From Blastopirellula marina DSM 3645 (GTDB lineage: Bacteria; Planctomycetota; Planctomycetia; Pirellulales; Pirellulaceae): 64,000 bases of DNA. The notes under the pieces were generated by a model that was not told where the DNA came from, searched no databases, and saw only the letters and a program-made list of their open reading frames with translations. Below, piece by piece: positions 1 to 64,000 of this stretch. The DNA is taken from positions 1,644,405-1,708,404 of the forward strand of contig NZ_CH672377.1 of the NCBI RefSeq assembly GCF_000153105.1, read 5' to 3'. The position numbers and the translations under genes were made by a program. Positions within the stretch are counted from its first letter, which is position 1, and each line of letters starts with the position of its first letter.

Positions 1-247
1 TCAACAGATTCGCGCCGCCGCTGAGTCCGTTCCCGGCGTCTGCGCCGTTGAGAAACTCTGGGTCCGCAAAACCGGCATCGAGTTTCTGGCCGACATCCAT
101 ATCGAAGTCGACGCCCAACTCACCGTCGAAGCAGGACATCGGATCGGACATCGCGTCAAAGACAAGCTGATCGAGCAGTTCGCCCAACTACGCGACGTGC
201 TGGTCCACCTAGAACCTTATCCGCACGAACCACCTCCCTCGCCGTAG
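1..247 (+). CDS. Cation diffusion facilitator (CDF) family transporter, C-terminal end (partial)
   Basis: Only the last ~81 codons are present; the gene enters from the left edge and stops with TAG at 245-247. The fragment has the alternating beta/alpha pattern of the cytoplasmic dimerisation domain of CDF metal/proton antiporters: a VPGV turn, then KTGIEFLADIHIEVD, then a helix with the GHRIGHRVKD segment ending in LVHLEPYP. In this family the domain senses metal and holds the dimer together; the membrane part would lie upstream. The assignment rests on this C-terminal pattern alone, so the transported metal (Zn, Co, Fe or Mn) cannot be given. Confidence 0.7.
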   Translation, partial: QQIRAAAESVPGVCAVEKLWVRKTGIEFLADIHIEVDAQLTVEAGHRIGHRVKDKLIEQFAQLRDVLVHLEPYPHEPPPSP

Positions 248-369
248 TCGGCAGGGCGTCTCGAATTTGCTCTATTTCCTTGGTTGGCCGCGATAGCGGA
301 ACTATCTGGGCCAACCAGACGCGGTTCGGCAAAATGACGAACGTCGATTGAAGCACGACGATCGCAACG

Positions 370-2049
370 TCATTCCGTCTGCGCCCGCGCATCTGGGTGA
401 CAATAGCAACTAGCGACCGGCTTGACGTCGGCTCGCGCCCAGGCGGCTTGAACCTGCTCGTTCATTGCATCGGCTTCTTCGATTCTGCCTTGGCGACCGA
501 TCGCTTGTTGCAGGCCCAGCAGCGACCAGGCGTTGTTGGGATGATCTGCGAGATCGGCCTGATAAACCGCTTCCGCTTCCGCCGCTTGCCCATCGGCCAA
601 AAGGAGCGCACCTAACGCATGTCGAACCGGCTGCATCCAGCCAGGCGGTTCGTCGTAGGTCAGGTTTTCTTCCAGTTCGACGGCGGCGCGAAGCTCGGCG
701 AAGGCCTCGTCGGTGCGGCCCTCGCGAAAAGCGAGTTCGCCGACCGCCATTTTCCGCGCGATCGCCAGCACGTCCTTTGCCGGGTTGTTCCCCATGACCC
801 ACTCGTCTCCCAGCTTGCTGACGACCTGATCCAGCTGATCAATCTCCTGCTGGGCTTTGTCGGTTCGCCCCAGTGCTGAATAAGCAACCGAGCGGGCGAA
901 GTGTCGTTCAGCGCAGCTGAACATCCGCCAATCTTCGGGCGCCGGCTCGGCGAGAATTTCTTTCCACTTGCCAAACCGAATCATGACATGCAGCGTGGTC
1001 GGCATGAACCCGTCCGCCATCGCGACGTAGTTTTTCAAAAACTCCGGCGGGATGACCGCTTCAATTTTCCGCGCGGCGTCGATGGCCGTTTGATAACGGC
1101 CATCCATCATCGCCGCGTAGGCGAGAAAGTGCACGTTGTGCATGAAGTACAAGCTGTAGAAATCAGGCTTCGGCGCTTTGGCGAAATAGGCTTCGTCGGC
1201 GGCGATCGCTCCAGCGTTAGCGTCGGTCGCTTCGGCGTACATTCCGGTCCGGATGTAGATATGCGACGGCATGTGAACCAGGTGACCCGAGCCTGGGACG
1301 AGTTGGCTAAGCCGCTTGGCGGCGTCCAGTCCTTTTTCGGGCCAGGGCGAAGCTTCGATCGCGTGAATGTAAAAGTGATTGGCGCCGGGATGCTGCGGCG
1401 CTTTGGAGAGCGTATCTTCGAGGACCGCTAGAATCTCAAAGACGCGTCCTTTGGGCGCCGCATCGGCCGTCCATAGGTCCCACGGTTGCAAGTTCATCAG
1501 CGACTCGGCGTAAAGGGCGCCAACGTCAGCGTCGTCGGGAAATTGTCGCCAAACCTTGTTCATCGCTTGCGCGTATGCTTCGTCCAACGGTTTGCGATCT
1601 TCCGGGACCGGCATTGCATAGCGCGTACGAACGGCGCGAACCAACGCCTGTTCGACCGGCGATTCTTGATCGAGCGCGGCGATCGCCTTAGCGGCCGCCG
1701 CGTCGGCCAGTTTGCTTTGCTCAACTTCCATTTGCGGATTGTTGATATGCAAACCGCGAGCATAGGCTGAGCCCCACCAGGCCATCGCGCACGAAGGGTC
1801 CAACTCCGCCGCTTTTTCGAACGATCGAATCGCTTCGTCGTGATTGAAACCGTACAGCAGTTGAATCCCTTGGTTGAACCACTGTTGCGCCTCGGCCGAA
1901 TCGGTCGTGACGTCGCGCTGGTAACCTTGAAAGCCGTCGTAGAGCTGGAGCGGCGGAACCTGATCTGGCTGCGGTTCGGCTGCCGCGACAAAAGAAAGTG
2001 CAGGGGCGAGACTGAACGATAGAACCAACACGAAAATGGAACGGGTCAC
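370..2049 (-). CDS. Secreted tetratricopeptide repeat protein
   Basis: About 559 residues. The N-terminus (SIFVLVLSFSLAPALSFVAAAE) is a signal peptide, so the protein is exported. The first TPR is clear (WFNQGIQLLYGFNHDEAIRS, then FEKAAELDPS), and further helical pairs run to the C-terminus, including a last repeat with DHPNNAWSLLGLQQA. The tail holds CYCHPDA, a CxCH rather than a CxxCH heme site. I chose the GTG at 2047-2049 because a GGAG sits six bases upstream; a TTG four codons earlier is the alternative. TPR proteins are protein-protein scaffolds; no enzyme motif is visible and the partner is unknown. The gene stands alone, downstream of glnE on the same strand but 470 bp away. Confidence 0.75.
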   Translation of the reverse strand: MTRSIFVLVLSFSLAPALSFVAAAEPQPDQVPPLQLYDGFQGYQRDVTTDSAEAQQWFNQGIQLLYGFNHDEAIRSFEKAAELDPSCAMAWWGSAYARGLHINNPQMEVEQSKLADAAAAKAIAALDQESPVEQALVRAVRTRYAMPVPEDRKPLDEAYAQAMNKVWRQFPDDADVGALYAESLMNLQPWDLWTADAAPKGRVFEILAVLEDTLSKAPQHPGANHFYIHAIEASPWPEKGLDAAKRLSQLVPGSGHLVHMPSHIYIRTGMYAEATDANAGAIAADEAYFAKAPKPDFYSLYFMHNVHFLAYAAMMDGRYQTAIDAARKIEAVIPPEFLKNYVAMADGFMPTTLHVMIRFGKWKEILAEPAPEDWRMFSCAERHFARSVAYSALGRTDKAQQEIDQLDQVVSKLGDEWVMGNNPAKDVLAIARKMAVGELAFREGRTDEAFAELRAAVELEENLTYDEPPGWMQPVRHALGALLLADGQAAEAEAVYQADLADHPNNAWSLLGLQQAIGRQGRIEEADAMNEQVQAAWARADVKPVASCYCHPDARAQTE

Positions 2050-2518
2050 TTGCGTCTCCAAATTTTCAATTGTCGTCGGCGACCGAGATCGGACAAAAAA
2101 GGGCTTGCCCTCAGTATGCGGCGCGAGACAGCGGAGCGTAAAGCGCCTAGCCGATCTTCACCCAAAAATTACCGACTTCAACGCGCGGATTGGTAAGACG
2201 AGAGCGAAGTGCGCGCTGCAAGGTTCGCAAATTTTCTTAAATTGTGGAACGACGCGTTATTCAGAGCGTTGTTGCTGCAGACGCAAAAAGTTTGCTGCCA
2301 AAGAATCGTTCGCGTATGCCGATTGAAGTGGCGCTATCTCGCAACCCGTCGCCACACTAGTGTCCTGTCATGCGACAAGTATCGGTCGCCAACCCAGTCG
2401 CTCGCTAGCGCAGCGGGCTAGTGCGGCGATGTTCGACTTGATTCCAACCGTGCTTTGCCGCTCTTCATCCGCGGCTAGGCCGCGTTCTATTTCTTCGCTT
2501 CTTCAAAAAGCGGACGGG
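2050..2518. other. Intergenic region with one copy of a 26-nt repeat
   Basis: No credible gene. The stretch separates glnE from the TPR protein. It carries one copy of the dispersed 26-nt repeat at 2398-2423, with the core GCGGGCTAGTG, described separately. Short ORFs here have no recognisable protein pattern. Confidence 0.6.
2398..2423 (+). repeat. 26-nt dispersed intergenic repeat, copy 1
   Basis: The sequence runs from TCGCTCGCTAGCGCAGC to GGGCTAGTG. It matches two other copies in this window (8792-8817 on the minus strand and 8903-8928 on the plus strand) at most positions. All three lie between genes. Confidence 0.65.
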
Positions 2519-5500
2519 CTACGAAGAAGACGCTGGGGTCAACTGCGCCGCTTCGCTGAAGATGCGTTCAAATCGGCGTCGTGTTTCACGGGCCAGTTTG
2601 CGACACTCGCGCAGCAACTGGGCGCCGTTCATGTCGCCCAACAGATAGGCGAGTTTCGCGACTTCCAGCCGTTCCTTCGGCAAGTCGTGCCGTGCGGTCG
2701 TGTTCATTAAGCGAAGCCGAGCTTCGACGATCCGCAGGAAGATATAGGATTCGTGAAAATGAGCAAAGTCATCGTCCGCCAATCGACCGGTTTCATGCAG
2801 TACGTGCAATGCATCGATCGTGTTGGGGACTAATGTTTCTGGATGCTCAGCAACGGTCGACATTTGCAGCATTTGCACGACAAATTCAATGTCGACGGTT
2901 CCGCCTGGACCGCGTTTCAAGTTGGCGTTGGTCGCAGTTTCTTCCATGCGCCGGCGCATGTCGCGAATTTCGAGCGCGTACTCAGGCCGCCATGGCTTCG
3001 CCAAAATCACGGTGCGGATTAACTGCTCGACGTTCTGACAGGATTCGGTCGTACCGCTGATCGGGCGCGCTTTGCACAGCGATTGCCGTTCCCACAGCTG
3101 CCCCATCCCTTCGACATGGTAGCGATAAAACTCGTCATACGAGACGGCCAACGGGCCATGCTTCCCTGTGGGACGTAGTCGAGCATCCGTTTCGTACAGT
3201 CGTCCATAGGGGCCCAGTTCGCTGACCGATTTCAAAATCCGCTGCGCCAGCTGACCAAAGAAATGTTGATTGCTGGTGCCGCTGCCGGGACGCCCTTTGC
3301 CATTGGCTGGTTGCGTTTGCCCTTCGGCTTCATAAAGAAAGATCAGGTCGAGATCACTGTGATAGTTGGGCTCACGACCGCCTAGCTTGCCAAGGCCGAC
3401 GATTGTCATATCGCAGCGACGACCGTCCGACAACCAAGGTTCGCCAAAGCGTTGGCTCAGATGATCGTATTCTCGTTCAACGATTCGCTTCAGGCAGATT
3501 TCGGCGATGTCGGACAAGGTTTCCAGCCGTGCCTGCAGGTCCTTTTTTCCCAACACGTCGAGCACGCCGACGCGCAGATGCATCAGGTTTTTGAAGCTGT
3601 GCAAGATCGGGGTGATGTCTTCGGCGCCGCGACAGAGCTCGGTCAAGATCTCGTCGAGCGTATCCCGCGTCGGCAGTTTGTCGAGCATGAGCGAGTCCAT
3701 CAACTCGTCGATCATACCGGGATGGCTGATCAGGATGCCCGAGAGATAGGGACTGCCCGCACAAAGCCGGACGTACAGATTGAGCGTCGCCGGATTGACG
3801 CTGAACAGTTCCCACAAGATTCCTTTGCCGCCGAGCGAGTCGCTTACTTGCGCCAAATTGATCAGCGTCGAGTCAGGGTCCGGCGTCGTCGAAATCGCTT
3901 CTAGCAACTGCGAGCTAATCGCCGCCAAGAAATGACGACAGCGGCGTGTGGAAAGAAAGCGAACCTTTTCGGTCGTCAGCGCCATCAGGTTGTCGTAGGC
4001 GTTTTTCGGGTGATGGAATCCGTAGGCGGTTAGCACTTCGTCGATCGTCTCGTCGCCTGGTTCGGGATCAAGCACCAAGTCGACTGTCGGCGCCATGTCG
4101 TCGTCCCCCGGGAACGCGTCATGCAGCAGATGGTCGAGGATCTTACGATTGAGGGCCGTTTTTTCAGCGTATTCCTGTTGGAAAGCGGCGAGCGCCGATT
4201 GCTCAACGCCATGTTCATACCCCATCCGCAGCGCGACTTTCGTCAGTTCTTTTTCATCACTGGGCATCGTGTGCGTCTGCAAATCAAACATGATTTGCAG
4301 GCGATGCTCCAGCTTGCGCAAGAAGGCGTAATTTTCTTCCAGGATCGTACGCTCTTGCTGCGTCAAGCAGCCGGCGCCTTCAAGCGCGGCGATCGCTTCC
4401 AACGTGTTGCCGGTGCGAATGCCTGGCAAGTCGCCGCCGTTCAGCAGTTGTAAAAACTGGATGACAAATTCGATATCACGAATACCGCCGCGCCCAGTTT
4501 TTACGTTGGTGTCGTCGGTCGTTTCCCGCTCGGCCCGCGTTTCGATCCGCCGCTTCAGCGCCTTGATGCCGGTGATGTCGGCGCGGCTGAGATAGCGACG
4601 ATAGACCCACGGCTCCAGCTGCGTCAGCAATTCTTCTCCCAGGTCATGATTGCCGGCGACGCTGCGAGCTTTGACAAACGCCTGGCGTTCCCAGGTTCGC
4701 CCCATGACGTCATAATAGTGCAGCGCCGACTCAAGACTGACGACCAACGGACCGCGACCTCCCTCGGGACGTAGTCGCATATCGACGCGATACGGCGCGC
4801 CCAGCTCGGTCGACTCGGCTAATAGTTTTAAGACCCGCTGCGAGAGACGGTCGAAGAACTCGCCGTTAGTGATTTTTTTCTCGCCATCGGTTTGGCCATT
4901 TTCGTCATAGATGAAAATGAGATCGACGTCGCTGGAATAGTTGAGCTCGACGCCGCCCAGTTTGCCCAACGCCAACACCACAAAGCGCGCCGGACGACGA
5001 CCGCCGGGACCGGTGGCTTTGACCGTGGGTTGACCATAGCGGGGGCGCATCAGGCGAAACGCGGCGGCGACCGCCGCTTCGAGCAGCGCATCGGCCAGAT
5101 ACGAGATCTGCCGCGTGACCACGCTGATCGTTTGTTCGCGGATCACGTCGCCATACGCGATGCGCAGCGTCTCGCGGCGTTTAAAACGGCGCAGCGCCGT
5201 CATGATCGCTTTCTCGTCTTGCAGCGCTTTGACTTCGTAGACGACGTCATCGACCAACATTTGCCGCGCAATCGGCTGACCGTCCGTAATCCGCAGCAGC
5301 TCAAAACTTTCGGGGTCGTTGATCAGTTGATCGGCCAGCGCCTGGCTCGTCGCGAAGATTCGCAGCAACGTTTCCAGCGAGCGCAGGTCGCGCTCAAACA
5401 GCGCGGCCAACGATAACGGACTGCGGCTGGTTTGGAAGAGACGTTCGAGATTGTTGAGCGCCATGTCAGGATCGCTCGAGATCGGCAGCAAACGCTCCAG

Positions 5501-5662
5501 CTGGGTCAGCAGAAACGTGAGCAGATCCGGCGCAATCGCGTGGCGCGAGAGACTCCGAATATTTTCGCGACCACGCGGAACGTCAGCAACGCGCAGTTGT
5601 TGGAGCCAAGATGCCGCGACGGCGTCTTTCTCGAGCAAGTCGGAAAGTTGATCGATTTCCAT
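2519..5662 (-). CDS. glnE: Bifunctional glutamine synthetase adenylyltransferase/adenylyl-removing enzyme
   Basis: About 1047 residues, somewhat longer than the ~950 of E. coli GlnE. It has the expected duplicated layout. The first nucleotidyltransferase domain has GKLGG near residue 233 followed by SSDVDLIF (the deadenylylation half). The second has GKLGG near residue 758 followed by HSDLDLIF (the adenylylation half). Each is followed by the DxRLRP segment (DMRLRPEG, DARLRPTG) and the GRGGIRDIEF / GPGGTVDIEF motif. In the family it adds or removes AMP on glutamine synthetase in response to PII and glutamine, so it acts in cytoplasmic nitrogen control. The ATG at 5660-5662 was chosen; an in-frame TTG lies 11 codons upstream. 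No glnA or glnB is nearby. Confidence 0.95.
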   Translation of the reverse strand: MEIDQLSDLLEKDAVAASWLQQLRVADVPRGRENIRSLSRHAIAPDLLTFLLTQLERLLPISSDPDMALNNLERLFQTSRSPLSLAALFERDLRSLETLLRIFATSQALADQLINDPESFELLRITDGQPIARQMLVDDVVYEVKALQDEKAIMTALRRFKRRETLRIAYGDVIREQTISVVTRQISYLADALLEAAVAAAFRLMRPRYGQPTVKATGPGGRRPARFVVLALGKLGGVELNYSSDVDLIFIYDENGQTDGEKKITNGEFFDRLSQRVLKLLAESTELGAPYRVDMRLRPEGGRGPLVVSLESALHYYDVMGRTWERQAFVKARSVAGNHDLGEELLTQLEPWVYRRYLSRADITGIKALKRRIETRAERETTDDTNVKTGRGGIRDIEFVIQFLQLLNGGDLPGIRTGNTLEAIAALEGAGCLTQQERTILEENYAFLRKLEHRLQIMFDLQTHTMPSDEKELTKVALRMGYEHGVEQSALAAFQQEYAEKTALNRKILDHLLHDAFPGDDDMAPTVDLVLDPEPGDETIDEVLTAYGFHHPKNAYDNLMALTTEKVRFLSTRRCRHFLAAISSQLLEAISTTPDPDSTLINLAQVSDSLGGKGILWELFSVNPATLNLYVRLCAGSPYLSGILISHPGMIDELMDSLMLDKLPTRDTLDEILTELCRGAEDITPILHSFKNLMHLRVGVLDVLGKKDLQARLETLSDIAEICLKRIVEREYDHLSQRFGEPWLSDGRRCDMTIVGLGKLGGREPNYHSDLDLIFLYEAEGQTQPANGKGRPGSGTSNQHFFGQLAQRILKSVSELGPYGRLYETDARLRPTGKHGPLAVSYDEFYRYHVEGMGQLWERQSLCKARPISGTTESCQNVEQLIRTVILAKPWRPEYALEIRDMRRRMEETATNANLKRGPGGTVDIEFVVQMLQMSTVAEHPETLVPNTIDALHVLHETGRLADDDFAHFHESYIFLRIVEARLRLMNTTARHDLPKERLEVAKLAYLLGDMNGAQLLRECRKLARETRRRFERIFSEAAQLTPASSS

Positions 5663-5746
5663 AGAGTCAGGCGACGACGGCAATTGGAGGCGCAAAACTC
5701 TATTCTAGGTGAGAGCCGCCCAGCGTGGTAGTCGCGACGTAAATCT

Positions 5747-6496
5747 CTATTTAGAAGCGGGTTCCGTCTCTGTGGGGGGCTGTTCCGGGGCCAATTTGGC
5801 CTCATCTTTGGGAGAATCGTCACGAGCGTAAAACATCATATGCTGCCACGGCAGATCGTCGAACTGCCGGGCCAGGCGAAATCCATTGGCGGTCAGCTCT
5901 TTATTGACCTGGTCTTTGCTCATTTTGTGCAGCGGCTTGATCGGCACATTTTCGTCCTCAGCCCGAAATTCGACCAACACCAAGCGGCCTGTCGGTTTCA
6001 GTGACTCGCGCATCGCGGCTAGCATCTGGACGGGATGCGAAAACTCGTGATAGACGTCAATGCACAAGATCAGGTCGACTTGGCCTGCGGGCAGTTTCGG
6101 GTCGTGGACATCCCCTAAGATGCGATCGACGTTTTTGATTTCCGCTTCTTCGGCTCGGGCCTGCAACAAGCGAAGCATCTCGGGCTGAATGTCGACCGCG
6201 AGCACTCTTCCCTCAGCGCCGACCACTTCGGCCATCTTGAGCGTGTAAAAGCCGTTACCGCACCCCATATCGCAGGCGATCATCCCCGGCTTCAGACCGA
6301 GTTGCTTGACCATCGTCGTGCAATCTTCTTCCCGTTCGCGCGATTCGCGAATCAGCCAAGGAGCGCCCTGATAGTGCATCGTTTGGGCGATGGTCCGTCC
6401 TTGGTACTCTTTGAGCGCGGGCGGAATCTCTTCGGCCGATAGCGGAGAAATCAAGAGAGCGAAACAGCAGAGCGAAGCGAGTTTGCGATGCGGCAT
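5747..6496 (-). CDS. Exported class I SAM-dependent methyltransferase
   Basis: About 249 residues. Starting at the ATG 6494-6496, the protein opens with a signal peptide (KLASLCCFALLISPLSAEE), unusual for a methyltransferase because SAM is cytoplasmic. The Rossmann motif I is intact (CDMGCGNGFYTLKMAE), followed by the acidic strand-2 end (AVDIQPEML) and motif II (DLILCIDVYHEF), which closely fits the Methyltransf_11/UbiE-like group. Secreted methyltransferase-like proteins of this type are frequent in planctomycetes and their substrate is not known. The C-terminus is low-complexity (PEQPPTETEPASK). It sits between glnE and a divergent DUF1559 gene. Confidence 0.8.
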   Translation of the reverse strand: MPHRKLASLCCFALLISPLSAEEIPPALKEYQGRTIAQTMHYQGAPWLIRESREREEDCTTMVKQLGLKPGMIACDMGCGNGFYTLKMAEVVGAEGRVLAVDIQPEMLRLLQARAEEAEIKNVDRILGDVHDPKLPAGQVDLILCIDVYHEFSHPVQMLAAMRESLKPTGRLVLVEFRAEDENVPIKPLHKMSKDQVNKELTANGFRLARQFDDLPWQHMMFYARDDSPKDEAKLAPEQPPTETEPASK

Positions 6497-6625
6497 GATA
6501 GAGGCTCGGCGGGAAGTGAATGCGATGAGAGCTATTTGCCAAGATAACTCAATCAATCCGTAGAGTCGACAAAACGCTCGAATCTGGCACTCTTGAAATT
6601 AAGTGACCAATCACGCAAATCAGCC

Positions 6626-6654
6626 TTGGAGACGCTAGTTTAGCGGCTTAGAAT
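6626..6654 (+). promoter_or_regulatory. Candidate sigma-70-type promoter for the first DUF1559 gene
   Basis: TTGGAG (6626-6631) and TAGAAT (6649-6654) are separated by 17 bp and lie about 70 bp before the ATG at 6722. The -10 matches the consensus at five of six positions; the -35 only at three. This is a sequence match only. Confidence 0.35.
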
Positions 6655-6721
6655 GGCAGCAATCGAATGCTACAGCAGGATTTTACCACAAATTCCCTTT
6701 ATTACCATTCAGAGGTCATCC

Positions 6722-7633
6722 ATGACAAAATCAACACGTCATAGTGGTTTTACATTGGTCGAGCTATTAGTCGTGATTGCGATCATCGGCGTCTTAATCG
6801 CTTTGCTCTTACCTGCGGTACAGCAAGCCCGAGAAGCGGCGCGGCGGATGTCGTGCTCGAATAAGTTAAAGCAGATCGGTTTAGCGATCCACAACTACCA
6901 CGATACGCACTTGGCGTTTCCGCCCGGCGTCTCACATTACGCCGGTATGAGCGGTGGTAAAAACCCGATTATCTGGAGCGTCTCGATCTTGCCGTTCCTT
7001 GAACAGGATGCGCTATACCAAGAGTTGAAAACGGATACGAGCGGTTTTACCACCGAAGTTCCGACCGGCGCGGCCGGTGAAACGGGCGCAAGAGCGGTGA
7101 ACGCCTATCTGTGCCCTTCCGATATCTTGGGCTCAGTCAATACCTTTCGAGAGAATCTAGGGACATCCAACTACATGGCTTGCGGCGGCTCGATGGAATA
7201 CGCCAATACCGGCAACTTCACGCCAGACGCCAATTTCGACACTAAGAACTATAACGGCGTCTTTTGCCATAATGAAGGTCGAAGTTTTCGCGACATGATC
7301 GATGGAACGAGCAACACGCTAATGGTAGGCGAACGTGACGGCGGCGATATCGCCAATACGGGCTCGACAGTTGTGCGCCGTGCCGGGACGTGGGCCTGTA
7401 CCGACTATGTTAATTATCACGATCGCGTTTTTCCCGGAGCAAGCTCCAGCTACCCGATCAACGCAACCTCGAACAGCTTGTACCCGCACCGCTCGTTCGG
7501 CAGCTTCCATCCCGGTGGAGCGATGTTCGTCTTTACCGACGCGCATGTCAGTTTTTTGCCAGAAACGATCGATGGCGCCATCTATTCCTCGTTGGCGACC
7601 CGAGCTGGTGGTGAGGTGATCGGCGAATACTAG
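6722..7633 (+). CDS. DUF1559 prepilin-like protein (first copy)
   Basis: About 303 residues from the ATG at 6722. The N-terminus has the type IV prepilin signature: a short basic leader ending in G, then [20 protein letters not shown], which forms the cleavage site and the hydrophobic alpha-1 helix, followed by [12 protein letters not shown] and a CSNKLKQIGLAIHNYHDTH segment. The DUF1559 body ends with the H-x9-DG-type box, but here it reads HPGGAMFVFTDA, so the final Gly is Ala. In this family the protein is thought to be a pseudopilin-like surface or periplasmic protein; its function is not established. It is followed 65 bp later by a small lipoprotein, as with the two other copies in this window. 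Confidence 0.93.
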   Translation: MTKSTRHSGFTLVELLVVIAIIGVLIALLLPAVQQAREAARRMSCSNKLKQIGLAIHNYHDTHLAFPPGVSHYAGMSGGKNPIIWSVSILPFLEQDALYQELKTDTSGFTTEVPTGAAGETGARAVNAYLCPSDILGSVNTFRENLGTSNYMACGGSMEYANTGNFTPDANFDTKNYNGVFCHNEGRSFRDMIDGTSNTLMVGERDGGDIANTGSTVVRRAGTWACTDYVNYHDRVFPGASSSYPINATSNSLYPHRSFGSFHPGGAMFVFTDAHVSFLPETIDGAIYSSLATRAGGEVIGEY

Positions 7634-7698
7634 TCGCCACGTTTCACTTAGCGAGCCGACTTGACGTCTTTTGAATCGCCCGTTAGTTGGAGGAATTG

Positions 7699-8127
7699 AT
7701 GATTGCCTATTTGTCTCGTGCGACGATCTGCGCGGTCTTGCTCTGTTCACTTGGTTGTTCGGCAGGACATGGTTTGCCGCTGGAAGAAGTCAGCGGCGTC
7801 GTGACTCGTGGTGGCGCGCCGATCGAGGGCGTCTCGCTCGAGTTTCGGCCTACTACAGGCCGTGCTTCGTTTGGACGAACCGATATCGACGGAAAGTACG
7901 CGTTGCAATACACCGATCAAATCTCCGGTGCGTTGATCGGCGAGCATGCCGTGCAGTTGCGTGTCCCAACGAAAACGCCTGCCGAAATCCCCGGCTTTGC
8001 TGATATGGACAAGGAAGCGCGAATGATGGTGATCCAGTACGACGCAATCGCCTATCCCAAGCCGATTAATGTGGTCGAAGGAGAAGCCGCCATTCTAAAC
8101 TTTGAGCTAAACGATCTAAAGAAATAA
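7699..8127 (+). CDS. Small lipoprotein with transthyretin-like fold (DUF1559 partner)
   Basis: About 142 residues. The ATG at 7699 has GGAGG five bases upstream. The signal peptide ends in a lipobox (CSLGCS), so the mature protein is probably lipid-anchored. The rest resembles the carboxypeptidase-regulatory/transthyretin-like beta-sandwich common in planctomycete lipoproteins: VSGVVTRGGAPIEGVSLEF, then GRTDIDGKYAL. It is probably co-transcribed with the DUF1559 gene upstream. Function is unknown. The same pairing recurs at 16.4-17.8 kb and 23.9-25.4 kb. Confidence 0.8.
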   Translation: MIAYLSRATICAVLLCSLGCSAGHGLPLEEVSGVVTRGGAPIEGVSLEFRPTTGRASFGRTDIDGKYALQYTDQISGALIGEHAVQLRVPTKTPAEIPGFADMDKEARMMVIQYDAIAYPKPINVVEGEAAILNFELNDLKK

Positions 8128-8146
8128 TTGCAGACGTTGAACTGAG

Positions 8147-8173
8147 AAGGGACCGCTGCGGCGGTCCCTTTTT
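8147..8173 (+). terminator. Rho-independent terminator after the lipoprotein gene
   Basis: A ten-pair stem (AAGGGACCGC with GCGGTCCCTT) closes a TGCG loop and is followed by a T run. It lies 20 bp after the lipoprotein stop and just before the end of the convergent CYTH gene, and may serve both. Confidence 0.9.
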
Positions 8174-8182
8174 GGTTCGAAC

Positions 8183-8719
8183 TTACTCATCCATCGCACG
8201 GAGCGTTTCTGTCGAGCCGATCAGATCTAGATAGGCCCCGTCGCATAGATCCGCGGGCCGAATCTCGAATCGCTTCATTAATTCGGCCGCGATTTTCTCC
8301 CCTTCTGTTACGGACTGATCGTCGCGCAGGACGACTTCCAATTCCATGAAATCCCCCAAGTCGACAACTTCGTCCAAATGAATCCGCGTCTGTCCAACTA
8401 GATAGAGCGTGCGGCGTTTACGGACTTCTCCCAACTCTCCCAGCACGGCTGACAAGACGAAACGGAGACCGCTGGGATCCGCCGTCGGAGTCCGCACATA
8501 GGTTGAGGTCTTGGGTCCTGTTTGATCGGCGCGATGGTAGTAAATCAACTCCGACTCTTCGTCATTGATCGTCCGCAGTTTTAGTCGGCCGCTGGCGGTA
8601 TGAAAAAAGACATCGACCTGATGAAGCGTCCAAGGACCCTCGTTGGCGATCTCCGCCGCCAGATGTCGTAACCGCGACATGTCATTGACGCGGGCCTTGA
8701 TTTCTACGTTGCGCGCCAT
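8183..8719 (-). CDS. CYTH domain protein (class IV adenylate cyclase-like)
   Basis: 178 residues. It begins with VEIKAR at residues 5-10, the start of the CYTH triphosphate tunnel. It has alternating charged strands after that: RLKLRTIN, ELIYYHRADQTGPKTSTY, a RRTLYLVGQTRIHLDEV strand and FMELEVVLRDD. This pattern is that of the CyaB/ThTPase superfamily, which binds organic or inorganic triphosphates with divalent metal. The RIHLDEV...GDFMELEV arrangement is closest to CyaB-type class IV cyclases. The actual substrate (ATP, thiamine triphosphate or tripolyphosphate) cannot be read from sequence. It stands alone and converges with the lipoprotein gene. Confidence 0.85.
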   Translation of the reverse strand: MARNVEIKARVNDMSRLRHLAAEIANEGPWTLHQVDVFFHTASGRLKLRTINDEESELIYYHRADQTGPKTSTYVRTPTADPSGLRFVLSAVLGELGEVRKRRTLYLVGQTRIHLDEVVDLGDFMELEVVLRDDQSVTEGEKIAAELMKRFEIRPADLCDGAYLDLIGSTETLRAMDE

Positions 8720-8791
8720 GAGATCGTCCTGGGCGGAATTGACTAATTGCTAATCACCAATGCCTGAGAACGAATGCCGAAAAGTCTCGGG

Positions 8792-8817
8792 CACTAGCCC
8801 GTTGCGCGAGCGAGGGA
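8792..8817 (-). repeat. 26-nt dispersed intergenic repeat, copy 2 (inverted)
   Basis: Read on the minus strand, this copy ends in GCGCAACGGGCTAGTG. It matches copy 1 at 2398-2423 and forms an imperfect inverted pair with copy 3 at 8903-8928, with 85 bp between the arms. Confidence 0.7.
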
Positions 8818-8902
8818 ATAGGTGAGGAAGCGTCGAAAACGAAACCCTCCGCGGCAAATCGGAACGAGAAAACTCAGCGCGGTTAAAGTTTGCAGACGGC
8901 AT

Positions 8903-8928
8903 TCTCTCGCTGGCGCAACGGGCGAGTG
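8903..8928 (+). repeat. 26-nt dispersed intergenic repeat, copy 3
   Basis: Begins TCTCTCGCTGGCGCAACG and ends GGGCGAGTG. With copy 2 it could form a large stem-loop in the gap between the CYTH and ferredoxin genes. Confidence 0.7.
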
Positions 8929-8978
8929 TCCGGGGCGGTCGAACTTCCTTAGACACTTGTCATTACCGCGCAGCGGAC

Positions 8979-9371
8979 TTACCCATTGGCTTTCAGTTCG
9001 GCCAGATGAAACGCCGTGCCGACCAGTCGATCCCAATGCTCGTGGATGTATTCGGGCGGACCGCCGATTTGCGAGACCACTTCGTGGCACTTTTCGGTCG
9101 GCACCATTTCGATCGCGTCCCACGGACAGACGGTCAGCTCGTAGGGGTTCGTTTTCTTCTGCGGGATGTGGACGCAGACTTCGCACCCAACGCAGCGATC
9201 CAGATCGATCTCGCACCAACTTTGCAGTCCGCCCATGGTTGGATATTGCTCGATCTTGACGATGCAGTCGACCGGGCAGACTTCCAGGCATGACTCGCAG
9301 CCGGTGCAGTTGTCGGCGTTGATAATCGCGACTTCCTTTGGAAGTTTTTTGCGGGGAGCTTTCTTCGCCAC
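8979..9371 (-). CDS. Ferredoxin family protein, two 4Fe-4S clusters with a spaced second motif
   Basis: 130 residues, starting at a GTG with GAGG six bases upstream. The first motif is standard: C22, C25, C28 and C32-P (CTGCESCLEVCP). The second has C60, C63 and C66 as usual, but the fourth cysteine is C82-P, 15 residues away instead of three, with a VHIPQKKTNPYELTV insert. If the usual cross-pairing holds, C82 completes the first cluster and C32 the second. The basic N-terminus (KKAPRKKLPK) is not a signal peptide, so it is cytoplasmic. It is a likely electron carrier; no redox partner gene is adjacent. The ~45-residue tail after C82 has no recognised motif. Confidence 0.85.
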   Translation of the reverse strand: MAKKAPRKKLPKEVAIINADNCTGCESCLEVCPVDCIVKIEQYPTMGGLQSWCEIDLDRCVGCEVCVHIPQKKTNPYELTVCPWDAIEMVPTEKCHEVVSQIGGPPEYIHEHWDRLVGTAFHLAELKANG

Positions 9372-9571
9372 TGGTGACCTCGCTTCGCCGATCAGGACCG
9401 TGTCTGCGCTGGAACTTTAGCGTTGTGACATTATACGGTATGATCGTCCGCGTTAAACCGAAATATTGAGCTTTGTCTCCCCCGCAGCCGACAGGTTGCC
9501 ATTTGCCGCTGGGGCGAGTGAAATAGAGCAACCGCAGGAGCTCTGTTTTTTATTTCTTGAGACTTGGCCGA

Positions 9572-10807
9572 ATGACCCGCAAACGACTGTTAGACCGTTT
9601 TCTCCGCTACGTTCAAGTTGATACCACGGCTGGAGTTCCGGGGGCAGAATACCCTAGTTCGAAGGGGCAATTGGCGCTCGGTAAACTGCTGGCGGACGAG
9701 ATGCGAGCCTTTGGGATCGCCAACGCCGAACAGGACGAATACGGCATCATCTACGCTGAGATTCCCGGCAATGTGGCGGACGCGCCCTCTGTCGCCTTTT
9801 GCGCGCATCTAGACACCTCGCCGGAGACAACCGGCGCCGGCGTGAAACCGCAGGTCATCCAGAATTACGAGGGCGGTGATATCGTATTGCCGGGCGACCC
9901 CAGCCAGGTAATCCGCGAAAGCGAAAATCCAGAGCTGGCCGACCTGCATGGCTGCACGCTGATCACCACCGACGGCACGACGCTGCTCGGAGGCGATGAC
10001 AAAGCCGGAATCGCCGTCATTCTGGAATTGGCCGAAAGATTGCTGGCCGATCCGCAGATGCCGCATGGTCCGGTCAAGATCTTGTTGACCTGCGACGAGG
10101 AAATCGGGCATGGAGTCGACCACGTCGATCTAAAGCGACTCGCGGCCGATGTTTGCTACACGTTGGACGGGGGAGGCGCGGACGAAATCAACGCCGAGAC
10201 TTTCTCGGCCGATATGGCGGTCGTCTCGGTCCACGGCGTCAACATCCATCCGTCGATCGCCAAAGGGCGAATGGTGAATGCGCTGAAAGCGGCCGGGATG
10301 TTTCTCGATCGCTTGCCGCGCGACATGATGTCGCCAGAGACGACCTCGGGCCGCGATGGTTTCGTCCACCCGGTTCAAGTGAAAGGGGGCGTCGCCGAAG
10401 TCGAAATCCAGTTCATCCTCCGTTCGTTCGATATGGCGGAACTCGCAACGCAGGCTGATTTGTTACGCTCGACGGCGCGCAGCGTCGAAGTCGATTTTCC
10501 TGGTTGCAAGCTAGCAGTCGTCACCTCGCCGCAGTACCGCAACATGCGCGAAGGCTTGGAAAAAGAACCGCGTGCGCTCGCTTATGCGATCGAGGCCCAC
10601 CAGCGGCTTTCTCGAACCCCCAAACAGGAAGTCATTCGCGGCGGAACCGATGGTTCGATCCTGACCGAACAGGGATTGCCGTCCCCGAATCTCTCGACGG
10701 GTCAGCACAATCCCCACTCGCCGCTGGAATGGGCCTGTCTGGATGAAATGGAGAAAGCAGTGGAACTTTTAATCTCACTTTTAGGGGTTTGGGCCGAGAA
10801 GAAGTGA
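9572..10807 (+). CDS. pepT: Peptidase T (tripeptide aminopeptidase)
   Basis: About 411 residues, the normal length for PepT. All M20B zinc-peptidase signatures are present: CAHLDTSPE (the metal His and the conserved Asp), GGDDKAG (bridging Asp), TCDEEIGHG (catalytic and metal Glu), the family-specific DGGGADEINAETFSAD, and near the end GGTDGS and a NPHSPLEW His ligand. The enzyme removes the N-terminal residue from tripeptides in the cytoplasm. The ATG at 9572 was taken over a TTG 15 bp upstream. It is monocistronic, and the sequence shows nothing unusual. Confidence 0.95.
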   Translation: MTRKRLLDRFLRYVQVDTTAGVPGAEYPSSKGQLALGKLLADEMRAFGIANAEQDEYGIIYAEIPGNVADAPSVAFCAHLDTSPETTGAGVKPQVIQNYEGGDIVLPGDPSQVIRESENPELADLHGCTLITTDGTTLLGGDDKAGIAVILELAERLLADPQMPHGPVKILLTCDEEIGHGVDHVDLKRLAADVCYTLDGGGADEINAETFSADMAVVSVHGVNIHPSIAKGRMVNALKAAGMFLDRLPRDMMSPETTSGRDGFVHPVQVKGGVAEVEIQFILRSFDMAELATQADLLRSTARSVEVDFPGCKLAVVTSPQYRNMREGLEKEPRALAYAIEAHQRLSRTPKQEVIRGGTDGSILTEQGLPSPNLSTGQHNPHSPLEWACLDEMEKAVELLISLLGVWAEKK

Positions 10808-10981
10808 TGGCGCCGCTAGCTTGACGCTTCCCGATTCTGGCGCCTCCTGCGTTTTTAGGGGAAACAGGTAAACTCGTGAGCCCTTCGGTTCCGAAGATTC
10901 ATCACGTAAGCATGCCGGCAATGCTTATGGTCACCCCTGATATGCGGCGCCAGGCGTCGAAGCCGGAAGGAAAGAAAATCT

Positions 10982-11872
10982 GTGCGACTCTCGATCATCA
11001 TCCCGGCGCTGCATGACGCGGCGCTGCTTGAAGAGACGATGCTGTCGGTGCTAGAAAATCGCCCCGCCTACGCCGATGTTGTTGTCGTTCACACCGGTTT
11101 TTATACCGATCCGTACGAGCTGGCCGGCGAAGTCAAATTCGTCGAAGCCCGCAGTGCCGTCACCGATGCTCAGTGCTGGATGATTGGCGCCGCTGCTTCC
11201 AGCGGCGAGATCATTCACCTGCTTGCGTCTGGCGTTGTCGCCACGGCGGGCTGGGCTGACAGCATACGGTCAATGTTCGCCGATCCGGCAGTTGCCGCTG
11301 TTTCGCCTGCGCTCCGCTGTGACGACGCGATTGCGTCGATCGGCGTCGCGGCCGACTCGCTCGGCTATCGGCGATTTCTGCGGCTGGAAGAGGGGAAATC
11401 GCTGGTCGGGCCAAGTCGCCTGGCGGCGTTTTATCGCCGTAGTTGGCTAGAGCCGCTACTTCCAGCCGCTGCGTCGCTTGGTGATCAAGCCGCCGATCTG
11501 GACATCGCCTACTCACTGAAGGCGCAAGGTCTGCTCAGCCGGCCGACCACCGCGTCGCAGTTGATGGTGAAACCTGCCGCACTGCAACAAGATCGCGATT
11601 TCGCCGCGGCCGCAGCCGCCGAGCGCCTGCGAGCACGGCATCCGCAACAGTTGGATACGACCAGCTACTGGAACCAGGTGATCGCCCAAACATTGAAGGC
11701 GCTGCCTAGCCCCAAAGCGATCGGCGTCTTGCTGGGGCACCTCGGCGGCGCTCGCGGAGAACGTCCGGTCGCGCTGGAACCAGCCGAGATTGACCAGCAC
11801 GACGCTCCGGCGACGATCCGCATGCCGCAGCGACCAACATCGCAATCCAACACCGACCGCGCCGCCGCCTAA
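10982..11872 (+). CDS. Glycosyltransferase family 2-like protein
   Basis: About 296 residues from a GTG start. The opening RLSIIIPALHDAALLEETMLS, then ENRPAYADVVVVHTG, is the first Rossmann-like half of a GT-A glycosyltransferase of family 2. The usual DDxS sugar-nucleotide aspartates are not obvious and the normal DxD position reads LLASGVVATAGWADS, so it may be a divergent or inactive transferase. The C-terminal ~60 residues are low in structure and rich in P, Q and N. A clear terminator follows. The acceptor and donor cannot be inferred from the neighbours. Confidence 0.6.
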   Translation: MRLSIIIPALHDAALLEETMLSVLENRPAYADVVVVHTGFYTDPYELAGEVKFVEARSAVTDAQCWMIGAAASSGEIIHLLASGVVATAGWADSIRSMFADPAVAAVSPALRCDDAIASIGVAADSLGYRRFLRLEEGKSLVGPSRLAAFYRRSWLEPLLPAAASLGDQAADLDIAYSLKAQGLLSRPTTASQLMVKPAALQQDRDFAAAAAAERLRARHPQQLDTTSYWNQVIAQTLKALPSPKAIGVLLGHLGGARGERPVALEPAEIDQHDAPATIRMPQRPTSQSNTDRAAA

Positions 11873-11906
11873 CGCGGCCAACCACCCGAGCAATCCTTCG
11901 AGACCC

Positions 11907-11932
11907 ACCTGCGACCGCACGCAGGTTTTTTT
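11907..11932 (+). terminator. Rho-independent terminator of the glycosyltransferase gene
   Basis: The stem ACCTGCG/CGCAGGT with a six-base loop is followed by seven T, 34 bp after the stop codon. A second hairpin without a T run (stem CCCGACCAG/CTGGTCGGG, 11962-11990) lies just after the end of the convergent oxidoreductase gene. Confidence 0.88.
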
Positions 11933-12009
11933 ATGCGCCCAGGGAAGAGCGGCTTGGGTCGCCCGACCAGCCTGTTCCTGACTGGTCGGGTCGCCCAGCA
12001 ATCCGTTGA

Positions 12010-13320
12010 CTACACGGTCCAGTCGCGCGTTCCCCGCGAACGGAGCAAATTGGCCTCGTCGTCGCCGACAAATTCTTCCTTCACCGGATCCAACGTCAGC
12101 TTGCGCTGCAAAATCCAGGCAATCGCCGCGGCATGGCTCGCGATGTGCGAACGTCGCATCACGTCCTGATTGGCGGCGGTCATTTCACGCGTTCGCATGC
12201 AGTCGAAGAAGTTGCGAGCGTGGGTCGAAACGTCGAGACCATTTACCCGTTTTTTCGCCTCCGGCAACTGCTTGCGCAGCGACTCCGGCTCGATGGCAAT
12301 CTCGCCGCTATCGCCGGTTTCGACCCAACCCTGATCACCAATAAAGCGGACCGGACAAGTGCCAAGCCGCGTAATATAGTGCGGTTCGCGTTTGCCGAAC
12401 GGCTGCGGCAGAAAGTCGAGCACCAGTTTCACGCCGTTGGCGTAATGACACACGATGTTCTCTTGGCTCGGCACATATTCAATCGGCATCGTGTCATCGG
12501 ACTGATTCGCCCATTGGCACAAGTCGACCGTATGGGCGCCCCAGTCCAACAGCCGCGCACCGGAATCAAAATCCCATTGTCCGCGCCAACCGCCGCCGAC
12601 ATATTTTTTGTTGTAAGGACGCCAAGCGGCCGGGCCAAGCCACATATTCCAATCGCAGACATCTTTGGCCGGCTCCGCTTCAGCTGGCAGCCAACTGTTC
12701 TCTAGCACTGGATTGTAGACCGAAGCATGCAACGTATGCAGCTTGCCAAGTTTACCCGAGTGCGCGATTTCGACCGCCTTTTTAAAGTTCGCAACGCTTC
12801 GGCGCTGCGTGCCTGCTTGGAAGACGCGCTGCTCGCGGTGCATCGTGTCAGCGAGCTTTTGGCAATCGGCGATCGTGATGCCGCACGGCTTTTCGCTATA
12901 AACATCTTTTCCAGCTTCGGCGGCCAGAATCGACGCGGCCGAGTGCCAACGATCGCCGGTCGCGATCAGGACCGCGTCGATGTCTTTACGAGCGAGCAGT
13001 TCGCGAAAGTCTTGATACAGCACGCAATCGGCGTTGCCATAGTGCGAGTCAACCAAGGTTTTGCCGGCGTCGCGGCGACTTGCCTGCACGTCAGCGATCG
13101 CGACGCATTGCACATCTTGGAACGGCAACATCGCTTTCAGATCGTACGTGCAGCGGGGACCAATTCCGATGACGCCGAGGGTGATCTTATCGTTGGGAGC
13201 AACTTGGCCATCGGCGCCATATACGGTCGACGGTACGATGGTCGCCAGCGAAGCGGCCGTGACCGCCGCGGTCGAAGCGACGAGAAAATCTCGTCGCGAT
13301 GATTGATCAGAAGCAGTCAT
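12010..13320 (-). CDS. Tat-exported Gfo/Idh/MocA family oxidoreductase
   Basis: About 436 residues from the ATG 13318-13320; a longer in-frame start 45 bp upstream is less likely because the Tat signal then would not be N-terminal. The signal has the twin arginine SRRDFLV followed by an Ala-rich hydrophobic stretch. Mature sequence: the NAD(P)-binding GVIGIGPRC turn, then the characteristic SEKPCG lysine motif, then the alpha/beta C-terminal domain. Such periplasmic Gfo/Idh proteins are abundant in planctomycetes and are thought to act on sugars or polyols with a tightly bound cofactor. The gene lies 66 bp downstream of the FecR/LamG gene on the same strand, so it may belong to the same unit. 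Confidence 0.9.
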   Translation of the reverse strand: MTASDQSSRRDFLVASTAAVTAASLATIVPSTVYGADGQVAPNDKITLGVIGIGPRCTYDLKAMLPFQDVQCVAIADVQASRRDAGKTLVDSHYGNADCVLYQDFRELLARKDIDAVLIATGDRWHSAASILAAEAGKDVYSEKPCGITIADCQKLADTMHREQRVFQAGTQRRSVANFKKAVEIAHSGKLGKLHTLHASVYNPVLENSWLPAEAEPAKDVCDWNMWLGPAAWRPYNKKYVGGGWRGQWDFDSGARLLDWGAHTVDLCQWANQSDDTMPIEYVPSQENIVCHYANGVKLVLDFLPQPFGKREPHYITRLGTCPVRFIGDQGWVETGDSGEIAIEPESLRKQLPEAKKRVNGLDVSTHARNFFDCMRTREMTAANQDVMRRSHIASHAAAIAWILQRKLTLDPVKEEFVGDDEANLLRSRGTRDWTV

Positions 13321-13386
13321 GAGGCGTTTTCCTTTGCAAAGGGGTGGGTAACTTTGAAGTCGCATCCGTAAGCGTGAAATCGTGGA

Positions 13387-14922
13387 TCAATTCGGTCCGT
13401 GGGGGAGCGTTTCTCCGGGATGCTCGAAAAGGTAGCGAATCGCTACCTCGTCTAACGCGCGCCCATAAAGCTGGACGTCATCGAGCTCTCCCCCCAGGAA
13501 TTGCTCTGCTTGGGCATGATTGGAAGGAACGCGCCCCAAGTAGGCGGATGTAGGGTTCTGTAATTGAATGGGAGCAATTGCCCGCGTGTTGATGACTCCC
13601 CCCATTCTTTTGGGTTCGATCAGCGCTCGACCATCCCGGTAAAGAGTGACGCTGCCGCCGCTGACCGAGACGGCGACTTGGTGCCAGCGATCAGGCTGCC
13701 AAGGAGCTACGCTCGCCGAAATCCGATCAAACCGATCTCCCTGCTGCCAACCATAGTAGAGCCAATTCTCTTCCAGCTCAAATTGAATACGTTGTTGGGC
13801 CGTGCCGTCTGAAACGGAGAAGACGATATCGTCCGCGTTTCGCACCCATGCGGTGAGCGTAAAAGCGCTGGCGCCGGTCAGCGCCGACAAATGCTCGCTA
13901 AAGTCGACAAAGCCATCGGCGCCCAGTTCCAAGGCCTGGCCCGCTTTCCCTGGTCGCGAACGCCGGCTGGTCGACATGTTCAACTTGCCATCGAATTGAT
14001 GAGGGGAACTGTCGACAACGTTGGTGCTGTCGGCGCTGTCGTCCAATCGCCAGTGCGCCAGTAGGCGGGGATCGGCGGCGCCTCCTTGAATCGACGTGAT
14101 CTCGCCTGACGAATCAATCGCGGCCGATTCTCCGGCGCTCAGCGACTGGATACGATTGGCTCGACCGGCGCTTGACAAATACAAATCGACCAGCCCGTCG
14201 ACAACGTTGATCTCGGCGGCGCCAGACTGCTGACTGACCGACAAGTCAAACTCGGTCCCTAAGTCAACAACTTCCATCGACGCGGTGCCGACGGCAAAAT
14301 CACGAGCGCTTTCAGGAGCATGCACTCGCACGGCGCCATAGTTCAAAAATCCCCGCAGCGGCGAGTCAATTGCGAACGACGCGGGGCCATCAATGTTTAC
14401 CGTCGCGCCGCTGCTAAAGGTCAATTCGATCGTGCCAGCGTCAAGATTGATCCAACCTTTCTCGAGCGCAGCGCCAATCTTTAGGGCGCGACCAAAAGGG
14501 TCGCTCCATTTCGTACCGGGGCCGATCGACGTCAAAGTTGCGATGGCGACATCTTGCGTCGAATCGCTTTGGACGCCGAGCCCAAGCGGAAAACCGATGA
14601 ACAGCCCGACCAACAAAGCGGCGATCGCCAACAGCCAGCCATGCCGCTGGAGAGAACTGGCTCGGCTTGATTTCGGATCGAGCGCGGGAGTTTTATTTTC
14701 AGCGGCAGCAATTGCGGCAAGCGGATCGTCTATGCCGGGAGTCGCCGCAAAACGCCAAGCCAAGTGCGCATCGATCGCCTGATGACGGACGAATAGGTCG
14801 AGCGCCTCAGCATCGTTTTGCAGCAACGCGTTGAGCTGAGCCTTCTCTGCGGCGGAAAGTTCGGCCTGATCCATTCGCTTCAGCAACTGCGCTAGTTCGT
14901 CATTCGGCTGACGCTCACTCAT
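13387..14922 (-). CDS. FecR/LamG membrane protein, partner of the adjacent ECF sigma factor
   Basis: 511 residues. The N-terminal ~95 residues are cytoplasmic and resemble the anti-sigma-like helical segment (ELAQLLKRMDQAELSAAEKA). One membrane helix follows at about 97-120 (WLLAIAALLVGLFIGFPLGL). Next comes a FecR domain with the beta-rich LTFSSGATVNIDGPASFAI and VVDLGTEFDLSV segments. A C-terminal LamG/concanavalin-like domain spans about 290-500 (HWRLDDSADS, FTLTAWVRNADD, WHQVAVSVSGGSVTLYRDG). The stop of the sigma gene overlaps this ATG by four bases, which supports translational coupling. I infer a membrane sensor whose outer LamG domain may bind a glycan or protein, with the N-terminus holding the sigma factor. 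Confidence 0.88.
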   Translation of the reverse strand: MSERQPNDELAQLLKRMDQAELSAAEKAQLNALLQNDAEALDLFVRHQAIDAHLAWRFAATPGIDDPLAAIAAAENKTPALDPKSSRASSLQRHGWLLAIAALLVGLFIGFPLGLGVQSDSTQDVAIATLTSIGPGTKWSDPFGRALKIGAALEKGWINLDAGTIELTFSSGATVNIDGPASFAIDSPLRGFLNYGAVRVHAPESARDFAVGTASMEVVDLGTEFDLSVSQQSGAAEINVVDGLVDLYLSSAGRANRIQSLSAGESAAIDSSGEITSIQGGAADPRLLAHWRLDDSADSTNVVDSSPHQFDGKLNMSTSRRSRPGKAGQALELGADGFVDFSEHLSALTGASAFTLTAWVRNADDIVFSVSDGTAQQRIQFELEENWLYYGWQQGDRFDRISASVAPWQPDRWHQVAVSVSGGSVTLYRDGRALIEPKRMGGVINTRAIAPIQLQNPTSAYLGRVPSNHAQAEQFLGGELDDVQLYGRALDEVAIRYLFEHPGETLPHGPN

Positions 14923-15452
14923 GGTCTCGCTTCCGTCGCTAGTTTACGTTCAATGCAACTCGCCAAACGCAGACGAAGCCGATACAGCAGATCGGCCACC
15001 GAGCCGGCTGTCTTCTCGAACTCGTCGGCGATCTGTGCGACCGAAAGTCCATCGGTATAACGACGCCGAAGAATATGAACGCGACTCTCCTCCAGTTCGC
15101 CCAAACAACTCTCGAGCGCTCCTAGCGAATCATGACCGGCGCGGGCCGCCGTTTCGGACCTGGCTGCGACCAAACTGACCACCTCGTCGGTCAGCACCAG
15201 GCGATCCCGTTGCTGGCGCTTCCGAAACGCCAAAACTTGCAGCCGCGCGAAGCGGCACGCCCAAGGCCAGAAGTCGAGCGTCGAATCGTATTCGCTCCGC
15301 TTTTTCCAGAGCGCCAAATTGGTTTCGGATAGGATATCGCGCGCATCCGCCGCATGGGGCGCCAACGTCAGGACAAACGCAAATAGGCCCGGCTGCGCCG
15401 CCGTCATCCGCGCGACGAATTGCTCGTTTTGTGCTTCGGTGGGGTCGGGCAT
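14919..15452 (-). CDS. ECF-type RNA polymerase sigma factor (Rhodopirellula/Verrucomicrobium family)
   Basis: About 177 residues from the ATG 15450-15452 (MPDPTEAQ); an upstream ATG adds 14 residues. Region 2 is seen as AFVLTLAPHAADARDILSET, with FWPWACRFARLQVLAFRKRQ as the 2.3/2.4 DNA-melting and -10 recognition part. Region 4 is SRVHILRRRYTDGLSVAQIA with a helix-turn-helix in ADEFEKTAGSVADLLYRLR. No anti-sigma gene of RseA type is present; the FecR/LamG protein encoded directly downstream with a four-base overlap is the natural partner. Such sigma/FecR pairs usually control their own operon. Confidence 0.92.
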   Translation of the reverse strand: MPDPTEAQNEQFVARMTAAQPGLFAFVLTLAPHAADARDILSETNLALWKKRSEYDSTLDFWPWACRFARLQVLAFRKRQQRDRLVLTDEVVSLVAARSETAARAGHDSLGALESCLGELEESRVHILRRRYTDGLSVAQIADEFEKTAGSVADLLYRLRLRLASCIERKLATEARP

Positions 15453-15626
15453 GCGGGGATTGGCGAGTAATCGAAAACGTGAACGCGACGACAAGCGGAT
15501 GTCTCAAATGAGAATTAGTCTTGCTGGGCCGATCCATCAGACGAAAAATCTTGGATCGCAGTGAAATATCGCAGAATTTCGATTTCTCCCCACTTTTTCG
15601 CCAGATTAAAGCCCAATGCGGCGCGA

Positions 15627-16247
15627 CTAAGTCAACAATCTGGCTTCCACACGGCAACCAAACAGCTTCGCCAGGTCGACGGCCAGCGGTTGCTCTTCGC
15701 TCCAGCGACGAGGGCGACCTTCGTGAAAAAATTCGCCATAGTGAAATTCGATCATCGCCCAGGGATGCCCGACCTTGGCGTCGTAGGTGCGCTCGATCAG
15801 CTCGATCGGCTGTGAGAAGAGATGGATATCGAGCGTCGGCGCAACCATTTCATGAGGATCGAGCGACTCGGGAAGTTCACCATCGGGCCAGACATCTTCG
15901 TTGGTGACCGGCTGCAACAAGCCTTCGATATCGCGCCGCAAGCAGCGTGGCTCAAAGGCCCAATGCAGCCACTGAAGATTCGGGTCGGCCCAAACGCGCT
16001 GATCGCCGCTGTCGGTAAACAACGTCTGCGTCGCGTGCGTCTCTTCCGGAGAATGGATCGGCGGAGCCAGCGGGTGGTGCAGATAACCATGCTCTACAAA
16101 CGCATCCACGATTTTGTCGGCCGTGGCCGTCAGATCGAGCGTCTCATCAGGTCGCGGCGGACGCGGACGAGGAGTCGCTCCGAACAAGTTGCGCGAGAGC
16201 CAACCTGGCTCGTACGGTTCTTCCGTGATAATGACAAAGCTGCCCAT
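15627..16247 (-). CDS. Hypothetical protein, 206 residues
   Basis: Not recognised. A well-formed ORF with the codon use of its neighbours and a clean ATG. The protein is acidic, rich in Trp, His and Pro, with no signal peptide or membrane helix. It starts with GSFVIITEEPYEPGWLSRNL and has an internal LDLTATADKIVDAFVEHGYLHHPL segment that looks like a helix after a strand. A conserved-looking FFHEGRPRRWSEEQPLAVDL lies near the end. A terminator-like hairpin lies upstream on the same strand (16325-16358), so it is transcribed separately from the DUF1559 pair. Confidence 0.6.
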   Translation of the reverse strand: MGSFVIITEEPYEPGWLSRNLFGATPRPRPPRPDETLDLTATADKIVDAFVEHGYLHHPLAPPIHSPEETHATQTLFTDSGDQRVWADPNLQWLHWAFEPRCLRRDIEGLLQPVTNEDVWPDGELPESLDPHEMVAPTLDIHLFSQPIELIERTYDAKVGHPWAMIEFHYGEFFHEGRPRRWSEEQPLAVDLAKLFGCRVEARLLT

Positions 16248-16324
16248 GCGGTTGTTCCGAATGAGATGGAAACCAGAAGTTGCAAAACAAGGAGTTCCAT
16301 CTTATCGCAAATCGCGGTCAGCGC

Positions 16325-16358
16325 AAAAACAAGGCGAACCCCGCATGGGAGGTTCGCC
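16325..16358 (-). terminator. Rho-independent terminator of the second DUF1559/lipoprotein pair
   Basis: On the minus strand, GGCGAACC pairs with GGTTCGCC around a ten-base loop and is followed by TTGTTTTTG. It lies 36 bp after the lipoprotein stop at 16394. Confidence 0.85.
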
Positions 16359-16393
16359 GATGGAAGGGTGAGAATACTTCGATCGATCCGGTA

Positions 16394-16783
16394 TTACTTC
16401 GCCAGGTGAAAATCAAGATCGTCACGATCGGCGTTGACGGTAATCTTCATTGCCGACTTGTCGTTGAACTTTTTGGACAAAAACGACTCGATCTCTTCGA
16501 CAGGTTCGCCCGGATTTGGTTCGACGATCCTTCCTGTTTTCCGGTAGCCTTTAATCTGTACGAGCTTTTCCCCAGGCGAAGTTTTCAGATCGTATCTGCC
16601 GTCCGTAACTACCGAGTGAAAACTGGCGCCGACGCCGTCGGCGTCTTGGAGCAACAGTTCGCCATTTTGCAAGGGAACGCCGTTGTACGAGATCTCCCCT
16701 TGCAGGTGATACATGGGCGCCTGGCTGGGACCGCAAGCTGCGCAGGCCAGCAAGATCAAACCGATTGGCAATAATAATTTCAT
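16394..16783 (-). CDS. Small lipoprotein with transthyretin-like fold (second DUF1559 partner)
   Basis: About 129 residues from the ATG 16781-16783. The signal peptide ends LLACAACG, with a good lipobox Cys. The mature part reads HLQGEISYNGVPLQNGELLL, then TDGRYDLKTSPGEKLVQIKG, the single beta-sandwich pattern seen in the partners of the other two DUF1559 proteins. It lies 44 bp after the DUF1559 stop on the same strand, so it is very probably co-transcribed with it. Function unknown. Confidence 0.8.
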   Translation of the reverse strand: MKLLLPIGLILLACAACGPSQAPMYHLQGEISYNGVPLQNGELLLQDADGVGASFHSVVTDGRYDLKTSPGEKLVQIKGYRKTGRIVEPNPGEPVEEIESFLSKKFNDKSAMKITVNADRDDLDFHLAK

Positions 16784-16827
16784 CACAATTCTCCAACGTG
16801 GAAGGATCGTAGTGAGAGGACGCGACG

Positions 16828-17751
16828 CTACTCCGAGATCACCTCGGAACCAGCGCGCGTGCTGAGCGCCTTCCATGTTTGCAGCGAAATCGTATTGCTG
16901 AAGAACGCCACCGCGCCGTCAGCCGTGGTCGCCATCACGCCGCCGGGATGATAACTGCGAGCGAAATTTTCCTTTTCATCGGTGGTGCTGATGGAGACGC
17001 AAGGCGCGTGCTCAAACGTCGTGGTTTTGCATTCATAGATTCGATCCGGCACGGTGGTATTAGGACCTTGCGCGGTTGTAAAACCGTACGACCCGGTCGG
17101 CGCGCCTCCCCAATAGCCTCCGGCGCCGCCCCAGCCGTTGACGCCGGGTCGACAGATTGATTCGCTAAAAACGAGCGTGTTGGAGGTTCCGTCAAGCAGT
17201 GACGACATTTTGGTTTTCGATTGGTGATAAAAGGCGCCCTGCATCAATGTCGAGCTGGTGCTGGTAGCGGCGTATTGATAAAGCATGTAGCCGTCGCCGG
17301 TGCAGGCGATGTAATTGCCCTGGAATCCCCCGTCGACTTTCGAACCGGCCCCTCCCATCGCATCTTGCTCAGCTTCGGAAGGACAACGAAACGCGGGCAG
17401 CTGCTCCGTCTTAAAGCTGCCCGTCATGTTGTGAACATACTGATTCGTGTCGGCTTTATACTGATCGGCCAGGTTGTTCAGTTCCAAAAATGGCAATAGC
17501 TGCTGCATCCAGGTATCGCGCCGATGGTACGTGCCGACGTCAAAGTATCCATGCGGAAAGATTTGAAACGTGTCGTGATAGTTGTGCAGCGCCAAGCCAA
17601 GCTGTTTTTGCTTGTTGCTGCAGCTCATGCGACGAGCGGCCTCGCGGGCCTGCTGCACCGCCGGAAGTAACAATGCAATCAATACGCCAATGATGGCGAT
17701 GACCACTAACAATTCGACGAGCGTAAAACCACGATGATTGCGTAGACGCAT
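16828..17751 (-). CDS. DUF1559 prepilin-like protein (second copy)
   Basis: About 307 residues from the ATG 17749-17751, which has GGAAAGG about ten bases upstream; upstream in-frame starts lack this. N-terminal prepilin leader RLRNHRG, then [40 protein letters not shown] and the NYHDTF segment. The C-terminal box is complete: [12 protein letters not shown], an H-x9-DG motif. The body is Gly/Ser/Thr-rich. It is expected to be processed by a prepilin peptidase and to sit in the envelope. It is the first gene of a two-gene unit with the lipoprotein at 16394-16783. Confidence 0.93.
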
Positions 17752-18046
17752 GCCGATCCCTTTCCGGGGCATGGAGAATAGGAAGAATCGCAATGACTGA
17801 TGAAACAGCCGATGGCGCCAGCATCGCAAACCGCGACGAACATCAAGAGCCGCTTTTAATGTCACGTAATATCACCCATTATAGAATGACGCGCGCAGGG
17901 GGAGCTGCGCATTTGTTATCCACGACTACCCAATTCTGCGCAACTGCCGAGGAAACTTCAATCAATCCTGTGGCAAATTAGCGGCGCCCTGTCGGGAAGA
18001 ACCGGTCGCTCCCAGTGGGGCCCCTGCTGTCTGCAGCATCTCGCTT

Positions 18047-20299
18047 TCACGGCAGTGATTGTGGCCAATTCAAATGTTTGTTCAAGAACGCGAACGTTCC
18101 CTGGCTATGGATCTCGTGCCCGCCGATGAACCATTCGATCTCGGCACGATCGGTTAGGTGCAGCTTCGCCTGGTAGAGGTTGCGTACTTTGGCGAACTCG
18201 TAGGCGATCCACTCGTCGTCGCCGCAGCCGTCGAAGTGCCCGCGTTCGACCATGAATGGTCGCGGGCAAATTAGCGCCGCCATCTCGGCGTAGTTGAATG
18301 TGCCCCCCAGATCAAACTCGTAGATCTCGTACTCGCCGGCCCAGACATAACTGAACTTGTGCTGCGTGGTCGCCGTCTTCAGCACCCAGTCGTTGAAATC
18401 GCCCGAGCAAATCGAAAGGCAATAGTCGGGCACCAGCGCCGGAATTCGCATCGCGGATTTGCCGCCGTAGCTAAGCCCGTAGAAGGCGATCCGCTGGGGA
18501 TCGACATTGGGTTGCGCCTTTAGCCAATTGACGATCTGCTGATGCTGCGGCACGATCGTCGAGAACAACGTTTTTCCTAGCGCATTGGACTTGCGCTGCA
18601 ACGTGCGAAACTGATCCTGGTGGATGTACGGATTTTGCGGAGCAAAGACGATATATCCTTGCTCGCAAAGGGTCGCTGCAAAATTGTCGTACGCAGCTTT
18701 CTTTCCATCGAAGAGGTCGGTAGGGCGTCCCTCTAGGCCGTGCTGACAAACGATCACCGGCCGCTGCTCGCCTGGTTGCAAATCCTTCGGCAACATCAGT
18801 ACGCCATAGGCGAAGACATCGGGAAAGACGTCCAGCGTCACTTCATAGCCGATCCATTTGGCTTCTTCCCAGGTCTTGCGCGACTGCGAGTTGAAAGGGA
18901 GCAGAGGCCGATCGAAGCGACCGATCACGTCGTCGTAGAAGATCTCACGGTACTTCTCGACGCTCTCTTCATACGCGTCGACCGACGAGGTTTTCAGATC
19001 CTTCAAGAAGTCTTTCCGGCGAAAGTCGTTGGCGCGAATCAGCGTCTGGTCATACGCGTCCATCTCTTCCATTTGCCGCTGCTGGCGAGCGGCGGCGTCA
19101 ATCATTCGCACTACTTTGACGGCAGAGTCGACGGTGACCAGCTTTGCGCCGGCGGGCAAAAACGAGGCCAGCATTTGGCCGCAGGGATGATTGACTTGAT
19201 CGCCGTCGACGGGACCCACGATCAGATGATCCGTGCAGGCGGCTCGGGCAATTTCTCGGCGGACCTCTTCGTCGGTGGGAGTCGTAATCTGGCCAGGTGC
19301 GCCCCCTTCGCCAGGCAACGTGACGGTCGGATGGGCTGACTGTTCGATCACGCAGGGGCGCGGCCAGATCATGCTCAGCAGTTCGGCGTCCCCATATCGT
19401 TCGAGTCGCCCAAAGACGTTGCGCGAAATTGGTTCTTGCCAGATTCGTTCACGCGGCGCAACGTACCCGCTGATGCAAACCCGCTCGATGCGATTGTCGA
19501 GCGCCCCGCTATAGAGCGCCAGCATCCCACCTTCGCCATATCCAATGACCCCGATTTCTGCGTCATCCTGCCCTCTGGCGAACCAATCAACGCAGGCCAA
19601 CACCTTTTGAATTTCGTAGCCGATCACGTGTCGTCCTTGGACGAACGACGAGCGATAGACGTACTCGCGATTCGAGAGATTCGCACGACCGCCGCGCCGC
19701 GCCATGTCGCGACTGACCAACGTCGGAATAATCACGCGGCATCCGCTCTCGGCGAGCCGCCGCGCGAACTGCGACTCGGCAGGCAACCCGTCGGCCAGTC
19801 CCGCGATCTGCTCCGGCGTCTGATCGGCGTCAGGGAGCGCGATGATGTCCGCGACAATTTTTCGATCGACCGGAACTAACAACAAACCTTCGCCATGCAT
19901 GCTTTTTAAGACCGGCCAGCGAACGGCGAAGACGTCGTACCCAGCTCCTTGGGCGACCAAGGCCGAAGTCTCGGTTGTCGCCAGCAGGCTAGGAGCGTCA
20001 AACGGAATGCGCGGCTCACGCACGCCCAATCGATGGGCCAACCGAGCTTGATTTGCGGCGATCGCTTGCTGATGCAGCTCGGGCGAGGAGAAATCCCACT
20101 CCCAATGTTTTGCGCGTTCCAAGATCGAAGCTTCGATCTCGCCTAGCAAAAATCGATCGATCCCGGCGACCATCTGCGCAGCGATGTCGCCGTTCCTGGT
20201 CAGCGGCTGCGTCCCGGGAAGCGTTTCGGCGACGACACGCAAATTCGAGCCGATCGCCAGCGTCATGAATACTCCAACTGCAATGCACTTGGTCCACAT
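18047..20299 (-). CDS. Exported two-domain alpha/beta hydrolase (acetyl xylan esterase / dienelactone hydrolase type)
   Basis: 750 residues; the ATG has AGAGG about seven bases upstream and a signal peptide ending in RVVAE. The C-terminal half is an alpha/beta hydrolase: the strand RPVIVCQHGLEGRPTDLFDG, then the nucleophile elbow AFYGLSYGGKSAMR (G-L-S-Y-G-G, Ser), with His candidates in WFIGGHEIHS. The N-terminal half looks like a second, related hydrolase domain with VIGYGEGGMLALY, in which the nucleophile Ser is replaced by Glu, so it may be inactive. I infer a periplasmic esterase; deacetylation of a glycan is plausible but not shown. It is monocistronic. Confidence 0.8.
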   Translation of the reverse strand: MWTKCIAVGVFMTLAIGSNLRVVAETLPGTQPLTRNGDIAAQMVAGIDRFLLGEIEASILERAKHWEWDFSSPELHQQAIAANQARLAHRLGVREPRIPFDAPSLLATTETSALVAQGAGYDVFAVRWPVLKSMHGEGLLLVPVDRKIVADIIALPDADQTPEQIAGLADGLPAESQFARRLAESGCRVIIPTLVSRDMARRGGRANLSNREYVYRSSFVQGRHVIGYEIQKVLACVDWFARGQDDAEIGVIGYGEGGMLALYSGALDNRIERVCISGYVAPRERIWQEPISRNVFGRLERYGDAELLSMIWPRPCVIEQSAHPTVTLPGEGGAPGQITTPTDEEVRREIARAACTDHLIVGPVDGDQVNHPCGQMLASFLPAGAKLVTVDSAVKVVRMIDAAARQQRQMEEMDAYDQTLIRANDFRRKDFLKDLKTSSVDAYEESVEKYREIFYDDVIGRFDRPLLPFNSQSRKTWEEAKWIGYEVTLDVFPDVFAYGVLMLPKDLQPGEQRPVIVCQHGLEGRPTDLFDGKKAAYDNFAATLCEQGYIVFAPQNPYIHQDQFRTLQRKSNALGKTLFSTIVPQHQQIVNWLKAQPNVDPQRIAFYGLSYGGKSAMRIPALVPDYCLSICSGDFNDWVLKTATTQHKFSYVWAGEYEIYEFDLGGTFNYAEMAALICPRPFMVERGHFDGCGDDEWIAYEFAKVRNLYQAKLHLTDRAEIEWFIGGHEIHSQGTFAFLNKHLNWPQSLP

Positions 20300-20726
20300 T
20301 TTGACGCCTCTTCTTATAGATTAGTGTCTAGAATCAATGGCCTGTCGACACGCGACCGCCTGAGCATCCGCCGAGAGATTCCTTCACCAACGTGAAAGAC
20401 CGCGGAAATACCTCGTGATATCTTCGTTATTTTAGTCCACTTTAGACAGCAGGAACTTCGCGTTTTATCCCTCGAATGCGGCAGTTCTGTGCGCTTTATG
20501 TTTTGCCGCATTGCAAAGCAGGAGCGATTTGTTCGCTGTTGATCCCTCTCTTTATCGATCTCGCGTCATTGGACCCAGAGTTGAGAGCCATGCTGCGCGA
20601 TTCCCCGAAAAGCCTTAATTTTCGGCGTCAGGGCCGAAAGTTTTCTCTCCGTCGTAGCCAGCGGCGGGAAACAGCGGGTACCATTCTTGCTAAGTCTTCG
20701 CTCCTACCCCGACAGATAGAGTGCGC
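20300..20726. other. Divergent intergenic region without visible genes
   Basis: A 427-bp gap between the minus-strand hydrolase and the plus-strand MFS gene, so it must hold promoters for both. I see no ORF with protein-like composition and no clear repeats. Confidence 0.5.
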
Positions 20727-22070
20727 ATGCCCAGTGATGACGATTCGCAATCGCCGCCCCCCGAGCCTTCCAAGGTGGGATCGGCGCTGCACAATCGCAA
20801 TTTTCGTCTATTCGCCAGCGGACAAGCGATCTCGCAGACCGGCACATGGATGCAATACACCGCAATGGCCTGGCTCACCTACGAGCTAGGCCATTCGACG
20901 TTTGTACTGGGCTTGGTCGCGTTTGCCGGGCAGATCCCGACCTTCTTTCTAGCACCGGTCGCAGGCGTGCTGTCGGACCGTTTCAATCGTCGTAGCGCCT
21001 TATTGGCTTTGCAATATCTCGCGCTGCTGCAAGCCGCGATGCTTTCGGCGCTAGTGTGGACTCGACAAATCAATCAGTGGGAAATCATCGCGTTCAGCCT
21101 GGTGCTGGGGATCATCAACGCATTTGAGGTCCCGCTGCGACATGCTTTTTTGGTCGACATGATCGACGATCGAAAAGAGTTGCCCAGCGCAATTGCCATC
21201 AACTCGTCGGTCGTGAATGGGTCTCGGTTGATCGGGCCGTTCGTCGGAGGTCTGCTGCTCGCGACCCTGGGCGAGGCGTTTTGCTTTCTGGTCAACGCGT
21301 TTACCTATGTGCCGGTGATCATCGGCCTCTTCATGATGCGCAACTTGGCGAGTCCTGCCCCGACGGCGAACATCGAAATGCGTGATGGGATCCGTGATGG
21401 ATTTCGATATGTCTGCGGATTTCCACCGATCTACGCGCTGTTGTTGTTTATGTGCCTGGTCAGCGTGATGGGCATGCAGGGCTCGGTCGTCTTGCCGGCG
21501 GTGGTCGAAGATCTCGTGCACGCCGGCCCCGATCTCTACGGAGCAATGACCGGCGCGACCGGCGTCGGCGCGATCTTGGCAGGTGTTTATTTGGCCTACC
21601 GAAGCTCGATCGCCGGTTTGGGATCGCGGATCGTGCTAGCAGGCGTCGTCTACGGCGGCGGGATGTTGTTGTTTACGTGGGCGACCGCCGCTTGGGGAAT
21701 GCTGGCGATCTTGGCGGTAACCGGGTTCTCGCTGATGCTAATCAAGGCCGGCGGAAATATCGTGCTGCAAACGATTGTCGACGAAGAAATGCGCGGTCGC
21801 GTGATGAGCTTCTACACGATGGCCGTTCTCGGCACCGCGCCTGCCGGCAGTTTGATCGCCGGCACGATCGCCCAGTATTACGGACCAATGGCGTCGATCA
21901 CGGTCAGCGGCATCTGTTGCTTGGTCGGGAGCGTCGCGTTTGCCTGGATGCTGCCCAACTTGCAAAAGCTTGCTGCTCCGAAGCTCGAACAGAACGGGAT
22001 GATGCCGCCGCTCGGCGATCCTCTCGAAAGTTTGACCGAACAGCCGTTGCCGCAACGCGAAAAGCAGTAG
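20727..22070 (+). CDS. MFS transporter, EntS/MFS_3-like (first of a tandem pair)
   Basis: About 447 residues with the 12-helix MFS layout. The N-terminal half shows ISQTGTWMQYTAMAWLTYEL and the cytoplasmic A-type motif LSDRFNRRSALL after helix 2. It has FEVPLRHAFLVDMIDDRKE and NSSVVNGSRLIGPFVGG, features typical of the enterobactin-exporter-like group. The C-terminal half has VDEEMRGRVMSFYTMAVLGTAP. It is predicted to be a proton-driven exporter in the inner membrane with unknown substrate. The ATG at 20727 was chosen; a GTG lies six bases upstream. A close paralogue follows 141 bp downstream. Confidence 0.9.
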   Translation: MPSDDDSQSPPPEPSKVGSALHNRNFRLFASGQAISQTGTWMQYTAMAWLTYELGHSTFVLGLVAFAGQIPTFFLAPVAGVLSDRFNRRSALLALQYLALLQAAMLSALVWTRQINQWEIIAFSLVLGIINAFEVPLRHAFLVDMIDDRKELPSAIAINSSVVNGSRLIGPFVGGLLLATLGEAFCFLVNAFTYVPVIIGLFMMRNLASPAPTANIEMRDGIRDGFRYVCGFPPIYALLLFMCLVSVMGMQGSVVLPAVVEDLVHAGPDLYGAMTGATGVGAILAGVYLAYRSSIAGLGSRIVLAGVVYGGGMLLFTWATAAWGMLAILAVTGFSLMLIKAGGNIVLQTIVDEEMRGRVMSFYTMAVLGTAPAGSLIAGTIAQYYGPMASITVSGICCLVGSVAFAWMLPNLQKLAAPKLEQNGMMPPLGDPLESLTEQPLPQREKQ

Positions 22071-22211
22071 GGCGAGCTTCCCTTGATAGAGCGTGAGCTC
22101 GATGGTAGATGAATGAAAGTTCATCTAGCTGCTCTTGCCTTTAACCCTTTGTACGCGAATTATTTAAGGAATACGCTGCACCGTTAGATCTTTGGGACTC
22201 CGCCGCACGCA

Positions 22212-23558
22212 ATGGCTCACAACTTCACCCCGTCGCAGAGCGCCGCTTCAGGACCTGCGGGGATTGTGCGCGCGTTGGCCCATCGCAACTATCGCTTGTT
22301 TCTGTTGGGGCAAAGCGTCTCACTGATCGGCACGTGGATGCAGCAAACGGCGCTGGCCTGGTTGGTCTATGAAATGACCAATTCTCCGCTGCTACTGGGA
22401 GTTGTCGCATTCGCAGGTCAGATACCGACGTTCTTTCTGGCGCCGGTCGCCGGCGCGTTATCCGATCAGTTCAGTCGACGCCGAACGCTGCTGCTGACTC
22501 AAACGATCGCGATGACGCAAGCGGCGACGTTGGCGGTCTTGATGTGGACCGGACATATTCAAGTTTGGCAGATCATCGTGCTCAATTTGATCCTGGGCGT
22601 CACCAACGCGTTTGACATGCCGACGCGCCAGGCCTTTCTGGTCGACATGGTTCCGCAGCGCAGTGACTTGCCGAATGCGATCGCTTTGAATTCTTCGATT
22701 GTCACTGGATCGCGCCTCGTCGGACCGTTCGCAGCAGGCCTGCTGCTAGCCGCGTTTGGCGCCGTCCCCTGCTTTATGTTCAACGCCGTCAGTTACGTCG
22801 CGGTGATCGGCGCCTATCTGTCGATGCGAGATTTACCCCAACTGCACCGTGCGGCTGGGTCGAAATTAGGAGCTGGAATTGCTGAAGGCTTTCGTTACGC
22901 GTTTGGGTTCCCGCCGATTTGTGCGCTGCTGTTGTTAATGGCGTTGGTCAGCATGATGGGGATGCCGATGTCCGTCTTGCTGCCGGCGGTCGCCAGCGAC
23001 GTCTTGCATGGCGGACCTGATCTATTTGGCCTATTGACCGGCGCAACCGGCTTCGGAGCGTTTGGCGCTGCGATCTATCTCGCTTCGCGCCGGACCGTGC
23101 TGGGACTCGGAAAACGAATGGCCTTCGCCGGAATGGTCTACGGCGTGGCGATGATCGTCTTCGCGTTTTCGCGGAGCGTGCCGTTATCGCTGGGCTTGTT
23201 GATGATCACAGGATTTGCATTGATGATGCAAATGGCCGGCGGCAATACGCTGCTGCAAACGATTGTCGACGAAGACAAACGGGGCCGCGTGATGAGTCTC
23301 TACACGATGGCGATTATGGGCACAGCGCCGATCGGCAGTTTGATCGCCGGCGCCATTGCAAGTCGCTACGGCACGTCGACCGCGATCCTGATCAGCGGCG
23401 TCTGCTGTTTAGCCGGAAGCATCGGTTTCGCTTTCATCTTGCCGCGACTGCGCAAACATGTTGCGCCAATCTTCCGGCGCATCGGCGTCTTGCCGGCAGT
23501 GGCCGATGGTCTGGAGACCACCGCCGATCTGCAATTGCCGCCGGAGCAAGCGGCGTAG
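22212..23558 (+). CDS. MFS transporter, EntS/MFS_3-like (second of a tandem pair)
   Basis: 448 residues. It is clearly paralogous to the gene before it: both share WMQ-T-AWL, AFAGQIPTFFLAPVAG and LPNAIALNSSIV/SAIAINSSVV-type segments, plus the DE-RGRVMSLYTMAIMGTAP region. Loop motif LSDQFSRRRTLL replaces LSDRFNRRSALL. Twelve membrane helices are expected. It stands 141 bp after the first copy; a hairpin (TAGATGAA/TTCATCTA, 22106-22127) lies between, without a T run. Tandem duplication with divergence suggests related but different exported compounds. Confidence 0.9.
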   Translation: MAHNFTPSQSAASGPAGIVRALAHRNYRLFLLGQSVSLIGTWMQQTALAWLVYEMTNSPLLLGVVAFAGQIPTFFLAPVAGALSDQFSRRRTLLLTQTIAMTQAATLAVLMWTGHIQVWQIIVLNLILGVTNAFDMPTRQAFLVDMVPQRSDLPNAIALNSSIVTGSRLVGPFAAGLLLAAFGAVPCFMFNAVSYVAVIGAYLSMRDLPQLHRAAGSKLGAGIAEGFRYAFGFPPICALLLLMALVSMMGMPMSVLLPAVASDVLHGGPDLFGLLTGATGFGAFGAAIYLASRRTVLGLGKRMAFAGMVYGVAMIVFAFSRSVPLSLGLLMITGFALMMQMAGGNTLLQTIVDEDKRGRVMSLYTMAIMGTAPIGSLIAGAIASRYGTSTAILISGVCCLAGSIGFAFILPRLRKHVAPIFRRIGVLPAVADGLETTADLQLPPEQAA

Positions 23559-23912
23559 CTGAAAGCGCCTTGGGTCTAACGCTTCTTCTATGCGACCACT
23601 TGGTTTCCGGCAGGCACGTGGACGCAATCACGGATCTTTCCTACCGCGATCACTCTCTTATCGCAGCGAGCGTCGATCTCAACGTCGCAACGAGTGGTTG
23701 CGATCTCATCATCTCCACCAAACAGCCCATCAGGGGTGGCAGCGAAATTATTGTCGGTCGAGTTGTGAAACCGACATTTTCTGATGATTTGTTGCTAATT
23801 ATTTGTCAAACATATCAACTCTTGGCATAGAAACCCACATACAGCGAGTTAATATCACCAAGAGAAGCAAGAGTTTTTATTTATTCCTTTCTCTTCTTTT
23901 TTGGAGACAGAC
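23559..23912. other. Intergenic region upstream of the third DUF1559 gene
   Basis: No gene recognised in 354 bp. The last 120 bp are AT-rich compared with the surroundings and are the likely promoter region of the DUF1559 gene; TTGTCA and a weak CATAGA 17 bp later are the best -35/-10 candidates. Confidence 0.4.
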
Positions 23913-24917
23913 ATGATTCAGTACCGGTTGGGCTCAGAGCGACGACGTGGCTTCACCCTCGTCGAGCTGCTAGTGGTTATCGCAATTATCGGTGTCCTGA
24001 TTGCGCTGCTTTTGCCGGCGGTCCAGCAAGCTCGCGAAGCGGCTCGTCGCATCACTTGCCGCAACAACATGAAGCAACTCGTCCTGGCGCTTCACAACTA
24101 TCACGACACGTTTCTGGCTTTCCCATCCGGTAATATGAGCCGTACCGGGGTCACCACCGATTGCACGCCTGACGGCGATCAATGCCAAGATGGTCGCGCA
24201 TCATGGACCGTGCTGGTGCTACCCTTCATTGAGCAGCAAAACCTCCATGATCAATTCGATTTCAGCTTGCCGCTGTATTGGGGCTTCAACGATGACTACA
24301 CCGGCACGAATCCCAACTGCGGAACCAACAATGCGAACTTTATTCCGCAAACGACTCCGGTAACGGCGTTCCATTGCCCGTCGGATCCGTTGGCCAGCAA
24401 CATCAGCCTGACCAACAACTACATGGGCGTGATGGGAGGCGACACCTATCCAAGCAATAACAACGGCTCGGCCTACAACTGCCGGATGAACGGCTCGCGG
24501 CTGAACTACAACAACGGCATGCTGTATTTGAATTCCCGAACCGGATTTCAAAGCGCGACCGATGGATCCTCGAACGTCTACCTGGTTGGCGAGAGCAAAT
24601 ATCTGTTCCAGCCCAACTTTTGCTGCGAAACGGCCGCATGGAGTTCGTCGGCGCGCATCAACAACGATGACTCGTTGCTGGTGAACATCGCCGCCGCAAC
24701 TTTCCAGATCAACTCAGGAGATGATCCGCTCGCGAATGAAGTCCACATGTGGGACGAAATGTCAGGCACCTTCGGCAGCCACCATCCAGGCGGATGTCAT
24801 ATGGCGATGGGGGACGGTTCGATCCACTTCATTAGCGAAAACATCAATATCGACATTCATCGCCAACTCAGCAAACGGAGTGACGGACTGCCGACCGGCG
24901 GCTTTAGCACTCCCTAG
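23913..24917 (+). CDS. DUF1559 prepilin-like protein (third copy)
   Basis: About 334 residues from the ATG 23913, with GGAG eight bases upstream. Leader LGSERRRG, then [40 protein letters not shown] and NYHDTF. The body is rich in Asn, with several Cys ([14 protein letters not shown]). The C-terminal box [12 protein letters not shown] fits H-x9-DG. It pairs with the lipoprotein 53 bp downstream. Divergent from the other two DUF1559 proteins outside the conserved ends, so the copies are not a recent duplication. Confidence 0.93.
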
Positions 24918-24970
24918 GCGACCGTGTCCTATTTGCAATGTTTTTAAAATTAGCGAGAAGGGTCTTCTCT

Positions 24971-25369
24971 ATGAAATATGTACCTGCTTTGCTGGCGATC
25001 ATCGCCGCACTCACGACAATCGGCTGCGGGTCGGCCGAGTCATCCGGCCCCCAGCGCTACTCCCTGACGGGAACGGTCACTTATCAGGGCGCGCCGTTGC
25101 CGGCTGGCAAGATCTTCTTTGAGCCCGATTCTTCGCAAGGAAATTCGGGCCCCATGACCATGGCTGAAATCAAAGATGGCAAATATGCGACGCCGAAAGG
25201 AAAAGGAACTGTCGGCGGGCCGCATCGCATTCGGATCGAAGGCTTTGACGGCAACGTCACGGACGAACACTATCCGCAAGGTGCGACGATCTTCTCCAAC
25301 TATTTGCTCGAAGAAGATCTGCCCAAGAGCGAATCCGTCGTTGATTTCACCGTGGAAAAGAAAAAGTAG
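24971..25369 (+). CDS. Small lipoprotein with transthyretin-like fold (third DUF1559 partner)
   Basis: About 132 residues from the ATG 24971. Signal peptide AIIAALTTIGCG with a lipobox Cys. Mature sequence SLTGTVTYQGAPLPAGKIFF, then EIKDGKYATPKGKGTVGGPH, is the same short beta-sandwich pattern as the two other DUF1559 partners, and ends in a Lys-rich tail. Co-transcription with the DUF1559 gene is likely from the spacing and the shared terminator at 25401-25437. Confidence 0.8.
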   Translation: MKYVPALLAIIAALTTIGCGSAESSGPQRYSLTGTVTYQGAPLPAGKIFFEPDSSQGNSGPMTMAEIKDGKYATPKGKGTVGGPHRIRIEGFDGNVTDEHYPQGATIFSNYLLEEDLPKSESVVDFTVEKKK

Positions 25370-25400
25370 GCGCCCGAAAACGTCTGCGAACGCCCAACAG

Positions 25401-25437
25401 AAGGGACGAGCCTGCGAAGGCTAGTCCCTTTTCTTTT
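25401..25437 (+). terminator. Rho-independent terminator of the third DUF1559/lipoprotein pair
   Basis: AAGGGAC pairs with GTCCCTT, extended by GAGCCT/AGGCTA with one mismatch around a GCGA loop, then TTCTTTT. It lies 31 bp after the stop. Confidence 0.88.
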
Positions 25438-25524
25438 GGAGCGCACTTCGCGCGGCTCGCTTCGTGCCAATTTTCACAGCCACAACGGTGCGTCGATCGC
25501 GTAAAATGGAGCAAGGAGGCCCCC

Positions 25525-26280
25525 ATGATTGTACGCGACGCGTTTGACAAAGCCGGAAAGCCGGTGTATCAACTCATCTTTCAGACGGCGCATGCGCACG
25601 TCTCTGGACGACTGGCCGAAGCTTGGGGCGCCGGCCCCTTTATCGAGCTTCCTTGTCGACATAACACGCTGCCGGCGATCTATCATCATGATGACGGCTG
25701 GGATCAATGGGATCCGCTGCCGCGCGTCGATCGCCAAACCGGCCGTCCGATGTCGTTTCTCGATATGCCGCACGCCGAGGCCGAATCGATCTGGCGGCAT
25801 TCGATCGAAGCGGTCGCGCCCTGGGGACCGCTGGCGCAATACATGGTCGCTCGGCATTTTTCGATTCTCCGAGCCGAAAGCGAATCGGCCCGCACGCCGG
25901 GCGGAATTATCTTCCTGCGGCATTACGAGCAGAAGTGCGAGTTCTGGCTCGCCCAGTGGATGGTCAGTGATCGTGATCGCACGAAAGAGCGCGCCCAACG
26001 CGCGCTGGCCGAACTCCGCTTCTTCGACTGGATCAGCCTTTGGTTCTGCATGGCCGAGCGGACCGAGCCGTACGAGATGGCGACGCCTGACAAAACGCCG
26101 CTCCAGATCACGCCGCAGGGGGAAGGGCGATTCCAAATCTCTCCCTGGCCCTGGAAAGTGAACGAAATCGACCTCTCGATCATGGCCCGCGAGATTCCCG
26201 CCAAAAAGTACGCCAGCGACGAACAACTGCAGGCCGAACAGGGGCGAATCACCACGCTGCGTTGGGAACTGACGCCCTAG
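25525..26280 (+). CDS. DUF3891 family protein
   Basis: 251 residues; the ATG has a strong AAGGAGG upstream. No signal peptide or membrane helix. The sequence fits the DUF3891 family: early AHAHVSGRLAEAW, then LPAIYHHDDGWDQWDPLP with the His/Asp-rich centre, SFLDMPHAEAESIWRHSIE, and a GPLAQYMVARHFSIL segment. The HHDD and other conserved His/Asp residues suggest a metal site of HD-domain type, an inference only. Function not known. Isolated between a terminator and the PfkB gene. Confidence 0.75.
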   Translation: MIVRDAFDKAGKPVYQLIFQTAHAHVSGRLAEAWGAGPFIELPCRHNTLPAIYHHDDGWDQWDPLPRVDRQTGRPMSFLDMPHAEAESIWRHSIEAVAPWGPLAQYMVARHFSILRAESESARTPGGIIFLRHYEQKCEFWLAQWMVSDRDRTKERAQRALAELRFFDWISLWFCMAERTEPYEMATPDKTPLQITPQGEGRFQISPWPWKVNEIDLSIMAREIPAKKYASDEQLQAEQGRITTLRWELTP

Positions 26281-26427
26281 CAGAGAGCTCAACGCAGAAA
26301 CGAGCGCCGGAAAGACGACCTGTCGACGAAACCGCCCTACTTTCCTTATAATCAGCCCTTTTGCTGGGCGTCTGTGATCAAAGCGGGCGCGATCTTCGCC
26401 GTCAGTCTTTCACCGGAAGCAGCTGTT

Positions 26428-27330
26428 ATGCCTTTGCTCGTCGTCGGTTCTATCGCTCTGGATAGCGTTCATACTCCTACCGAAGCCCGCGAAGACGTGC
26501 TCGGCGGTTCGGCCGTTTACTTCTCCTATGCGGCCAGCTATTTCACCGGCGTCAAACTGGTCGGCGTGGTCGGCGAAGATTGGCCGAGCGAACATACCGC
26601 GATGCTGAAGAGCCGCAACGTCGACACGGCCGGACTCGAAATCGTCAAAGGGGGCGAGACCTTCCGCTGGACCGGCAAGTATCAATCGAACATGAACGAC
26701 CGCGACACGTTGGAAGTTCATCTGAATGTGCTGGAAGACTTCAGCCCGACCTTGCCTGCAGATTTCACCCGCACGCCGTTTCTGTTTCTGGCCAATGGCG
26801 CTCCTTCGACCCAGATAAAAGTGCTGGAGCAAATGACCGGCCCCAAGCTGGTTGTCGCCGATACGATGGACCTCTGGATCGAGATCGCTCGCGATGATCT
26901 CGAAGCGATGCTGAAGAAGGTCGACGGGCTAGTCCTCAACGACAGCGAAGCGAAGAAGCTGACCGAAGAAGAGAACCTGGTCAAAGCGGGCCGCAAAGTG
27001 TTGGAGATGGGGCCCAAGTTCGTCGTCCTTAAGAAGGGCGAACATGGCGCGATGTTCTTCTCCGAGCATGAAACCTACGTCATGCCCGCCTATCCGACCG
27101 AACACGTGATCGATCCGACCGGCGCCGGAGACAGCTTCGCAGGCGGAATGATGGGTTACCTGGCCGAGAAGAACGACTTCTCGCCGGCCACGCTGAAAGA
27201 AGCGATGGCCTACGGCACGGTCGTCGCCAGCTTCAACGTCGAAGACTTCAGCCTCGAAAAGATGAAGAAGATCGAGCGCGCCGAAGTCGACGCTCGGTTC
27301 AAAGAATATCGCCAGATGCTGAGTTTCTAA
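26428..27330 (+). CDS. PfkB family carbohydrate/nucleoside kinase
   Basis: About 300 residues from the ATG 26428; a GTG 54 bp upstream is in frame. PfkB signatures: LLVVGSIALDSV at the N-terminus, LGGSAVYFSYAASYF (the GG substrate motif) and the C-terminal VIDPTGAGDSFAGGMMGYL, which carries the anion-hole DTGAGD-type motif and the catalytic Asp. It would phosphorylate a sugar or nucleoside using ATP in the cytoplasm. The exact substrate cannot be told. It is followed by thpR after 35 bp on the same strand, so the two may be co-transcribed. Confidence 0.9.
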   Translation: MPLLVVGSIALDSVHTPTEAREDVLGGSAVYFSYAASYFTGVKLVGVVGEDWPSEHTAMLKSRNVDTAGLEIVKGGETFRWTGKYQSNMNDRDTLEVHLNVLEDFSPTLPADFTRTPFLFLANGAPSTQIKVLEQMTGPKLVVADTMDLWIEIARDDLEAMLKKVDGLVLNDSEAKKLTEEENLVKAGRKVLEMGPKFVVLKKGEHGAMFFSEHETYVMPAYPTEHVIDPTGAGDSFAGGMMGYLAEKNDFSPATLKEAMAYGTVVASFNVEDFSLEKMKKIERAEVDARFKEYRQMLSF

Positions 27331-27365
27331 CGAAGCTCACTTGAGGAGCAGCCGAGAGAACCACT

Positions 27366-27935
27366 ATGAACGTAACGCGCTGCTTTATCGCAATGGCCGT
27401 CACCGACGAAGTGAAACGCCGCGCCCAAAATCTGATTGATAAGTTGGCCGCGAGCAACGCCGACGTCAAATGGGTGGAGCCTGATAATATGCATATCACG
27501 CTCAGCTTCCTCGGAGACATCACGCCGGAAGAAACGATCGACGTCAGCCGCGCGGCGATGCGCGGCGCCGAGTCGGTCTCGTCGTTCGACTTTATGATCG
27601 GCGGCGTCGGCGCTTTTCCCGACATCACGCGTCCTCGCACCATCTGGCTAGGCATGACGCAAGGCCACGACGCGTTTTGCCAGATGCAACACGCAATCGC
27701 CGAAGAGTTGGCCACGATCGGCTATCCCGAAACAGCCCGCAAGTATCATCCGCATCTCTCGATCGGCCGCATCAAACGACTTTCGTCGCAGGTAGAGCGA
27801 CTGACCGAACTGCTGGAAGAACATGCGGAGTTTGAAGCAGGGGTCTCACCCGCGATGGAGGCGAACATCTATGCGAGCCAGCTAGAACGCCGCGGGCCGA
27901 AGTACACGCTGATTGGGAGAGCGGAATTGGGGTGA
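27366..27935 (+). CDS. thpR: RNA 2',3'-cyclic phosphodiesterase
   Basis: 189 residues, the normal length for ThpR/LigT. The two 2H-superfamily motifs are present: HITLSFLG near residue 41 and HPHLSIGR near residue 137; the second has Ser where the textbook HxTx has Thr, a common variant. Start CFIAMAVTDEVKRRAQ fits the family N-terminus. It hydrolyses 2',3'-cyclic phosphates to 2'-phosphates in RNA ends. It lies 35 bp after the PfkB kinase gene. Confidence 0.93.
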   Translation: MNVTRCFIAMAVTDEVKRRAQNLIDKLAASNADVKWVEPDNMHITLSFLGDITPEETIDVSRAAMRGAESVSSFDFMIGGVGAFPDITRPRTIWLGMTQGHDAFCQMQHAIAEELATIGYPETARKYHPHLSIGRIKRLSSQVERLTELLEEHAEFEAGVSPAMEANIYASQLERRGPKYTLIGRAELG

Positions 27936-28071
27936 TCTCTTCATCGCATCATGTCGAAGGACTCGGTCGATAGTTTGCCCCAATTTGGGCGCATTTCGCT
28001 TGGCGATTGTCTATAATATCGCCAGCTTTCGCTCTGCAAGAAATCCCACCCCGCCGATCGAGACCACCCCC

Positions 28072-29337
28072 ATGCCAGCTTCTCGCCTGCTGCTATGCGC
28101 ACTAATCACGCTCACTTCGTTATCCTACGCCTGTGCCGCAGACAAAGACTTCGCATCGATGACGCCAGAGGAAACGCGCGCGTTCGAAATCAAAGTGTTG
28201 GAGAAAGTCGCCGATCTTGCGATGATTCCGCCGACGCTCAATACCAAGCCGCTCCCCAAGTATGGTCTCGATAAGCTCGACTATGGAATGACGATCGGCA
28301 TCGAGCGGACTCCCAACGGGCGACTCTGGGCTTGTTGGGTTGCCGGCGGCGATAGTCCCAAGGCCTACTTCGTGTTGGCCAGCAGTGACGATGACGGAGA
28401 GACGTGGTCGCCGCCGCGGTTGGTGGTTGATGCCCATTCGCCCAACCTGCCGCTCGATCGCAGCGTGTTGGTCGGCAATCTCTGGACCGATCCGCTAGGG
28501 CGGCTCTGGCTGATTTTCGATCAGTCGATGGATATGTTCGACGGCAGAGCAGGGGTCTGGGCGACTGTTTGTGAGAACCCCGATGCGGACGAGCCTGCCT
28601 GGTCAGCGCCGCGTCGCATCTGGCACGGCGTGACCCTCAACAAGCCGACCGTCCTATCGACCGGCGAGTGGATGTTGCCGATCTCGCTCGATCAGCGCCC
28701 CGGTTTCCGACAATTCAAAGGTTGCTTTACCGAGCTGGATCCGCTGCGTGGCGCCAACGTCTTTGTCTCCAGCGATCAAGGGAAGTCATGGGAGCGCCGC
28801 GGCGCCGCGACTTTCCCCAATCCTGATTGGCACGAGCATATGATTGTCGAGCGGGAAGATGGCTCGCTCTGGATGTTGGCCCGCACCACCAAAGGGCTTA
28901 TGCAATCGATCTCAACCGACGGCGGAGAAACCTGGGCCAAGCCGAGCGAACCGGCCGGAATCCAACAACCCAACGCACGGTTCCATGTGCGACGATTGGC
29001 CTCGGGCAAGATCTTGCTGATCAAACATGGCGACAAGATCGACTCGCATCATGGACGCGTTCAGTTGTCGGCTTGGCTCTCGGACGACGAAGGCAAGACC
29101 TGGACCGGTGGGCTCGTCCTCGATGAGCGAAAAGGAGTCTCCTACCCCGACGGCTTTCAGGCGCCTGACGGTCGCATCTATATCTCCTACGATCGCAACC
29201 GCGCGACCGACGGCGAGATCCTGTTGGCCAAATTCACCGAAGCCGATATCGAAGCTGGCAAACTGGTCGACGACGGGTCAAAGCTAAAAATGCTGATCAG
29301 CAAACCGCTGGGGACGAAGTCCACCACGAAAAAATGA
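28072..29337 (+). CDS. Exported sialidase-like beta-propeller protein
   Basis: About 421 residues from the ATG 28072, which begins a signal peptide (LLLCALITLTSLSYACAAD); the in-frame upstream extension lacks one. At least four Asp-boxes are visible: SSDDDGETW, SSDQGKSW, STDGGETW and SDDEGKTW, the hallmark of six-bladed exo-sialidase propellers. An Arg in the FIP/RIP-like position is not obvious, but RTPNGRLWA and YDRNRATDGEI near the ends fit the GH33-like family used by planctomycetes on sulfated or host glycans. Substrate not inferable. Standalone. Confidence 0.85.
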   Translation: MPASRLLLCALITLTSLSYACAADKDFASMTPEETRAFEIKVLEKVADLAMIPPTLNTKPLPKYGLDKLDYGMTIGIERTPNGRLWACWVAGGDSPKAYFVLASSDDDGETWSPPRLVVDAHSPNLPLDRSVLVGNLWTDPLGRLWLIFDQSMDMFDGRAGVWATVCENPDADEPAWSAPRRIWHGVTLNKPTVLSTGEWMLPISLDQRPGFRQFKGCFTELDPLRGANVFVSSDQGKSWERRGAATFPNPDWHEHMIVEREDGSLWMLARTTKGLMQSISTDGGETWAKPSEPAGIQQPNARFHVRRLASGKILLIKHGDKIDSHHGRVQLSAWLSDDEGKTWTGGLVLDERKGVSYPDGFQAPDGRIYISYDRNRATDGEILLAKFTEADIEAGKLVDDGSKLKMLISKPLGTKSTTKK

Positions 29338-29574
29338 GCGAGTGAAGCGTAGCGTAAGCCGCGTATCCCAAGGAGCTCCGCTATCAGCGCGGCGCAGCCG
29401 CAAGATGCATTGGCGCTAGGCTGGCAGTTCGTAAAGCTTTCGCGAGATCAAACGGTGAAAAGATCGCCGCTTACCAGCTGATCTCGGCCTGATGCTTCTT
29501 GGCGACTTCGTCGGCCCCGACAGCGGAGCCATCGCGGCCAACCATTCCATCGCAAACAATTCTGAAATTGTAGG

Positions 29575-30924
29575 CTACGAAGAAAGCTCCTCTTCCTCCA
29601 CTTTCGGCTTTCCGCTTTCTGCTTTTCCCTCGTCTCGCTTCTGCGCCTGATAGATGCTCGAACTGCCGCTGAGGAAATACGACAAGAAGCAAGCGATCGC
29701 CGCATAGACCACAAACCCAGAGCTCAGCAGCTCTCCATTGCCGGGCCCGAATAGCTCGATCGCCATGATGGTGCAAGCCAGCGGCGTGTTGGTCGCTCCG
29801 GCGAAGACCGCGACAAAGCCGAGGCCCGCCATCAAGTCGACCGGAGCGCCCAGCATGACGCCGGTCACGTTGCCGAGCGCCGCGCCGATAAAGAACAACG
29901 GGGTCACTTCGCCCCCTTTAAATCCGCTGCCGACGGTGACCGCGGTAAACAGCAGCTTCCACCACCAACTCATCCAATCGGCGCCGCCGGGCTGAAAACA
30001 AGACTCGATGCAGATCATGCCGGAATCCGGCGGATGCGGCGTGACGCCCAGCCCCAGATAGTCACGTGTCCCCAATAACCACACGAGCGCGATCACCACG
30101 CAACCGCCCACCGCCGGGCGCAGCCAAGGAATCGCGATGAACCTTTTGGCGGTTCCACTGATCGCATGCGTCAGCTCGGCGAACAGCACGCTCGCCAGGC
30201 CGAAGAAGATCGCCGCAATCGCCACTTTGCCGGTCAGCGCCCAGTCGAGCGAAACGGCGCTTAGGCTGCTGCTGATCTCAGCCGCAAACCCAATGTGATA
30301 ATGCGTATGGCCGATTCCCCACGCCGTGTTGACCTGATCGCCGATCACGCTGGCGAGCAGACAGGGAATCAGCGCCTTGTAGCTCATCTTGCCGATCGCG
30401 ATCACTTCGACTGCAAAGATCGCGCCGGTGAGCGGCGTGCCGAACACAGCGCCAAAGCCCGCCGCGACGCCGGCCGAAAGTAAGATCCGCGTTTCGTCCG
30501 GCGTCAGTTTCAACAAGCGACCAAGAACGCCAGCGAGACTTCCCCCCATTTGCACGGCCGTTCCTTCACGACCGGCCGATCCGCCAAACAGATGCGTGAT
30601 CAACGTTCCGATCAATACCAACGGCGCCATCCGCAGCGGCACGCCGCCGCCGGGCTGATGGATTTGCTCCATGATCAGATTGTTGCCGGCTTCCGCTTCG
30701 CGCCCTAAATAGTGGTACATCAGTCCGGACGCGATCCCGGCCAACGGCAATAGATAGAGCAGCCAGGAGTTGTCCCATTGCAGCAGCGTCACCACATGCA
30801 ACGCCCATAGGAAGATTGCGACCGATGAGCCGACGACAATCCCCAGCGGAAGGCAAATCGCCAACCACTTCAGCACAAACCACGCGAGCGCTGCGTGTTG
30901 CTTATAGTCCCAACGAAACGGCAT
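29575..30924 (-). CDS. CLC family anion channel/antiporter with fluoride-type motifs
   Basis: About 449 residues from the ATG 30922-30924. Ten or more membrane helices. The gating-glutamate motif reads GREGTAVQMGG, not the chloride-type GREGP. Where GSGIP is expected, the sequence has GNNLIMEQIHQ. The third CLC site reads GEVTPLFFIGAALG. From family knowledge, loss of the GSGIP serine together with GREGT fits the fluoride/proton CLC-F branch better than chloride channels; this is inference. No crcB-type fluoride riboswitch was seen upstream. A C-terminal cytoplasmic tail of ~30 residues is Lys/Glu-rich, with no CBS domain. Confidence 0.85.
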   Translation of the reverse strand: MPFRWDYKQHAALAWFVLKWLAICLPLGIVVGSSVAIFLWALHVVTLLQWDNSWLLYLLPLAGIASGLMYHYLGREAEAGNNLIMEQIHQPGGGVPLRMAPLVLIGTLITHLFGGSAGREGTAVQMGGSLAGVLGRLLKLTPDETRILLSAGVAAGFGAVFGTPLTGAIFAVEVIAIGKMSYKALIPCLLASVIGDQVNTAWGIGHTHYHIGFAAEISSSLSAVSLDWALTGKVAIAAIFFGLASVLFAELTHAISGTAKRFIAIPWLRPAVGGCVVIALVWLLGTRDYLGLGVTPHPPDSGMICIESCFQPGGADWMSWWWKLLFTAVTVGSGFKGGEVTPLFFIGAALGNVTGVMLGAPVDLMAGLGFVAVFAGATNTPLACTIMAIELFGPGNGELLSSGFVVYAAIACFLSYFLSGSSSIYQAQKRDEGKAESGKPKVEEEELSS

Positions 30925-31029
30925 GAAGCGGAATCTCCTGCAGGAATACGCCGCCAGCGAGCAGGCAGCGTTGGATGCAAGAGTAATAGAGCCGCCGACA
31001 TCCGACAAGGCGAAGCAGCCAGAGATCGG

Positions 31030-31599
31030 CTACCGCTTCGATTCCACTTTCTCGCGCAGCTGATTAAAATCGGCCTCCAACTTCGATTCGATCGCGCCGC
31101 CGATTAACGGCGCCGTGATCCGCGCCCAGCCGAGAAACTTCGCTTCCATATCGATCGAGACGTCCGTTTCGCCGCCGTTGGACTTCAATTGATAGTCGTT
31201 GACCAGATCAAACATGTTGTTCTGCAGCCGCACTTTCAACTCTTTGTTGGGCACGGTCTTCAGCACTTCGCTTTCCATTTCAAAGCGATCGCCATTTCGC
31301 TCCATCACCGCAACCGCTTTGGCGCCTTCTTGGTGTCCCTGGTCGGTCAGCGGTTTGATTTCGACGACCCCTTCCATCCACTGCATTAGTAGGTCAGGTT
31401 CGGTCAGGTAGGGGAAGATTTTCTCAGGCGCCGCGAGAATGCGAACATGCGCCCGATAATGAACCGGCTGTCCTCCGACAATCCACAGCACGCCGACTGC
31501 AACGACCAGCAAGATCAACGAGATGACGATCGTTTTCAACCAGCGACCTGCGGCAGTCGATGCGGCGGGAAGATCAACCGGGGCTGCAGTCTCATTCAT
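31030..31599 (-). CDS. Membrane-anchored SRPBCC (START-like) protein
   Basis: 189 residues; ATG with GGGAGG five bases upstream. One N-terminal membrane helix at about 20-42 (WLKTIVISLILLVVAVGVLW). The rest is a single SRPBCC fold of the polyketide cyclase/CoxG type: YRAHVRILAAPEKIFPYLTE opening, then WMEGVVEIKPL, and the long C-terminal helix IGGAIESKLEADFNQLREKV. This fold binds hydrophobic ligands in a deep cavity. The ligand is unknown. It lies about 100 bp upstream of the CLC gene on the same strand and could share its transcript. Confidence 0.82.
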   Translation of the reverse strand: MNETAAPVDLPAASTAAGRWLKTIVISLILLVVAVGVLWIVGGQPVHYRAHVRILAAPEKIFPYLTEPDLLMQWMEGVVEIKPLTDQGHQEGAKAVAVMERNGDRFEMESEVLKTVPNKELKVRLQNNMFDLVNDYQLKSNGGETDVSIDMEAKFLGWARITAPLIGGAIESKLEADFNQLREKVESKR

Positions 31600-31702
31600 G
31601 ATGGCCTCCCAATAAAATGGCAGAGATGGGCGACTTCATCATACACCCAGATCAGCGCTGCGATGTAGCAAATTATCGCAGCGCCGCTGGATCCGCTCGC
31701 TG

Positions 31703-32158
31703 CTAACCAACGTGCGAGTGATTGTCGACGTAACTCTTGACAAACTCGATCAATTCCGGCTTGTCACATTCGAAGCCAAGCTCTTCCGCTTGCTTCAACG
31801 TCTCTTCTCCAGACATCCCTTGTTCGCAAGCTAAGTGCATCATCACCATGGCGCCGGCTCGCTTGCCGCTGGCGCAATGAGCGAAGATCGGCTTGGGCAG
31901 ATACTGGTACTTATCGCGAAACTCATCGACGATCTGCGGTGACATCGTCATCATTGACACCGGCAGATGAAGATATTCCATTTCGGCCGCGACGACCCAG
32001 TCTTTCTCGTGCGACGGCGTGATCGGCTGGTCGTCTTCGCCATCTTCGCGAAAATTGACGATCGTCCGAAAGCCCTCTAATTTCAGCTGCCCGATTTCCG
32101 CTTCATTCGGTTGCGGCCCCACAGTGATATCGTCGTTGATTTGTATTTCATTTTTCAT
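31703..32158 (-). CDS. DUF442 phosphatase-like protein (beta-lactamase hydrolase-like)
   Basis: About 151 residues from the ATG 32156-32158 with AAGGAGA upstream. It starts IQINDDITVGPQPNEAEIGQ, then GFRTIVNFREDGED, and has the phosphatase-like loop HCASGKRAG. In that loop Cys and Arg are four residues apart, which is the DUF442 variant of the CX5R signature of tyrosine phosphatases. Cytoplasmic. Members are often fused to persulfide dioxygenase or near sulfide-oxidation genes; no such gene is near here, so the role is open. Confidence 0.85.
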   Translation of the reverse strand: MKNEIQINDDITVGPQPNEAEIGQLKLEGFRTIVNFREDGEDDQPITPSHEKDWVVAAEMEYLHLPVSMMTMSPQIVDEFRDKYQYLPKPIFAHCASGKRAGAMVMMHLACEQGMSGEETLKQAEELGFECDKPELIEFVKSYVDNHSHVG

Positions 32159-32393
32159 GATGGTTCTCCTTGAACGATCTTGGCGCAGGTTGGTGGGAGC
32201 GCGATCGCAAAAAGCGACGCCACTCACCGCAAAGGCAAGATTGCCGATGCGTATGCCTTAGAATGCAAATCGAATGCCGGAGAACTGAGGCCGACCGGTT
32301 TTCGCTGGCTGGACGCGATCGCTACCTGCAGTTCAGCGCCAGCGTTCCCGCTGTAGAAGCGTGCGATCGTTTTGTCGGACCAAAACGAATCCT

Positions 32394-33113
32394 TTATTCT
32401 CCAAAGCTACGTAGCACCAAACGCCGTTCCAGCGGCTGTAACCCGCGAGCATGCTGTTGCGAGCAACGTTTGAACGCGCGGGTTTCGTCGGGATGCACAA
32501 CCGCTTCGTCCTTCATGACGAACCAACTGACATCTTCCGAATAGGGATAGCTCGTCAGCGACCCCTCGTAGTAATACCAACTGTCGAAGTCGGGCTCGCT
32601 GGAACCGCACACTCGCGGAAAGAAGCGAGCCGGCGTCACGCTATGGGTTGGTTTGCCGTCCCCCTTTTCCGTACCGCAGCCTTCCTCGTCTCCGAGGGAA
32701 GCGATGATCGCCTCGTCGCCGCAAAGTCGTTCGGCTTCTTCACTTTCTCGATAGAGAACGCCGAGCACCACCTTGGGATCCGAGCCTTCGCCATGCACCG
32801 GGATATGCACAAAGTGAACTTCAAATTGACTCGGCGAATCTCCACCCACGACATGCTCGGACAGCTCATGAATATGAATCTTGACCAGCTTGTACTTGCG
32901 ACCACGAAAGACGATTTTCGGCTTGGTTCCGCCCAATTCAAAATTGCCGTGAGACGACTCCACTCCATCAAACTTGCCGACAAAGCTTTGCGTGGCAGGG
33001 TAACGAATCGTCAGCAGATCCTGCGGATTGGCGATTTGCAGCGCGGACTCGGGTTTTAACTTGATCGGCGATTGGCTCGACATAGATATAACTTTCGACG
33101 GGGCATTGCTCAT
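32394..33113 (-). CDS. Alpha-class carbonic anhydrase (cytoplasmic form)
   Basis: About 239 residues if the ATG at 33111-33113 is used; an ATG ten codons later is also possible. The zinc ligands of alpha-CA are in place: H80 and H82 in KIHIHELSEH, H100 in FEVHFVH. The gatekeeper Glu (E86 in SEH) and Thr (GSLTSYP) are kept, as is QSPI at the N-terminus. The usual TTPP reads TSYP. It would interconvert CO2 and bicarbonate. No signal peptide is seen although bacterial alpha-CAs are usually periplasmic. An insert of ~35 residues carries two cysteines. Confidence 0.8.
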   Translation of the reverse strand: MSNAPSKVISMSSQSPIKLKPESALQIANPQDLLTIRYPATQSFVGKFDGVESSHGNFELGGTKPKIVFRGRKYKLVKIHIHELSEHVVGGDSPSQFEVHFVHIPVHGEGSDPKVVLGVLYRESEEAERLCGDEAIIASLGDEEGCGTEKGDGKPTHSVTPARFFPRVCGSSEPDFDSWYYYEGSLTSYPYSEDVSWFVMKDEAVVHPDETRAFKRCSQQHARGLQPLERRLVLRSFGE

Positions 33114-33299
33114 GAGGGCGAAGTACTGATCCAAGACTACCCCGCTATCGAGGCATAATCAACTCGCGTTTTTAGCAACGCGAGTAAGTCGGCCAATCTT
33201 TTCTTTCACCTCCTGTTGTTGCATACGATAGTAGGCGCCGCTCGATCTTTTCCTTGACCGTCGCGTTGACGAAGAAGACAGCCGGCGTACGCTTCCAAC

Positions 33300-34244
33300 T
33301 CAATCGGCGGAATCCGATGGTTGCAGCGCTTCGCGAATCGCTTGTTCGATTCCCATCGGCCGCAGCGCAAATGCCTGCAGCGCGTCGGGATTGCGAACCA
33401 CGGTTGGATTGCGAAGTCCTTCGATCAGATGCCGTCCCACCTCGGCGCTGGCAGGCGTCACCAGGCCTAGCCACAGACTCGAAAGCCGCGGCGTCAGAAT
33501 CGGAACCGAGATCAGCCAACGGCGTAATCCGCGTTGCCGAGCGTACTCTTGGATCAAGTTGCCGTAAGTGACAATCTCACTTCCCCCTACCTCAAAGATG
33601 CGGCTCTCGCTTGACGGCAAGTCGAGCGCCGCCGTCAGATATCGCAGCATGTCTTCGATCGCGATCGGCTGTGTTGGGGTCGCCAACCAACGAGGACAAA
33701 TCATCACCGGCAGTCGATTGGTCAAAGATTGAATGAGATCAAACGAAAGACTGCCGCTGCCTACGACGACGGAAGCGCGAAATTCGATCACTTCGACGCC
33801 AGACCGCCGAAATATATCTCCCACCTCGTGACGACTGCGCAGATGCGGCGAGAGAGTCGGGTCATCGTCGTCGCCTAGTCCTCCTAGATAGATGATTCGT
33901 CGTAGCCCTGCTGCCTTTGCTGCGGCCGCAAAATTCTCCGCCGCTTCTCGATCTTGCTGCTCAAATTGTGGAGACGAGGCCATTAAATGGACCAAATAGT
34001 AGGCGGTTTCGACGCCGTCGAGCGCTGCGACGAGCGAAGCTCGATTCAGCACGTCTCCTTGGACTACCTCCGTCGGCTCGTTGTATTTCCCCTGCAATTT
34101 GGCGGGATCGCGCACCAGACATCGAATGGACAAGCCGCAGGCTTCCAGCCGAGAAAGCAAGCGACTGCCGACGTACCCAGTCGCCCCCGTCAGGAGGACT
34201 CGAGAAGGAGCGTAGCCTTGCGGGGTTATGCTATTATTTTTCAT
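33300..34244 (-). CDS. NAD(P)-binding NmrA/atypical SDR family protein
   Basis: About 314 residues from the ATG 34242-34244; a GTG five codons upstream is in frame. The Rossmann start is RVLLTGATGYVGSRLLSRL, with the GxxGxxG turn. Then CLVRDPAKL and the VVQGDVLNRASL segment typical of atypical SDRs, followed by YYLVHLM. The catalytic YxxxK is not obvious, which fits the NmrA/complex-I-NDUFA9-like group that often binds cofactor without classical reductase chemistry. It diverges from the DUF1990 gene; in other bacteria these two families are often neighbours or fused (family knowledge). Confidence 0.85.
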   Translation of the reverse strand: MKNNSITPQGYAPSRVLLTGATGYVGSRLLSRLEACGLSIRCLVRDPAKLQGKYNEPTEVVQGDVLNRASLVAALDGVETAYYLVHLMASSPQFEQQDREAAENFAAAAKAAGLRRIIYLGGLGDDDDPTLSPHLRSRHEVGDIFRRSGVEVIEFRASVVVGSGSLSFDLIQSLTNRLPVMICPRWLATPTQPIAIEDMLRYLTAALDLPSSESRIFEVGGSEIVTYGNLIQEYARQRGLRRWLISVPILTPRLSSLWLGLVTPASAEVGRHLIEGLRNPTVVRNPDALQAFALRPMGIEQAIREALQPSDSAD

Positions 34245-34342
34245 GCATTCGCATTTCACTTGTTTTCAGAACGCTGCGGTTTGCGGTTGATAGGACGTCG
34301 CAGCGTTGATTCTCGCCCGGTTCTCTAACACTCTCAACCGAA

Positions 34343-34906
34343 ATGCTGCGGATCCGTCAACCCAAATCAGAAACCGTGCGACAATTCCTGCAAACCCAGG
34401 CGTCACGCGACTTCAGCTATCCCATGGTTGGCGCAACGTTAGCGACCCCGCCGTCCGAGTATCAGGTCGATCATACGCGAGTCCGCTTGGGACATGGAGA
34501 GGAGTCGCTGGCCCAAGGTCGCATAGCGCTGCAAAAGTGGACGCAGTTTCAACTTGGCTGGGTAACCACCTTCCCACCGGCACTGCCGATTCAAGCCGGC
34601 GAGATGGTCGCGATCGTTGCGCGAGCAGGCGGCTTCTGGTGGCTGAACGCCTGCCGAATTGTATGCACGATTGAAGAGCCCAAGCAATTCGGTTTCGCCT
34701 ACGGCACGTTGCCGGCGCATGCCGAGTCTGGGGAAGAGCGGTTTCTGATTGAAATGGATGACGCCGGCGACGTCTGGTACGACATCCTCGCTTTCTCGCG
34801 GCCGAACCGCGTATCGGCGAAGCTGGCCTATCCCTATATGCGGCATTTGCAAAAGCGGTTTGCCCGCGAATCGGCGGCGGCGATGCGGCAAGCGATACGG
34901 CCGTAG
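34343..34906 (+). CDS. DUF1990 family protein
   Basis: 187 residues. The pattern matches DUF1990: FSYPMVGATLATPPSEYQVD near the start, RVRLGHGEESLAQGRIALQK, then GFAYGTLPAHAESGEERFLI, which is the best conserved part, and LAYPYMRHLQKRFARESAAA at the C-terminus. It looks like a SRPBCC-related fold. It is divergent from the NmrA-like gene with ~100 bp between, and shares its promoter region. Cellular role unknown. Confidence 0.88.
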   Translation: MLRIRQPKSETVRQFLQTQASRDFSYPMVGATLATPPSEYQVDHTRVRLGHGEESLAQGRIALQKWTQFQLGWVTTFPPALPIQAGEMVAIVARAGGFWWLNACRIVCTIEEPKQFGFAYGTLPAHAESGEERFLIEMDDAGDVWYDILAFSRPNRVSAKLAYPYMRHLQKRFARESAAAMRQAIRP

Positions 34907-34918
34907 GCGTGCTTCGCA

Positions 34919-36037
34919 CTAATTCGCCGTACTGGGTCTCATATTGTCGCACACGACCGCCATCTGGATCGGCAACGGATCATCCAGCGACTCAGGCTGA
35001 ACGGATAGAGGATAGTCTCCCCACCACTCGCCGGCCGCCCAATAGCCGATCGCGCAATTCGCATCACGGATCAGGCGGCAGCCTGACGCCAATAGCTCGT
35101 GCCAGCGAGATTCTGATTTCGGCACGCCCACTTCGCCGACATAACCATGCACGCCGTTTCGCCGACACCAACTCAGAAACGGCGTTAAGACCTGCTGCGG
35201 ACGTTGAGAAAGTTGCGGATCGCGAGCCGCTTCCTGGTCGAATGTCAGTTCGTATTTCCCACTCCGATCCGCATCGAAATAGGCGTGCGCTTCGTAAATC
35301 GTTTTGTTAGACGGATCGCGTATCCACGGTTCCGGTCCATTCACCTCTTCAAAGTTTTGCGCTGTCGCCCATTCGTTGCCACAGACGGTGATCCAACGGT
35401 CAGGATCCAGCTCACGTATCGCGGCGACGGCTCGATTCGACGCTCGTTTCCAAACGTGCGCCGCGATGTGGTGCGGCTCATTCATCAGGCCGTAGGCGAT
35501 GACGGTCGGATTGTCCGAAAGCCGTTCCGCGAGTTTGCGCCAAACATCGGCAAGATCGTCTTCTGACAGCAGCAGTGCGCCGTCCGTCGTCTCTCCCAAG
35601 ACCGCTTCGATCGGGCGACCGCTACGGTAAACGCGGTAGCGACCATAATTATGAAGATCAAGAATTGCCGTTCCTTTCGCTTCTGCGATCCAAGAGAGCA
35701 ACAACTGAAGATTGCCGCAGTAGTCAGCTTGCAATGGGCCGCGCAATTCAGGCTGCAGGCGTTCCCAACTGATCGGGATGCGAAAAGCGGTCACCCCCCG
35801 CTCGCAAAAGTAGCGAACCGTCGCTCGACTATTAAACGTATAGTCTCGATGCAAATCGCCAAGATTATATTGAGAAAAATCTTGAATATTGGTTCCAAAC
35901 TCGGCTCCAGCCAAATTCAACGTTGTACGAAACGGCAATAGTGAGTCTTGCGAATCATGATTTGTAGAACACCCCCAGCTCACCATTCCCATGGCTGCAA
36001 TGTTCATTTTCAGAAAATATCGCCGATCCGGTTTCAC
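34919..36037 (-). CDS. Glycoside hydrolase family 5 glycanase, Tat lipoprotein
   Basis: 372 residues; GTG start with GGGAG about nine bases upstream. The N-terminus holds both a twin-arginine motif (DRRYFLK) and a lipobox (VSWGCS), so a folded lipoprotein is expected on the periplasmic face. GH5 features: IPISWERLQPE, then the acid/base GLMNEPHH and the nucleophile GYVGEVGVPKSE, with AILDLHNYG between. It would cleave beta-1,4-linked glucan or mannan. It diverges from the BcsA-like synthase 478 bp away. I infer it trims or edits the exported polymer, as the GH8 enzyme BcsZ does in proteobacterial cellulose operons. Confidence 0.88.
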   Translation of the reverse strand: MKPDRRYFLKMNIAAMGMVSWGCSTNHDSQDSLLPFRTTLNLAGAEFGTNIQDFSQYNLGDLHRDYTFNSRATVRYFCERGVTAFRIPISWERLQPELRGPLQADYCGNLQLLLSWIAEAKGTAILDLHNYGRYRVYRSGRPIEAVLGETTDGALLLSEDDLADVWRKLAERLSDNPTVIAYGLMNEPHHIAAHVWKRASNRAVAAIRELDPDRWITVCGNEWATAQNFEEVNGPEPWIRDPSNKTIYEAHAYFDADRSGKYELTFDQEAARDPQLSQRPQQVLTPFLSWCRRNGVHGYVGEVGVPKSESRWHELLASGCRLIRDANCAIGYWAAGEWWGDYPLSVQPESLDDPLPIQMAVVCDNMRPSTAN

Positions 36038-36515
36038 TCAAACGTTCTCCCAAGTCACCCCCCGATTTCTCTACAGGGGACAAATCGATAGCAAAAGCAT
36101 GATCTAAGAAATGAAAGCTCTCGTTGCTTCATTCTAGCTCTCCACAGAGCCGGGTCGAACGGACTTTTGCTCCTCCTCCACACGCAACATAAGCCACCTC
36201 CATCCTGGGCGGCGAGCATTTCTTGACCTAAAATGCCGGCTTTCGAACAAAAAATGTGCATGCGTTGCTTATTTGCTGCGCTAAAGCGCACGATCACTAC
36301 ATGCTCCCCGGAACCTTTCCCCCCAAACCGAACAGAATAGCGATGACCGCTATGGTTGTTGATCGCGTTATTCCTGGTCAATAAGGGGCTGGTTACGGGG
36401 TTTGTAGCGGATACGAACAACTCCACCAAAAGAGTTAGTTCTTGGCCCATCGTTTGCTTTACGCATCTTCTGTTGCGGAAAAGATACCTACTGGAACATT
36501 TGAGAGGGCGAAACC
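36038..36515. other. Intergenic region between the GH5 and synthase genes
   Basis: 478 bp containing the divergent promoters of the GH5 and BcsA-like genes. The ORFs in it have no recognisable protein pattern and I treat them as chance. Nothing else identified. Confidence 0.5.
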
Positions 36516-39500
36516 ATGTCTCGGGCCGGATCTAGGAAACACTCATCGAATCGTATAAGGCAAATAGCGATTGCCTTCGCAGCAATCGCGGCGATTACGT
36601 ATGTCTTGTACAGAACAACCTTTTCCATAAATATGGAAAGTTATTACTCACTCTCCGCTTCACTTCTACTATTAGGCGCCGAGTGCTGGGGCATTCTCTT
36701 AATGTTCCTCTACTTCTTTCAAATTTGGGATTCCTCGGATCCGGATCCCGTCCCCCCGCTGAAGAACCGCACCGTGGACGTCTTTCTGCCGACGTATAAC
36801 GAAGACGTGCAGTTGCTGCGTGGTTCGATTAACGCGCTCAATCAGCTCGACTATCCCCACACGACGTACGTTCTGGACGATGGCCGCCGCGCAGAAGTGG
36901 CGGAATTGTGCCGGGAAATGGGGGTCGAATACATTTCGCGCGAAAACAATATGCACGCCAAAGCGGGCAATTTGAATAACGCGTTGGATCGCACAAGCGG
37001 CGAGTTTGTCGTCATTTTCGACGCCGACCATGTTACACGTCCCAACTTCATTTCGCGAACGCTCGGCTATTTTGCGGACGAGAAGCTCGCGTTCGTACAG
37101 ACGCCCCACGCGTTCTACAACTTCGATAGCTTTCAATCGCATATCGATTACAAACGCGGCATTTATTGGGAAGAAGGCCAGCTCTTCTACAACGTTATCC
37201 AGCCTGGCAAGAACAACTGGAACGCCAACGTCTTTTGCGGCAGCGCCGCGATCTTTCGTCGTTCGGCGTTGCAAGACGTGGGACTGATCGCGACCGAGAC
37301 AATCACCGAAGACATGCACACCGGTCTGCGAATTCACGCCAAGGGCTGGAAATCGCTCTTCGTGAATGAGCGCATGATCTCGGCTCAGGCCGCGCCAGAT
37401 ATCACGACGTTCACTTCGCAGCGACTTCGTTGGGGCGAGGGAAATCTGAGCATTTTCGCCTACGATAATCCGCTAACGATGAAAGGTCTGACGCTCGGCC
37501 AACGCTTGAACTACCTGGGTTCGATGCTCGGCTGGACGACGGGCCCCGCCAAAGCGGTGTTGTACGCGACTCCGATCTTGATGCTGTTTACCGGCGTTTC
37601 TCCGGTCGGGCAGTTTAGCATCGCGCTTGGTTTGATCACGCTTTTCTATATGCTGACAACCTTGTGCGCGGTCAAAATCGCCAGTGATGGTTATGGCCGA
37701 CTCTGGGATATTGAAGTTCAGGCCATGACCAACTTTTGGATTCAATGCCGCTGTTTGACGCGCGCTTTGTGGCAACGTGGTCGCGGCAAGTTTGTGGTCA
37801 CCAGCAAACGGGGTCGCCAAAGCGCCAACATCACCGCGTTGATCGCGCCCCATATTGTCTTGATCGCACTAGGAGTCAGCGCGATCGCTTGGGCGACGGC
37901 GAAGATCTTTCTCGGCGTCAGTTCGGACTATTTTGGTCTGATCGTGGGGGGAGCCCTGATTGCGATTCAATCGATGATGGCCTTTCAGGTCATTCGGAAA
38001 TCGCTGCGCCCGGCCGACAAACGCTTCTCATGGCGCCATCCTACGAATGAAGTCCACGTCCGTTACCAGGCCGATGCCCTTGCGGGACAAGCGGTTAGCC
38101 TGGACGTCAACGAAACCGGTCTGGGCGTCGTCGTCTATCAAGCGCTCCCCGTCGGCTCGCACGTCGACCTGACGCTGTCGACCACGCAGCGCACCCTGCG
38201 CTGCCAAGGGGAAGTCCGCAGTTGCCAGCAATTCAACGGCGGGCGAACCGGGCTCCAAGCGTATCGGATCGGCTTTAAATTCGTTGATCTGACCGGTCAG
38301 GCAATGAGTGACCTTTGGTCGATTTCGGCGGAAACCGCCGTGGAGAGACAATACCAGCGATTGGACGCACGGTTCTCACAACCGCTCGATCCGAAGACTT
38401 GCCGTTTGCCGCTGGAACTCGCCTGCGACGCGGCTTCGCCGGTGGTAGCGACCGCCGTGTCGAGCACCGTAGAAGACAACTCGCTCCTATTCGAATCGAA
38501 GAGCTTGCTACCGCTGAACGAAGAGCAATATTTCCGGATTGACTCGCCGGCTGGACAACTGACCGGCCGAGGCAAACTGGAGCAGACGCCGAAGCTGCAC
38601 GAATATCGACTCTTTTTTAACAAGTTCGATGGTCAATCGCGCAGTATTCTGAAAAGCATTCTGACCCTGGGAAGCGAATCAAACGTCGCGAAAGTGGTCA
38701 ATCCTATCGCTACCAGCACGCGGAGCCCGCTGCTCCGACCGGCGATTGAATCGGGTTGGCTGGCGCTTGCCGCTTCGGTGCTTTGCATCGCTTCGGCCTG
38801 GTATCTCTGGAACGACAACTACTTCCTCTCCTATATCGCGCAGAGCGAAACGCTCACAATCGAGGATCAACGACGAGCCGATACCATTCTGACCAAGCTG
38901 CTTACTTCCCAAGACACGCTCCACAATCCAACCGTCCTATTCGACGCCCGAGCGGTGTTAGAAATGATGGGCGACTCGGATCGCTTGGCGAAGTTGGAGG
39001 AGTTAATCCTGGCGGATTATCCGCGCAATACCGGCTTGAAGCTGGCACGCGCCAACCGTTTGCTAAAGACCAAGCAGACGTCCGCAGCGCTGGCCGAGTT
39101 CAAAGCGATTGAAACCGATCTGAACTCCGGCATCTTGTCAGGCACGCCCGAGGAACAGATCAACACTTTCCTAGGAACGGCTCGCAGCGCCAGCGATTTG
39201 AACGACATTCCCCTCGCGATCGCCGCCTACCAACAGGCGCTCGATCGGCGGCGCGACCCACAAGCAGCCCTGGAGTTAGCCAATCTGCTTGTCGATCAGG
39301 AAGCGTATGACGACGTGCGACGCCTGCTGTCGATTCTTCCGGGTGGATATGAGTCGCGCCTGATTCAGGCTCGTCTCGATTTTGCCGATGGAAATATCGA
39401 TCAGGCGTTAACTTCCCTGGAGACTTTAACGAATGAGCATCCTACCGACCACCTGACGCGTCGGCTCTATGCCGAATCGTTGGCGCAGACTGGACAGTCC

Positions 39501-40067
39501 GATCTGGCGATCATTCAGTTCCAAACGCTGGTCCAATCCGACTACGAAACGCAGGCGATTCAAAAACGTGTCGCCGATCTCATGATCGCCGACGGACGTT
39601 TCGCAGAAGCGGCGCCGATCCTTGACCAACTGGCGATCGACGCCGTACAGGATGACCAGTTTTGGGCGACCTATGTAACCGCCGTACGTCGGCTGAAAAG
39701 GTTAACGCCGACGACCCAAACGACGATCGACGAGATCTATCAACAATTGGTGACGATCGAAGGATCCTCGCTAGATCTGAAAGCGGAGCTTGCCGAATAC
39801 TTTGCGAACGCCGGCGCCGGCGACAAAGCTTCACGCTTACTAGCGCTCTGCGTAAAGCAGGTTCCAGAGAACTTGGCGATGCGAAAGCGCTACGCCGAAG
39901 TGCTGCATGACGCAGGGCAGTTCGTCGCGGCCGATGAGCAATATCAATTGTTGCTCGACGCCTCGAAGGGGGGTCTGCCGGAGCTCAAGCCGGTGAACGG
40001 CGAAAAGGTTTCAACTCCGCCGAAACGTCGCCCAGTGATCTCCTTGGCTCACGGCCTGTTGCGATAG
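36516..40067 (+). CDS. bcsA: BcsA-like cellulose synthase catalytic subunit fused to PilZ, a second PilZ-like domain and periplasmic TPRs
   Basis: 1183 residues, far longer than the 700-870 usual for BcsA. ATG with GAGGG upstream. Two membrane helices at about 15-33 and 45-70. The GT2 domain spans ~85-310: DDG at 121-123, DAD at 169-171, TED at 264-266 and QRLRW at 302-306, so the catalytic set is complete. More membrane helices lie at about 335-500, and the gating-loop-like FVVTSKRG near residue 427. A PilZ domain follows (about 503-605), but RxxxR reads RHPTN and DxSxxG reads DVNETG, so c-di-GMP binding is doubtful. A second PilZ-like unit (about 628-718), one membrane helix (about 747-768) and a long TPR array follow. 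The topology puts the TPRs in the periplasm. No BcsB gene is present. Confidence 0.93.
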   Translation: MSRAGSRKHSSNRIRQIAIAFAAIAAITYVLYRTTFSINMESYYSLSASLLLLGAECWGILLMFLYFFQIWDSSDPDPVPPLKNRTVDVFLPTYNEDVQLLRGSINALNQLDYPHTTYVLDDGRRAEVAELCREMGVEYISRENNMHAKAGNLNNALDRTSGEFVVIFDADHVTRPNFISRTLGYFADEKLAFVQTPHAFYNFDSFQSHIDYKRGIYWEEGQLFYNVIQPGKNNWNANVFCGSAAIFRRSALQDVGLIATETITEDMHTGLRIHAKGWKSLFVNERMISAQAAPDITTFTSQRLRWGEGNLSIFAYDNPLTMKGLTLGQRLNYLGSMLGWTTGPAKAVLYATPILMLFTGVSPVGQFSIALGLITLFYMLTTLCAVKIASDGYGRLWDIEVQAMTNFWIQCRCLTRALWQRGRGKFVVTSKRGRQSANITALIAPHIVLIALGVSAIAWATAKIFLGVSSDYFGLIVGGALIAIQSMMAFQVIRKSLRPADKRFSWRHPTNEVHVRYQADALAGQAVSLDVNETGLGVVVYQALPVGSHVDLTLSTTQRTLRCQGEVRSCQQFNGGRTGLQAYRIGFKFVDLTGQAMSDLWSISAETAVERQYQRLDARFSQPLDPKTCRLPLELACDAASPVVATAVSSTVEDNSLLFESKSLLPLNEEQYFRIDSPAGQLTGRGKLEQTPKLHEYRLFFNKFDGQSRSILKSILTLGSESNVAKVVNPIATSTRSPLLRPAIESGWLALAASVLCIASAWYLWNDNYFLSYIAQSETLTIEDQRRADTILTKLLTSQDTLHNPTVLFDARAVLEMMGDSDRLAKLEELILADYPRNTGLKLARANRLLKTKQTSAALAEFKAIETDLNSGILSGTPEEQINTFLGTARSASDLNDIPLAIAAYQQALDRRRDPQAALELANLLVDQEAYDDVRRLLSILPGGYESRLIQARLDFADGNIDQALTSLETLTNEHPTDHLTRRLYAESLAQTGQSDLAIIQFQTLVQSDYETQAIQKRVADLMIADGRFAEAAPILDQLAIDAVQDDQFWATYVTAVRRLKRLTPTTQTTIDEIYQQLVTIEGSSLDLKAELAEYFANAGAGDKASRLLALCVKQVPENLAMRKRYAEVLHDAGQFVAADEQYQLLLDASKGGLPELKPVNGEKVSTPPKRRPVISLAHGLLR

Positions 40068-40097
40068 TCGCCGCGGGTGAGCTTAGATAACCAACGC

Positions 40098-40131
40098 AAA
40101 GGGTCTCCCTGAAACAGGGAGACCCTTTTTT
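40098..40131. terminator. Bidirectional Rho-independent terminator between synthase and TPR/barrel genes
   Basis: A 14-bp stem with AGGGTCTCCCTG on one arm closes on a three-base AAA loop. T runs follow on the plus strand; A-rich sequence on the other side lets it work for the converging gene too. Confidence 0.93.
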
Positions 40132-40132
40132 A

Positions 40133-42082
40133 TTAGGGAAACCACAAAATGAGATAGGCGTAAGCGATGTCATTGTTGTAGACGCCTGATCGAGTCAGGT
40201 GCGCCTCGGCGCCAGCCCCCAGACAGCCATAGATATCGCAGTACCCCTTCACGCGGCCGATGTTGTAGAACTGGCCTTGCGAGTCCCACTGGGCGCGATA
40301 TTCGATCGACGCCCAGCGCTGCGGCGCTCCGTCAAAGTAAAAACGACTGAAGTGATGCTTCCACTCAAACCCTAGGCTGACTTGCGAAAAGCCGGACGGA
40401 GCAAAATAAGGATGGACGGTGCCAAAAATGCCTGGCCCGGGACCAAAGATCGAATCTTCGTCAAACGACAGGAAGTCATAGTCGGCCATCATGTTCAATT
40501 CGTTCGGCGCTTCGTGCAAACGAATCTTGTTATGAACGAAGAAGTCATGACGGAAGTTGTGATCCGAATAGCCGATGAAGCGGTACTGGGATTCGACATC
40601 CCACCGCGAAAGCGGTTTGACGTGACCCGACAAGCGACCGCCGCCCATGTAGATGTCTTGGCGAATCGATTCGCTATTTTCGGCGACGTTCTCTAAAAAT
40701 CCGCCGATCCCAACCTGAGCGTCGCAGCAGATATCCCAGTTGACGCCGACGTCGAACACCGGCCGCGATTTGAAGCCTTCGTCAAAGGTTTGCACGTCCA
40801 TTTCGGCGAAGTAGGTGAAATCTTCCAAAAACCGGTCATAGATGCCGGCGCCAAAAGAGTTGCCTAAAACAGTTCCGGTCGTTTTCGGATCATAGACCAG
40901 GTGAGAGTACTCAAACCGGAGGTACTCGTCTTCGTCGCCAAACGGGATCTCGGCGCCCCATTCAAAGTTCAAACGATTGATATTGGCCAAACCGTTACGT
41001 CCGCTCTGCCCGAAGTAGAGGAAGTCAAAAGTCCCCCGCGGCTCCAACTTGCGTGAAGTCCCTTCCATCGCGATGCCCGCCGCGTAATGGCAAGGATTTA
41101 CATCTAGCAACTGCGAATAGGCGCCCATCGCCGCACGGGTGCGATTTTTGGTCGAGTATTGCTGTCCCAAGTCAAAGTAGGCGTCTTGATTAGAAGGTTC
41201 GATCGAAATCAGACTTTGATATTCGCCGATCGCTTTGGTAGGGCGCCAATCTTTCCAGGCCTTCGCTTGGCGTTCTACCGAAATTGCGCCGGTCAAGTCA
41301 TGCGACTCGTAACGGCTCGGATCAATTGAAAGCGACGGTCCGATCATCGGCGGGCTATGCGGAATCGGCGAGTGTCGCGGCGCTTGCTCTAGGAGTACGG
41401 CGTAAGCGCCGTCCCCTTGGACGCGTCCTTCGGTCGCATACATCAAGCGCGCCGCTTCCCGCTGAGCGGTGACAAAATTCGGCATGTCCCGGCTCAGATT
41501 GAAGTAGACCTCTTGCGAGTCGTGATACCGTCCCATTTGGTTGAGCACGCGTCCCAGCCCGATTCGCGCCCTCGCGTTGGTTGGCGACATGGTCAGCACG
41601 CTTCGATAAAGATCCGCCGCTAGAACGAACATCTCTTCGTTGTTGGTCGAGACGTAGGCGTCGGCCAGGCGAACGATAAACGCCAGCTGATCGCCGCTCA
41701 TCGCCCGCGCTTGCTCGAGAATCTCCACGGCCAACTGCGGCATGCAATCCGACAAGGCCTCGTCCGCAACACGGACCGCCGTTCCCAGCGATTCGCTGCA
41801 GAGCACCATCAACTTGACCTTGGCGCCTTCGGCGACCATCGTATCGCCAGCGACGCAAGCGGCCTGGTACATCACAAAATAGCCGCGCGGCAATTGCAGT
41901 TTCGACGCTGGCTCAAAGTTCCGCAGCAACTCCATCGCTTCGATCGACTGTCCCTTTTTGACCAGCAAGTAGGCATGTTCAATTCGGAGCTGCGACATCA
42001 GCAAACTCTCGAAAGGCCGGGTCGCACGCAGTTGATCGATCAGCGCGACGGCTTCGTTGTATCGATGCTGCTTGATCAACAT
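40133..42082 (-). CDS. BcsC-like TPR/outer-membrane beta-barrel protein, C-terminal part (frameshifted)
   Basis: 650 codons from the first in-frame ATG, but the TPR pattern continues upstream in this frame as GYEAYLR before the Met, so the ATG is not a real start. It is the downstream part of the gene at 41979-43805. TPRs run to about residue 330; then the sequence turns into alternating aromatic beta strands such as LNFEWGAEIPFG, YLRFEYSHLVYD, FTYFAEMDV, YRFIGYSDHNFRH, VSLGFEWKHHF and ends AYAYLILWFP, with the terminal aromatic expected of outer-membrane barrels. I infer the exporter pore of the polymer made by the convergent synthase, as BcsC. Downstream is the bidirectional terminator. Confidence 0.85.
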   Translation of the reverse strand: MLIKQHRYNEAVALIDQLRATRPFESLLMSQLRIEHAYLLVKKGQSIEAMELLRNFEPASKLQLPRGYFVMYQAACVAGDTMVAEGAKVKLMVLCSESLGTAVRVADEALSDCMPQLAVEILEQARAMSGDQLAFIVRLADAYVSTNNEEMFVLAADLYRSVLTMSPTNARARIGLGRVLNQMGRYHDSQEVYFNLSRDMPNFVTAQREAARLMYATEGRVQGDGAYAVLLEQAPRHSPIPHSPPMIGPSLSIDPSRYESHDLTGAISVERQAKAWKDWRPTKAIGEYQSLISIEPSNQDAYFDLGQQYSTKNRTRAAMGAYSQLLDVNPCHYAAGIAMEGTSRKLEPRGTFDFLYFGQSGRNGLANINRLNFEWGAEIPFGDEDEYLRFEYSHLVYDPKTTGTVLGNSFGAGIYDRFLEDFTYFAEMDVQTFDEGFKSRPVFDVGVNWDICCDAQVGIGGFLENVAENSESIRQDIYMGGGRLSGHVKPLSRWDVESQYRFIGYSDHNFRHDFFVHNKIRLHEAPNELNMMADYDFLSFDEDSIFGPGPGIFGTVHPYFAPSGFSQVSLGFEWKHHFSRFYFDGAPQRWASIEYRAQWDSQGQFYNIGRVKGYCDIYGCLGAGAEAHLTRSGVYNNDIAYAYLILWFP

Positions 42083-43805
42083 GCGGAGATACGCTTCGTA
42101 GCCAAAAAACCACGCCGGGGTTCTTGTTCAGGATCTCGCGATAGAGCGATTCGGCCCGTCCAAATTCTCGTCGATCGACGTGCAATTGCGCCAAGCGAAA
42201 CTTGGTCCCGAGTTTGTCAGGATAAGCCATCAAGTACGAAGCGAGCACGCTTTCGGCAAAGTCGTATTGCCCTAGCTCTTGGAGAGCGCGGGCTTTGCCA
42301 TAGACGGCGCGGGCGTTTTCGGAGTCGATCATCAGCGTTTGTTCGAAGTCCGACAACGCTTCCAGATAGTTGCCAGAGCGATACATGATCTCGCCCATCA
42401 GCAGCGTACGCTCCCATTCCGGAATGACGCCGCAAAACTCTTCCATCGCCTGCAACGCCACCGGCAGCTGAAACTCGCCCACGCGAGCGCGAATCAGCAG
42501 CGTCAAGATCTGGGCTTCTGGTTCGATAAAGCGGGCCGCTTCTTCAAGCAAACACAGGGCCGCTTGAAAACGTTCTTCATCCAACAGCTCTTCGCCCAAC
42601 TCTAAAATCGTCGGAACGTTCTGCGGATCGAGCTGCACATAGTGGTTCACCATGTTCCGCATCGATTCAAAACCGCCAACTGTCGCATAGCAGCGAAGCG
42701 CCAGCTTCAGACCGTCATGCCCCAACACGTCCGTTTCCATTAGCGGAATGAGCAGCTGAATCGCGCCGGCCGGATCATTCAAATCGTATAGTATCGTTGC
42801 AGCGGAAACGCGGTTCGCATTCCCGAGATTGGCCGAACGCACATACTCGTTGAAAGTTTCCATCGCCAAAACGCGGTTGCCGGTTTGCAGATAGATGGAC
42901 GACAATCGCAACGCCGTCGAAATGTCGCTGGGATTTTGCTTGAGCTGTTGCTGCAGCAATTCGGACGCTTCCTCCAACTGATCTTTACCGACCAACAAAT
43001 CGGCCAGCGCCGAGATCGCTTCGATATTGCCGGGATCGAGTTGACCCACGCGGCGATAGTTGGTGACCGCTTGATCCGTTCGTCCCAAACGGGCCAAGAT
43101 GCCGGCATACTCCAAGCGACCTTCCACGTCGTTAGGAAAGACCTCCAACAAGGCCTCGAAACGCTCTACCGCTTGCGGAAGATCTCCCAAAGCGACCGAG
43201 TTGCGGGCCGACTGAATCAATATCTGACGTTGCGTATCGTCTCCCTCGGGAGCGCGCGGCGTATCGATGCCTTCCATCGGCCGGGGCGGGGGAATCTCGT
43301 TGGCAGGCGGATCGACCTGGGCGGCGACCTGGTGCTGTTTGATCAATCCAGGCGCCGACTGGCGCAAGTCCAATTTCAAAGGACGGATTGTCGGACCCGT
43401 CGCCTCCGGATCCGATACGCTCTCTCGCTTCTCTTGTTGCGGCGCAACCAGTTCAAATTGCACCGGCTTAACTGGGCGAGATTGTTGAGTCGCGTCCCCG
43501 TCCGCATTTTCCTTGTTTAGTTTTCGCAGCGGATTGACCGGTGCATTCGCGGCGGTAGGCCGCGGCAGATTCGTCGCGGCCGCTTTTGACTTGGGGGCGA
43601 CGTATTGGTAGAGGCCAGTTGATTGGGCCGCATCCCGGGGCGGCGCAGCGACGACAGTCTTCGCTGACCAGAGCGCCCCCAAGCTGACGACGGTCAAGAA
43701 ACAGCAACCGGCGAAGAGGAATCGGACGCCACGGTTCTCACCGGATCTTTTCGCACAAAGAGTCTGCTCGTGCCGAACTTGTCGATGTGAAGAATCGAAG
43801 TTCAT
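41979..43805 (-). CDS. BcsC-like TPR protein, N-terminal part (ends in a frameshift)
   Basis: About 608 codons from the ATG 43803-43805. A hydrophobic N-terminal segment (FLFAGCCFLTVVSLGALWS) is a signal or anchor. A Pro/Gln-rich linker follows (about 60-190), then at least eight TPRs, for example GDLPQAVERFEALLEVFPND and GRTDQAVTNYRRVGQLDPGN. The reading frame is lost inside a TPR at EILNKNPGVVF: the next residues here (WLRSVSPHVDQ) break the repeat, while the other frame gives GYEAYLRMLIKQHRYNEA. The cause is a T6 run (A6 at 42104-42109 on the plus strand); removing one base gives a single 1223-residue protein. The last ~35 residues here are therefore non-native. Confidence 0.88.
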   Translation of the reverse strand: MNFDSSHRQVRHEQTLCAKRSGENRGVRFLFAGCCFLTVVSLGALWSAKTVVAAPPRDAAQSTGLYQYVAPKSKAAATNLPRPTAANAPVNPLRKLNKENADGDATQQSRPVKPVQFELVAPQQEKRESVSDPEATGPTIRPLKLDLRQSAPGLIKQHQVAAQVDPPANEIPPPRPMEGIDTPRAPEGDDTQRQILIQSARNSVALGDLPQAVERFEALLEVFPNDVEGRLEYAGILARLGRTDQAVTNYRRVGQLDPGNIEAISALADLLVGKDQLEEASELLQQQLKQNPSDISTALRLSSIYLQTGNRVLAMETFNEYVRSANLGNANRVSAATILYDLNDPAGAIQLLIPLMETDVLGHDGLKLALRCYATVGGFESMRNMVNHYVQLDPQNVPTILELGEELLDEERFQAALCLLEEAARFIEPEAQILTLLIRARVGEFQLPVALQAMEEFCGVIPEWERTLLMGEIMYRSGNYLEALSDFEQTLMIDSENARAVYGKARALQELGQYDFAESVLASYLMAYPDKLGTKFRLAQLHVDRREFGRAESLYREILNKNPGVVFWLRSVSPHVDQAASIQRSRRADRSTACDPAFREFADVAAPN

Positions 43806-44501
43806 TCGTTCACCCCAAAAACCAGTGAGAAAGATGGTTGCGCATTTCAAGTAAAATGACCTCGCTTACCAGCGAAGGGAAATGTGATTTCCACCGGTTG
43901 AACGTGATCAATCCAAATAACAGATAGCCACTTGGCGTTCATTCAAGCCCGTCCCAAAACGGGCACAATGCAATTTCCAAGACCATCAGTCTCAGACGAT
44001 GCAATTCGGACCAAACGCAAAACCGAGCTATCCGTCCTTTGTTTCGACTGTCAATTACCACCAAATAAGGGTTTTTGGGGCGAGATATCAGAGTTCCCTG
44101 ATTTTTTGGAGATCCGCCGATTGAGGGGATTTTGCGCCCTTTAGGAGGCGATGTACGTGTACTGTTCTTACCGTAGAGGCCTGGCAGAATAATCGGAACG
44201 ACCAGCCCAGGCTTTTTTATCCACCCATCTCAACACCGATGCTTGCAACCACACCCCGCCAATGCGGCAATCCGCAATACCCACACAGGGGTTTTCGCAG
44301 GCGTAAAACCAAAGCGGTGACTCCAGCAAAAACGCGTGGTTAAGAGGAACGCGAAGCCGATGTCTGGGGTCACAAGACGAGGAGCTAGGCGTTGCAGAGC
44401 GACTCAGAGAATCGCTAAATCTAGTGACCTATCGGAGCGCGTGAACGGTCGCCGCAAAAGGCAGGGAGAACAGCCTGGGAGGCTTGCGGAGCCCCTTGCA
44501 C
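43806..44501. other. Intergenic region, no gene assigned
   Basis: About 700 bp upstream of the TPR/barrel gene, probably including its promoter. One short plus-strand ORF (43932-44144, 70 codons from TTG) has protein-like composition but no recognisable family. It ends 34 bp before a terminator-like hairpin. I do not call it a gene. Confidence 0.4.
44179..44218 (+). terminator. Terminator-like hairpin in the intergenic region
   Basis: GCCTGG (44179-44184) pairs with CCAGGC (44207-44212) around a 22-nt loop and is followed by six T. The long loop makes it weaker than the other terminators here. It would end a plus-strand transcript of unknown content. Confidence 0.4.
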
Positions 44502-44975
44502 TTAGCTTCGTCGCGCCCACATTTTCCGCAGCAGCCAGATCTCTCCTTTGTGCGACGCTTCGTCCTGAAAGCCATGCAGGATCATATGCCGCGCGGTTCG
44601 GTCGGGGCGCTGCGGCAGCGGTTGCGATAGATCCTCTTCACTCAGCTCGGCCAACATGCCGCGGAGCCGCGCATGTTGCGACTGCAATTGTGCAACGACT
44701 TCGGCCAACGGGGGAAACGCGTCGGCTGGCGTTTCACCAGGACGGCTGTCCCAGCCAAACAGTTCGATCCAGTCTGGCGGCGCAATCGGCTCGCGGCCAA
44801 GCGGCTCCATCGTGAGTCGTTCAACGACGACATAGCAATGTCCGGCATGCCACAAAATCGAGTTCGCCAAAGTTGGTGCGTGCCAGTGCGATTCGGCGTC
44901 GGTAACCCCTTCCAATTGTCGCAGCGTCGAGCCGCGCACTTCGTCCAGCATAAGCAGCAGCGACATATCGGACAT
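44502..44975 (-). CDS. DinB superfamily protein
   Basis: 157 residues, no signal. It is a four-helix DinB-like protein: SLLLMLDEVRGSTLRQLEGV opening, LANSILWHAGHCYVVVERL (His of the metal triad), then ILHGFQDEASHKGEIWLLRK with a second and third His. These spaced histidines form the usual metal site. DinB proteins serve as thiol transferases or damage-inducible proteins; which applies is unknown. The gene lies near tRNA-Ala on the same strand, about 180 bp downstream of it. Confidence 0.82.
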   Translation of the reverse strand: MSDMSLLLMLDEVRGSTLRQLEGVTDAESHWHAPTLANSILWHAGHCYVVVERLTMEPLGREPIAPPDWIELFGWDSRPGETPADAFPPLAEVVAQLQSQHARLRGMLAELSEEDLSQPLPQRPDRTARHMILHGFQDEASHKGEIWLLRKMWARRS

Positions 44976-45117
44976 TTGCCTAGGATCCTTTCGACCGAGA
45001 GAACGTTTCCGCCTTCGCTTTGGCCTGACAGCCGGCCAAGCTAGCGGATGTCGACGGCTGCGTTTCTACTGGCCTATACAATCGGCGCCAACTTCGAAAC
45101 TTTTCCGCAAAGCGCAT

Positions 45118-45154
45118 AAAAAAAGGCCGTCTGCGAATGATCGCAAACGGCCTT
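45118..45154 (-). terminator. Rho-independent terminator of tRNA-Ala
   Basis: Read on the minus strand, AAGGCCGT pairs with ACGGCCTT, extended by TGCGA/TCGCA, and is followed by seven T. It begins five bases after the tRNA. Confidence 0.92.
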
Positions 45155-45158
45155 GAAG

Positions 45159-45232
<74 letters not shown>

Positions 45233-45419
45233 GCTATATTTGTGCTAAGCTCTTTGACCTGAATCATTGGAAGCAACGATTCAGAGCAGCGACTTCGGAA
45301 AGTACCTCACGTCGTCCGCAAGTCCAGCGACAAAGAACTAAAATTATCAACCGATCCGGCCAGTGTCAAGGACGCAGTGCGATCCTCATGACCGTCGGCA
45401 AATTTGTTTAACTCGTTAC

Positions 45420-46502
45420 GTGGACAGACTTTCCTTGAAGAAGACCCTTCTGACGCTGCTGAAGTTCGCGATTCCGGCAGGAATTTTGACCTATTTGATC
45501 CGTGATCTGGTGGTCAACCACGGCGACGAATTGCTGCAGATCCGCGATTCACCCAAAAATTGGGGGTTGCTGACGCTGGCGTTTGCGCTGGCGATGACGG
45601 CGCTCATTTGCACGTTTCTACGGTGGCGCATGCTGGTCATCACGCTGCAAATGCCGTTTCGGGTGACCGACGCGTTGCGACTCGGGTTCCTCGGCTTCCT
45701 GTTCAACTTTGTCGGCGCCGGCAGTGTGGGGGGAGATTTGTTCAAGGCGATCTTTATTGCCCGCGAGTATCCGCAAAATCGGGCCGCCGCCTTCGCCACG
45801 GTAATCGTCGATCGCATGATCGGGCTCTACGCACTGCTGGTCGTAACGTCACTGGCCACGCTCGCAATCGATCGCACCGTCGCTGACACGGCGATGCTGA
45901 CCGTATTGAACATTATCTATGGCCTAACGATCGTCGGCGGTCTCGGCGTCGGCATGATCTTACTGCCGGGCTTCACGCGGGGGAGCGTTTCCGAGCTGCT
46001 CCGCAACCTGCCAAAGGTCGGTTCTAAAATTGGCGAGCTGATCGACGCAGTCCGTCTCTATCGCCGTCAACCGCTGGTCCTCACGGTGATCGCCGTGATG
46101 AGTCTGTCGATTCACGTCCTGTTTGCGATGTCGGTCTATTGCATCGCTCACGGCCTGTTTACCGAGGCTCCGACTCTAATAGAGCATCTGGTGATCGTCC
46201 CGTTGTCGATGGTCTTCGCCGCGTTACCAATCGCTCCCGGCGGGATGGGAACGTTTGAACTGGCGATGAACTACTTGTACCAACATGTGCCGACTCCGCC
46301 GGCCGCCGAAGGAATCGGCACGATCGTGGCCCTCGGCTATCGCGTGATCACCATTTTGATGGCGCTGGTCGGAGTCGTCTACTATTGGTTCTACCGCAAA
46401 GAAGTCGGCGTGCTGATGCACGAAGCGGAAGAAGAACAAGAGCACGAGCATGAGCGCGAAGCGTACGTCGATATCTCCACCGAAAGCACGCCGGCCGAGT
46501 GA
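45420..46502 (+). CDS. Lysylphosphatidylglycerol synthase TM-type flippase-like membrane protein
   Basis: About 360 residues from the GTG at 45420; another GTG at 45363 gives 19 more residues, and neither has a clear ribosome-binding site. Seven or eight membrane helices. Family marks: LKKTLLTLLKFAIPAGILTY, AMTALICTFLRWRMLV, then the diagnostic FLFNFVGAGSVGGDLFKAIF and VIVDRMIGLYALL, and VPLSMVFAALPIAPGGMGTFE. This is the UPF0104/MprF-N-like group, whose members flip or help transfer lipids and glycolipids. There is no aminoacyl transferase domain. The C-terminal tail is very Glu/His-rich. The substrate cannot be told from the neighbours. Confidence 0.85.
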   Translation: MDRLSLKKTLLTLLKFAIPAGILTYLIRDLVVNHGDELLQIRDSPKNWGLLTLAFALAMTALICTFLRWRMLVITLQMPFRVTDALRLGFLGFLFNFVGAGSVGGDLFKAIFIAREYPQNRAAAFATVIVDRMIGLYALLVVTSLATLAIDRTVADTAMLTVLNIIYGLTIVGGLGVGMILLPGFTRGSVSELLRNLPKVGSKIGELIDAVRLYRRQPLVLTVIAVMSLSIHVLFAMSVYCIAHGLFTEAPTLIEHLVIVPLSMVFAALPIAPGGMGTFELAMNYLYQHVPTPPAAEGIGTIVALGYRVITILMALVGVVYYWFYRKEVGVLMHEAEEEQEHEHEREAYVDISTESTPAE

Positions 46503-46521
46503 CGCGGCGAAACTTCGTCCC

Positions 46522-47526
46522 CTATTTCGTCGTCACGTCCAAGTGTGACAACACTTTTTCGAGATAGTTGACCGGCATATACGTTTCGATCTCTTCTTCG
46601 GCAGACGCCTGCTGCACTTCGGCGGCCGGTTGCGGCTGGTACGGTTTTCCGTCCACTTCCACTTTTCCCCCTTCGCGTTGAATAGAGGGCGCCGTATTGT
46701 CGAGCAAGTCGCTTTGCTTGATCGAAACCTGGCAATAGCCTTCGCTCCGCAATTGCGCGACGCCGTTGTTGCCCAGCAGCGCCCCCGTCACGTCAACCCG
46801 TGATGCGCCCCCGATCGAGACGCCGCTGCGTCCGTTGCCGCGAGCCGTGATCCGCTTCAAACCGACCTCAAACGCATTGTCGTGCGCGTTGATGCCGTCC
46901 AGCTGAAAGCCTTGCACGATCAGGTCGCGAATTTCCAGATACCGGACGTCGTACAGCGTGATGCCGACGGTCAGGCCGGTATAGGTCAGACGATACCCGC
47001 CGAGCCCTAGATTCTTCTCGCTCTTGAAATAAATATGGTCGTCAAACAGCGCCCACTCCAACGGCTGCATCGCGGCGAGATCTTCTTTCGTCCGGATCGC
47101 AGCTTTCTCAAGCGGCTTGTCATCCATAAACAAAATGTTGAACGCTTTCCGCCAAGGGCTAAAGCGATATAAGTCGTCCCCGACCACTTCCCAAGCGTCA
47201 ACCGGCACCAGAGCGGCACCGTCCAGCGTCGCGCCGTTCCCTTCCAGCACAAAAGGGCTGCCGGGAAATCCGCTATGATGGGCCGCTTGGAAGGTGATTG
47301 ATTCGCGATAAGCGACGCCGGTGTTCTTCAGCACGATATGATCCCCTTTTCGCGCCACGCGCAGCGCTTTGGCGATTGAGCGAACCGGGCCGTCGGCGTT
47401 GACGCCTAGCTCCGGCATCGTTCCGATGTGATGATCATCACCGCGAATGTTGTCGACATAGATATCACGGGCCGCTGCGACGCTAGCAAGCAGCGCAATT
47501 CCCAAGATGGTCAGGCAAAATCGCAT
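46522..47526 (-). CDS. Exported right-handed parallel beta-helix protein
   Basis: 334 residues. Signal peptide LTILGIALLASVAAARD. Early DNIRGDDHHIG, then GPVRSIAKALRVARKGDHIV, is the usual entry to pectate-lyase-type helices (DUF1565-like). The centre shows the rung pattern LEIRDLIVQGFQLDGINAHD, VGLKRITARGNGRSGVSIGG and VDVTGALLGNNGVAQL. The C-terminal ~50 residues are Glu/Gln-rich and probably disordered. Catalytic residues cannot be assigned. Likely periplasmic or extracellular, acting on or binding polysaccharide. It converges with the flippase-like gene with only 19 bp between stops. Confidence 0.8.
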   Translation of the reverse strand: MRFCLTILGIALLASVAAARDIYVDNIRGDDHHIGTMPELGVNADGPVRSIAKALRVARKGDHIVLKNTGVAYRESITFQAAHHSGFPGSPFVLEGNGATLDGAALVPVDAWEVVGDDLYRFSPWRKAFNILFMDDKPLEKAAIRTKEDLAAMQPLEWALFDDHIYFKSEKNLGLGGYRLTYTGLTVGITLYDVRYLEIRDLIVQGFQLDGINAHDNAFEVGLKRITARGNGRSGVSIGGASRVDVTGALLGNNGVAQLRSEGYCQVSIKQSDLLDNTAPSIQREGGKVEVDGKPYQPQPAAEVQQASAEEEIETYMPVNYLEKVLSHLDVTTK

Positions 47527-47654
47527 ATCGACGTTTCTCGTTTCCTGCTGGCGAATCTAGTTCGGATCATCTTTCTCATCGGCAGAAATTTCGCTTCGAC
47601 CCAATTAAGTCTTAAAATAGACTCAATCAAACCGACCAGCGCAGGAGAAGTTTA

Positions 47655-48230
47655 ATGGAGCGAAGATGGGGAAACCAGCGGATTGAGCTGGCAATCGGCG
47701 ACATTACCGACCAAAACGTCGACATTGTCGTCAACGCGGCCAATAGTCGGCTCGCCGGCGGCGGGGGTGTTGATGGCGCGATCCACGCAGCCGGGGGGCC
47801 AGCGATCATGGAAGAAACGCGGCGGCGATACCCTGACGGATGCCCCACCGGCGAGGCAGTGATCAGTTCGGCCGGCAAGCTTTCGGCGCGCTACGTAATC
47901 CATGCGGTCGGCCCCATCTGGCAAGGAGGCGGCGCCGGCGAAGAGAAACAGCTAGAAGCCGCCTACACGCGATGTCTGGAACTTGCCGCCGCGCATGACG
48001 CAACCAGTATTGTTTTTCCTGCGCTCAGTTGCGGCGCGTACGGCTATCCGCTCGATTTGGCGGCCCGCATCGCGCTGAAGACGGCGATCCGCTGGATCCC
48101 CTATCACTCGCAACCGCGACTGATCCGCTTTGTCCTCTTCAGCGAAGGGCCCTACAGCGTCTTTGCCGCAGCGCTGGAAGAATTGACTGGGGAAAGCGGA
48201 AAACCTCGCTGCAACGAAGACGCCTTGTAA
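47655..48230 (+). CDS. Macro domain protein (O-acetyl-ADP-ribose deacetylase type)
   Basis: 191 residues, a single macro domain. GDITD at 15-19, NAANSRLAGGGGVDGAIHAA at 27-46 (ADP-ribose-binding Asn and the catalytic Asp loop), then PTGEAVISSAG, IHAVGPIW and FPALSCGAYGYPLDLAA, all matching the MacroD/YmdB clade. Such enzymes hydrolyse O-acetyl-ADP-ribose or remove mono-ADP-ribose from Asp/Glu. Cytoplasmic. ATG at 47655, with GGAG about seven bases upstream. Confidence 0.93.
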   Translation: MERRWGNQRIELAIGDITDQNVDIVVNAANSRLAGGGGVDGAIHAAGGPAIMEETRRRYPDGCPTGEAVISSAGKLSARYVIHAVGPIWQGGGAGEEKQLEAAYTRCLELAAAHDATSIVFPALSCGAYGYPLDLAARIALKTAIRWIPYHSQPRLIRFVLFSEGPYSVFAAALEELTGESGKPRCNEDAL

Positions 48231-48370
48231 CGGCGTCGCGCGATTTATTTTGCCGCGGGAATACGCTTTGACCCTGCCGTTCTAGGCGGCTAGGATGAGG
48301 GAAACCGGCGCCTGCTCGCTGGTTCCCGCCTCTTCCTGGTGCTCCTTCCTCCCGCCCGACGAGTCGCCGC

Positions 48371-51300
48371 ATGTCGCGTCGAAATATTGCCTTGCTGCTG
48401 GTCATGTTGGCCGCGTCGTTGACAACGCGAAGCCAGGCCGCCGATCAACCGCAAGAGTTCCCCCCAGCCGACGTCGAGTTCTTTGAAAAAGAAGTCCGTC
48501 CGATCCTGGTGCGGCACTGCTATGAATGTCACAGCGCCGAAGCGGAGGAGCCCGCCGGCAATCTGCGTCTCGACTCGCGCGCTGCGATTTTGGGGGGCGG
48601 CGATAGCGGCGCTGCGATCGAAGTTGGACAGCCGGACGAAAGCTTATTGGTCGACGCGATCAACTGGGGCGATCTCTACGAGATGCCGCCAAAGTCCAAG
48701 ATGTCGGACGCCGAGATCGCGACGCTGACGCGGTGGGTCCAGATCGGCGCTCCCTGGCCTCAAGAAGCAGGTCCCGCGTTTGTCAGAAAAGTATTCGATA
48801 TCGACGCACGCAAATCACAACACTGGGCCTGGCGCCCGCTCGCTCATCCGCTTCCCCCCAAAGTGTCGCATGCTGATTGGCCGCAGGACAACATCGATCG
48901 CTTTGTGTTGGCGAAGCTCGAGCAACACAAGATCACGCCCAACGAGCCGGCCGATCCCCGAACCTGGCTGCGCCGCGTTTACTTTGACCTGATCGGCCTG
49001 CCGCCGGCTCCGGCGCAGATCGACGCTTTTCTGGCCGATCCATCTCGAGATGCGAAAACGCAGGTCGTCGATCGTCTGCTCGCTTCGCCCCAGTTTGGCG
49101 AGAAATGGGCGCGCCATTGGCTCGACCTAATGCGCTACGGCGAATCGCGCGGCCATGAGTTTGACTATGATATTCCCAACGTCCACGAGTATCGCGACTA
49201 TGTCATCCGCGCCCTAAACAACGACCTGCCGTACGACCAGTTTGTGATCGAACATCTTGCCGGCGATCTGCTAGAACAGCCGCGTCTGCATCCCGACGAA
49301 CGATTCAACGAATCGATCCTGGGAACCGGCTTTTGGCATCTGGGCGAATGGGTCCACTCGCCGGTCGACATTCGCAAGGACGAAGCCGATCGCTTTGACA
49401 ACATGGTCGACGTGATGGGCAAGTCGTTCATGGCGCTGACGATCGCTTGTGCGCGCTGCCATGATCACAAGTTCGACGCGATCTCCCAGGCCGACTACTA
49501 CCGCCAATTCGGGTTCCTGCAAAGTTCCGAGTATCGCCAGGTCCGTTTTGAAACGATGGAGCACAACGGCCAGGTCGCCGCGCAATTAGCACAACTGGAC
49601 GAACAAACACGCGCCGCGCTGACCAAAGTGCTCGATGAATCGGCCAGCGCCCGTCAGACGAAGTGGAAGTCGCTTTACTTGGCTGCTCGCACCGTCATCC
49701 AAACGCCAAACGCGGATCGCACCGCGATCGCCGAGAAGCACGGCGTCTCGGTCGAGCAGCTTTCCGGCTTGGTTCGTCAACTGCAACAAGCGGCTGGCGA
49801 ATCACAGCATCCGCTGCATCCGTTCGGAAAATTGGCCGCCATGGCCGACGATCAGCGAACCGAAACGCTGCGTTCGTTCGCAGAAGAGCCCAAGGCGCCA
49901 GCGCCAGTGCTCTTTGATTTCGCTCATGCCGACGAAAAACAATGGCGCACCAACGGCTATGCGTTTGGCCTGGCGCCGCAGCGGATCGGCCAGTTGCAAC
50001 TGTCGACCGATGGCATGCCGATCGGCGTTCGCACCGCTGGCGCCGCCGTGCGTGACGTGCGATGGAACAAGCTCGGTCGCGCCAAAGACGTCCAGCACGA
50101 ACAAGGCAAAATCGCCAACTGGGATCAGGCCGGCCGCACCGTCCGGACGCCCACGTTCGAGCTGACCGATGGCCGCGTCTATTATCTGGTCCGCGGCAGC
50201 GGTCGCGCCTTCGCCGTGATCGACTCCCATCGCATGATCAACGGTCCGCTGCATGGCGCGTCGCTCCATACTTGGAAACAGGACGCCGCCGCTGGCCCGC
50301 AGTGGATCACCCATGACCTGCGCGACTACCAAGGACATCGCATCCACTTAGAGTTCTCGCCCGAGGGGGACGAGCCGCTCGAGATCTTGCAAGTCGCCGA
50401 AGGCGCTGCGGCGCCGCGCTATGACGCGCCCACGACGGTTCCCCTGGCCGGAATCGTCCTCGATCCAAACGACGACTCTCAACAGCCGAGCGACGCACGC
50501 CTGGCGAACGCTTTCGCCGATTTCCTCAACCGCGCCGCCGCATCGATCGGCGATTCCGCCCAGCCGGCCGCAGCGCTGCTGGCCGATTGGCTTGTCAAAA
50601 ACCGCAGCCTGATTTTCGACCATGATCGTGACCTCGATATCCAACTGCGTCAGATCGCCGAGAATCACAAGACCCAAGAAGCCGAGCTGGTCCAACAAAT
50701 TCGCTTTCGCTCGCGTTTGGCGCCGGCCATGTGGGATGGTTCTGGCGAAAACGAACGCGTGATGATTCGCGGCGCGACGAAGAACCTGGGTGACGAAGCG
50801 CAGCGCGGGCTGCCGGTCGCGCTGGGCGGCAGTCACGAGTTTGACGCGTTGGGAAGCGGCCGCTTGCAGATGGCCCACGAGATGATGTCGCCCGACAATC
50901 CATTCGCATCGCGCGTGATCGTCAATCGACTCTGGCATCACCTGCTGGGTCGCGGCATCGTCGCGTCGGTCGACAACTTCGGCGTCCTCGGCGAAGAGCC
51001 GACCCATCCCGAACTGCTCGATTATCTCGCCACCGAATTTATCGCCGACGACTGGTCGCTGAAGCGGATGATTCGCCGCATCGTGCTGACGCAAACCTAC
51101 GCGATGTCGAGCGAACCAGGCGGCGCCGAAGAGACGCTCGATCCCCAAAACAAGCTGCTGCATCGGATGCGGATTCGGCGCTTGACCGGCGAAGCGATTC
51201 GGGACGAAGTCCTTGCGATCAGCGGCCGCATCGATCCGCAAATGTACGGCCCGAGCGTGCCGACTTACCTGACCGAGTTCATGCAAGGTCGCGGTCGTCC

Positions 51301-51733
51301 GGCCAGCGGCCCGATCGACGGCGCCGGCCGCCGCAGCGTTTACCTCTCGATCCGCCGCAACTTCCTCTCCCCCACGATGCTGGCCTTCGACGTGCCGCAA
51401 CCGGCGTCGACCGTCGGCCGCCGCAACCAATCGAACGTCCCGGCCCAAGCGCTGATCTTGCTGAACGATCCGATGATGTACGCCGAAGCGCAGCGCTGGG
51501 GCGCCCAAGTCGCGCAAGACCAAGCGCCGCGCACCGAGCGGATCGCCGCGATGTTTGTCACCGCGCTCGGTCGTCCTCCTTATGACGAAGAAGCGGCCGC
51601 CGCAGACGCTTACTTTGCCGAGCGAGCCGAGCAATTGCAGCTTTCCGCCGCAGCGGCCGACAATAACGCCGAGATCTGGGGGGATCTGGCCCATGCGCTG
51701 TTCAACGTTAAAGACTTCATTTACATCCGCTAA
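48371..51733 (+). CDS. PSCyt1/DUF1549/DUF1553 protein with cytochrome c site
   Basis: 1120 residues, exported (LALLLVMLAASL-type signal within the first 24). One heme c site, CYECH at 50-54, lies in the PSCyt1 domain (about 35-135) with GNLRLDSRAAILGGGDSG. DUF1549 follows (about 165-370: RFVLAKLEQHKITPN, YFDLIGLPP, ARHWLDLMRYGESRG). A centre of ~300 residues is not recognised. DUF1553 is C-terminal (about 850-1100: NPFASRVIVNRLWHHLLGRG, LVLT-type TQTYAMSSEPG, NVPAQALILLNDPMMY). This architecture is specific to planctomycetes and relatives, where it is usually followed by a DUF1501 gene, as here 12 bp later. Role unproven; periplasmic catabolism is the usual suggestion. Confidence 0.95.
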   Translation: MSRRNIALLLVMLAASLTTRSQAADQPQEFPPADVEFFEKEVRPILVRHCYECHSAEAEEPAGNLRLDSRAAILGGGDSGAAIEVGQPDESLLVDAINWGDLYEMPPKSKMSDAEIATLTRWVQIGAPWPQEAGPAFVRKVFDIDARKSQHWAWRPLAHPLPPKVSHADWPQDNIDRFVLAKLEQHKITPNEPADPRTWLRRVYFDLIGLPPAPAQIDAFLADPSRDAKTQVVDRLLASPQFGEKWARHWLDLMRYGESRGHEFDYDIPNVHEYRDYVIRALNNDLPYDQFVIEHLAGDLLEQPRLHPDERFNESILGTGFWHLGEWVHSPVDIRKDEADRFDNMVDVMGKSFMALTIACARCHDHKFDAISQADYYRQFGFLQSSEYRQVRFETMEHNGQVAAQLAQLDEQTRAALTKVLDESASARQTKWKSLYLAARTVIQTPNADRTAIAEKHGVSVEQLSGLVRQLQQAAGESQHPLHPFGKLAAMADDQRTETLRSFAEEPKAPAPVLFDFAHADEKQWRTNGYAFGLAPQRIGQLQLSTDGMPIGVRTAGAAVRDVRWNKLGRAKDVQHEQGKIANWDQAGRTVRTPTFELTDGRVYYLVRGSGRAFAVIDSHRMINGPLHGASLHTWKQDAAAGPQWITHDLRDYQGHRIHLEFSPEGDEPLEILQVAEGAAAPRYDAPTTVPLAGIVLDPNDDSQQPSDARLANAFADFLNRAAASIGDSAQPAAALLADWLVKNRSLIFDHDRDLDIQLRQIAENHKTQEAELVQQIRFRSRLAPAMWDGSGENERVMIRGATKNLGDEAQRGLPVALGGSHEFDALGSGRLQMAHEMMSPDNPFASRVIVNRLWHHLLGRGIVASVDNFGVLGEEPTHPELLDYLATEFIADDWSLKRMIRRIVLTQTYAMSSEPGGAEETLDPQNKLLHRMRIRRLTGEAIRDEVLAISGRIDPQMYGPSVPTYLTEFMQGRGRPASGPIDGAGRRSVYLSIRRNFLSPTMLAFDVPQPASTVGRRNQSNVPAQALILLNDPMMYAEAQRWGAQVAQDQAPRTERIAAMFVTALGRPPYDEEAAAADAYFAERAEQLQLSAAAADNNAEIWGDLAHALFNVKDFIYIR

Positions 51734-51745
51734 GCCGGGCTCACC

Positions 51746-53158
51746 ATGTCGCATTGTCATCGTTATCGTCCGCAACCGCTGTCGCGCCGCGATCTGCTAA
51801 AGTCGGCGTCGTGCGGGTTCGCTGCGGTCGCACTGCAGGCGCTGCTGGGGGATAACTCATTCGCCGCGTCCGACGCTTCGTCAGCGCCGCACCATGCGGC
51901 CAAAGCGAAGAACGTCATCTTCCTCTACATGGATGGAGGCCCTTCGCAGGTCGATACCTTCGACCCGAAGCCGGCGCTGGCCAAGTACGACGGCCAGCCG
52001 TTCCCAACGAAGACCGAGCCGACGCAGTTCAACAACAACGGCGCAACGCTGGCGAGCCTCTGGAAGTTCAAACAGTATGGCGAGAGCGGGCTGCCGGTCA
52101 GCGAGCTCTTTCCGCACATCGGCTCGCAAGCCGACAAGCTGGCCATGATTCACTCGATGACCTCCGAGTTTCCAGAGCACACCAGCGCCAACTACTTTTT
52201 GCATACCGGCAGCGGCTTGCAAGGCCGCCCTAGCATGGGCGCGTGGACGACGTACGGTCTCGGCAGCGAGAATCAAGACTTGCCAGGCTTCGTCGTGCTG
52301 AACGGTGGGCTGATCCCGCCCGGCGGGATCGACAACTTCAACAGCGGCTTTCTGCCGGCCGCCTATCAAGGCTCGATCTTCAACCCCGGCGATCCCCCGG
52401 TCGCCAACATTCGCCCCGCCGATCGAACCGCCGCACTGCAAAAGCGGAAGCTCGGCCTGATCGAACGTCTGGATCGCGCCGCGCAAGCCAACGCCGGCGG
52501 CGATGATCAGCTGGAGTCGGCGATCAAAAACTACGAGCTCGCCTATCGCATGCAGACCGCCGTGCCAGAGCTGATGGACATCCGCGACGAGACGCCGGCG
52601 ACGCTCGAAATGTATGGCCTGAACGATAAGTTCAACAACACGAAGGTCTACGGCCGACAATGCTTGACCGCGCGGCGGCTGATCGAACGCGGCGTCCGCT
52701 TCGTCGAGCTGACCTGCCCCGGCGGCAACGGCGATCGCTGGGATCAGCACAGCAATCTCAAGGAGGGTCATGAGAAGAACGCGCAAACCGTCGACAAACC
52801 GATCGCCGGCCTGCTCGCCGATCTGCAGCAACGCGGGCTACTCGATTCGACGCTGGTCGTCTTCGCCGGCGAATTCGGCCGCACGCCGTTCGCCCAAGGC
52901 GCCAACGGCCGCGACCATAACCCGTTCGCGTTCACCATCTGGATGGCCGGCGGCGGCGTCCAAGGAGGCGTCCGCTATGGTCAATCGGACGAGTTCGGCT
53001 ACAAAACGATCGAGAACCGCCTGATGATCCACGACCTGCACGCGACGATGCTGCACCTATTGGGGGTCAATCACGAGCAACTCACCTTCCGCTTCAGCGG
53101 CCGCGACATGCGCCTAACCGACGTCCACGGCGAAGTCGTCCACGACATCCTCGCGTAG
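51746..53158 (+). CDS. DUF1501 family protein, Tat-exported
   Basis: 470 residues. The Tat signal is LSRRDLLKSASCGFAAVALQ. The mature protein begins KNVIFLYMDGGPSQVDTFDP, the DUF1501 opening, with a metal-like Asp as in sulfatases and alkaline phosphatases. It goes on with GENQ-like loops and LDSTLVVFAGEFGRTPFAQ, GRDHNPFAFTIWMAGGGVQG and HDLHATMLHLLGVNHEQL, all fitting the alkaline phosphatase superfamily fold. It starts 12 bp after the DUF1553 gene, so they form one operon, the standard planctomycete pairing. Confidence 0.95.
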   Translation: MSHCHRYRPQPLSRRDLLKSASCGFAAVALQALLGDNSFAASDASSAPHHAAKAKNVIFLYMDGGPSQVDTFDPKPALAKYDGQPFPTKTEPTQFNNNGATLASLWKFKQYGESGLPVSELFPHIGSQADKLAMIHSMTSEFPEHTSANYFLHTGSGLQGRPSMGAWTTYGLGSENQDLPGFVVLNGGLIPPGGIDNFNSGFLPAAYQGSIFNPGDPPVANIRPADRTAALQKRKLGLIERLDRAAQANAGGDDQLESAIKNYELAYRMQTAVPELMDIRDETPATLEMYGLNDKFNNTKVYGRQCLTARRLIERGVRFVELTCPGGNGDRWDQHSNLKEGHEKNAQTVDKPIAGLLADLQQRGLLDSTLVVFAGEFGRTPFAQGANGRDHNPFAFTIWMAGGGVQGGVRYGQSDEFGYKTIENRLMIHDLHATMLHLLGVNHEQLTFRFSGRDMRLTDVHGEVVHDILA

Positions 53159-53372
53159 CTCCAAGCCTAGCGCCATGCTCTTTCTGCGTCTTCGCGAGCA
53201 GAGCATGTCCTCCCAAGGCCCCAATTCCGAGTCGCTCCCCACAACTATTTCCCAAATTCGTAAACCGAGCGAACCAAAGTTCCCGCTACTTTCTCTATCC
53301 AGCTACCCAGCGGACAGGTTAGCCCCCTTGACGGTCCGCCCAAATTCGCGAAAACTGGCATGTTTCCCACCC

Positions 53373-53445
<73 letters not shown>

Positions 53446-53452
53446 CTGCAGT

Positions 53453-53487
53453 AAGCCGTAGTCCTAACAAGACTTACGGCTTTTTTT
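53453..53487 (+). terminator. Rho-independent terminator of tRNA-Lys
   Basis: AAGCCGTA-GTC pairs with GAC-TTACGGCTT, with one bulged T, then seven T. It starts eight bases after the tRNA. Confidence 0.9.
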
Positions 53488-54504
53488 ATGCGCCCGCCCC
53501 AGCCATTTCCTGCAGCTTCTTCGTCGCCCGACGCGCGAGGTTTGAAGTGCCCTTTTTCGAACCAAGCAAACACAATCCGGGCCGGAAGCAGCCAGCACCC
53601 AAACTTCTTAGGCCCAGCGGACCGTCCCAACCTAGCCTGGGGCAAAGTCGCGAAAGCGACGCAGGCCCAGGTCCGCACCCATAACAGCGACGAGGACGTT
53701 GGAGGGAATTCCCGTTCGTAGGCGCCATTTCGCGATCGTTGAAATGACTGGAATCCAATGGGAGACTCACGCACCATCATGGGCACGCGAAGACGCGGTA
53801 AGAGCTTGGCGCCGGGCGCCTAGTTTGGTTGTGCCAGCGCGGTAAAGATTGTCTCTCGACATAGCGCACGGAAGTGTGGTCGATTGCGCTCAGCGCGCGG
53901 GAACTTTGCGCGGCGCTGCTGGTTGGGTCAAGCTGCGAAATCGGCCGGGGCTTTCGTTTGCGCAGATTAACCCACTGGCGAAATGGCGATTCCAACGTCC
54001 CGGGAATGCAGCGGTCCGGTCCAACGGTCCAACCCTCAAAAAAAACGTGGCGTGCGAGTCCACTCGAGCGCCAAAAAAAAAACGCGCTGCGGTCCAGTCC
54101 ACATTGTGAAACGAATCACAAAGGCGGAAACCCGAGGGTGGAAGGAAGCGCGAATGAACGGGACGGAGGTCCTGTCCACTCGAACGCTGGAAAAAAAACG
54201 TGCTGCGGTCCAGTCCAATCCGCTCGCAAAAAAAACGCGGCGGTCCGGTCCAACCCTCTGAGATCGGCTGCCAACCTACGCAGATTCACTCGCAGGCAAG
54301 CTGGGAAGTTTCGCGATCAATTTTTGCAGCGGTCCGGTCCGGTCCACACTTCGCTGGGGAAGTATGGCGATACGGAACTGCAACGGTAGTGGCGAGTCGA
54401 TTCCCTTGGCTTGCGCCGCGGCGGGCTCGTGTGGCGTCGATCGGCGATGCTGCAGGAACGCCACGCGCAACATCTTCTCCATTTCCCCGTTTCCGCTTTT
54501 CTTC
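53488..54504. other. Repeat-rich non-coding region downstream of tRNA-Lys
   Basis: About 1 kb without a believable gene. The overlapping short ORFs across it are Arg/Lys-rich and differ in every frame, as expected of chance. The right half (54008-54347) has poly-A tracts of 8-10 and repeated CGGTCC-GTCCA elements, described as a repeat feature. CGCAGATT-containing segments recur at 53961 and 54279. Confidence 0.65.
54008..54347 (+). repeat. Cluster of GGTCC-rich elements with poly-A tracts
   Basis: Five copies of CGGTCC(A/G)GTCCA lie at about 54011, 54090, 54206, 54241 and 54330; four of them adjoin A8-A10 followed by CG(C/T)G. Two units are almost full direct repeats: 54059-54102 and 54175-54218, each GTCCACTCGA-CGC, a poly-A tract, then GCTGCGGTCCAGTCCA, with 116 bp between their starts. 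The element includes overlapping GGTCC sites. No tandem periodicity of fixed length. Function unknown. Confidence 0.75.
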
Positions 54505-57500
54505 CTACTTCCCACCGATCGGTTCGGCGCGGCCGGTCGAGTCAGCTTCGATCACTTCGACTTTGACCGGAGCGGTTCGCGCGGCACGATCGATTTCGAG
54601 CGTGATCCGCTTTTCGCCGGCGGGCCAATCGAAGGTCATTTGCTTTTCGAGCGGGGTCGGGCTTTCGCCGTCCCACAGCTTCAGACCGGTGATGTCGCCG
54701 AAGTCGAGCGTGATCTTGCCGGCTTTGGCGACATTCAGCTGGAAACGGACAAACGAGAGGGGAGGGCTAATCTTGTGAGGTTGAATCTGCGGCAGTTCTT
54801 CCAGCGGCAAAGCGCCGTCGACCTTGCTATAACGCGAAGTCCAGGTCAACGCGGCGTCGTCGGTCGATGCGGTGTCGCTGCTGGTGCGATTCAGACGGCT
54901 ATGCCCTTCTTCGGTCCACTCCAACGCTTCCCAGCGGCGGACGATCGGCGCGGGGCTAATCGCATAGGGGCCGACTTTGCCGAGCTGCGCGAGAAACGCG
55001 GCGAGATCGACGATCTCTTCGGTGGTCAGCGCGTCCACAGCGCCGGCCGGCATGAGAGACTGACCATCCTTCTGCTCTTCGATCGCTTCCAGCGGCACGG
55101 CGATTTCTTTATCTTCCGCGTCACGCAAGATCAGCTCTTCGGACGTGCGACGAACCGGGATGCCGCTGACGACGCGGCCGTCGTCCAACAGCAAGATCAG
55201 CGAGTTGTAGTTTTCCTTCAGCTTGGCGCTGGGCCGCAGCAGCGACTCGACCACGTAATCAGGCTGAGCGCTGGCGCCGAGACTGATCAAGTTGGGGCCG
55301 ACCAAACCGCCGGCCGGGCCGATCGAGTGACACTTCATACAACTCAGTTCGGTGCGGCGGAAGATCTCTTCGCCGTGCGCCGGATCGCCGCCGGCAAGCG
55401 CCTTGGTGATCGCGGCCAGCTCTTCGTCGGTCCAAACCTTGGCTTCTCCTTGGCCGACTCCTCCCGATTTGCCGAGGGCCGAGATCAACGCTTGCTCTGG
55501 TTGGGGACTGGATCGCACGGCGCGAATCGCCATCTTTGCGACGTCAGCATTCAGCTTGGCTTCGTTGAGCGCGGCGGCCAGTTTGGCCTGACCACCCTTG
55601 CGCATCAGATAAGGCGCGACCAGGCCAGCGGCGGCGGGCGATTTGGCGGCCGTCAACAGGGCGACGGTTCGCTTCGCCGCTTCGTTGGGGGCGACGCCGA
55701 CCAGCGCGGCGGTCGCCGCTTGGCGCAGCTGCATCCCTTCGGCCTTGTCGGCCAAAGAGATCAGATCGTCCATCGCTTTCAATTGGGCCAGCGATTGGAG
55801 CGCGGCCGTTTGCACCGCAGGCGAGTCGGTGGTCGCCAGCGCCGCGAGTTCGTCACGCAGGTCGGCGACTTGCCACTCGCCAACCGCTTTGGCGGCGGCG
55901 ATCGCGACGGCGTCGCTATGCGCGTCAAGCAACTCGCCCACTTGGGTCAGGTCGCCAGAGGGTTTCACTTTCCGTTTTTCAAATGCGGAAGAGAGGGTGG
56001 TCAACAGCTCGGCGCGACGAGCCGCATTGGCATTGGCCGTATCATTCAGCACGATATCAAGCAGCCGACGCAGCTGATCGGGATTGCCGCGCTGTGCGGC
56101 AAGGTCCAGCGATTGACGCCGCGCGGCGTCGGTCAGCTCCGGCGCGTTGAGCAGCGAGAGCGCCGGTGCGACCACGTCGCCCGATTCGACCGCCGAGAAA
56201 GCGTAGAGCCATTTCTCGGGCGATTTGTCGAGTGCTATCTCGCCTTTGACGGCCTTCGGCAGCCAAGCGGGCGAAAGCTCGTTGAGCGTGCTCCACAGCG
56301 CGAAGTCCAGGAAACGATCCATCGGCTGATCGAGCGCCAGCAACGCGATCTCGGTCGCGGTCAGACTGTTGAGTTTCGCCAGAGCGCAGACCGCTTCCAA
56401 CCGAACCCGCGGGTGTTGGTCGGTGACGGCGACTTCCAACAGCAACAGCGGTTCGGCGATGCGGTCGGCCCATTGCGAGAGCACGCGAACGGCGGCGGCG
56501 CGAATGTTGTGGTCATCGCAGACCAACAGTTCGGCCAACAGCCGCTCGTTTGGCAGATTCAGGTTTTGATAGATCCAGAGGACTTCCAGCTTCTTTTGCA
56601 GATAGAGGGGATCGTTCCCGTCGAGATTCGCTTCCCACGGCTCCAACTCGGGCAGCACGACTTCGGCGCCGCGAGCTTTGAGCGTCAGCTTCGCCCACAG
56701 ACGGACCCATTCTTCCTGGGCGGTGAGCAGTTCGAACAGTTCCGGCTCCGATGCGCCGGCGATCTCTTGTCTCTGGAGCGGCGTCATGTCTTTGCGCGTG
56801 ACGCGCCAAATGCGGCCGTGCGTTTGATCGCGGCGATCGTCGCGGAAGTCGACTTCGCCATGTTGGATGATCGGGTTGTACCAGTCGGCGATATAGATCG
56901 CGCCGTCGGGGCCCATTTTGACATCGACCGGACGAAACGCGACGTGCGACGTTTTGATCAGCTCTTCGCCTTGACGGCTCGAGTAGCCAGAGCCTTCTTC
57001 GTCCAAGATGAAACGGCAAACGCGATGAGCGCGAAAGTCGTTGGTGATGCAGTTCCCTTGCCAATCATCCGGCAGTGCGCCGCCGCTGAGAATCTCGAGC
57101 CCGCAATGCTTGGGGCTGCCGGGGTTCAAACCTTTGACCAACCGTCGCGCATTGGGAGAAGACACGAAGACCGAATCGGGGAAGACGTAGTTGATCCCTT
57201 CCATGTAGGCGCCATCAGTCGCAAAGTCGGCGCCGTAGCGATTGAAGTGATGTCCCCAAGTGTTGACAAAGCCTTTGCAGAGGACATCGAGCTCCATCGT
57301 CTCGGGACGGAAGCGCCAGATGCCGCCGCCGTCGAGCCGCCGCACGCCGTAGGGGGTTTCGACATGACTATGGATGTAGATCGATTGGTTGAAGTACATG
57401 TTGCCGTCATGGCCCCACCGCAGCGTATGCAGAATGTGATGCGTATCCTCGGTGCCAAAGCCGGAAAGGACGACCCGTTTTTGATCGGCTTTACCATCGC

Positions 57501-57930
57501 CGTCGGTATCGCGCAGGTGGAGCAACTCGGTGCTGTTGGCGACATACACGCCGCCGTCACCGGGCAACACGCCGGTCGGGATCAACAGCCCATCGGCGAA
57601 GACAGTGCTGGTTTCGGCGACGCCGTCATGGTCCTTATCTTGCAAGACGATGATCTTGTCATCGGCGACCTGACCCGGCTCGATCTGCGGGTAGATGCTG
57701 CTCGATGCGACCCACAAGCGGCCTTCAGCGTCAAAGTTCATCTGAATCGGCTTGGCGATTGCGGGATCCGACGCGTACAAGTTGACCTCGAAACCGTCGG
57801 CCACCAGAAAGGTCTCCAGCTCTTTGGCTGGATCGGAGTCGGGGATGTCTTTCAAATCGCGTTGGGCGAAGGCGGGAGCGGTCAGCAGCAGGGCCGACAA
57901 CAGCGTAACAAGCGGGGCAAACGGTTTCAT
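54505..57930 (-). CDS. PVC-type membrane-bound dehydrogenase with HEAT repeats and C-terminal cytochrome c
   Basis: 1141 residues with a signal peptide (LVTLLSALLLTAPAFAQ). The first ~420 residues form a soluble-dehydrogenase-like beta-propeller (FDAEGRLWVASSSIYPQ, DGVAETSTVFADGLLIPTGV, GPDGAIYIADWYNP). About 430-830 are HEAT-like helical repeats (HPRVRLEAVCALAKL). Then a cytochrome c domain with CMKCH and the GGLVGPNL loop (TIGR02603-type), and a C-terminal beta-sandwich. This layout is typical of planctomycetes and verrucomicrobia. I infer a periplasmic sugar or alcohol dehydrogenase passing electrons to its own heme. It is downstream of the SGNH gene by 54 bp on the same strand and forms an operon with it. 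Confidence 0.93.
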   Translation of the reverse strand: MKPFAPLVTLLSALLLTAPAFAQRDLKDIPDSDPAKELETFLVADGFEVNLYASDPAIAKPIQMNFDAEGRLWVASSSIYPQIEPGQVADDKIIVLQDKDHDGVAETSTVFADGLLIPTGVLPGDGGVYVANSTELLHLRDTDGDGKADQKRVVLSGFGTEDTHHILHTLRWGHDGNMYFNQSIYIHSHVETPYGVRRLDGGGIWRFRPETMELDVLCKGFVNTWGHHFNRYGADFATDGAYMEGINYVFPDSVFVSSPNARRLVKGLNPGSPKHCGLEILSGGALPDDWQGNCITNDFRAHRVCRFILDEEGSGYSSRQGEELIKTSHVAFRPVDVKMGPDGAIYIADWYNPIIQHGEVDFRDDRRDQTHGRIWRVTRKDMTPLQRQEIAGASEPELFELLTAQEEWVRLWAKLTLKARGAEVVLPELEPWEANLDGNDPLYLQKKLEVLWIYQNLNLPNERLLAELLVCDDHNIRAAAVRVLSQWADRIAEPLLLLEVAVTDQHPRVRLEAVCALAKLNSLTATEIALLALDQPMDRFLDFALWSTLNELSPAWLPKAVKGEIALDKSPEKWLYAFSAVESGDVVAPALSLLNAPELTDAARRQSLDLAAQRGNPDQLRRLLDIVLNDTANANAARRAELLTTLSSAFEKRKVKPSGDLTQVGELLDAHSDAVAIAAAKAVGEWQVADLRDELAALATTDSPAVQTAALQSLAQLKAMDDLISLADKAEGMQLRQAATAALVGVAPNEAAKRTVALLTAAKSPAAAGLVAPYLMRKGGQAKLAAALNEAKLNADVAKMAIRAVRSSPQPEQALISALGKSGGVGQGEAKVWTDEELAAITKALAGGDPAHGEEIFRRTELSCMKCHSIGPAGGLVGPNLISLGASAQPDYVVESLLRPSAKLKENYNSLILLLDDGRVVSGIPVRRTSEELILRDAEDKEIAVPLEAIEEQKDGQSLMPAGAVDALTTEEIVDLAAFLAQLGKVGPYAISPAPIVRRWEALEWTEEGHSRLNRTSSDTASTDDAALTWTSRYSKVDGALPLEELPQIQPHKISPPLSFVRFQLNVAKAGKITLDFGDITGLKLWDGESPTPLEKQMTFDWPAGEKRITLEIDRAARTAPVKVEVIEADSTGRAEPIGGK

Positions 57931-57984
57931 AGGATTCGCGTCTCAAGTCGACGTGGGCGGGTAGGGGAAAAACGGAGGCGAGCG

Positions 57985-59181
57985 TTACTTTTGCGGCGTC
58001 AACTGAATGTCGAGCGACACAGGCTGACGCAGCTGCGCGATCTCGCGCTCTTTGGCCTCGATCAGGGGATCGAATTGGGGGATTTCGGCCGCGTTGTTCC
58101 CTTGCTCATGCTTGCGAAAGAGAAAGAGATAGGTTTCATTTTGGGGACGATAGCGATGAAAGAAGAGTTCGTTCTTGGCGACGATCGTGCGGCGCAATTT
58201 CTCGGCTGCGTCGGCCAGCTTCGGCACGTTCACGCCGACGCCGTCTTGCAGTTGCTCTGCGGAGAAGCTCCCCATCTTTTCGCCATCGATGATCAACTCG
58301 AACATCCCGTTCTGAGTCGTGCGTTTCATCACTTTGAAGTCGAAAGTCACATCTTCTACTTCGCCGTCATAGCTGACGCAGTTACTTGGGGACGGAACTG
58401 CGGCGGACAAAGGCGCCCGAAGGGGCAACCGCGATTCTTTCAGAGGAAGAATCGGCGTGATCGTGCCCAACGATTTGCGAATCGCCCGGGCCGCTTCCCA
58501 ATACCCATACTCCGTCAGATGAACGCCGTTGCTGGTCAGCGTCGCTTTCCCTTCGACGCCGGACTTAAACGTGTCGCCCAGCGCGTCATAGACGTCGACA
58601 AAGTCATAGCCGCGCTGATAGGCGATCTCTTTGATCGCGTCGCGGTATTTCGCCAAGCGAGCGTTTTGGTCTTTTGGATCAGGAAGCGGTCGGCCCAGAT
58701 CTTCCTGCGGCGGCGGCGAGAGGAGCATGATCTTTTTGGTGTGTCGCTCGACGGCGTCCAGCAAACGGTTGTAACCAGTGCGGAACTGGTCGAGGCCAGC
58801 ATCTCCGGCGAACGCGGCGTTCGATCCATAGCAAACGATCGCGGCGGTCGGCTTGACCAGATCGAGCGAATTGTTGAGATGGTTCCAACCTTCGGCGGCG
58901 TTGCCAAAACGAGCTCGCGAGCGGCCAAAGACATCGTCGCCGCTCCAACCGAGATTGCGGAACGTGATGTTGCGGTCGTGATACTGGGCGGTCAACGCCG
59001 TTTCGATATAACCTTCGTGCTGTTCACGCTCGATGAAGGTATTCCCCAAAAAGACGACGCGATCACCGTCGACCAGGCCATCTTTCCAGAGCGGGGGCGT
59101 TTCGGCCTGGGTGCTGGATGCGGCAAACAGCGTCACAACAGCCCAGGCAAGCGCCAAGGCGAAACGGCGGGGACAGGTCAC
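57985..59181 (-). CDS. Exported SGNH/GDSL-like hydrolase
   Basis: 398 residues. Signal peptide LALAWAVVTLFAASSTQAE. SGNH blocks: block I reads VFLGNTFIER where a GDS-containing motif is usual, so the nucleophile Ser is not in its normal place; FRNLGWSGDDVFG provides the block II Gly; block III is CYGSNAAFAG with the Asn; block V is TSNGVHLTEYGY with Asp replaced but His kept. It may be a pseudo-enzyme or use another nucleophile. Such genes commonly sit before the PVC dehydrogenase gene, as here. Co-transcribed with it. Confidence 0.85.
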   Translation of the reverse strand: MTCPRRFALALAWAVVTLFAASSTQAETPPLWKDGLVDGDRVVFLGNTFIEREQHEGYIETALTAQYHDRNITFRNLGWSGDDVFGRSRARFGNAAEGWNHLNNSLDLVKPTAAIVCYGSNAAFAGDAGLDQFRTGYNRLLDAVERHTKKIMLLSPPPQEDLGRPLPDPKDQNARLAKYRDAIKEIAYQRGYDFVDVYDALGDTFKSGVEGKATLTSNGVHLTEYGYWEAARAIRKSLGTITPILPLKESRLPLRAPLSAAVPSPSNCVSYDGEVEDVTFDFKVMKRTTQNGMFELIIDGEKMGSFSAEQLQDGVGVNVPKLADAAEKLRRTIVAKNELFFHRYRPQNETYLFLFRKHEQGNNAAEIPQFDPLIEAKEREIAQLRQPVSLDIQLTPQK

Positions 59182-59384
59182 AGAGGTATCCTCGAAATTC
59201 TCAGGGCGGGGGAACGAGATCGCGGTGGGGTGCTGATTTTCTATTTTCTAGTTTACCTCCCGAAAACCGGGTTTGCCACGCGCTGCGGGCGAACTAGCGG
59301 GGCGGTTGTCGGATCGACAGCAGATGAGGTAGGTTATCGGTTTCGCTTTTTCCGCCCGTTTCCCCCTGTATTAACTGCAAAACG

Positions 59385-60617
59385 ATGAGCGATCCGTACT
59401 TTCAGCAGCTGTTCGCCGACCGCATCGGCGGGGCCAACTATGGCAAAGGGACCGAGATTTATAAGTTCGAGAAGATCAAACGGGCCAAACGCAAAGCCCT
59501 GGCCGATCATCCCGAACGGAAGCTCATCGATTTTGGCATCGGCGAAAACGACGAGATGGCGCCAGAGTCGGTTCGCCAGGTGATGGCCGCCGAGATCAAC
59601 AAGACCGAAAACCGCGGCTACGCCGACAATGGTATCGCCGCGTTCAAAGAAGCGGTCGCTCGCTTTATGCAGCGGATGTTTGGCGTCAGCCTGGACGCGA
59701 CGACCGAGATCAATCATTGCATCGGATCGAAGACCGCGCTGGCGATGATCCCAGCTTGCTTTATCAACCCCGGCGACGTCACGCTGATGACCGTCCCCGG
59801 CTATCCGGTCGCTGGTACGCATACGCGTTATTACGGCGGCGAAGTTTTCCGTTTGCCGCTGCTGGCGGAGAATGACTTTCTGCCGGACCTGGCCGCGATC
59901 CCAGAAGATATCCTTCGCCGCACCAAGTTGCTGGTGCTGAACTACCCGAACAGTCCGACCGGCAAAGTCGCGACCAAAGAGTTCTACGCCGAGGTCGTCG
60001 AGTTCGCGAAGAAGCACAACATCGTCGTCATTCAAGACGCGGCGCACACCGTGCTGACCTTTGACGGAGAGCCGCTCAGCTTCTTGTCGGTTCCCGGCGC
60101 GAAAGATGTGGGAGTCGAGATCCACTCGCTCTCGAAAGGGTTCGACATGATCGGCTGGCGGATCGGTTGGGTCTGCGGCAATCCCTTGCTAGTGCAGGCC
60201 TTCTCCGACGTCAAAGACAACTGCGACTCAGGACAGTTTATCGCCGTGCAAAAAGCGGCCGCCGCGGCCCTCGACGACGAGTCGATCCCCGGTCGCACGC
60301 GAGAGAAGTACCAGCGTCGTCTGACCAAGTTGGTCAGCATGCTGAAACGGTGCGGCTTTGAATGCGAAATGCCCGGCGGCACCTACTTCCTGTACACGAA
60401 GAGCCCCAAGGGCGTGGTCGGCGGGCCGACGTTTGATTCCGGCGAAGCGGCGTCGCAATACTTGATCACCGAGCATTCGATTTGCACCGTGCCATGGGAT
60501 GACGCCGGCGCGTTCCTGCGGTTCTCGGTCACCTATGTCGCCGCCGACGAAGCGGCCGAAGACGCGCTGATGGCCGAGACCGAATCGCGGTTGAAAGAGA
60601 TTCAGCTGCAGTTTTAA
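59385..60617 (+). CDS. dapL: LL-diaminopimelate aminotransferase
   Basis: 410 residues, the normal DapL length. PLP lysine is K251 in SLSKGFDMIGWR; the phosphate-binding GSKTAL is at 114-119, NYPNSPTG at 186-193 and the PLP-ring Asp at D218. The start YFQQLFADRIGGANYGKGTE matches the DapL N-terminus, and the body fits the longer DapL group found in planctomycetes and Chlamydiae. It converts L-tetrahydrodipicolinate straight to LL-diaminopimelate using glutamate, bypassing the DapC/DapE branch for lysine and, where present, peptidoglycan. It diverges from the SGNH operon. Confidence 0.96.
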   Translation: MSDPYFQQLFADRIGGANYGKGTEIYKFEKIKRAKRKALADHPERKLIDFGIGENDEMAPESVRQVMAAEINKTENRGYADNGIAAFKEAVARFMQRMFGVSLDATTEINHCIGSKTALAMIPACFINPGDVTLMTVPGYPVAGTHTRYYGGEVFRLPLLAENDFLPDLAAIPEDILRRTKLLVLNYPNSPTGKVATKEFYAEVVEFAKKHNIVVIQDAAHTVLTFDGEPLSFLSVPGAKDVGVEIHSLSKGFDMIGWRIGWVCGNPLLVQAFSDVKDNCDSGQFIAVQKAAAAALDDESIPGRTREKYQRRLTKLVSMLKRCGFECEMPGGTYFLYTKSPKGVVGGPTFDSGEAASQYLITEHSICTVPWDDAGAFLRFSVTYVAADEAAEDALMAETESRLKEIQLQF

Positions 60618-60713
60618 GGAAACGCGCGACTATCGAACCAAGTCGCTCAAGAACTGGAATGTCGCAGACAAGCGGCCAGGCACGTTTTGAAAGTCGGCCG
60701 GCCGCTGAAAACA

Positions 60714-60755
60714 CCCCCACCTTCGCGGACCGCTAGCGAGAAGGTAAGCTGGGGG
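60714..60755 (+). promoter_or_regulatory. Structured leader upstream of leuB
   Basis: CCCCCA-CCTTC (60714-60724) is complementary to GAAGG (60740-60744) and TGGGGG (60750-60755), giving an 11-pair stem with an internal bulge. It lies 46 bp before the leuB start. No leucine-codon leader peptide or T run is obvious, so attenuation is only a guess. Confidence 0.3.
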
Positions 60756-60800
60756 GATTGCTGATCGGCCCGTCATCTACGCTGCCCACCCAGAACTACC

Positions 60801-61886
60801 ATGAACAAAAAACTCCTCCTGCTTCCCGGCGACGGGATTGGTCCTGAAATCATCACCGAGGTCCGCAAGTTGATCTCTTGGATCAACGATCATACCGACC
60901 TGACGATCGAGACCGAGGAAGATTATTTCGGCGGCGCCGCGATCGACGCCTATGGCGTGCCGCTGCGTGACGAGACGTTGGCGGCGGCTCGTAAGTCGGA
61001 CGCCATTTTGATGGGTGCGGTCGGCGGTCCGAAATGGGATAACGTCGCCTACGATATTCGGCCCGAAGCGGGATTGCTCAAGATCCGCAAGCAATTGGAC
61101 CTGTTCGCCAACCTGCGCCCGGCGATCGTGTTCGACGCGCTGATCGACGCTTCGTCGCTGAAGCCGGAGATCGTGAAGGGGCTCGATATCCTGATTGTCC
61201 GCGAACTGACCGGCGGCGTTTACTTCGGTGAACCGCGGGGGATCGAAGACCTAGGCGACGGCGAGCGCCGCGGCGTCAACACGCAGGTTTACACGACCTC
61301 CGAAATCCGTCGCGTCGGCAAGGTCGCCTTCGAGATCGCGCGGAAGCGTCAAGGGAAGGTCACCTCGTGCGAGAAGGCGAACGTCATGGAGTCCGGCAAG
61401 CTCTGGCGAGAAGAGATCACTCGTCTGCATGCCGAAAGCTATTCCGACGTGACGCTGGAGCATATGTACGCCGATAACGCGGCAATGCAGCTTTGCCGAC
61501 GTCCGTCGCAGTTTGATGTGATCGTCACCGACAACCTGTTCGGCGACATCTTGTCGGACGAAGCGGCTATGCTGACCGGATCGCTCGGGATGCTCCCTTC
61601 GGCGGCTCTCGGCGCGCCCGACTCGCCGGGCTTATACGAACCGGTTCATGGTTCGGCGCCTGACATCGCCGGCCAGGGAATCGCCAACCCGCTGGCGACG
61701 ATCTTGAGCTTCGCGATGCTCCTGAAGTACTCGTTCAATTCGGTCGCACTGGGCGAACAGATCGAAGCGGCGGTGCAAGCGGTTCTGGCCCAGGGACTGC
61801 GAACGGCCGACATCATGACCGAGGGTTGCCAGAAAGTGACGACCGTCGAAATGGGAGATGCGGTCATTAAGGAACTAGCTGCGTAG
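60801..61886 (+). CDS. leuB: 3-isopropylmalate dehydrogenase
   Basis: 361 residues. [19 protein letters not shown] opens the isocitrate/isopropylmalate dehydrogenase fold. [21 protein letters not shown] and [14 protein letters not shown] mark LeuB rather than isocitrate dehydrogenase. The metal-binding [17 protein letters not shown] and the C-terminal [18 protein letters not shown], with the cofactor-selecting Asp region SGIAGQ-like, are complete. It oxidises and decarboxylates 3-isopropylmalate with NAD in leucine synthesis. Other leu genes are not in the window. Confidence 0.96.
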
Positions 61887-62390
61887 TCGCGCAGCGCGGT
61901 TGAAATAGATTCAACTGCAGCTCTTGAAGTTCGCTGACAGCAACCATTCCCAGAGCGGTCGAATCTCAATCGACCGCTTTACTAGAGAGGATGGCCACGA
62001 CTACGGTCAATCGCGCCGGCTTCCAGCCTGGCGGCGATGACGCGTTGGTCGCATTTCTCTCTGACGCCGACAAGGCGCTCGGCTGCACCAATGATTGGGG
62101 CCGCACGTTCACGGGATACGATGGAATCTTCATGTTGAAACATGGCCATCGGACGGGCATTTGTTTGCACGCCCGCAAATCGGGTGATATACCACTAGTA
62201 GTCTTCCGATCACGCTCATCGGCGAATTGGCGTTGATGAAAACAGAGAACGGACCTGGGCGGGCCTCTTGGGTAACATTTTCGATCTGCTGTTTGCAGTT
62301 TGTGGCTCGGACACTCGTTTGACACGGCGTGTCCGGCGCGTTTTTTCCAGCCCACTTCCTCGACCAACTGGCGACTAAGGAATGCTCATC
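61887..62390. other. Intergenic region, possible small ORF or gene remnant
   Basis: A plus-strand ORF of 81 codons (61991-62236) starts with ATG seven bases after a GAGAGG and contains GGDDALVAFLSDADKALGCT, which looks protein-like, but I do not recognise it. It may be a small gene or the remains of a larger one. The antisense frame is also open. No other feature seen. Confidence 0.3.
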
Positions 62391-63401
62391 ATGCGAATGC
62401 ACCATGATTTAATTTTGACAGGGCTCCTATTCGTCACCATCGCCGGCAGTGCGTTGGCTCAGTCGGCCACGCCGATGGATCCGTTGCCCTCCTGGAACGA
62501 GGGGAAGTCCAAGGCTGCAATCGTCGAGTTTGTGGAGCGAGTCACCGACCAGAGCTCGCCCGACTTTGTACCGGTCGCTGAGCGGATCGCAACGTTTGAC
62601 AACGATGGCACGCTTTGGAGTGAGCAGCCCCTCTACTTTCAAGGGCTGTACGCGCTTGATCGAGTCCGCAAACTGGCGCCCGATCAGCCAGAGTGGAGCA
62701 ACACCGAACCGTTTCAAAGCGTGTTGAAAGGAGACCTCAAAGGAGTCATGGCGACCGGCATGCCGGCGATTGAAAAGTTGATCTTCGCTACCCATGCGGA
62801 CATCAGCGGCGAAGAGTTCCAGACTTCGGTCCGCGATTGGCTCGCAACGGCCAAACATCCGCAAACCGGCCTCCCTTTCACCAAAATGATCTTCCAGCCG
62901 ATGCTCGAACTCATGGCTTACCTGCGAGCGAATGACTTTAAGGTTTATATCGTGACCGGCGGCGGCATCGATTTTGTACGGGTCTTTTCCGAAGGAACGT
63001 ACGAGGTTCCGCCCGAGCAGGTAGTCGGCTCTTCGCTTGACGCTAAGTTTGAGATGACCAACGGCATTCCGACGATCCTCAAGACCGGCAAGCTCGACTT
63101 CATTGATGACAAAGCAGGCAAGCCGGTCGGCATCTATCGCCACATTGGGCGGCGTCCGATCTTTGCGGCCGGCAATTCCGACGGCGACCTGCAAATGCTG
63201 CAGTACACGACGATCCCGAGCGATGCAAAAGATAACAAGCCTGGCTTCGGATTGCTCGTTCACCATACCGACGCCAGGCGGGAATGGGCCTACGATCGCG
63301 ATTCGCACATCGGCAAACTTGAGAAGGCGCTCGACGATGCGCCGCAGCAGGGCTGGCTGATCGTCGACATGAAAGATGACTGGTCTAAGATCTATCCCTA
63401 G
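62391..63401 (+). CDS. Exported HAD-superfamily phosphatase
   Basis: About 336 residues; of the three ATGs in the first 16 bases of the ORF I chose 62391, which is nine bases after AAGGA. Signal peptide ILTGLLFVTIAGSALAQ. HAD motif I reads TFDNDGTLW with D70 and D72; motif II is VYIVTGGGIDF; motif III is in KTGKLDFIDDKAG, and motif IV is GNSDGDLQML. Together they are a complete HAD catalytic set of the phosphoserine-phosphatase-like type. It would be a periplasmic phosphatase; substrate unknown. HAD proteins of this exported type are found in diverse Gram-negatives. Standalone. Confidence 0.88.
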   Translation: MRMHHDLILTGLLFVTIAGSALAQSATPMDPLPSWNEGKSKAAIVEFVERVTDQSSPDFVPVAERIATFDNDGTLWSEQPLYFQGLYALDRVRKLAPDQPEWSNTEPFQSVLKGDLKGVMATGMPAIEKLIFATHADISGEEFQTSVRDWLATAKHPQTGLPFTKMIFQPMLELMAYLRANDFKVYIVTGGGIDFVRVFSEGTYEVPPEQVVGSSLDAKFEMTNGIPTILKTGKLDFIDDKAGKPVGIYRHIGRRPIFAAGNSDGDLQMLQYTTIPSDAKDNKPGFGLLVHHTDARREWAYDRDSHIGKLEKALDDAPQQGWLIVDMKDDWSKIYP

Positions 63402-63587
63402 GCAAACGAGACGCCAGCGGCTCCTCTTTTCGGTCAAGCTCGATCAATTTCTCCGGAAGCTGTGCCCGTCTTGTCTTGCGATGCAACTTTCATAAAAATA
63501 GTTACCTCTCAGGAAATGGAATCCTGTCGCTGACGGCGCACAGGGCGCCTTGCAGCAAATCGAGCGACATCGTCAGTCAGGCGCGAT

Positions 63588-64000
63588 ATGAAACGAAAAA
63601 GCTTTCAGGACATGGGATGTCCGATTGCGCGCAGCCTAGAGCAAGTCGGCGAATGGTGGAGCATTTTGATCATCCGCGATGCGCTGGCTGGTCTCTCCAA
63701 ATTCGACGAGTTTCAGAAGAATCTCGAAATTGCCCCCAACATGTTGACGCGTCGCTTGAATTCGCTGATCGAAGCAGGCCTTTTGGAGCGGCGCCAATAT
63801 AACGACCATCCGCCGCGGTTTGAGTACATTCCGACCGAGAGGGCCGAGTCATTTCGCATCGTCCTCTTGTCGCTGCTGACCTGGGGCAATCAGCACTGCG
63901 CACCGGAAGGAGCGAGCGTCCGCATCGCCAACGTGAAAACCGGCGAAATCGCCGATCCGATTCTGGTCGATCGCAAGACGAAGAAGCCGATTCTCTCTGA
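63588..64000 (+). CDS. HxlR family transcriptional regulator (partial at the right edge)
   Basis: At least 137 codons; the gene runs off the window. It starts KRKSFQDMGCPIARSLEQVG, with the conserved early Cys of HxlR regulators. The winged helix is EWWSILIIRDALAGLSKFDE, FQKNLEIAPNMLTRRLNSLI as recognition helix, and the wing GLLERRQYNDHPPRFEYIPT. The late part (NVKTGEIADPILVDRKTKK) exceeds the usual ~110-residue length and has the extended C-terminus seen in some members. HxlR proteins usually sense aldehydes or quinones through the Cys and control an adjacent divergent gene. Confidence 0.92.
   Translation, partial: MKRKSFQDMGCPIARSLEQVGEWWSILIIRDALAGLSKFDEFQKNLEIAPNMLTRRLNSLIEAGLLERRQYNDHPPRFEYIPTERAESFRIVLLSLLTWGNQHCAPEGASVRIANVKTGEIADPILVDRKTKKPILS

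Follow-up and report, generated by a model that had tools for sequence, protein, structure and literature searches.

A locus of Blastopirellula marina DSM 3645 probably encodes a cellulose-type (Bcs) machinery for synthase-dependent exopolysaccharide secretion that dispenses with BcsB, with a ninth transmembrane (TM) helix, TM9, and a TPR tail of the synthase taking the role of BcsB; we put the probability of this reading at roughly 60%. The set comprises a GT2/PilZ synthase that resembles BcsA and carries TM9 and the TPR tail, a pore protein with TPRs and a barrel, and a GH5 endoglucanase-like protein. It occupies positions 34,919-43,805 of the window, the 64,000-nt stretch of DNA that was analysed (GCF_000153105.1, NZ_CH672377.1, 1,644,405-1,708,404, forward strand; genome completeness 99.59%). 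The same interval had been singled out in an initial annotation, whose observation of the gene set was partly confirmed, being real with the corrections given below, and whose interpretation was partly supported.

Table 1. Features of the locus, in window coordinates
Feature	Position	Strand	Basis
GH5 endoglucanase-like protein, 372 aa	34919..36037	-	Pfam PF00150 (Cellulase) 3e-38
BcsA-like synthase fused to TM helix and TPR tail, 1183 aa	36516..40067	+	ORF, Pfam
GT2 catalytic region, residues 85-316	36768..37463	+	motif positions, alignment A3
PilZ domain, residues 502-601	38019..38318	+	Pfam PF07238 5.9e-07
Second beta domain, six strands, residues 632-704	38409..38627	+	model secondary structure
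Ninth TM helix, residues 740-764	38733..38807	+	model helix; hydropathy 743-761, 1.62
TPR tail, residues 766-1150, ~22 helices, ~11 TPRs	38811..39965	+	model; Pfam TPR families
Pore gene, C-terminal ORF, 649 aa, nine TPRs then barrel	40133..42082	-	ORF, model
16-strand outer-membrane beta barrel	40142..41038	-	strands 349-647 of model
Pore gene, N-terminal ORF, 623 aa: signal and linker, ~11 TPRs, frame change	41979..43850	-	Pfam TPR_19 2.2e-29
Run of six identical bases, site of the pore reading-frame change	42104..42109	-	

The synthase and its GH5 neighbour

As the initial annotation had described it, the synthase is BcsA-like and fused to TPRs, its single ORF bearing GT2, PilZ and TPR domains. 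Its PDB sequence match was E. coli BcsA (3.5e-84). The predicted model (mean pLDDT 81.5, pTM 0.64) adopted the BcsA fold, with eight BcsA entries at ranks 1-8 (Z 28.0-34.3 over 541-609 residues) in a comparison that, like that of the pore, was drawn from the best 1000 chains of Foldseek. Two TM helices precede the GT domain, as judged by the model and by hydropathy, and a further one separates the PilZ domains from the TPR tail. All of the BcsA motifs (DDG, DxD, TED, QxxRW and FxVTxK) were found: DDG at residues 121-123, DAD at 169-171, TED at 264-266, QRLRW at 302-306 and the gating-loop motif FVVTSK at 426-431, upstream of PilZ. In alignment A3, which holds 20 sequences including the window synthase, D121, D122, D169-D171, T264-D266, Q302-W306, F426, V428, T429 and K431 were invariant and G123 nearly so.

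PilZ domains that bind c-di-GMP carry the motifs RxxxR and [DN]xSxxG. The PilZ domain of the synthase, a candidate for c-di-GMP binding, keeps RxxxR (503-507) and has N at the serine position of the second motif (DxNExG, 530-535). R507 and G535 were invariant in A3, and R503, D530 and E533 were conserved at 90% or more. None of the 10 Pfam families of the synthase was of MshEN type, PilZ being present instead. In keeping with the second beta domain of the model, two PilZ stretches were detected by Pfam in the Brocadia relative L062, the better one at 630-714. Two other candidates were discarded: L036-L038 are weakly similar to the synthase, but the resemblance looks like that of ordinary GT2 proteins, and a sigma-54-like site ahead of the synthase (36443-36458) was rejected as a promoter because relatives showed no such site at a constant spacing.

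The GH5 gene had been annotated as a Tat lipoprotein. The GH5 assignment was borne out (132.3 bits against a curated PF00150 cut-off of 23.5) and Tat export is likely from the twin-arginine motif RRYFL starting at residue 5, whereas the lipoprotein part is uncertain because the lipobox, judged by eye, is poor. The motifs NEPH (starting at residue 186) and GEVG (starting at residue 301) contain the candidate catalytic glutamates. Among 36 PDB matches at E<=1e-6, 33 were named endoglucanase, cellulase, EGI or endo-1,4-beta-glucanase, including all of the 31 best (top match 4lx4, 7.6e-46); the other three were endoglycoceramidase II.

These hydrolase matches bear on the nature of the product. A different beta-glycan, such as a mixed-linkage or modified glucan, could be manufactured and exported in the same way, and the synthase indeed scored 392.4 bits against NCBIfam CelA (TIGR03030), far under the equivalog cut-off of 699.1, and 328.5 bits against NF008558, under its cut-off of 992. 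BgsA, for which a mixed-linkage glucan is proposed (available excerpt of PMC10374906), is likewise a BcsA relative, and a periplasmic adaptor gene adjoins it (L149). We nevertheless consider another glycan improbable: the synthase retains the BcsA motifs, the neighbouring hydrolases belong to beta-1,4-glucanase families (GH5 here, and GH8 adjoining the pore in 3/3 of the Brocadia-type loci tested), and the BgsA-type sequence falls outside the branch of BcsA and planctomycete synthases.

The pore protein and its frame change

The model of the C-terminal pore ORF (mean pLDDT 86.7, pTM 0.82) consisted of 18 helices followed by 16 strands, with one short helix between strands, and had the fold of BcsC, PgaA and PelB, in which a TPR arm leads into a 16-strand barrel. 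The first five rows of the fold comparison were 4y25 (Z 26.2), a polysaccharide secretin that we take to be PgaA, PelB 9h80 (25.7), BcsC 6tzk (25.7), 9b8a (24.7) and 9b8h (24.5); the sixth of these Foldseek-selected chains dropped to 17.0. Scores against the BcsC family NF008520 lay below its cut-off of 858, at 38.6 and 13.6 bits for the window ORFs and 62.8 bits for an intact relative.

The initial annotation had recorded a convergent TPR/outer-membrane barrel protein. The opposite strand, the TPRs and the barrel all hold, but a single ORF does not: the gene consists of two overlapping ORFs in different frames, split at a six-base homopolymer. A same-genus relative has a single intact pore ORF of 1180 aa. 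A programmed frameshift is unlikely because the six-base run is missing at the corresponding place in the close relatives L032 and L105, and either a read error or a recent mutation may account for the change.

The frame change also raises the possibility that the locus is decaying in this genome, with the pore a pseudogene through which no polymer is exported, and the split gene is the sole match of the barrel profile in its own genome. Identity to the intact relative was, however, not reduced past the frame change (64% for the downstream ORF and 51% for the upstream ORF), the downstream ORF stays open for 649 codons, the genome keeps two synthase-GH5 pairs, and an error in the homopolymer base count would explain the split equally well. 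We give decay little credence.

In total, the pore carries approximately 20 TPRs, nine modelled in the C-terminal ORF and about 11 estimated for the N-terminal ORF from the length of residues 207-587. E. coli BcsC has 19 (excerpt of PMC11379886), so with a similar number of its own the pore would not need the synthase tail to cover the span of BcsC. The tail had been thought to take over the bridging role of BcsB and BcsC together. Because the pore retains a full-length TPR arm, the tail would replace BcsB and not BcsC, and the BcsB part of the proposal received indirect support from the anammox loci described below.

Search for BcsB and recurrence of the gene set

In the genome of the window organism, neither BcsB (PF03170) nor GH8 (PF01270) gave a match at E<=0.001, with the E. 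coli control positive for both and the GH8 search positive in 3/14 control genomes. The reported lack of BcsB and BcsZ (GH8) is thus upheld, the BcsB homologue just outside the window that had been named as a test did not appear anywhere in the genome at that threshold, and the layout differs from bcs types I-III as regards BcsB and GH8. Relaxing the threshold to E<=0.01 yielded one 61-position piece of BcsB in a 2811-aa frame (18.7 bits, below the cut-off of 21). Two such 61-position pieces (18.7 and 20.6 bits) were the only BcsB matches among 32 genomes picked for a synthase-family match; the second, inside a 2789-aa frame of G001, reached 21 bits with its neighbours, nominally at the cut-off. 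BcsD (PF03500) matched neither this genome nor any control genome. BcsQ (PF06564), presumably a ParA-like family, matched three times here and also in 14/14 controls, which makes it uninformative. Of the 10 ORFs in and near the locus that were scanned, none matched an HlyD-type family.

Planctomycetes commonly carry TPR proteins and GH5 genes, and a lone BcsA paralogue might simply have come to lie beside unrelated TPR and cellulase genes. The search of other planctomycetes that the initial annotation had proposed argues against this. Among 33 non-redundant fused-synthase loci, a pore gene lay within 4 kb in 25 and a GH5 gene within 5 kb in 22, the order of the genes varying between loci; no pore was within reach in eight and no GH5 in 11, some of these at contig ends. 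In 393 genomes of the phylum, the synthase profile matched 37 (E<=1e-60), the barrel profile 35 (E<=1e-8) and both profiles 34 (Fisher p 2e-44, a value that assumes independent genomes, which these are not). The two profiles co-occurred even where the genes are far apart, as in G457 and G397, each on a single contig, and, at about 19 kb, in G363. The set recurs in many genomes, more than chance would produce, and these counts refute chance neighbourhood as far as gene content can, leaving it a very small probability. BcsB was detected at E<=1e-5 in only 4/393 genomes, all four with a BcsA of another tree group.

In the anammox (Brocadia-type) loci, an unfused synthase is followed by a small TM-TPR gene (135-161 aa) in 9/9 distinct loci examined, with no BcsB beside them, and the TM-TPR gene was absent from 4/4 loci of BcsB-bearing relatives. 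This alternation suggests that a TM-anchored TPR module occupies the place of BcsB. A tree of 45 catalytic regions with midpoint root placed the fused (26) and Brocadia-type (9) synthases on one branch (support 99/97) and the BcsB-linked BcsA sequences (7) on a separate branch (100/98), the unfused Brocadia-type synthase being the lineage nearest to the fused one.

Homology between the small gene and the synthase tail could not be argued from the TPRs: the best E was 3.5e-12 (set of eight), yet the TPRs of the pore scored equally high (57-32 bits, against 45-33 for the Brocadia small gene). Three cuts of a TM-linker profile were tried, of which the widest (residues 736-800, covering TM9 and linker without TPRs) was the cleanest. 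Among 771 ORFs, its ranks 1-4 were split or incomplete synthase pieces and ranks 5-17 were taken up entirely by small genes of the Brocadia type (E 0.003-0.2; near-copies are among these 13 rows, and a copy from L137 fell at rank 24, E 3.7), the first unrelated ORF having E 0.57. Narrower cuts were less clean, with an unrelated ORF at rank 7 (E 0.012) for 760-820 and unrelated rows after rank 12 for 736-780. The TM-linker part alone seems weakly specific for the small gene, whose TM helix exceeded the hydropathy limit of 1.6 in 5/9 cases (range 1.31-2.26).

Tail length varies greatly: the Brocadia-type small gene has 1-2 TPRs, and Gemmataceae-type genomes have synthases 2053-2268 aa long, a spread that disfavours the tail as a fixed bridge. 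This variation and the pore's own TPRs would also suit a synthase that needs no BcsB equivalent at all, in which TM9-TPR recruits accessories (GH5, regulators) and the pore docks on the TM domain. RiGT2 is judged BcsB-independent, and plant CesA has no BcsB requirement and bears an extra C-terminal TM helix (excerpt of PMC10374906); the plant CesA rows of our fold comparison reached model residues 758-765, in the TM9 helix. On the other hand, RiGT2 and plant CesA are described in that excerpt as lacking the N-terminal TM helix that packs against BcsB, whereas the window synthase has its pair of TM helices before the GT domain, and the presence of the TM-TPR gene in every unfused Brocadia-type locus and in no BcsB locus would not be expected. 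We regard a synthase without any BcsB equivalent as unlikely. The odds appear about even that Planctomycetota evolved a coupling of cellulose synthase to the outer membrane of their own, in which BcsB has been fully replaced by the TM-anchored TPR module, a gene by itself in Brocadia but part of the synthase elsewhere, with the envelope crossed TPR to TPR in a distinct type of cellulose secretion system for the phylum.

Proposed mechanism and comparison with known systems

In the mechanism that we favour, with TM9-TPR in the role of BcsB, the synthase would convert UDP-glucose to beta-1,4-glucan and extrude it via its own TM channel, possibly under PilZ/c-di-GMP control. TM9 is proposed to substitute for the BcsB tail anchor. 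The TPR tail behind it, probably periplasmic, would act as a platform on which the pore docks with its TPR arm, in the way that BcsC is held by the terminal BcsB copy in E. coli. The glucan would exit via the 16-strand barrel of the pore in the outer membrane, and the GH5 endoglucanase may clear stray polymer as the GH8 enzyme BcsZ does elsewhere. According to the available excerpts, BcsA with the BcsB tail anchor alone makes cellulose in vitro (PMC11470070), the terminal BcsB tethers TPR#1 of BcsC, and another cellulase can stand in for BcsZ (both PMC11379886).

BcsB is a standard partner of proteobacterial cellulose synthases, although its tail anchor alone suffices in vitro (same excerpt of PMC11470070). 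The alternation of TM-TPR and BcsB separates two BcsB jobs, synthase activation and pore docking, and makes both testable. For planctomycetes and anammox bacteria, the set also defines which genes are candidates for making a cellulose-like polymer. To our knowledge, the matrix polymers of both groups are poorly known.

BcsB-less cellulose-type systems are already known, namely cyanobacterial type IV, S. meliloti BgsA/BgsB and RiGT2; no description of a planctomycete or anammox BcsB-free system was found in the open-licence literature searched. Locus L149, which we take to be S. meliloti bgsBA, shares with ours a BcsA-related GT2, an adjoining periplasmic adaptor gene and the lack of BcsB in the stretch examined, but BgsA lies outside the planctomycete synthase group and the gene next to it carries the annotation of an RND periplasmic adaptor. 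BgsA is also described as having no PilZ domain (excerpt of PMC10374906). Cyanobacterial type IV bcs (XcsA, the HlyD-like XcsB, the endoglucanase XcsC and a TolC model; excerpt of PMC12430437) likewise combines a PilZ-bearing BcsA homologue, no BcsB, an endoglucanase partner and another periplasmic part in the place of BcsB, but uses an HlyD-like adaptor and TolC where our locus has TM-TPR and a BcsC-fold barrel. E. coli NfrB/NfrA shares the BcsA-like synthase and the pore with TPRs and a 16-strand barrel, and is under c-di-GMP control, as our synthase may be; in the excerpt of PMC8669472, however, NfrB has an MshEN-like domain for PilZ and no TPR tail, and its glycan is linked to WecB, which supplies ManNAc.

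The PgaA and PelB pores resemble ours in TPRs and 16-strand barrel, as their Z scores show. Their partner synthases are not known to be of BcsA type with a fused TPR tail. With Bcs types I and II, the locus shares the BcsA catalytic and PilZ layout, a BcsC-fold pore with a long TPR arm and an endoglucanase partner, and it differs from them in that no BcsB was found, in the use of GH5 where BcsZ is GH8, in its mixed gene orientations and in the TM9-TPR module carried on the synthase itself.

The fused synthase and its pore

The synthase of the window matched E. coli BcsA at 3.5e-84 and contains the BcsA motifs, a PilZ domain and a second beta domain, followed by a ninth transmembrane (TM) helix (TM9, residues 740-764) and a TPR tail of ~22 helices. 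One helix separates the tail from the PilZ domains, so that a cytosolic position of the latter, as in BcsA, would place the tail in the periplasm. The pore gene lies behind the synthase in convergent orientation.

Features of the window and of related loci (L-numbers)
Feature	Sequence	Positions	Strand	Remark
GH5 ORF	window	34919-36037	-	divergent from synthase
Synthase	window	36516-40067	+	divergent from GH5 ORF
Pore gene, ORF 1	window	41979-43850		overlaps ORF 2 in a different frame
Pore gene, ORF 2 (C-terminal)	window	40133-42082		overlaps ORF 1 in a different frame
Six-base run, frame switch of pore gene	window	42104-42109		
Sigma-54-like site	window	36443-36458		~70 bases 5' of synthase start; position not kept in relatives
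Eukaryotic-type carbonic anhydrase domain	window	32394-33134		Pfam PF00194
Second synthase-GH5 pair	L031, same genome	8383-13446		C1 ~560-565 kb; 62% and 61% identical; no adjoining pore
Synthase gene in two overlapping ORFs	L034, relative	7637-11486		break near PilZ region; single-contig genome
Synthase gene in two overlapping ORFs	L057, relative	4072-9193		
TPR protein with SPOR domain	L131	9127-13101		1324 aa; adjoins BcsB-type anammox operon
TPR protein with SPOR domain	L132	10336-14121		1261 aa; adjoins BcsB-type anammox operon

The frame-split pore gene is the sole barrel-profile match of the genome, and a same-genus relative and other relatives have an intact single ORF. The predicted structure of its C-terminal ORF (mean pLDDT 86.7) has 9 TPRs ahead of a barrel of 16 strands. 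In a fold comparison the best five matches were all polysaccharide pores (4y25, which we take to be PgaA, PelB and three BcsC entries; Z 24.5-26.2), and the sixth scored Z 17.0. Pores of 1398, 1497, 1292 and 1553 aa accompany long-tailed synthases of 1760, 1764, 2053 and 2145 aa, respectively, and pores in other genomes mostly measure 1122-1344 aa, so that genomes with long-tailed synthases have no shorter pores. Because the pore also keeps an arm of ~20 TPRs, the tail would be no stand-in for a shortened pore arm. The Gemmataceae-type synthases (L051, L055, L111 and L121) reach 2053-2268 aa; in that of L051 (2260 aa), Pfam TPRs extend up to residue 2222 and the Pfam scan found no barrel family, and in L111 and L121 the pore is located elsewhere in the genome.

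The initial annotation had found neither BcsB nor BcsZ (GH8) in the window, and this absence extended to the whole genome (99.59% complete), where each gave 0 matches at E<=0.001. A BcsB search at E<=0.01 in 32 genomes, for most of which completeness is not stated, returned one piece below the cut-off in this genome (18.7 bits, 61 positions, inside a 2811-aa frame) and a similar piece in G001 (20.6 bits, barely at the cut-off once neighbours were counted). Neither looks like BcsB in size or coverage. The BcsD profile matched neither this genome nor any control genome, and the BcsQ profile matched this genome as well as all 14 controls.

Recurrence of the three-gene set

The initial annotation had proposed a search for the same set in other planctomycetes, and the set does recur. 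Scanning named genomes turned up 28 loci, 26 under planctomycete names, one in a MAG labelled Bacteroidales and one in an 'uncultured bacterium'. Among 33 non-redundant fused-synthase loci (38 rows minus 5 near-copies, leaving out split or partial synthases such as L034, L042, L052, L053, L057 and L066), the pore lay <=4 kb from the synthase in 25 and GH5 <=5 kb from it in 22; some loci counted without pore or GH5 sit at contig ends. Gene order was variable, with the pore convergent behind the synthase or ahead of it in either orientation, and GH5 on either side, sometimes in two copies.

Of 393 genomes of the phylum, 37 matched the synthase profile, 35 the barrel profile and 34 both (Fisher p 2e-44 with genomes treated as independent), the 34 including G209, G229 and G245, where the synthase is an ordinary BcsA adjoining BcsB. 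The synthase profile occurred without the barrel profile in G152, G261 and G430, and the reverse only in G177. G457 and G397, each a single contig, have synthase and pore far apart; in G363 the distance is ~19 kb.

Anammox loci with BcsB or a small TM-TPR gene

In a midpoint-rooted tree of 45 catalytic regions, the fused (26) and Brocadia-type (9) synthases shared one branch (support 99/97), and the BcsB-linked BcsA sequences of anammox bacteria and proteobacteria (7) formed another (100/98); BcsB linkage in this group was seen in L130-L133 and annotated in L147, and the records of L145 and L146 carry no annotation there. Long branches were flagged for L139, L147 and L148. The synthase-like ORF of locus L139 fell outside both lineages; its genome, G430, is counted among the 37.

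BcsB was found in 4 of the 393 genomes, all in f53, a family whose genus g138 is judged to be Brocadia. Their loci run BcsA, BcsB, a 341-344-aa gene (GH8 in both tested, L130 and L131) and then TPR proteins; the TM-TPR profile had no match among their 43 ORFs of >=90 aa. The SPOR-domain proteins of L131 and L132 may represent a pore that has diverged or an additional part of the envelope.

Brocadia-type synthases are tail-less and 728-846 aa long, except in L061 (630 and 642 aa) and for one split copy in L059. A TM-TPR gene of 135-161 aa lies behind the synthase in 9/9 distinct loci looked at, a count that leaves out G302 with the same synthase type; in L061 the distance is ~2 kb. Each TM stretch has 17-18 uncharged residues, with hydropathy of 1.31-2.26, above the limit of 1.6 in 5/9. 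The barrel protein is directly next in L062, L136 and L137, and ~7-9 kb further in L134, L135 and L143; G219 has it ~28 kb off, and G302 on a different contig. GH8 adjoined the pore in all three loci tested (L062, L134 and L143). Two tandem synthase genes occur in L059, L060, L061, L122 and L136.

Kinship of the small gene to the tail was not judged by TPRs, as a profile containing them equally picks up pore TPRs. When a TM-linker profile (residues 736-800) was run against 771 ORFs, ranks 1-4 were pieces of incomplete or split synthases, serving as positive controls, and the next 13 rows (E 0.003 to 0.2), near-copies included, consisted entirely of Brocadia-type small genes; the first unrelated ORF appeared at E 0.57 and a fourteenth copy (L137) at rank 24. 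Narrower or shifted profiles separated less cleanly. This ranking weakly supports an equivalence of the small gene and the tail.

Comparison with known systems

In E. coli, as described in PMC11379886, terminal BcsB tethers TPR#1 of BcsC, the TPRs hold a putative cello-oligosaccharide, and another cellulase can stand in for BcsZ. BcsA with the BcsB tail anchor alone made cellulose in vitro (PMC11470070). On the simplest reading of the domain anatomy, TM9 would take the place of that anchor and the TPR tail the docking place of BcsB. RiGT2, judged BcsB-independent, is described as having no counterpart of the BcsB-packing N-terminal TM helix (PMC10374906), whereas the window synthase keeps two TM helices ahead of its GT domain.

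BcsB-less cellulose-type systems as such are already known, namely cyanobacterial type IV (PMC12430437) and BgsA/BgsB and RiGT2 (PMC10374906), and NfrB/NfrA is a known pairing of a TPR-barrel pore with a BcsA-like synthase (PMC8669472). Fusions described in a systematic EPS-operon survey include BcsAB and BcsZC, and no word in the survey's main text begins with planctomycet (PMC7112194). The open-licence literature searched yielded no report of a TM-TPR module where BcsB stands, of its fusion to the synthase or of its spread in Planctomycetota, and these three features appear to be what is new in the present system.
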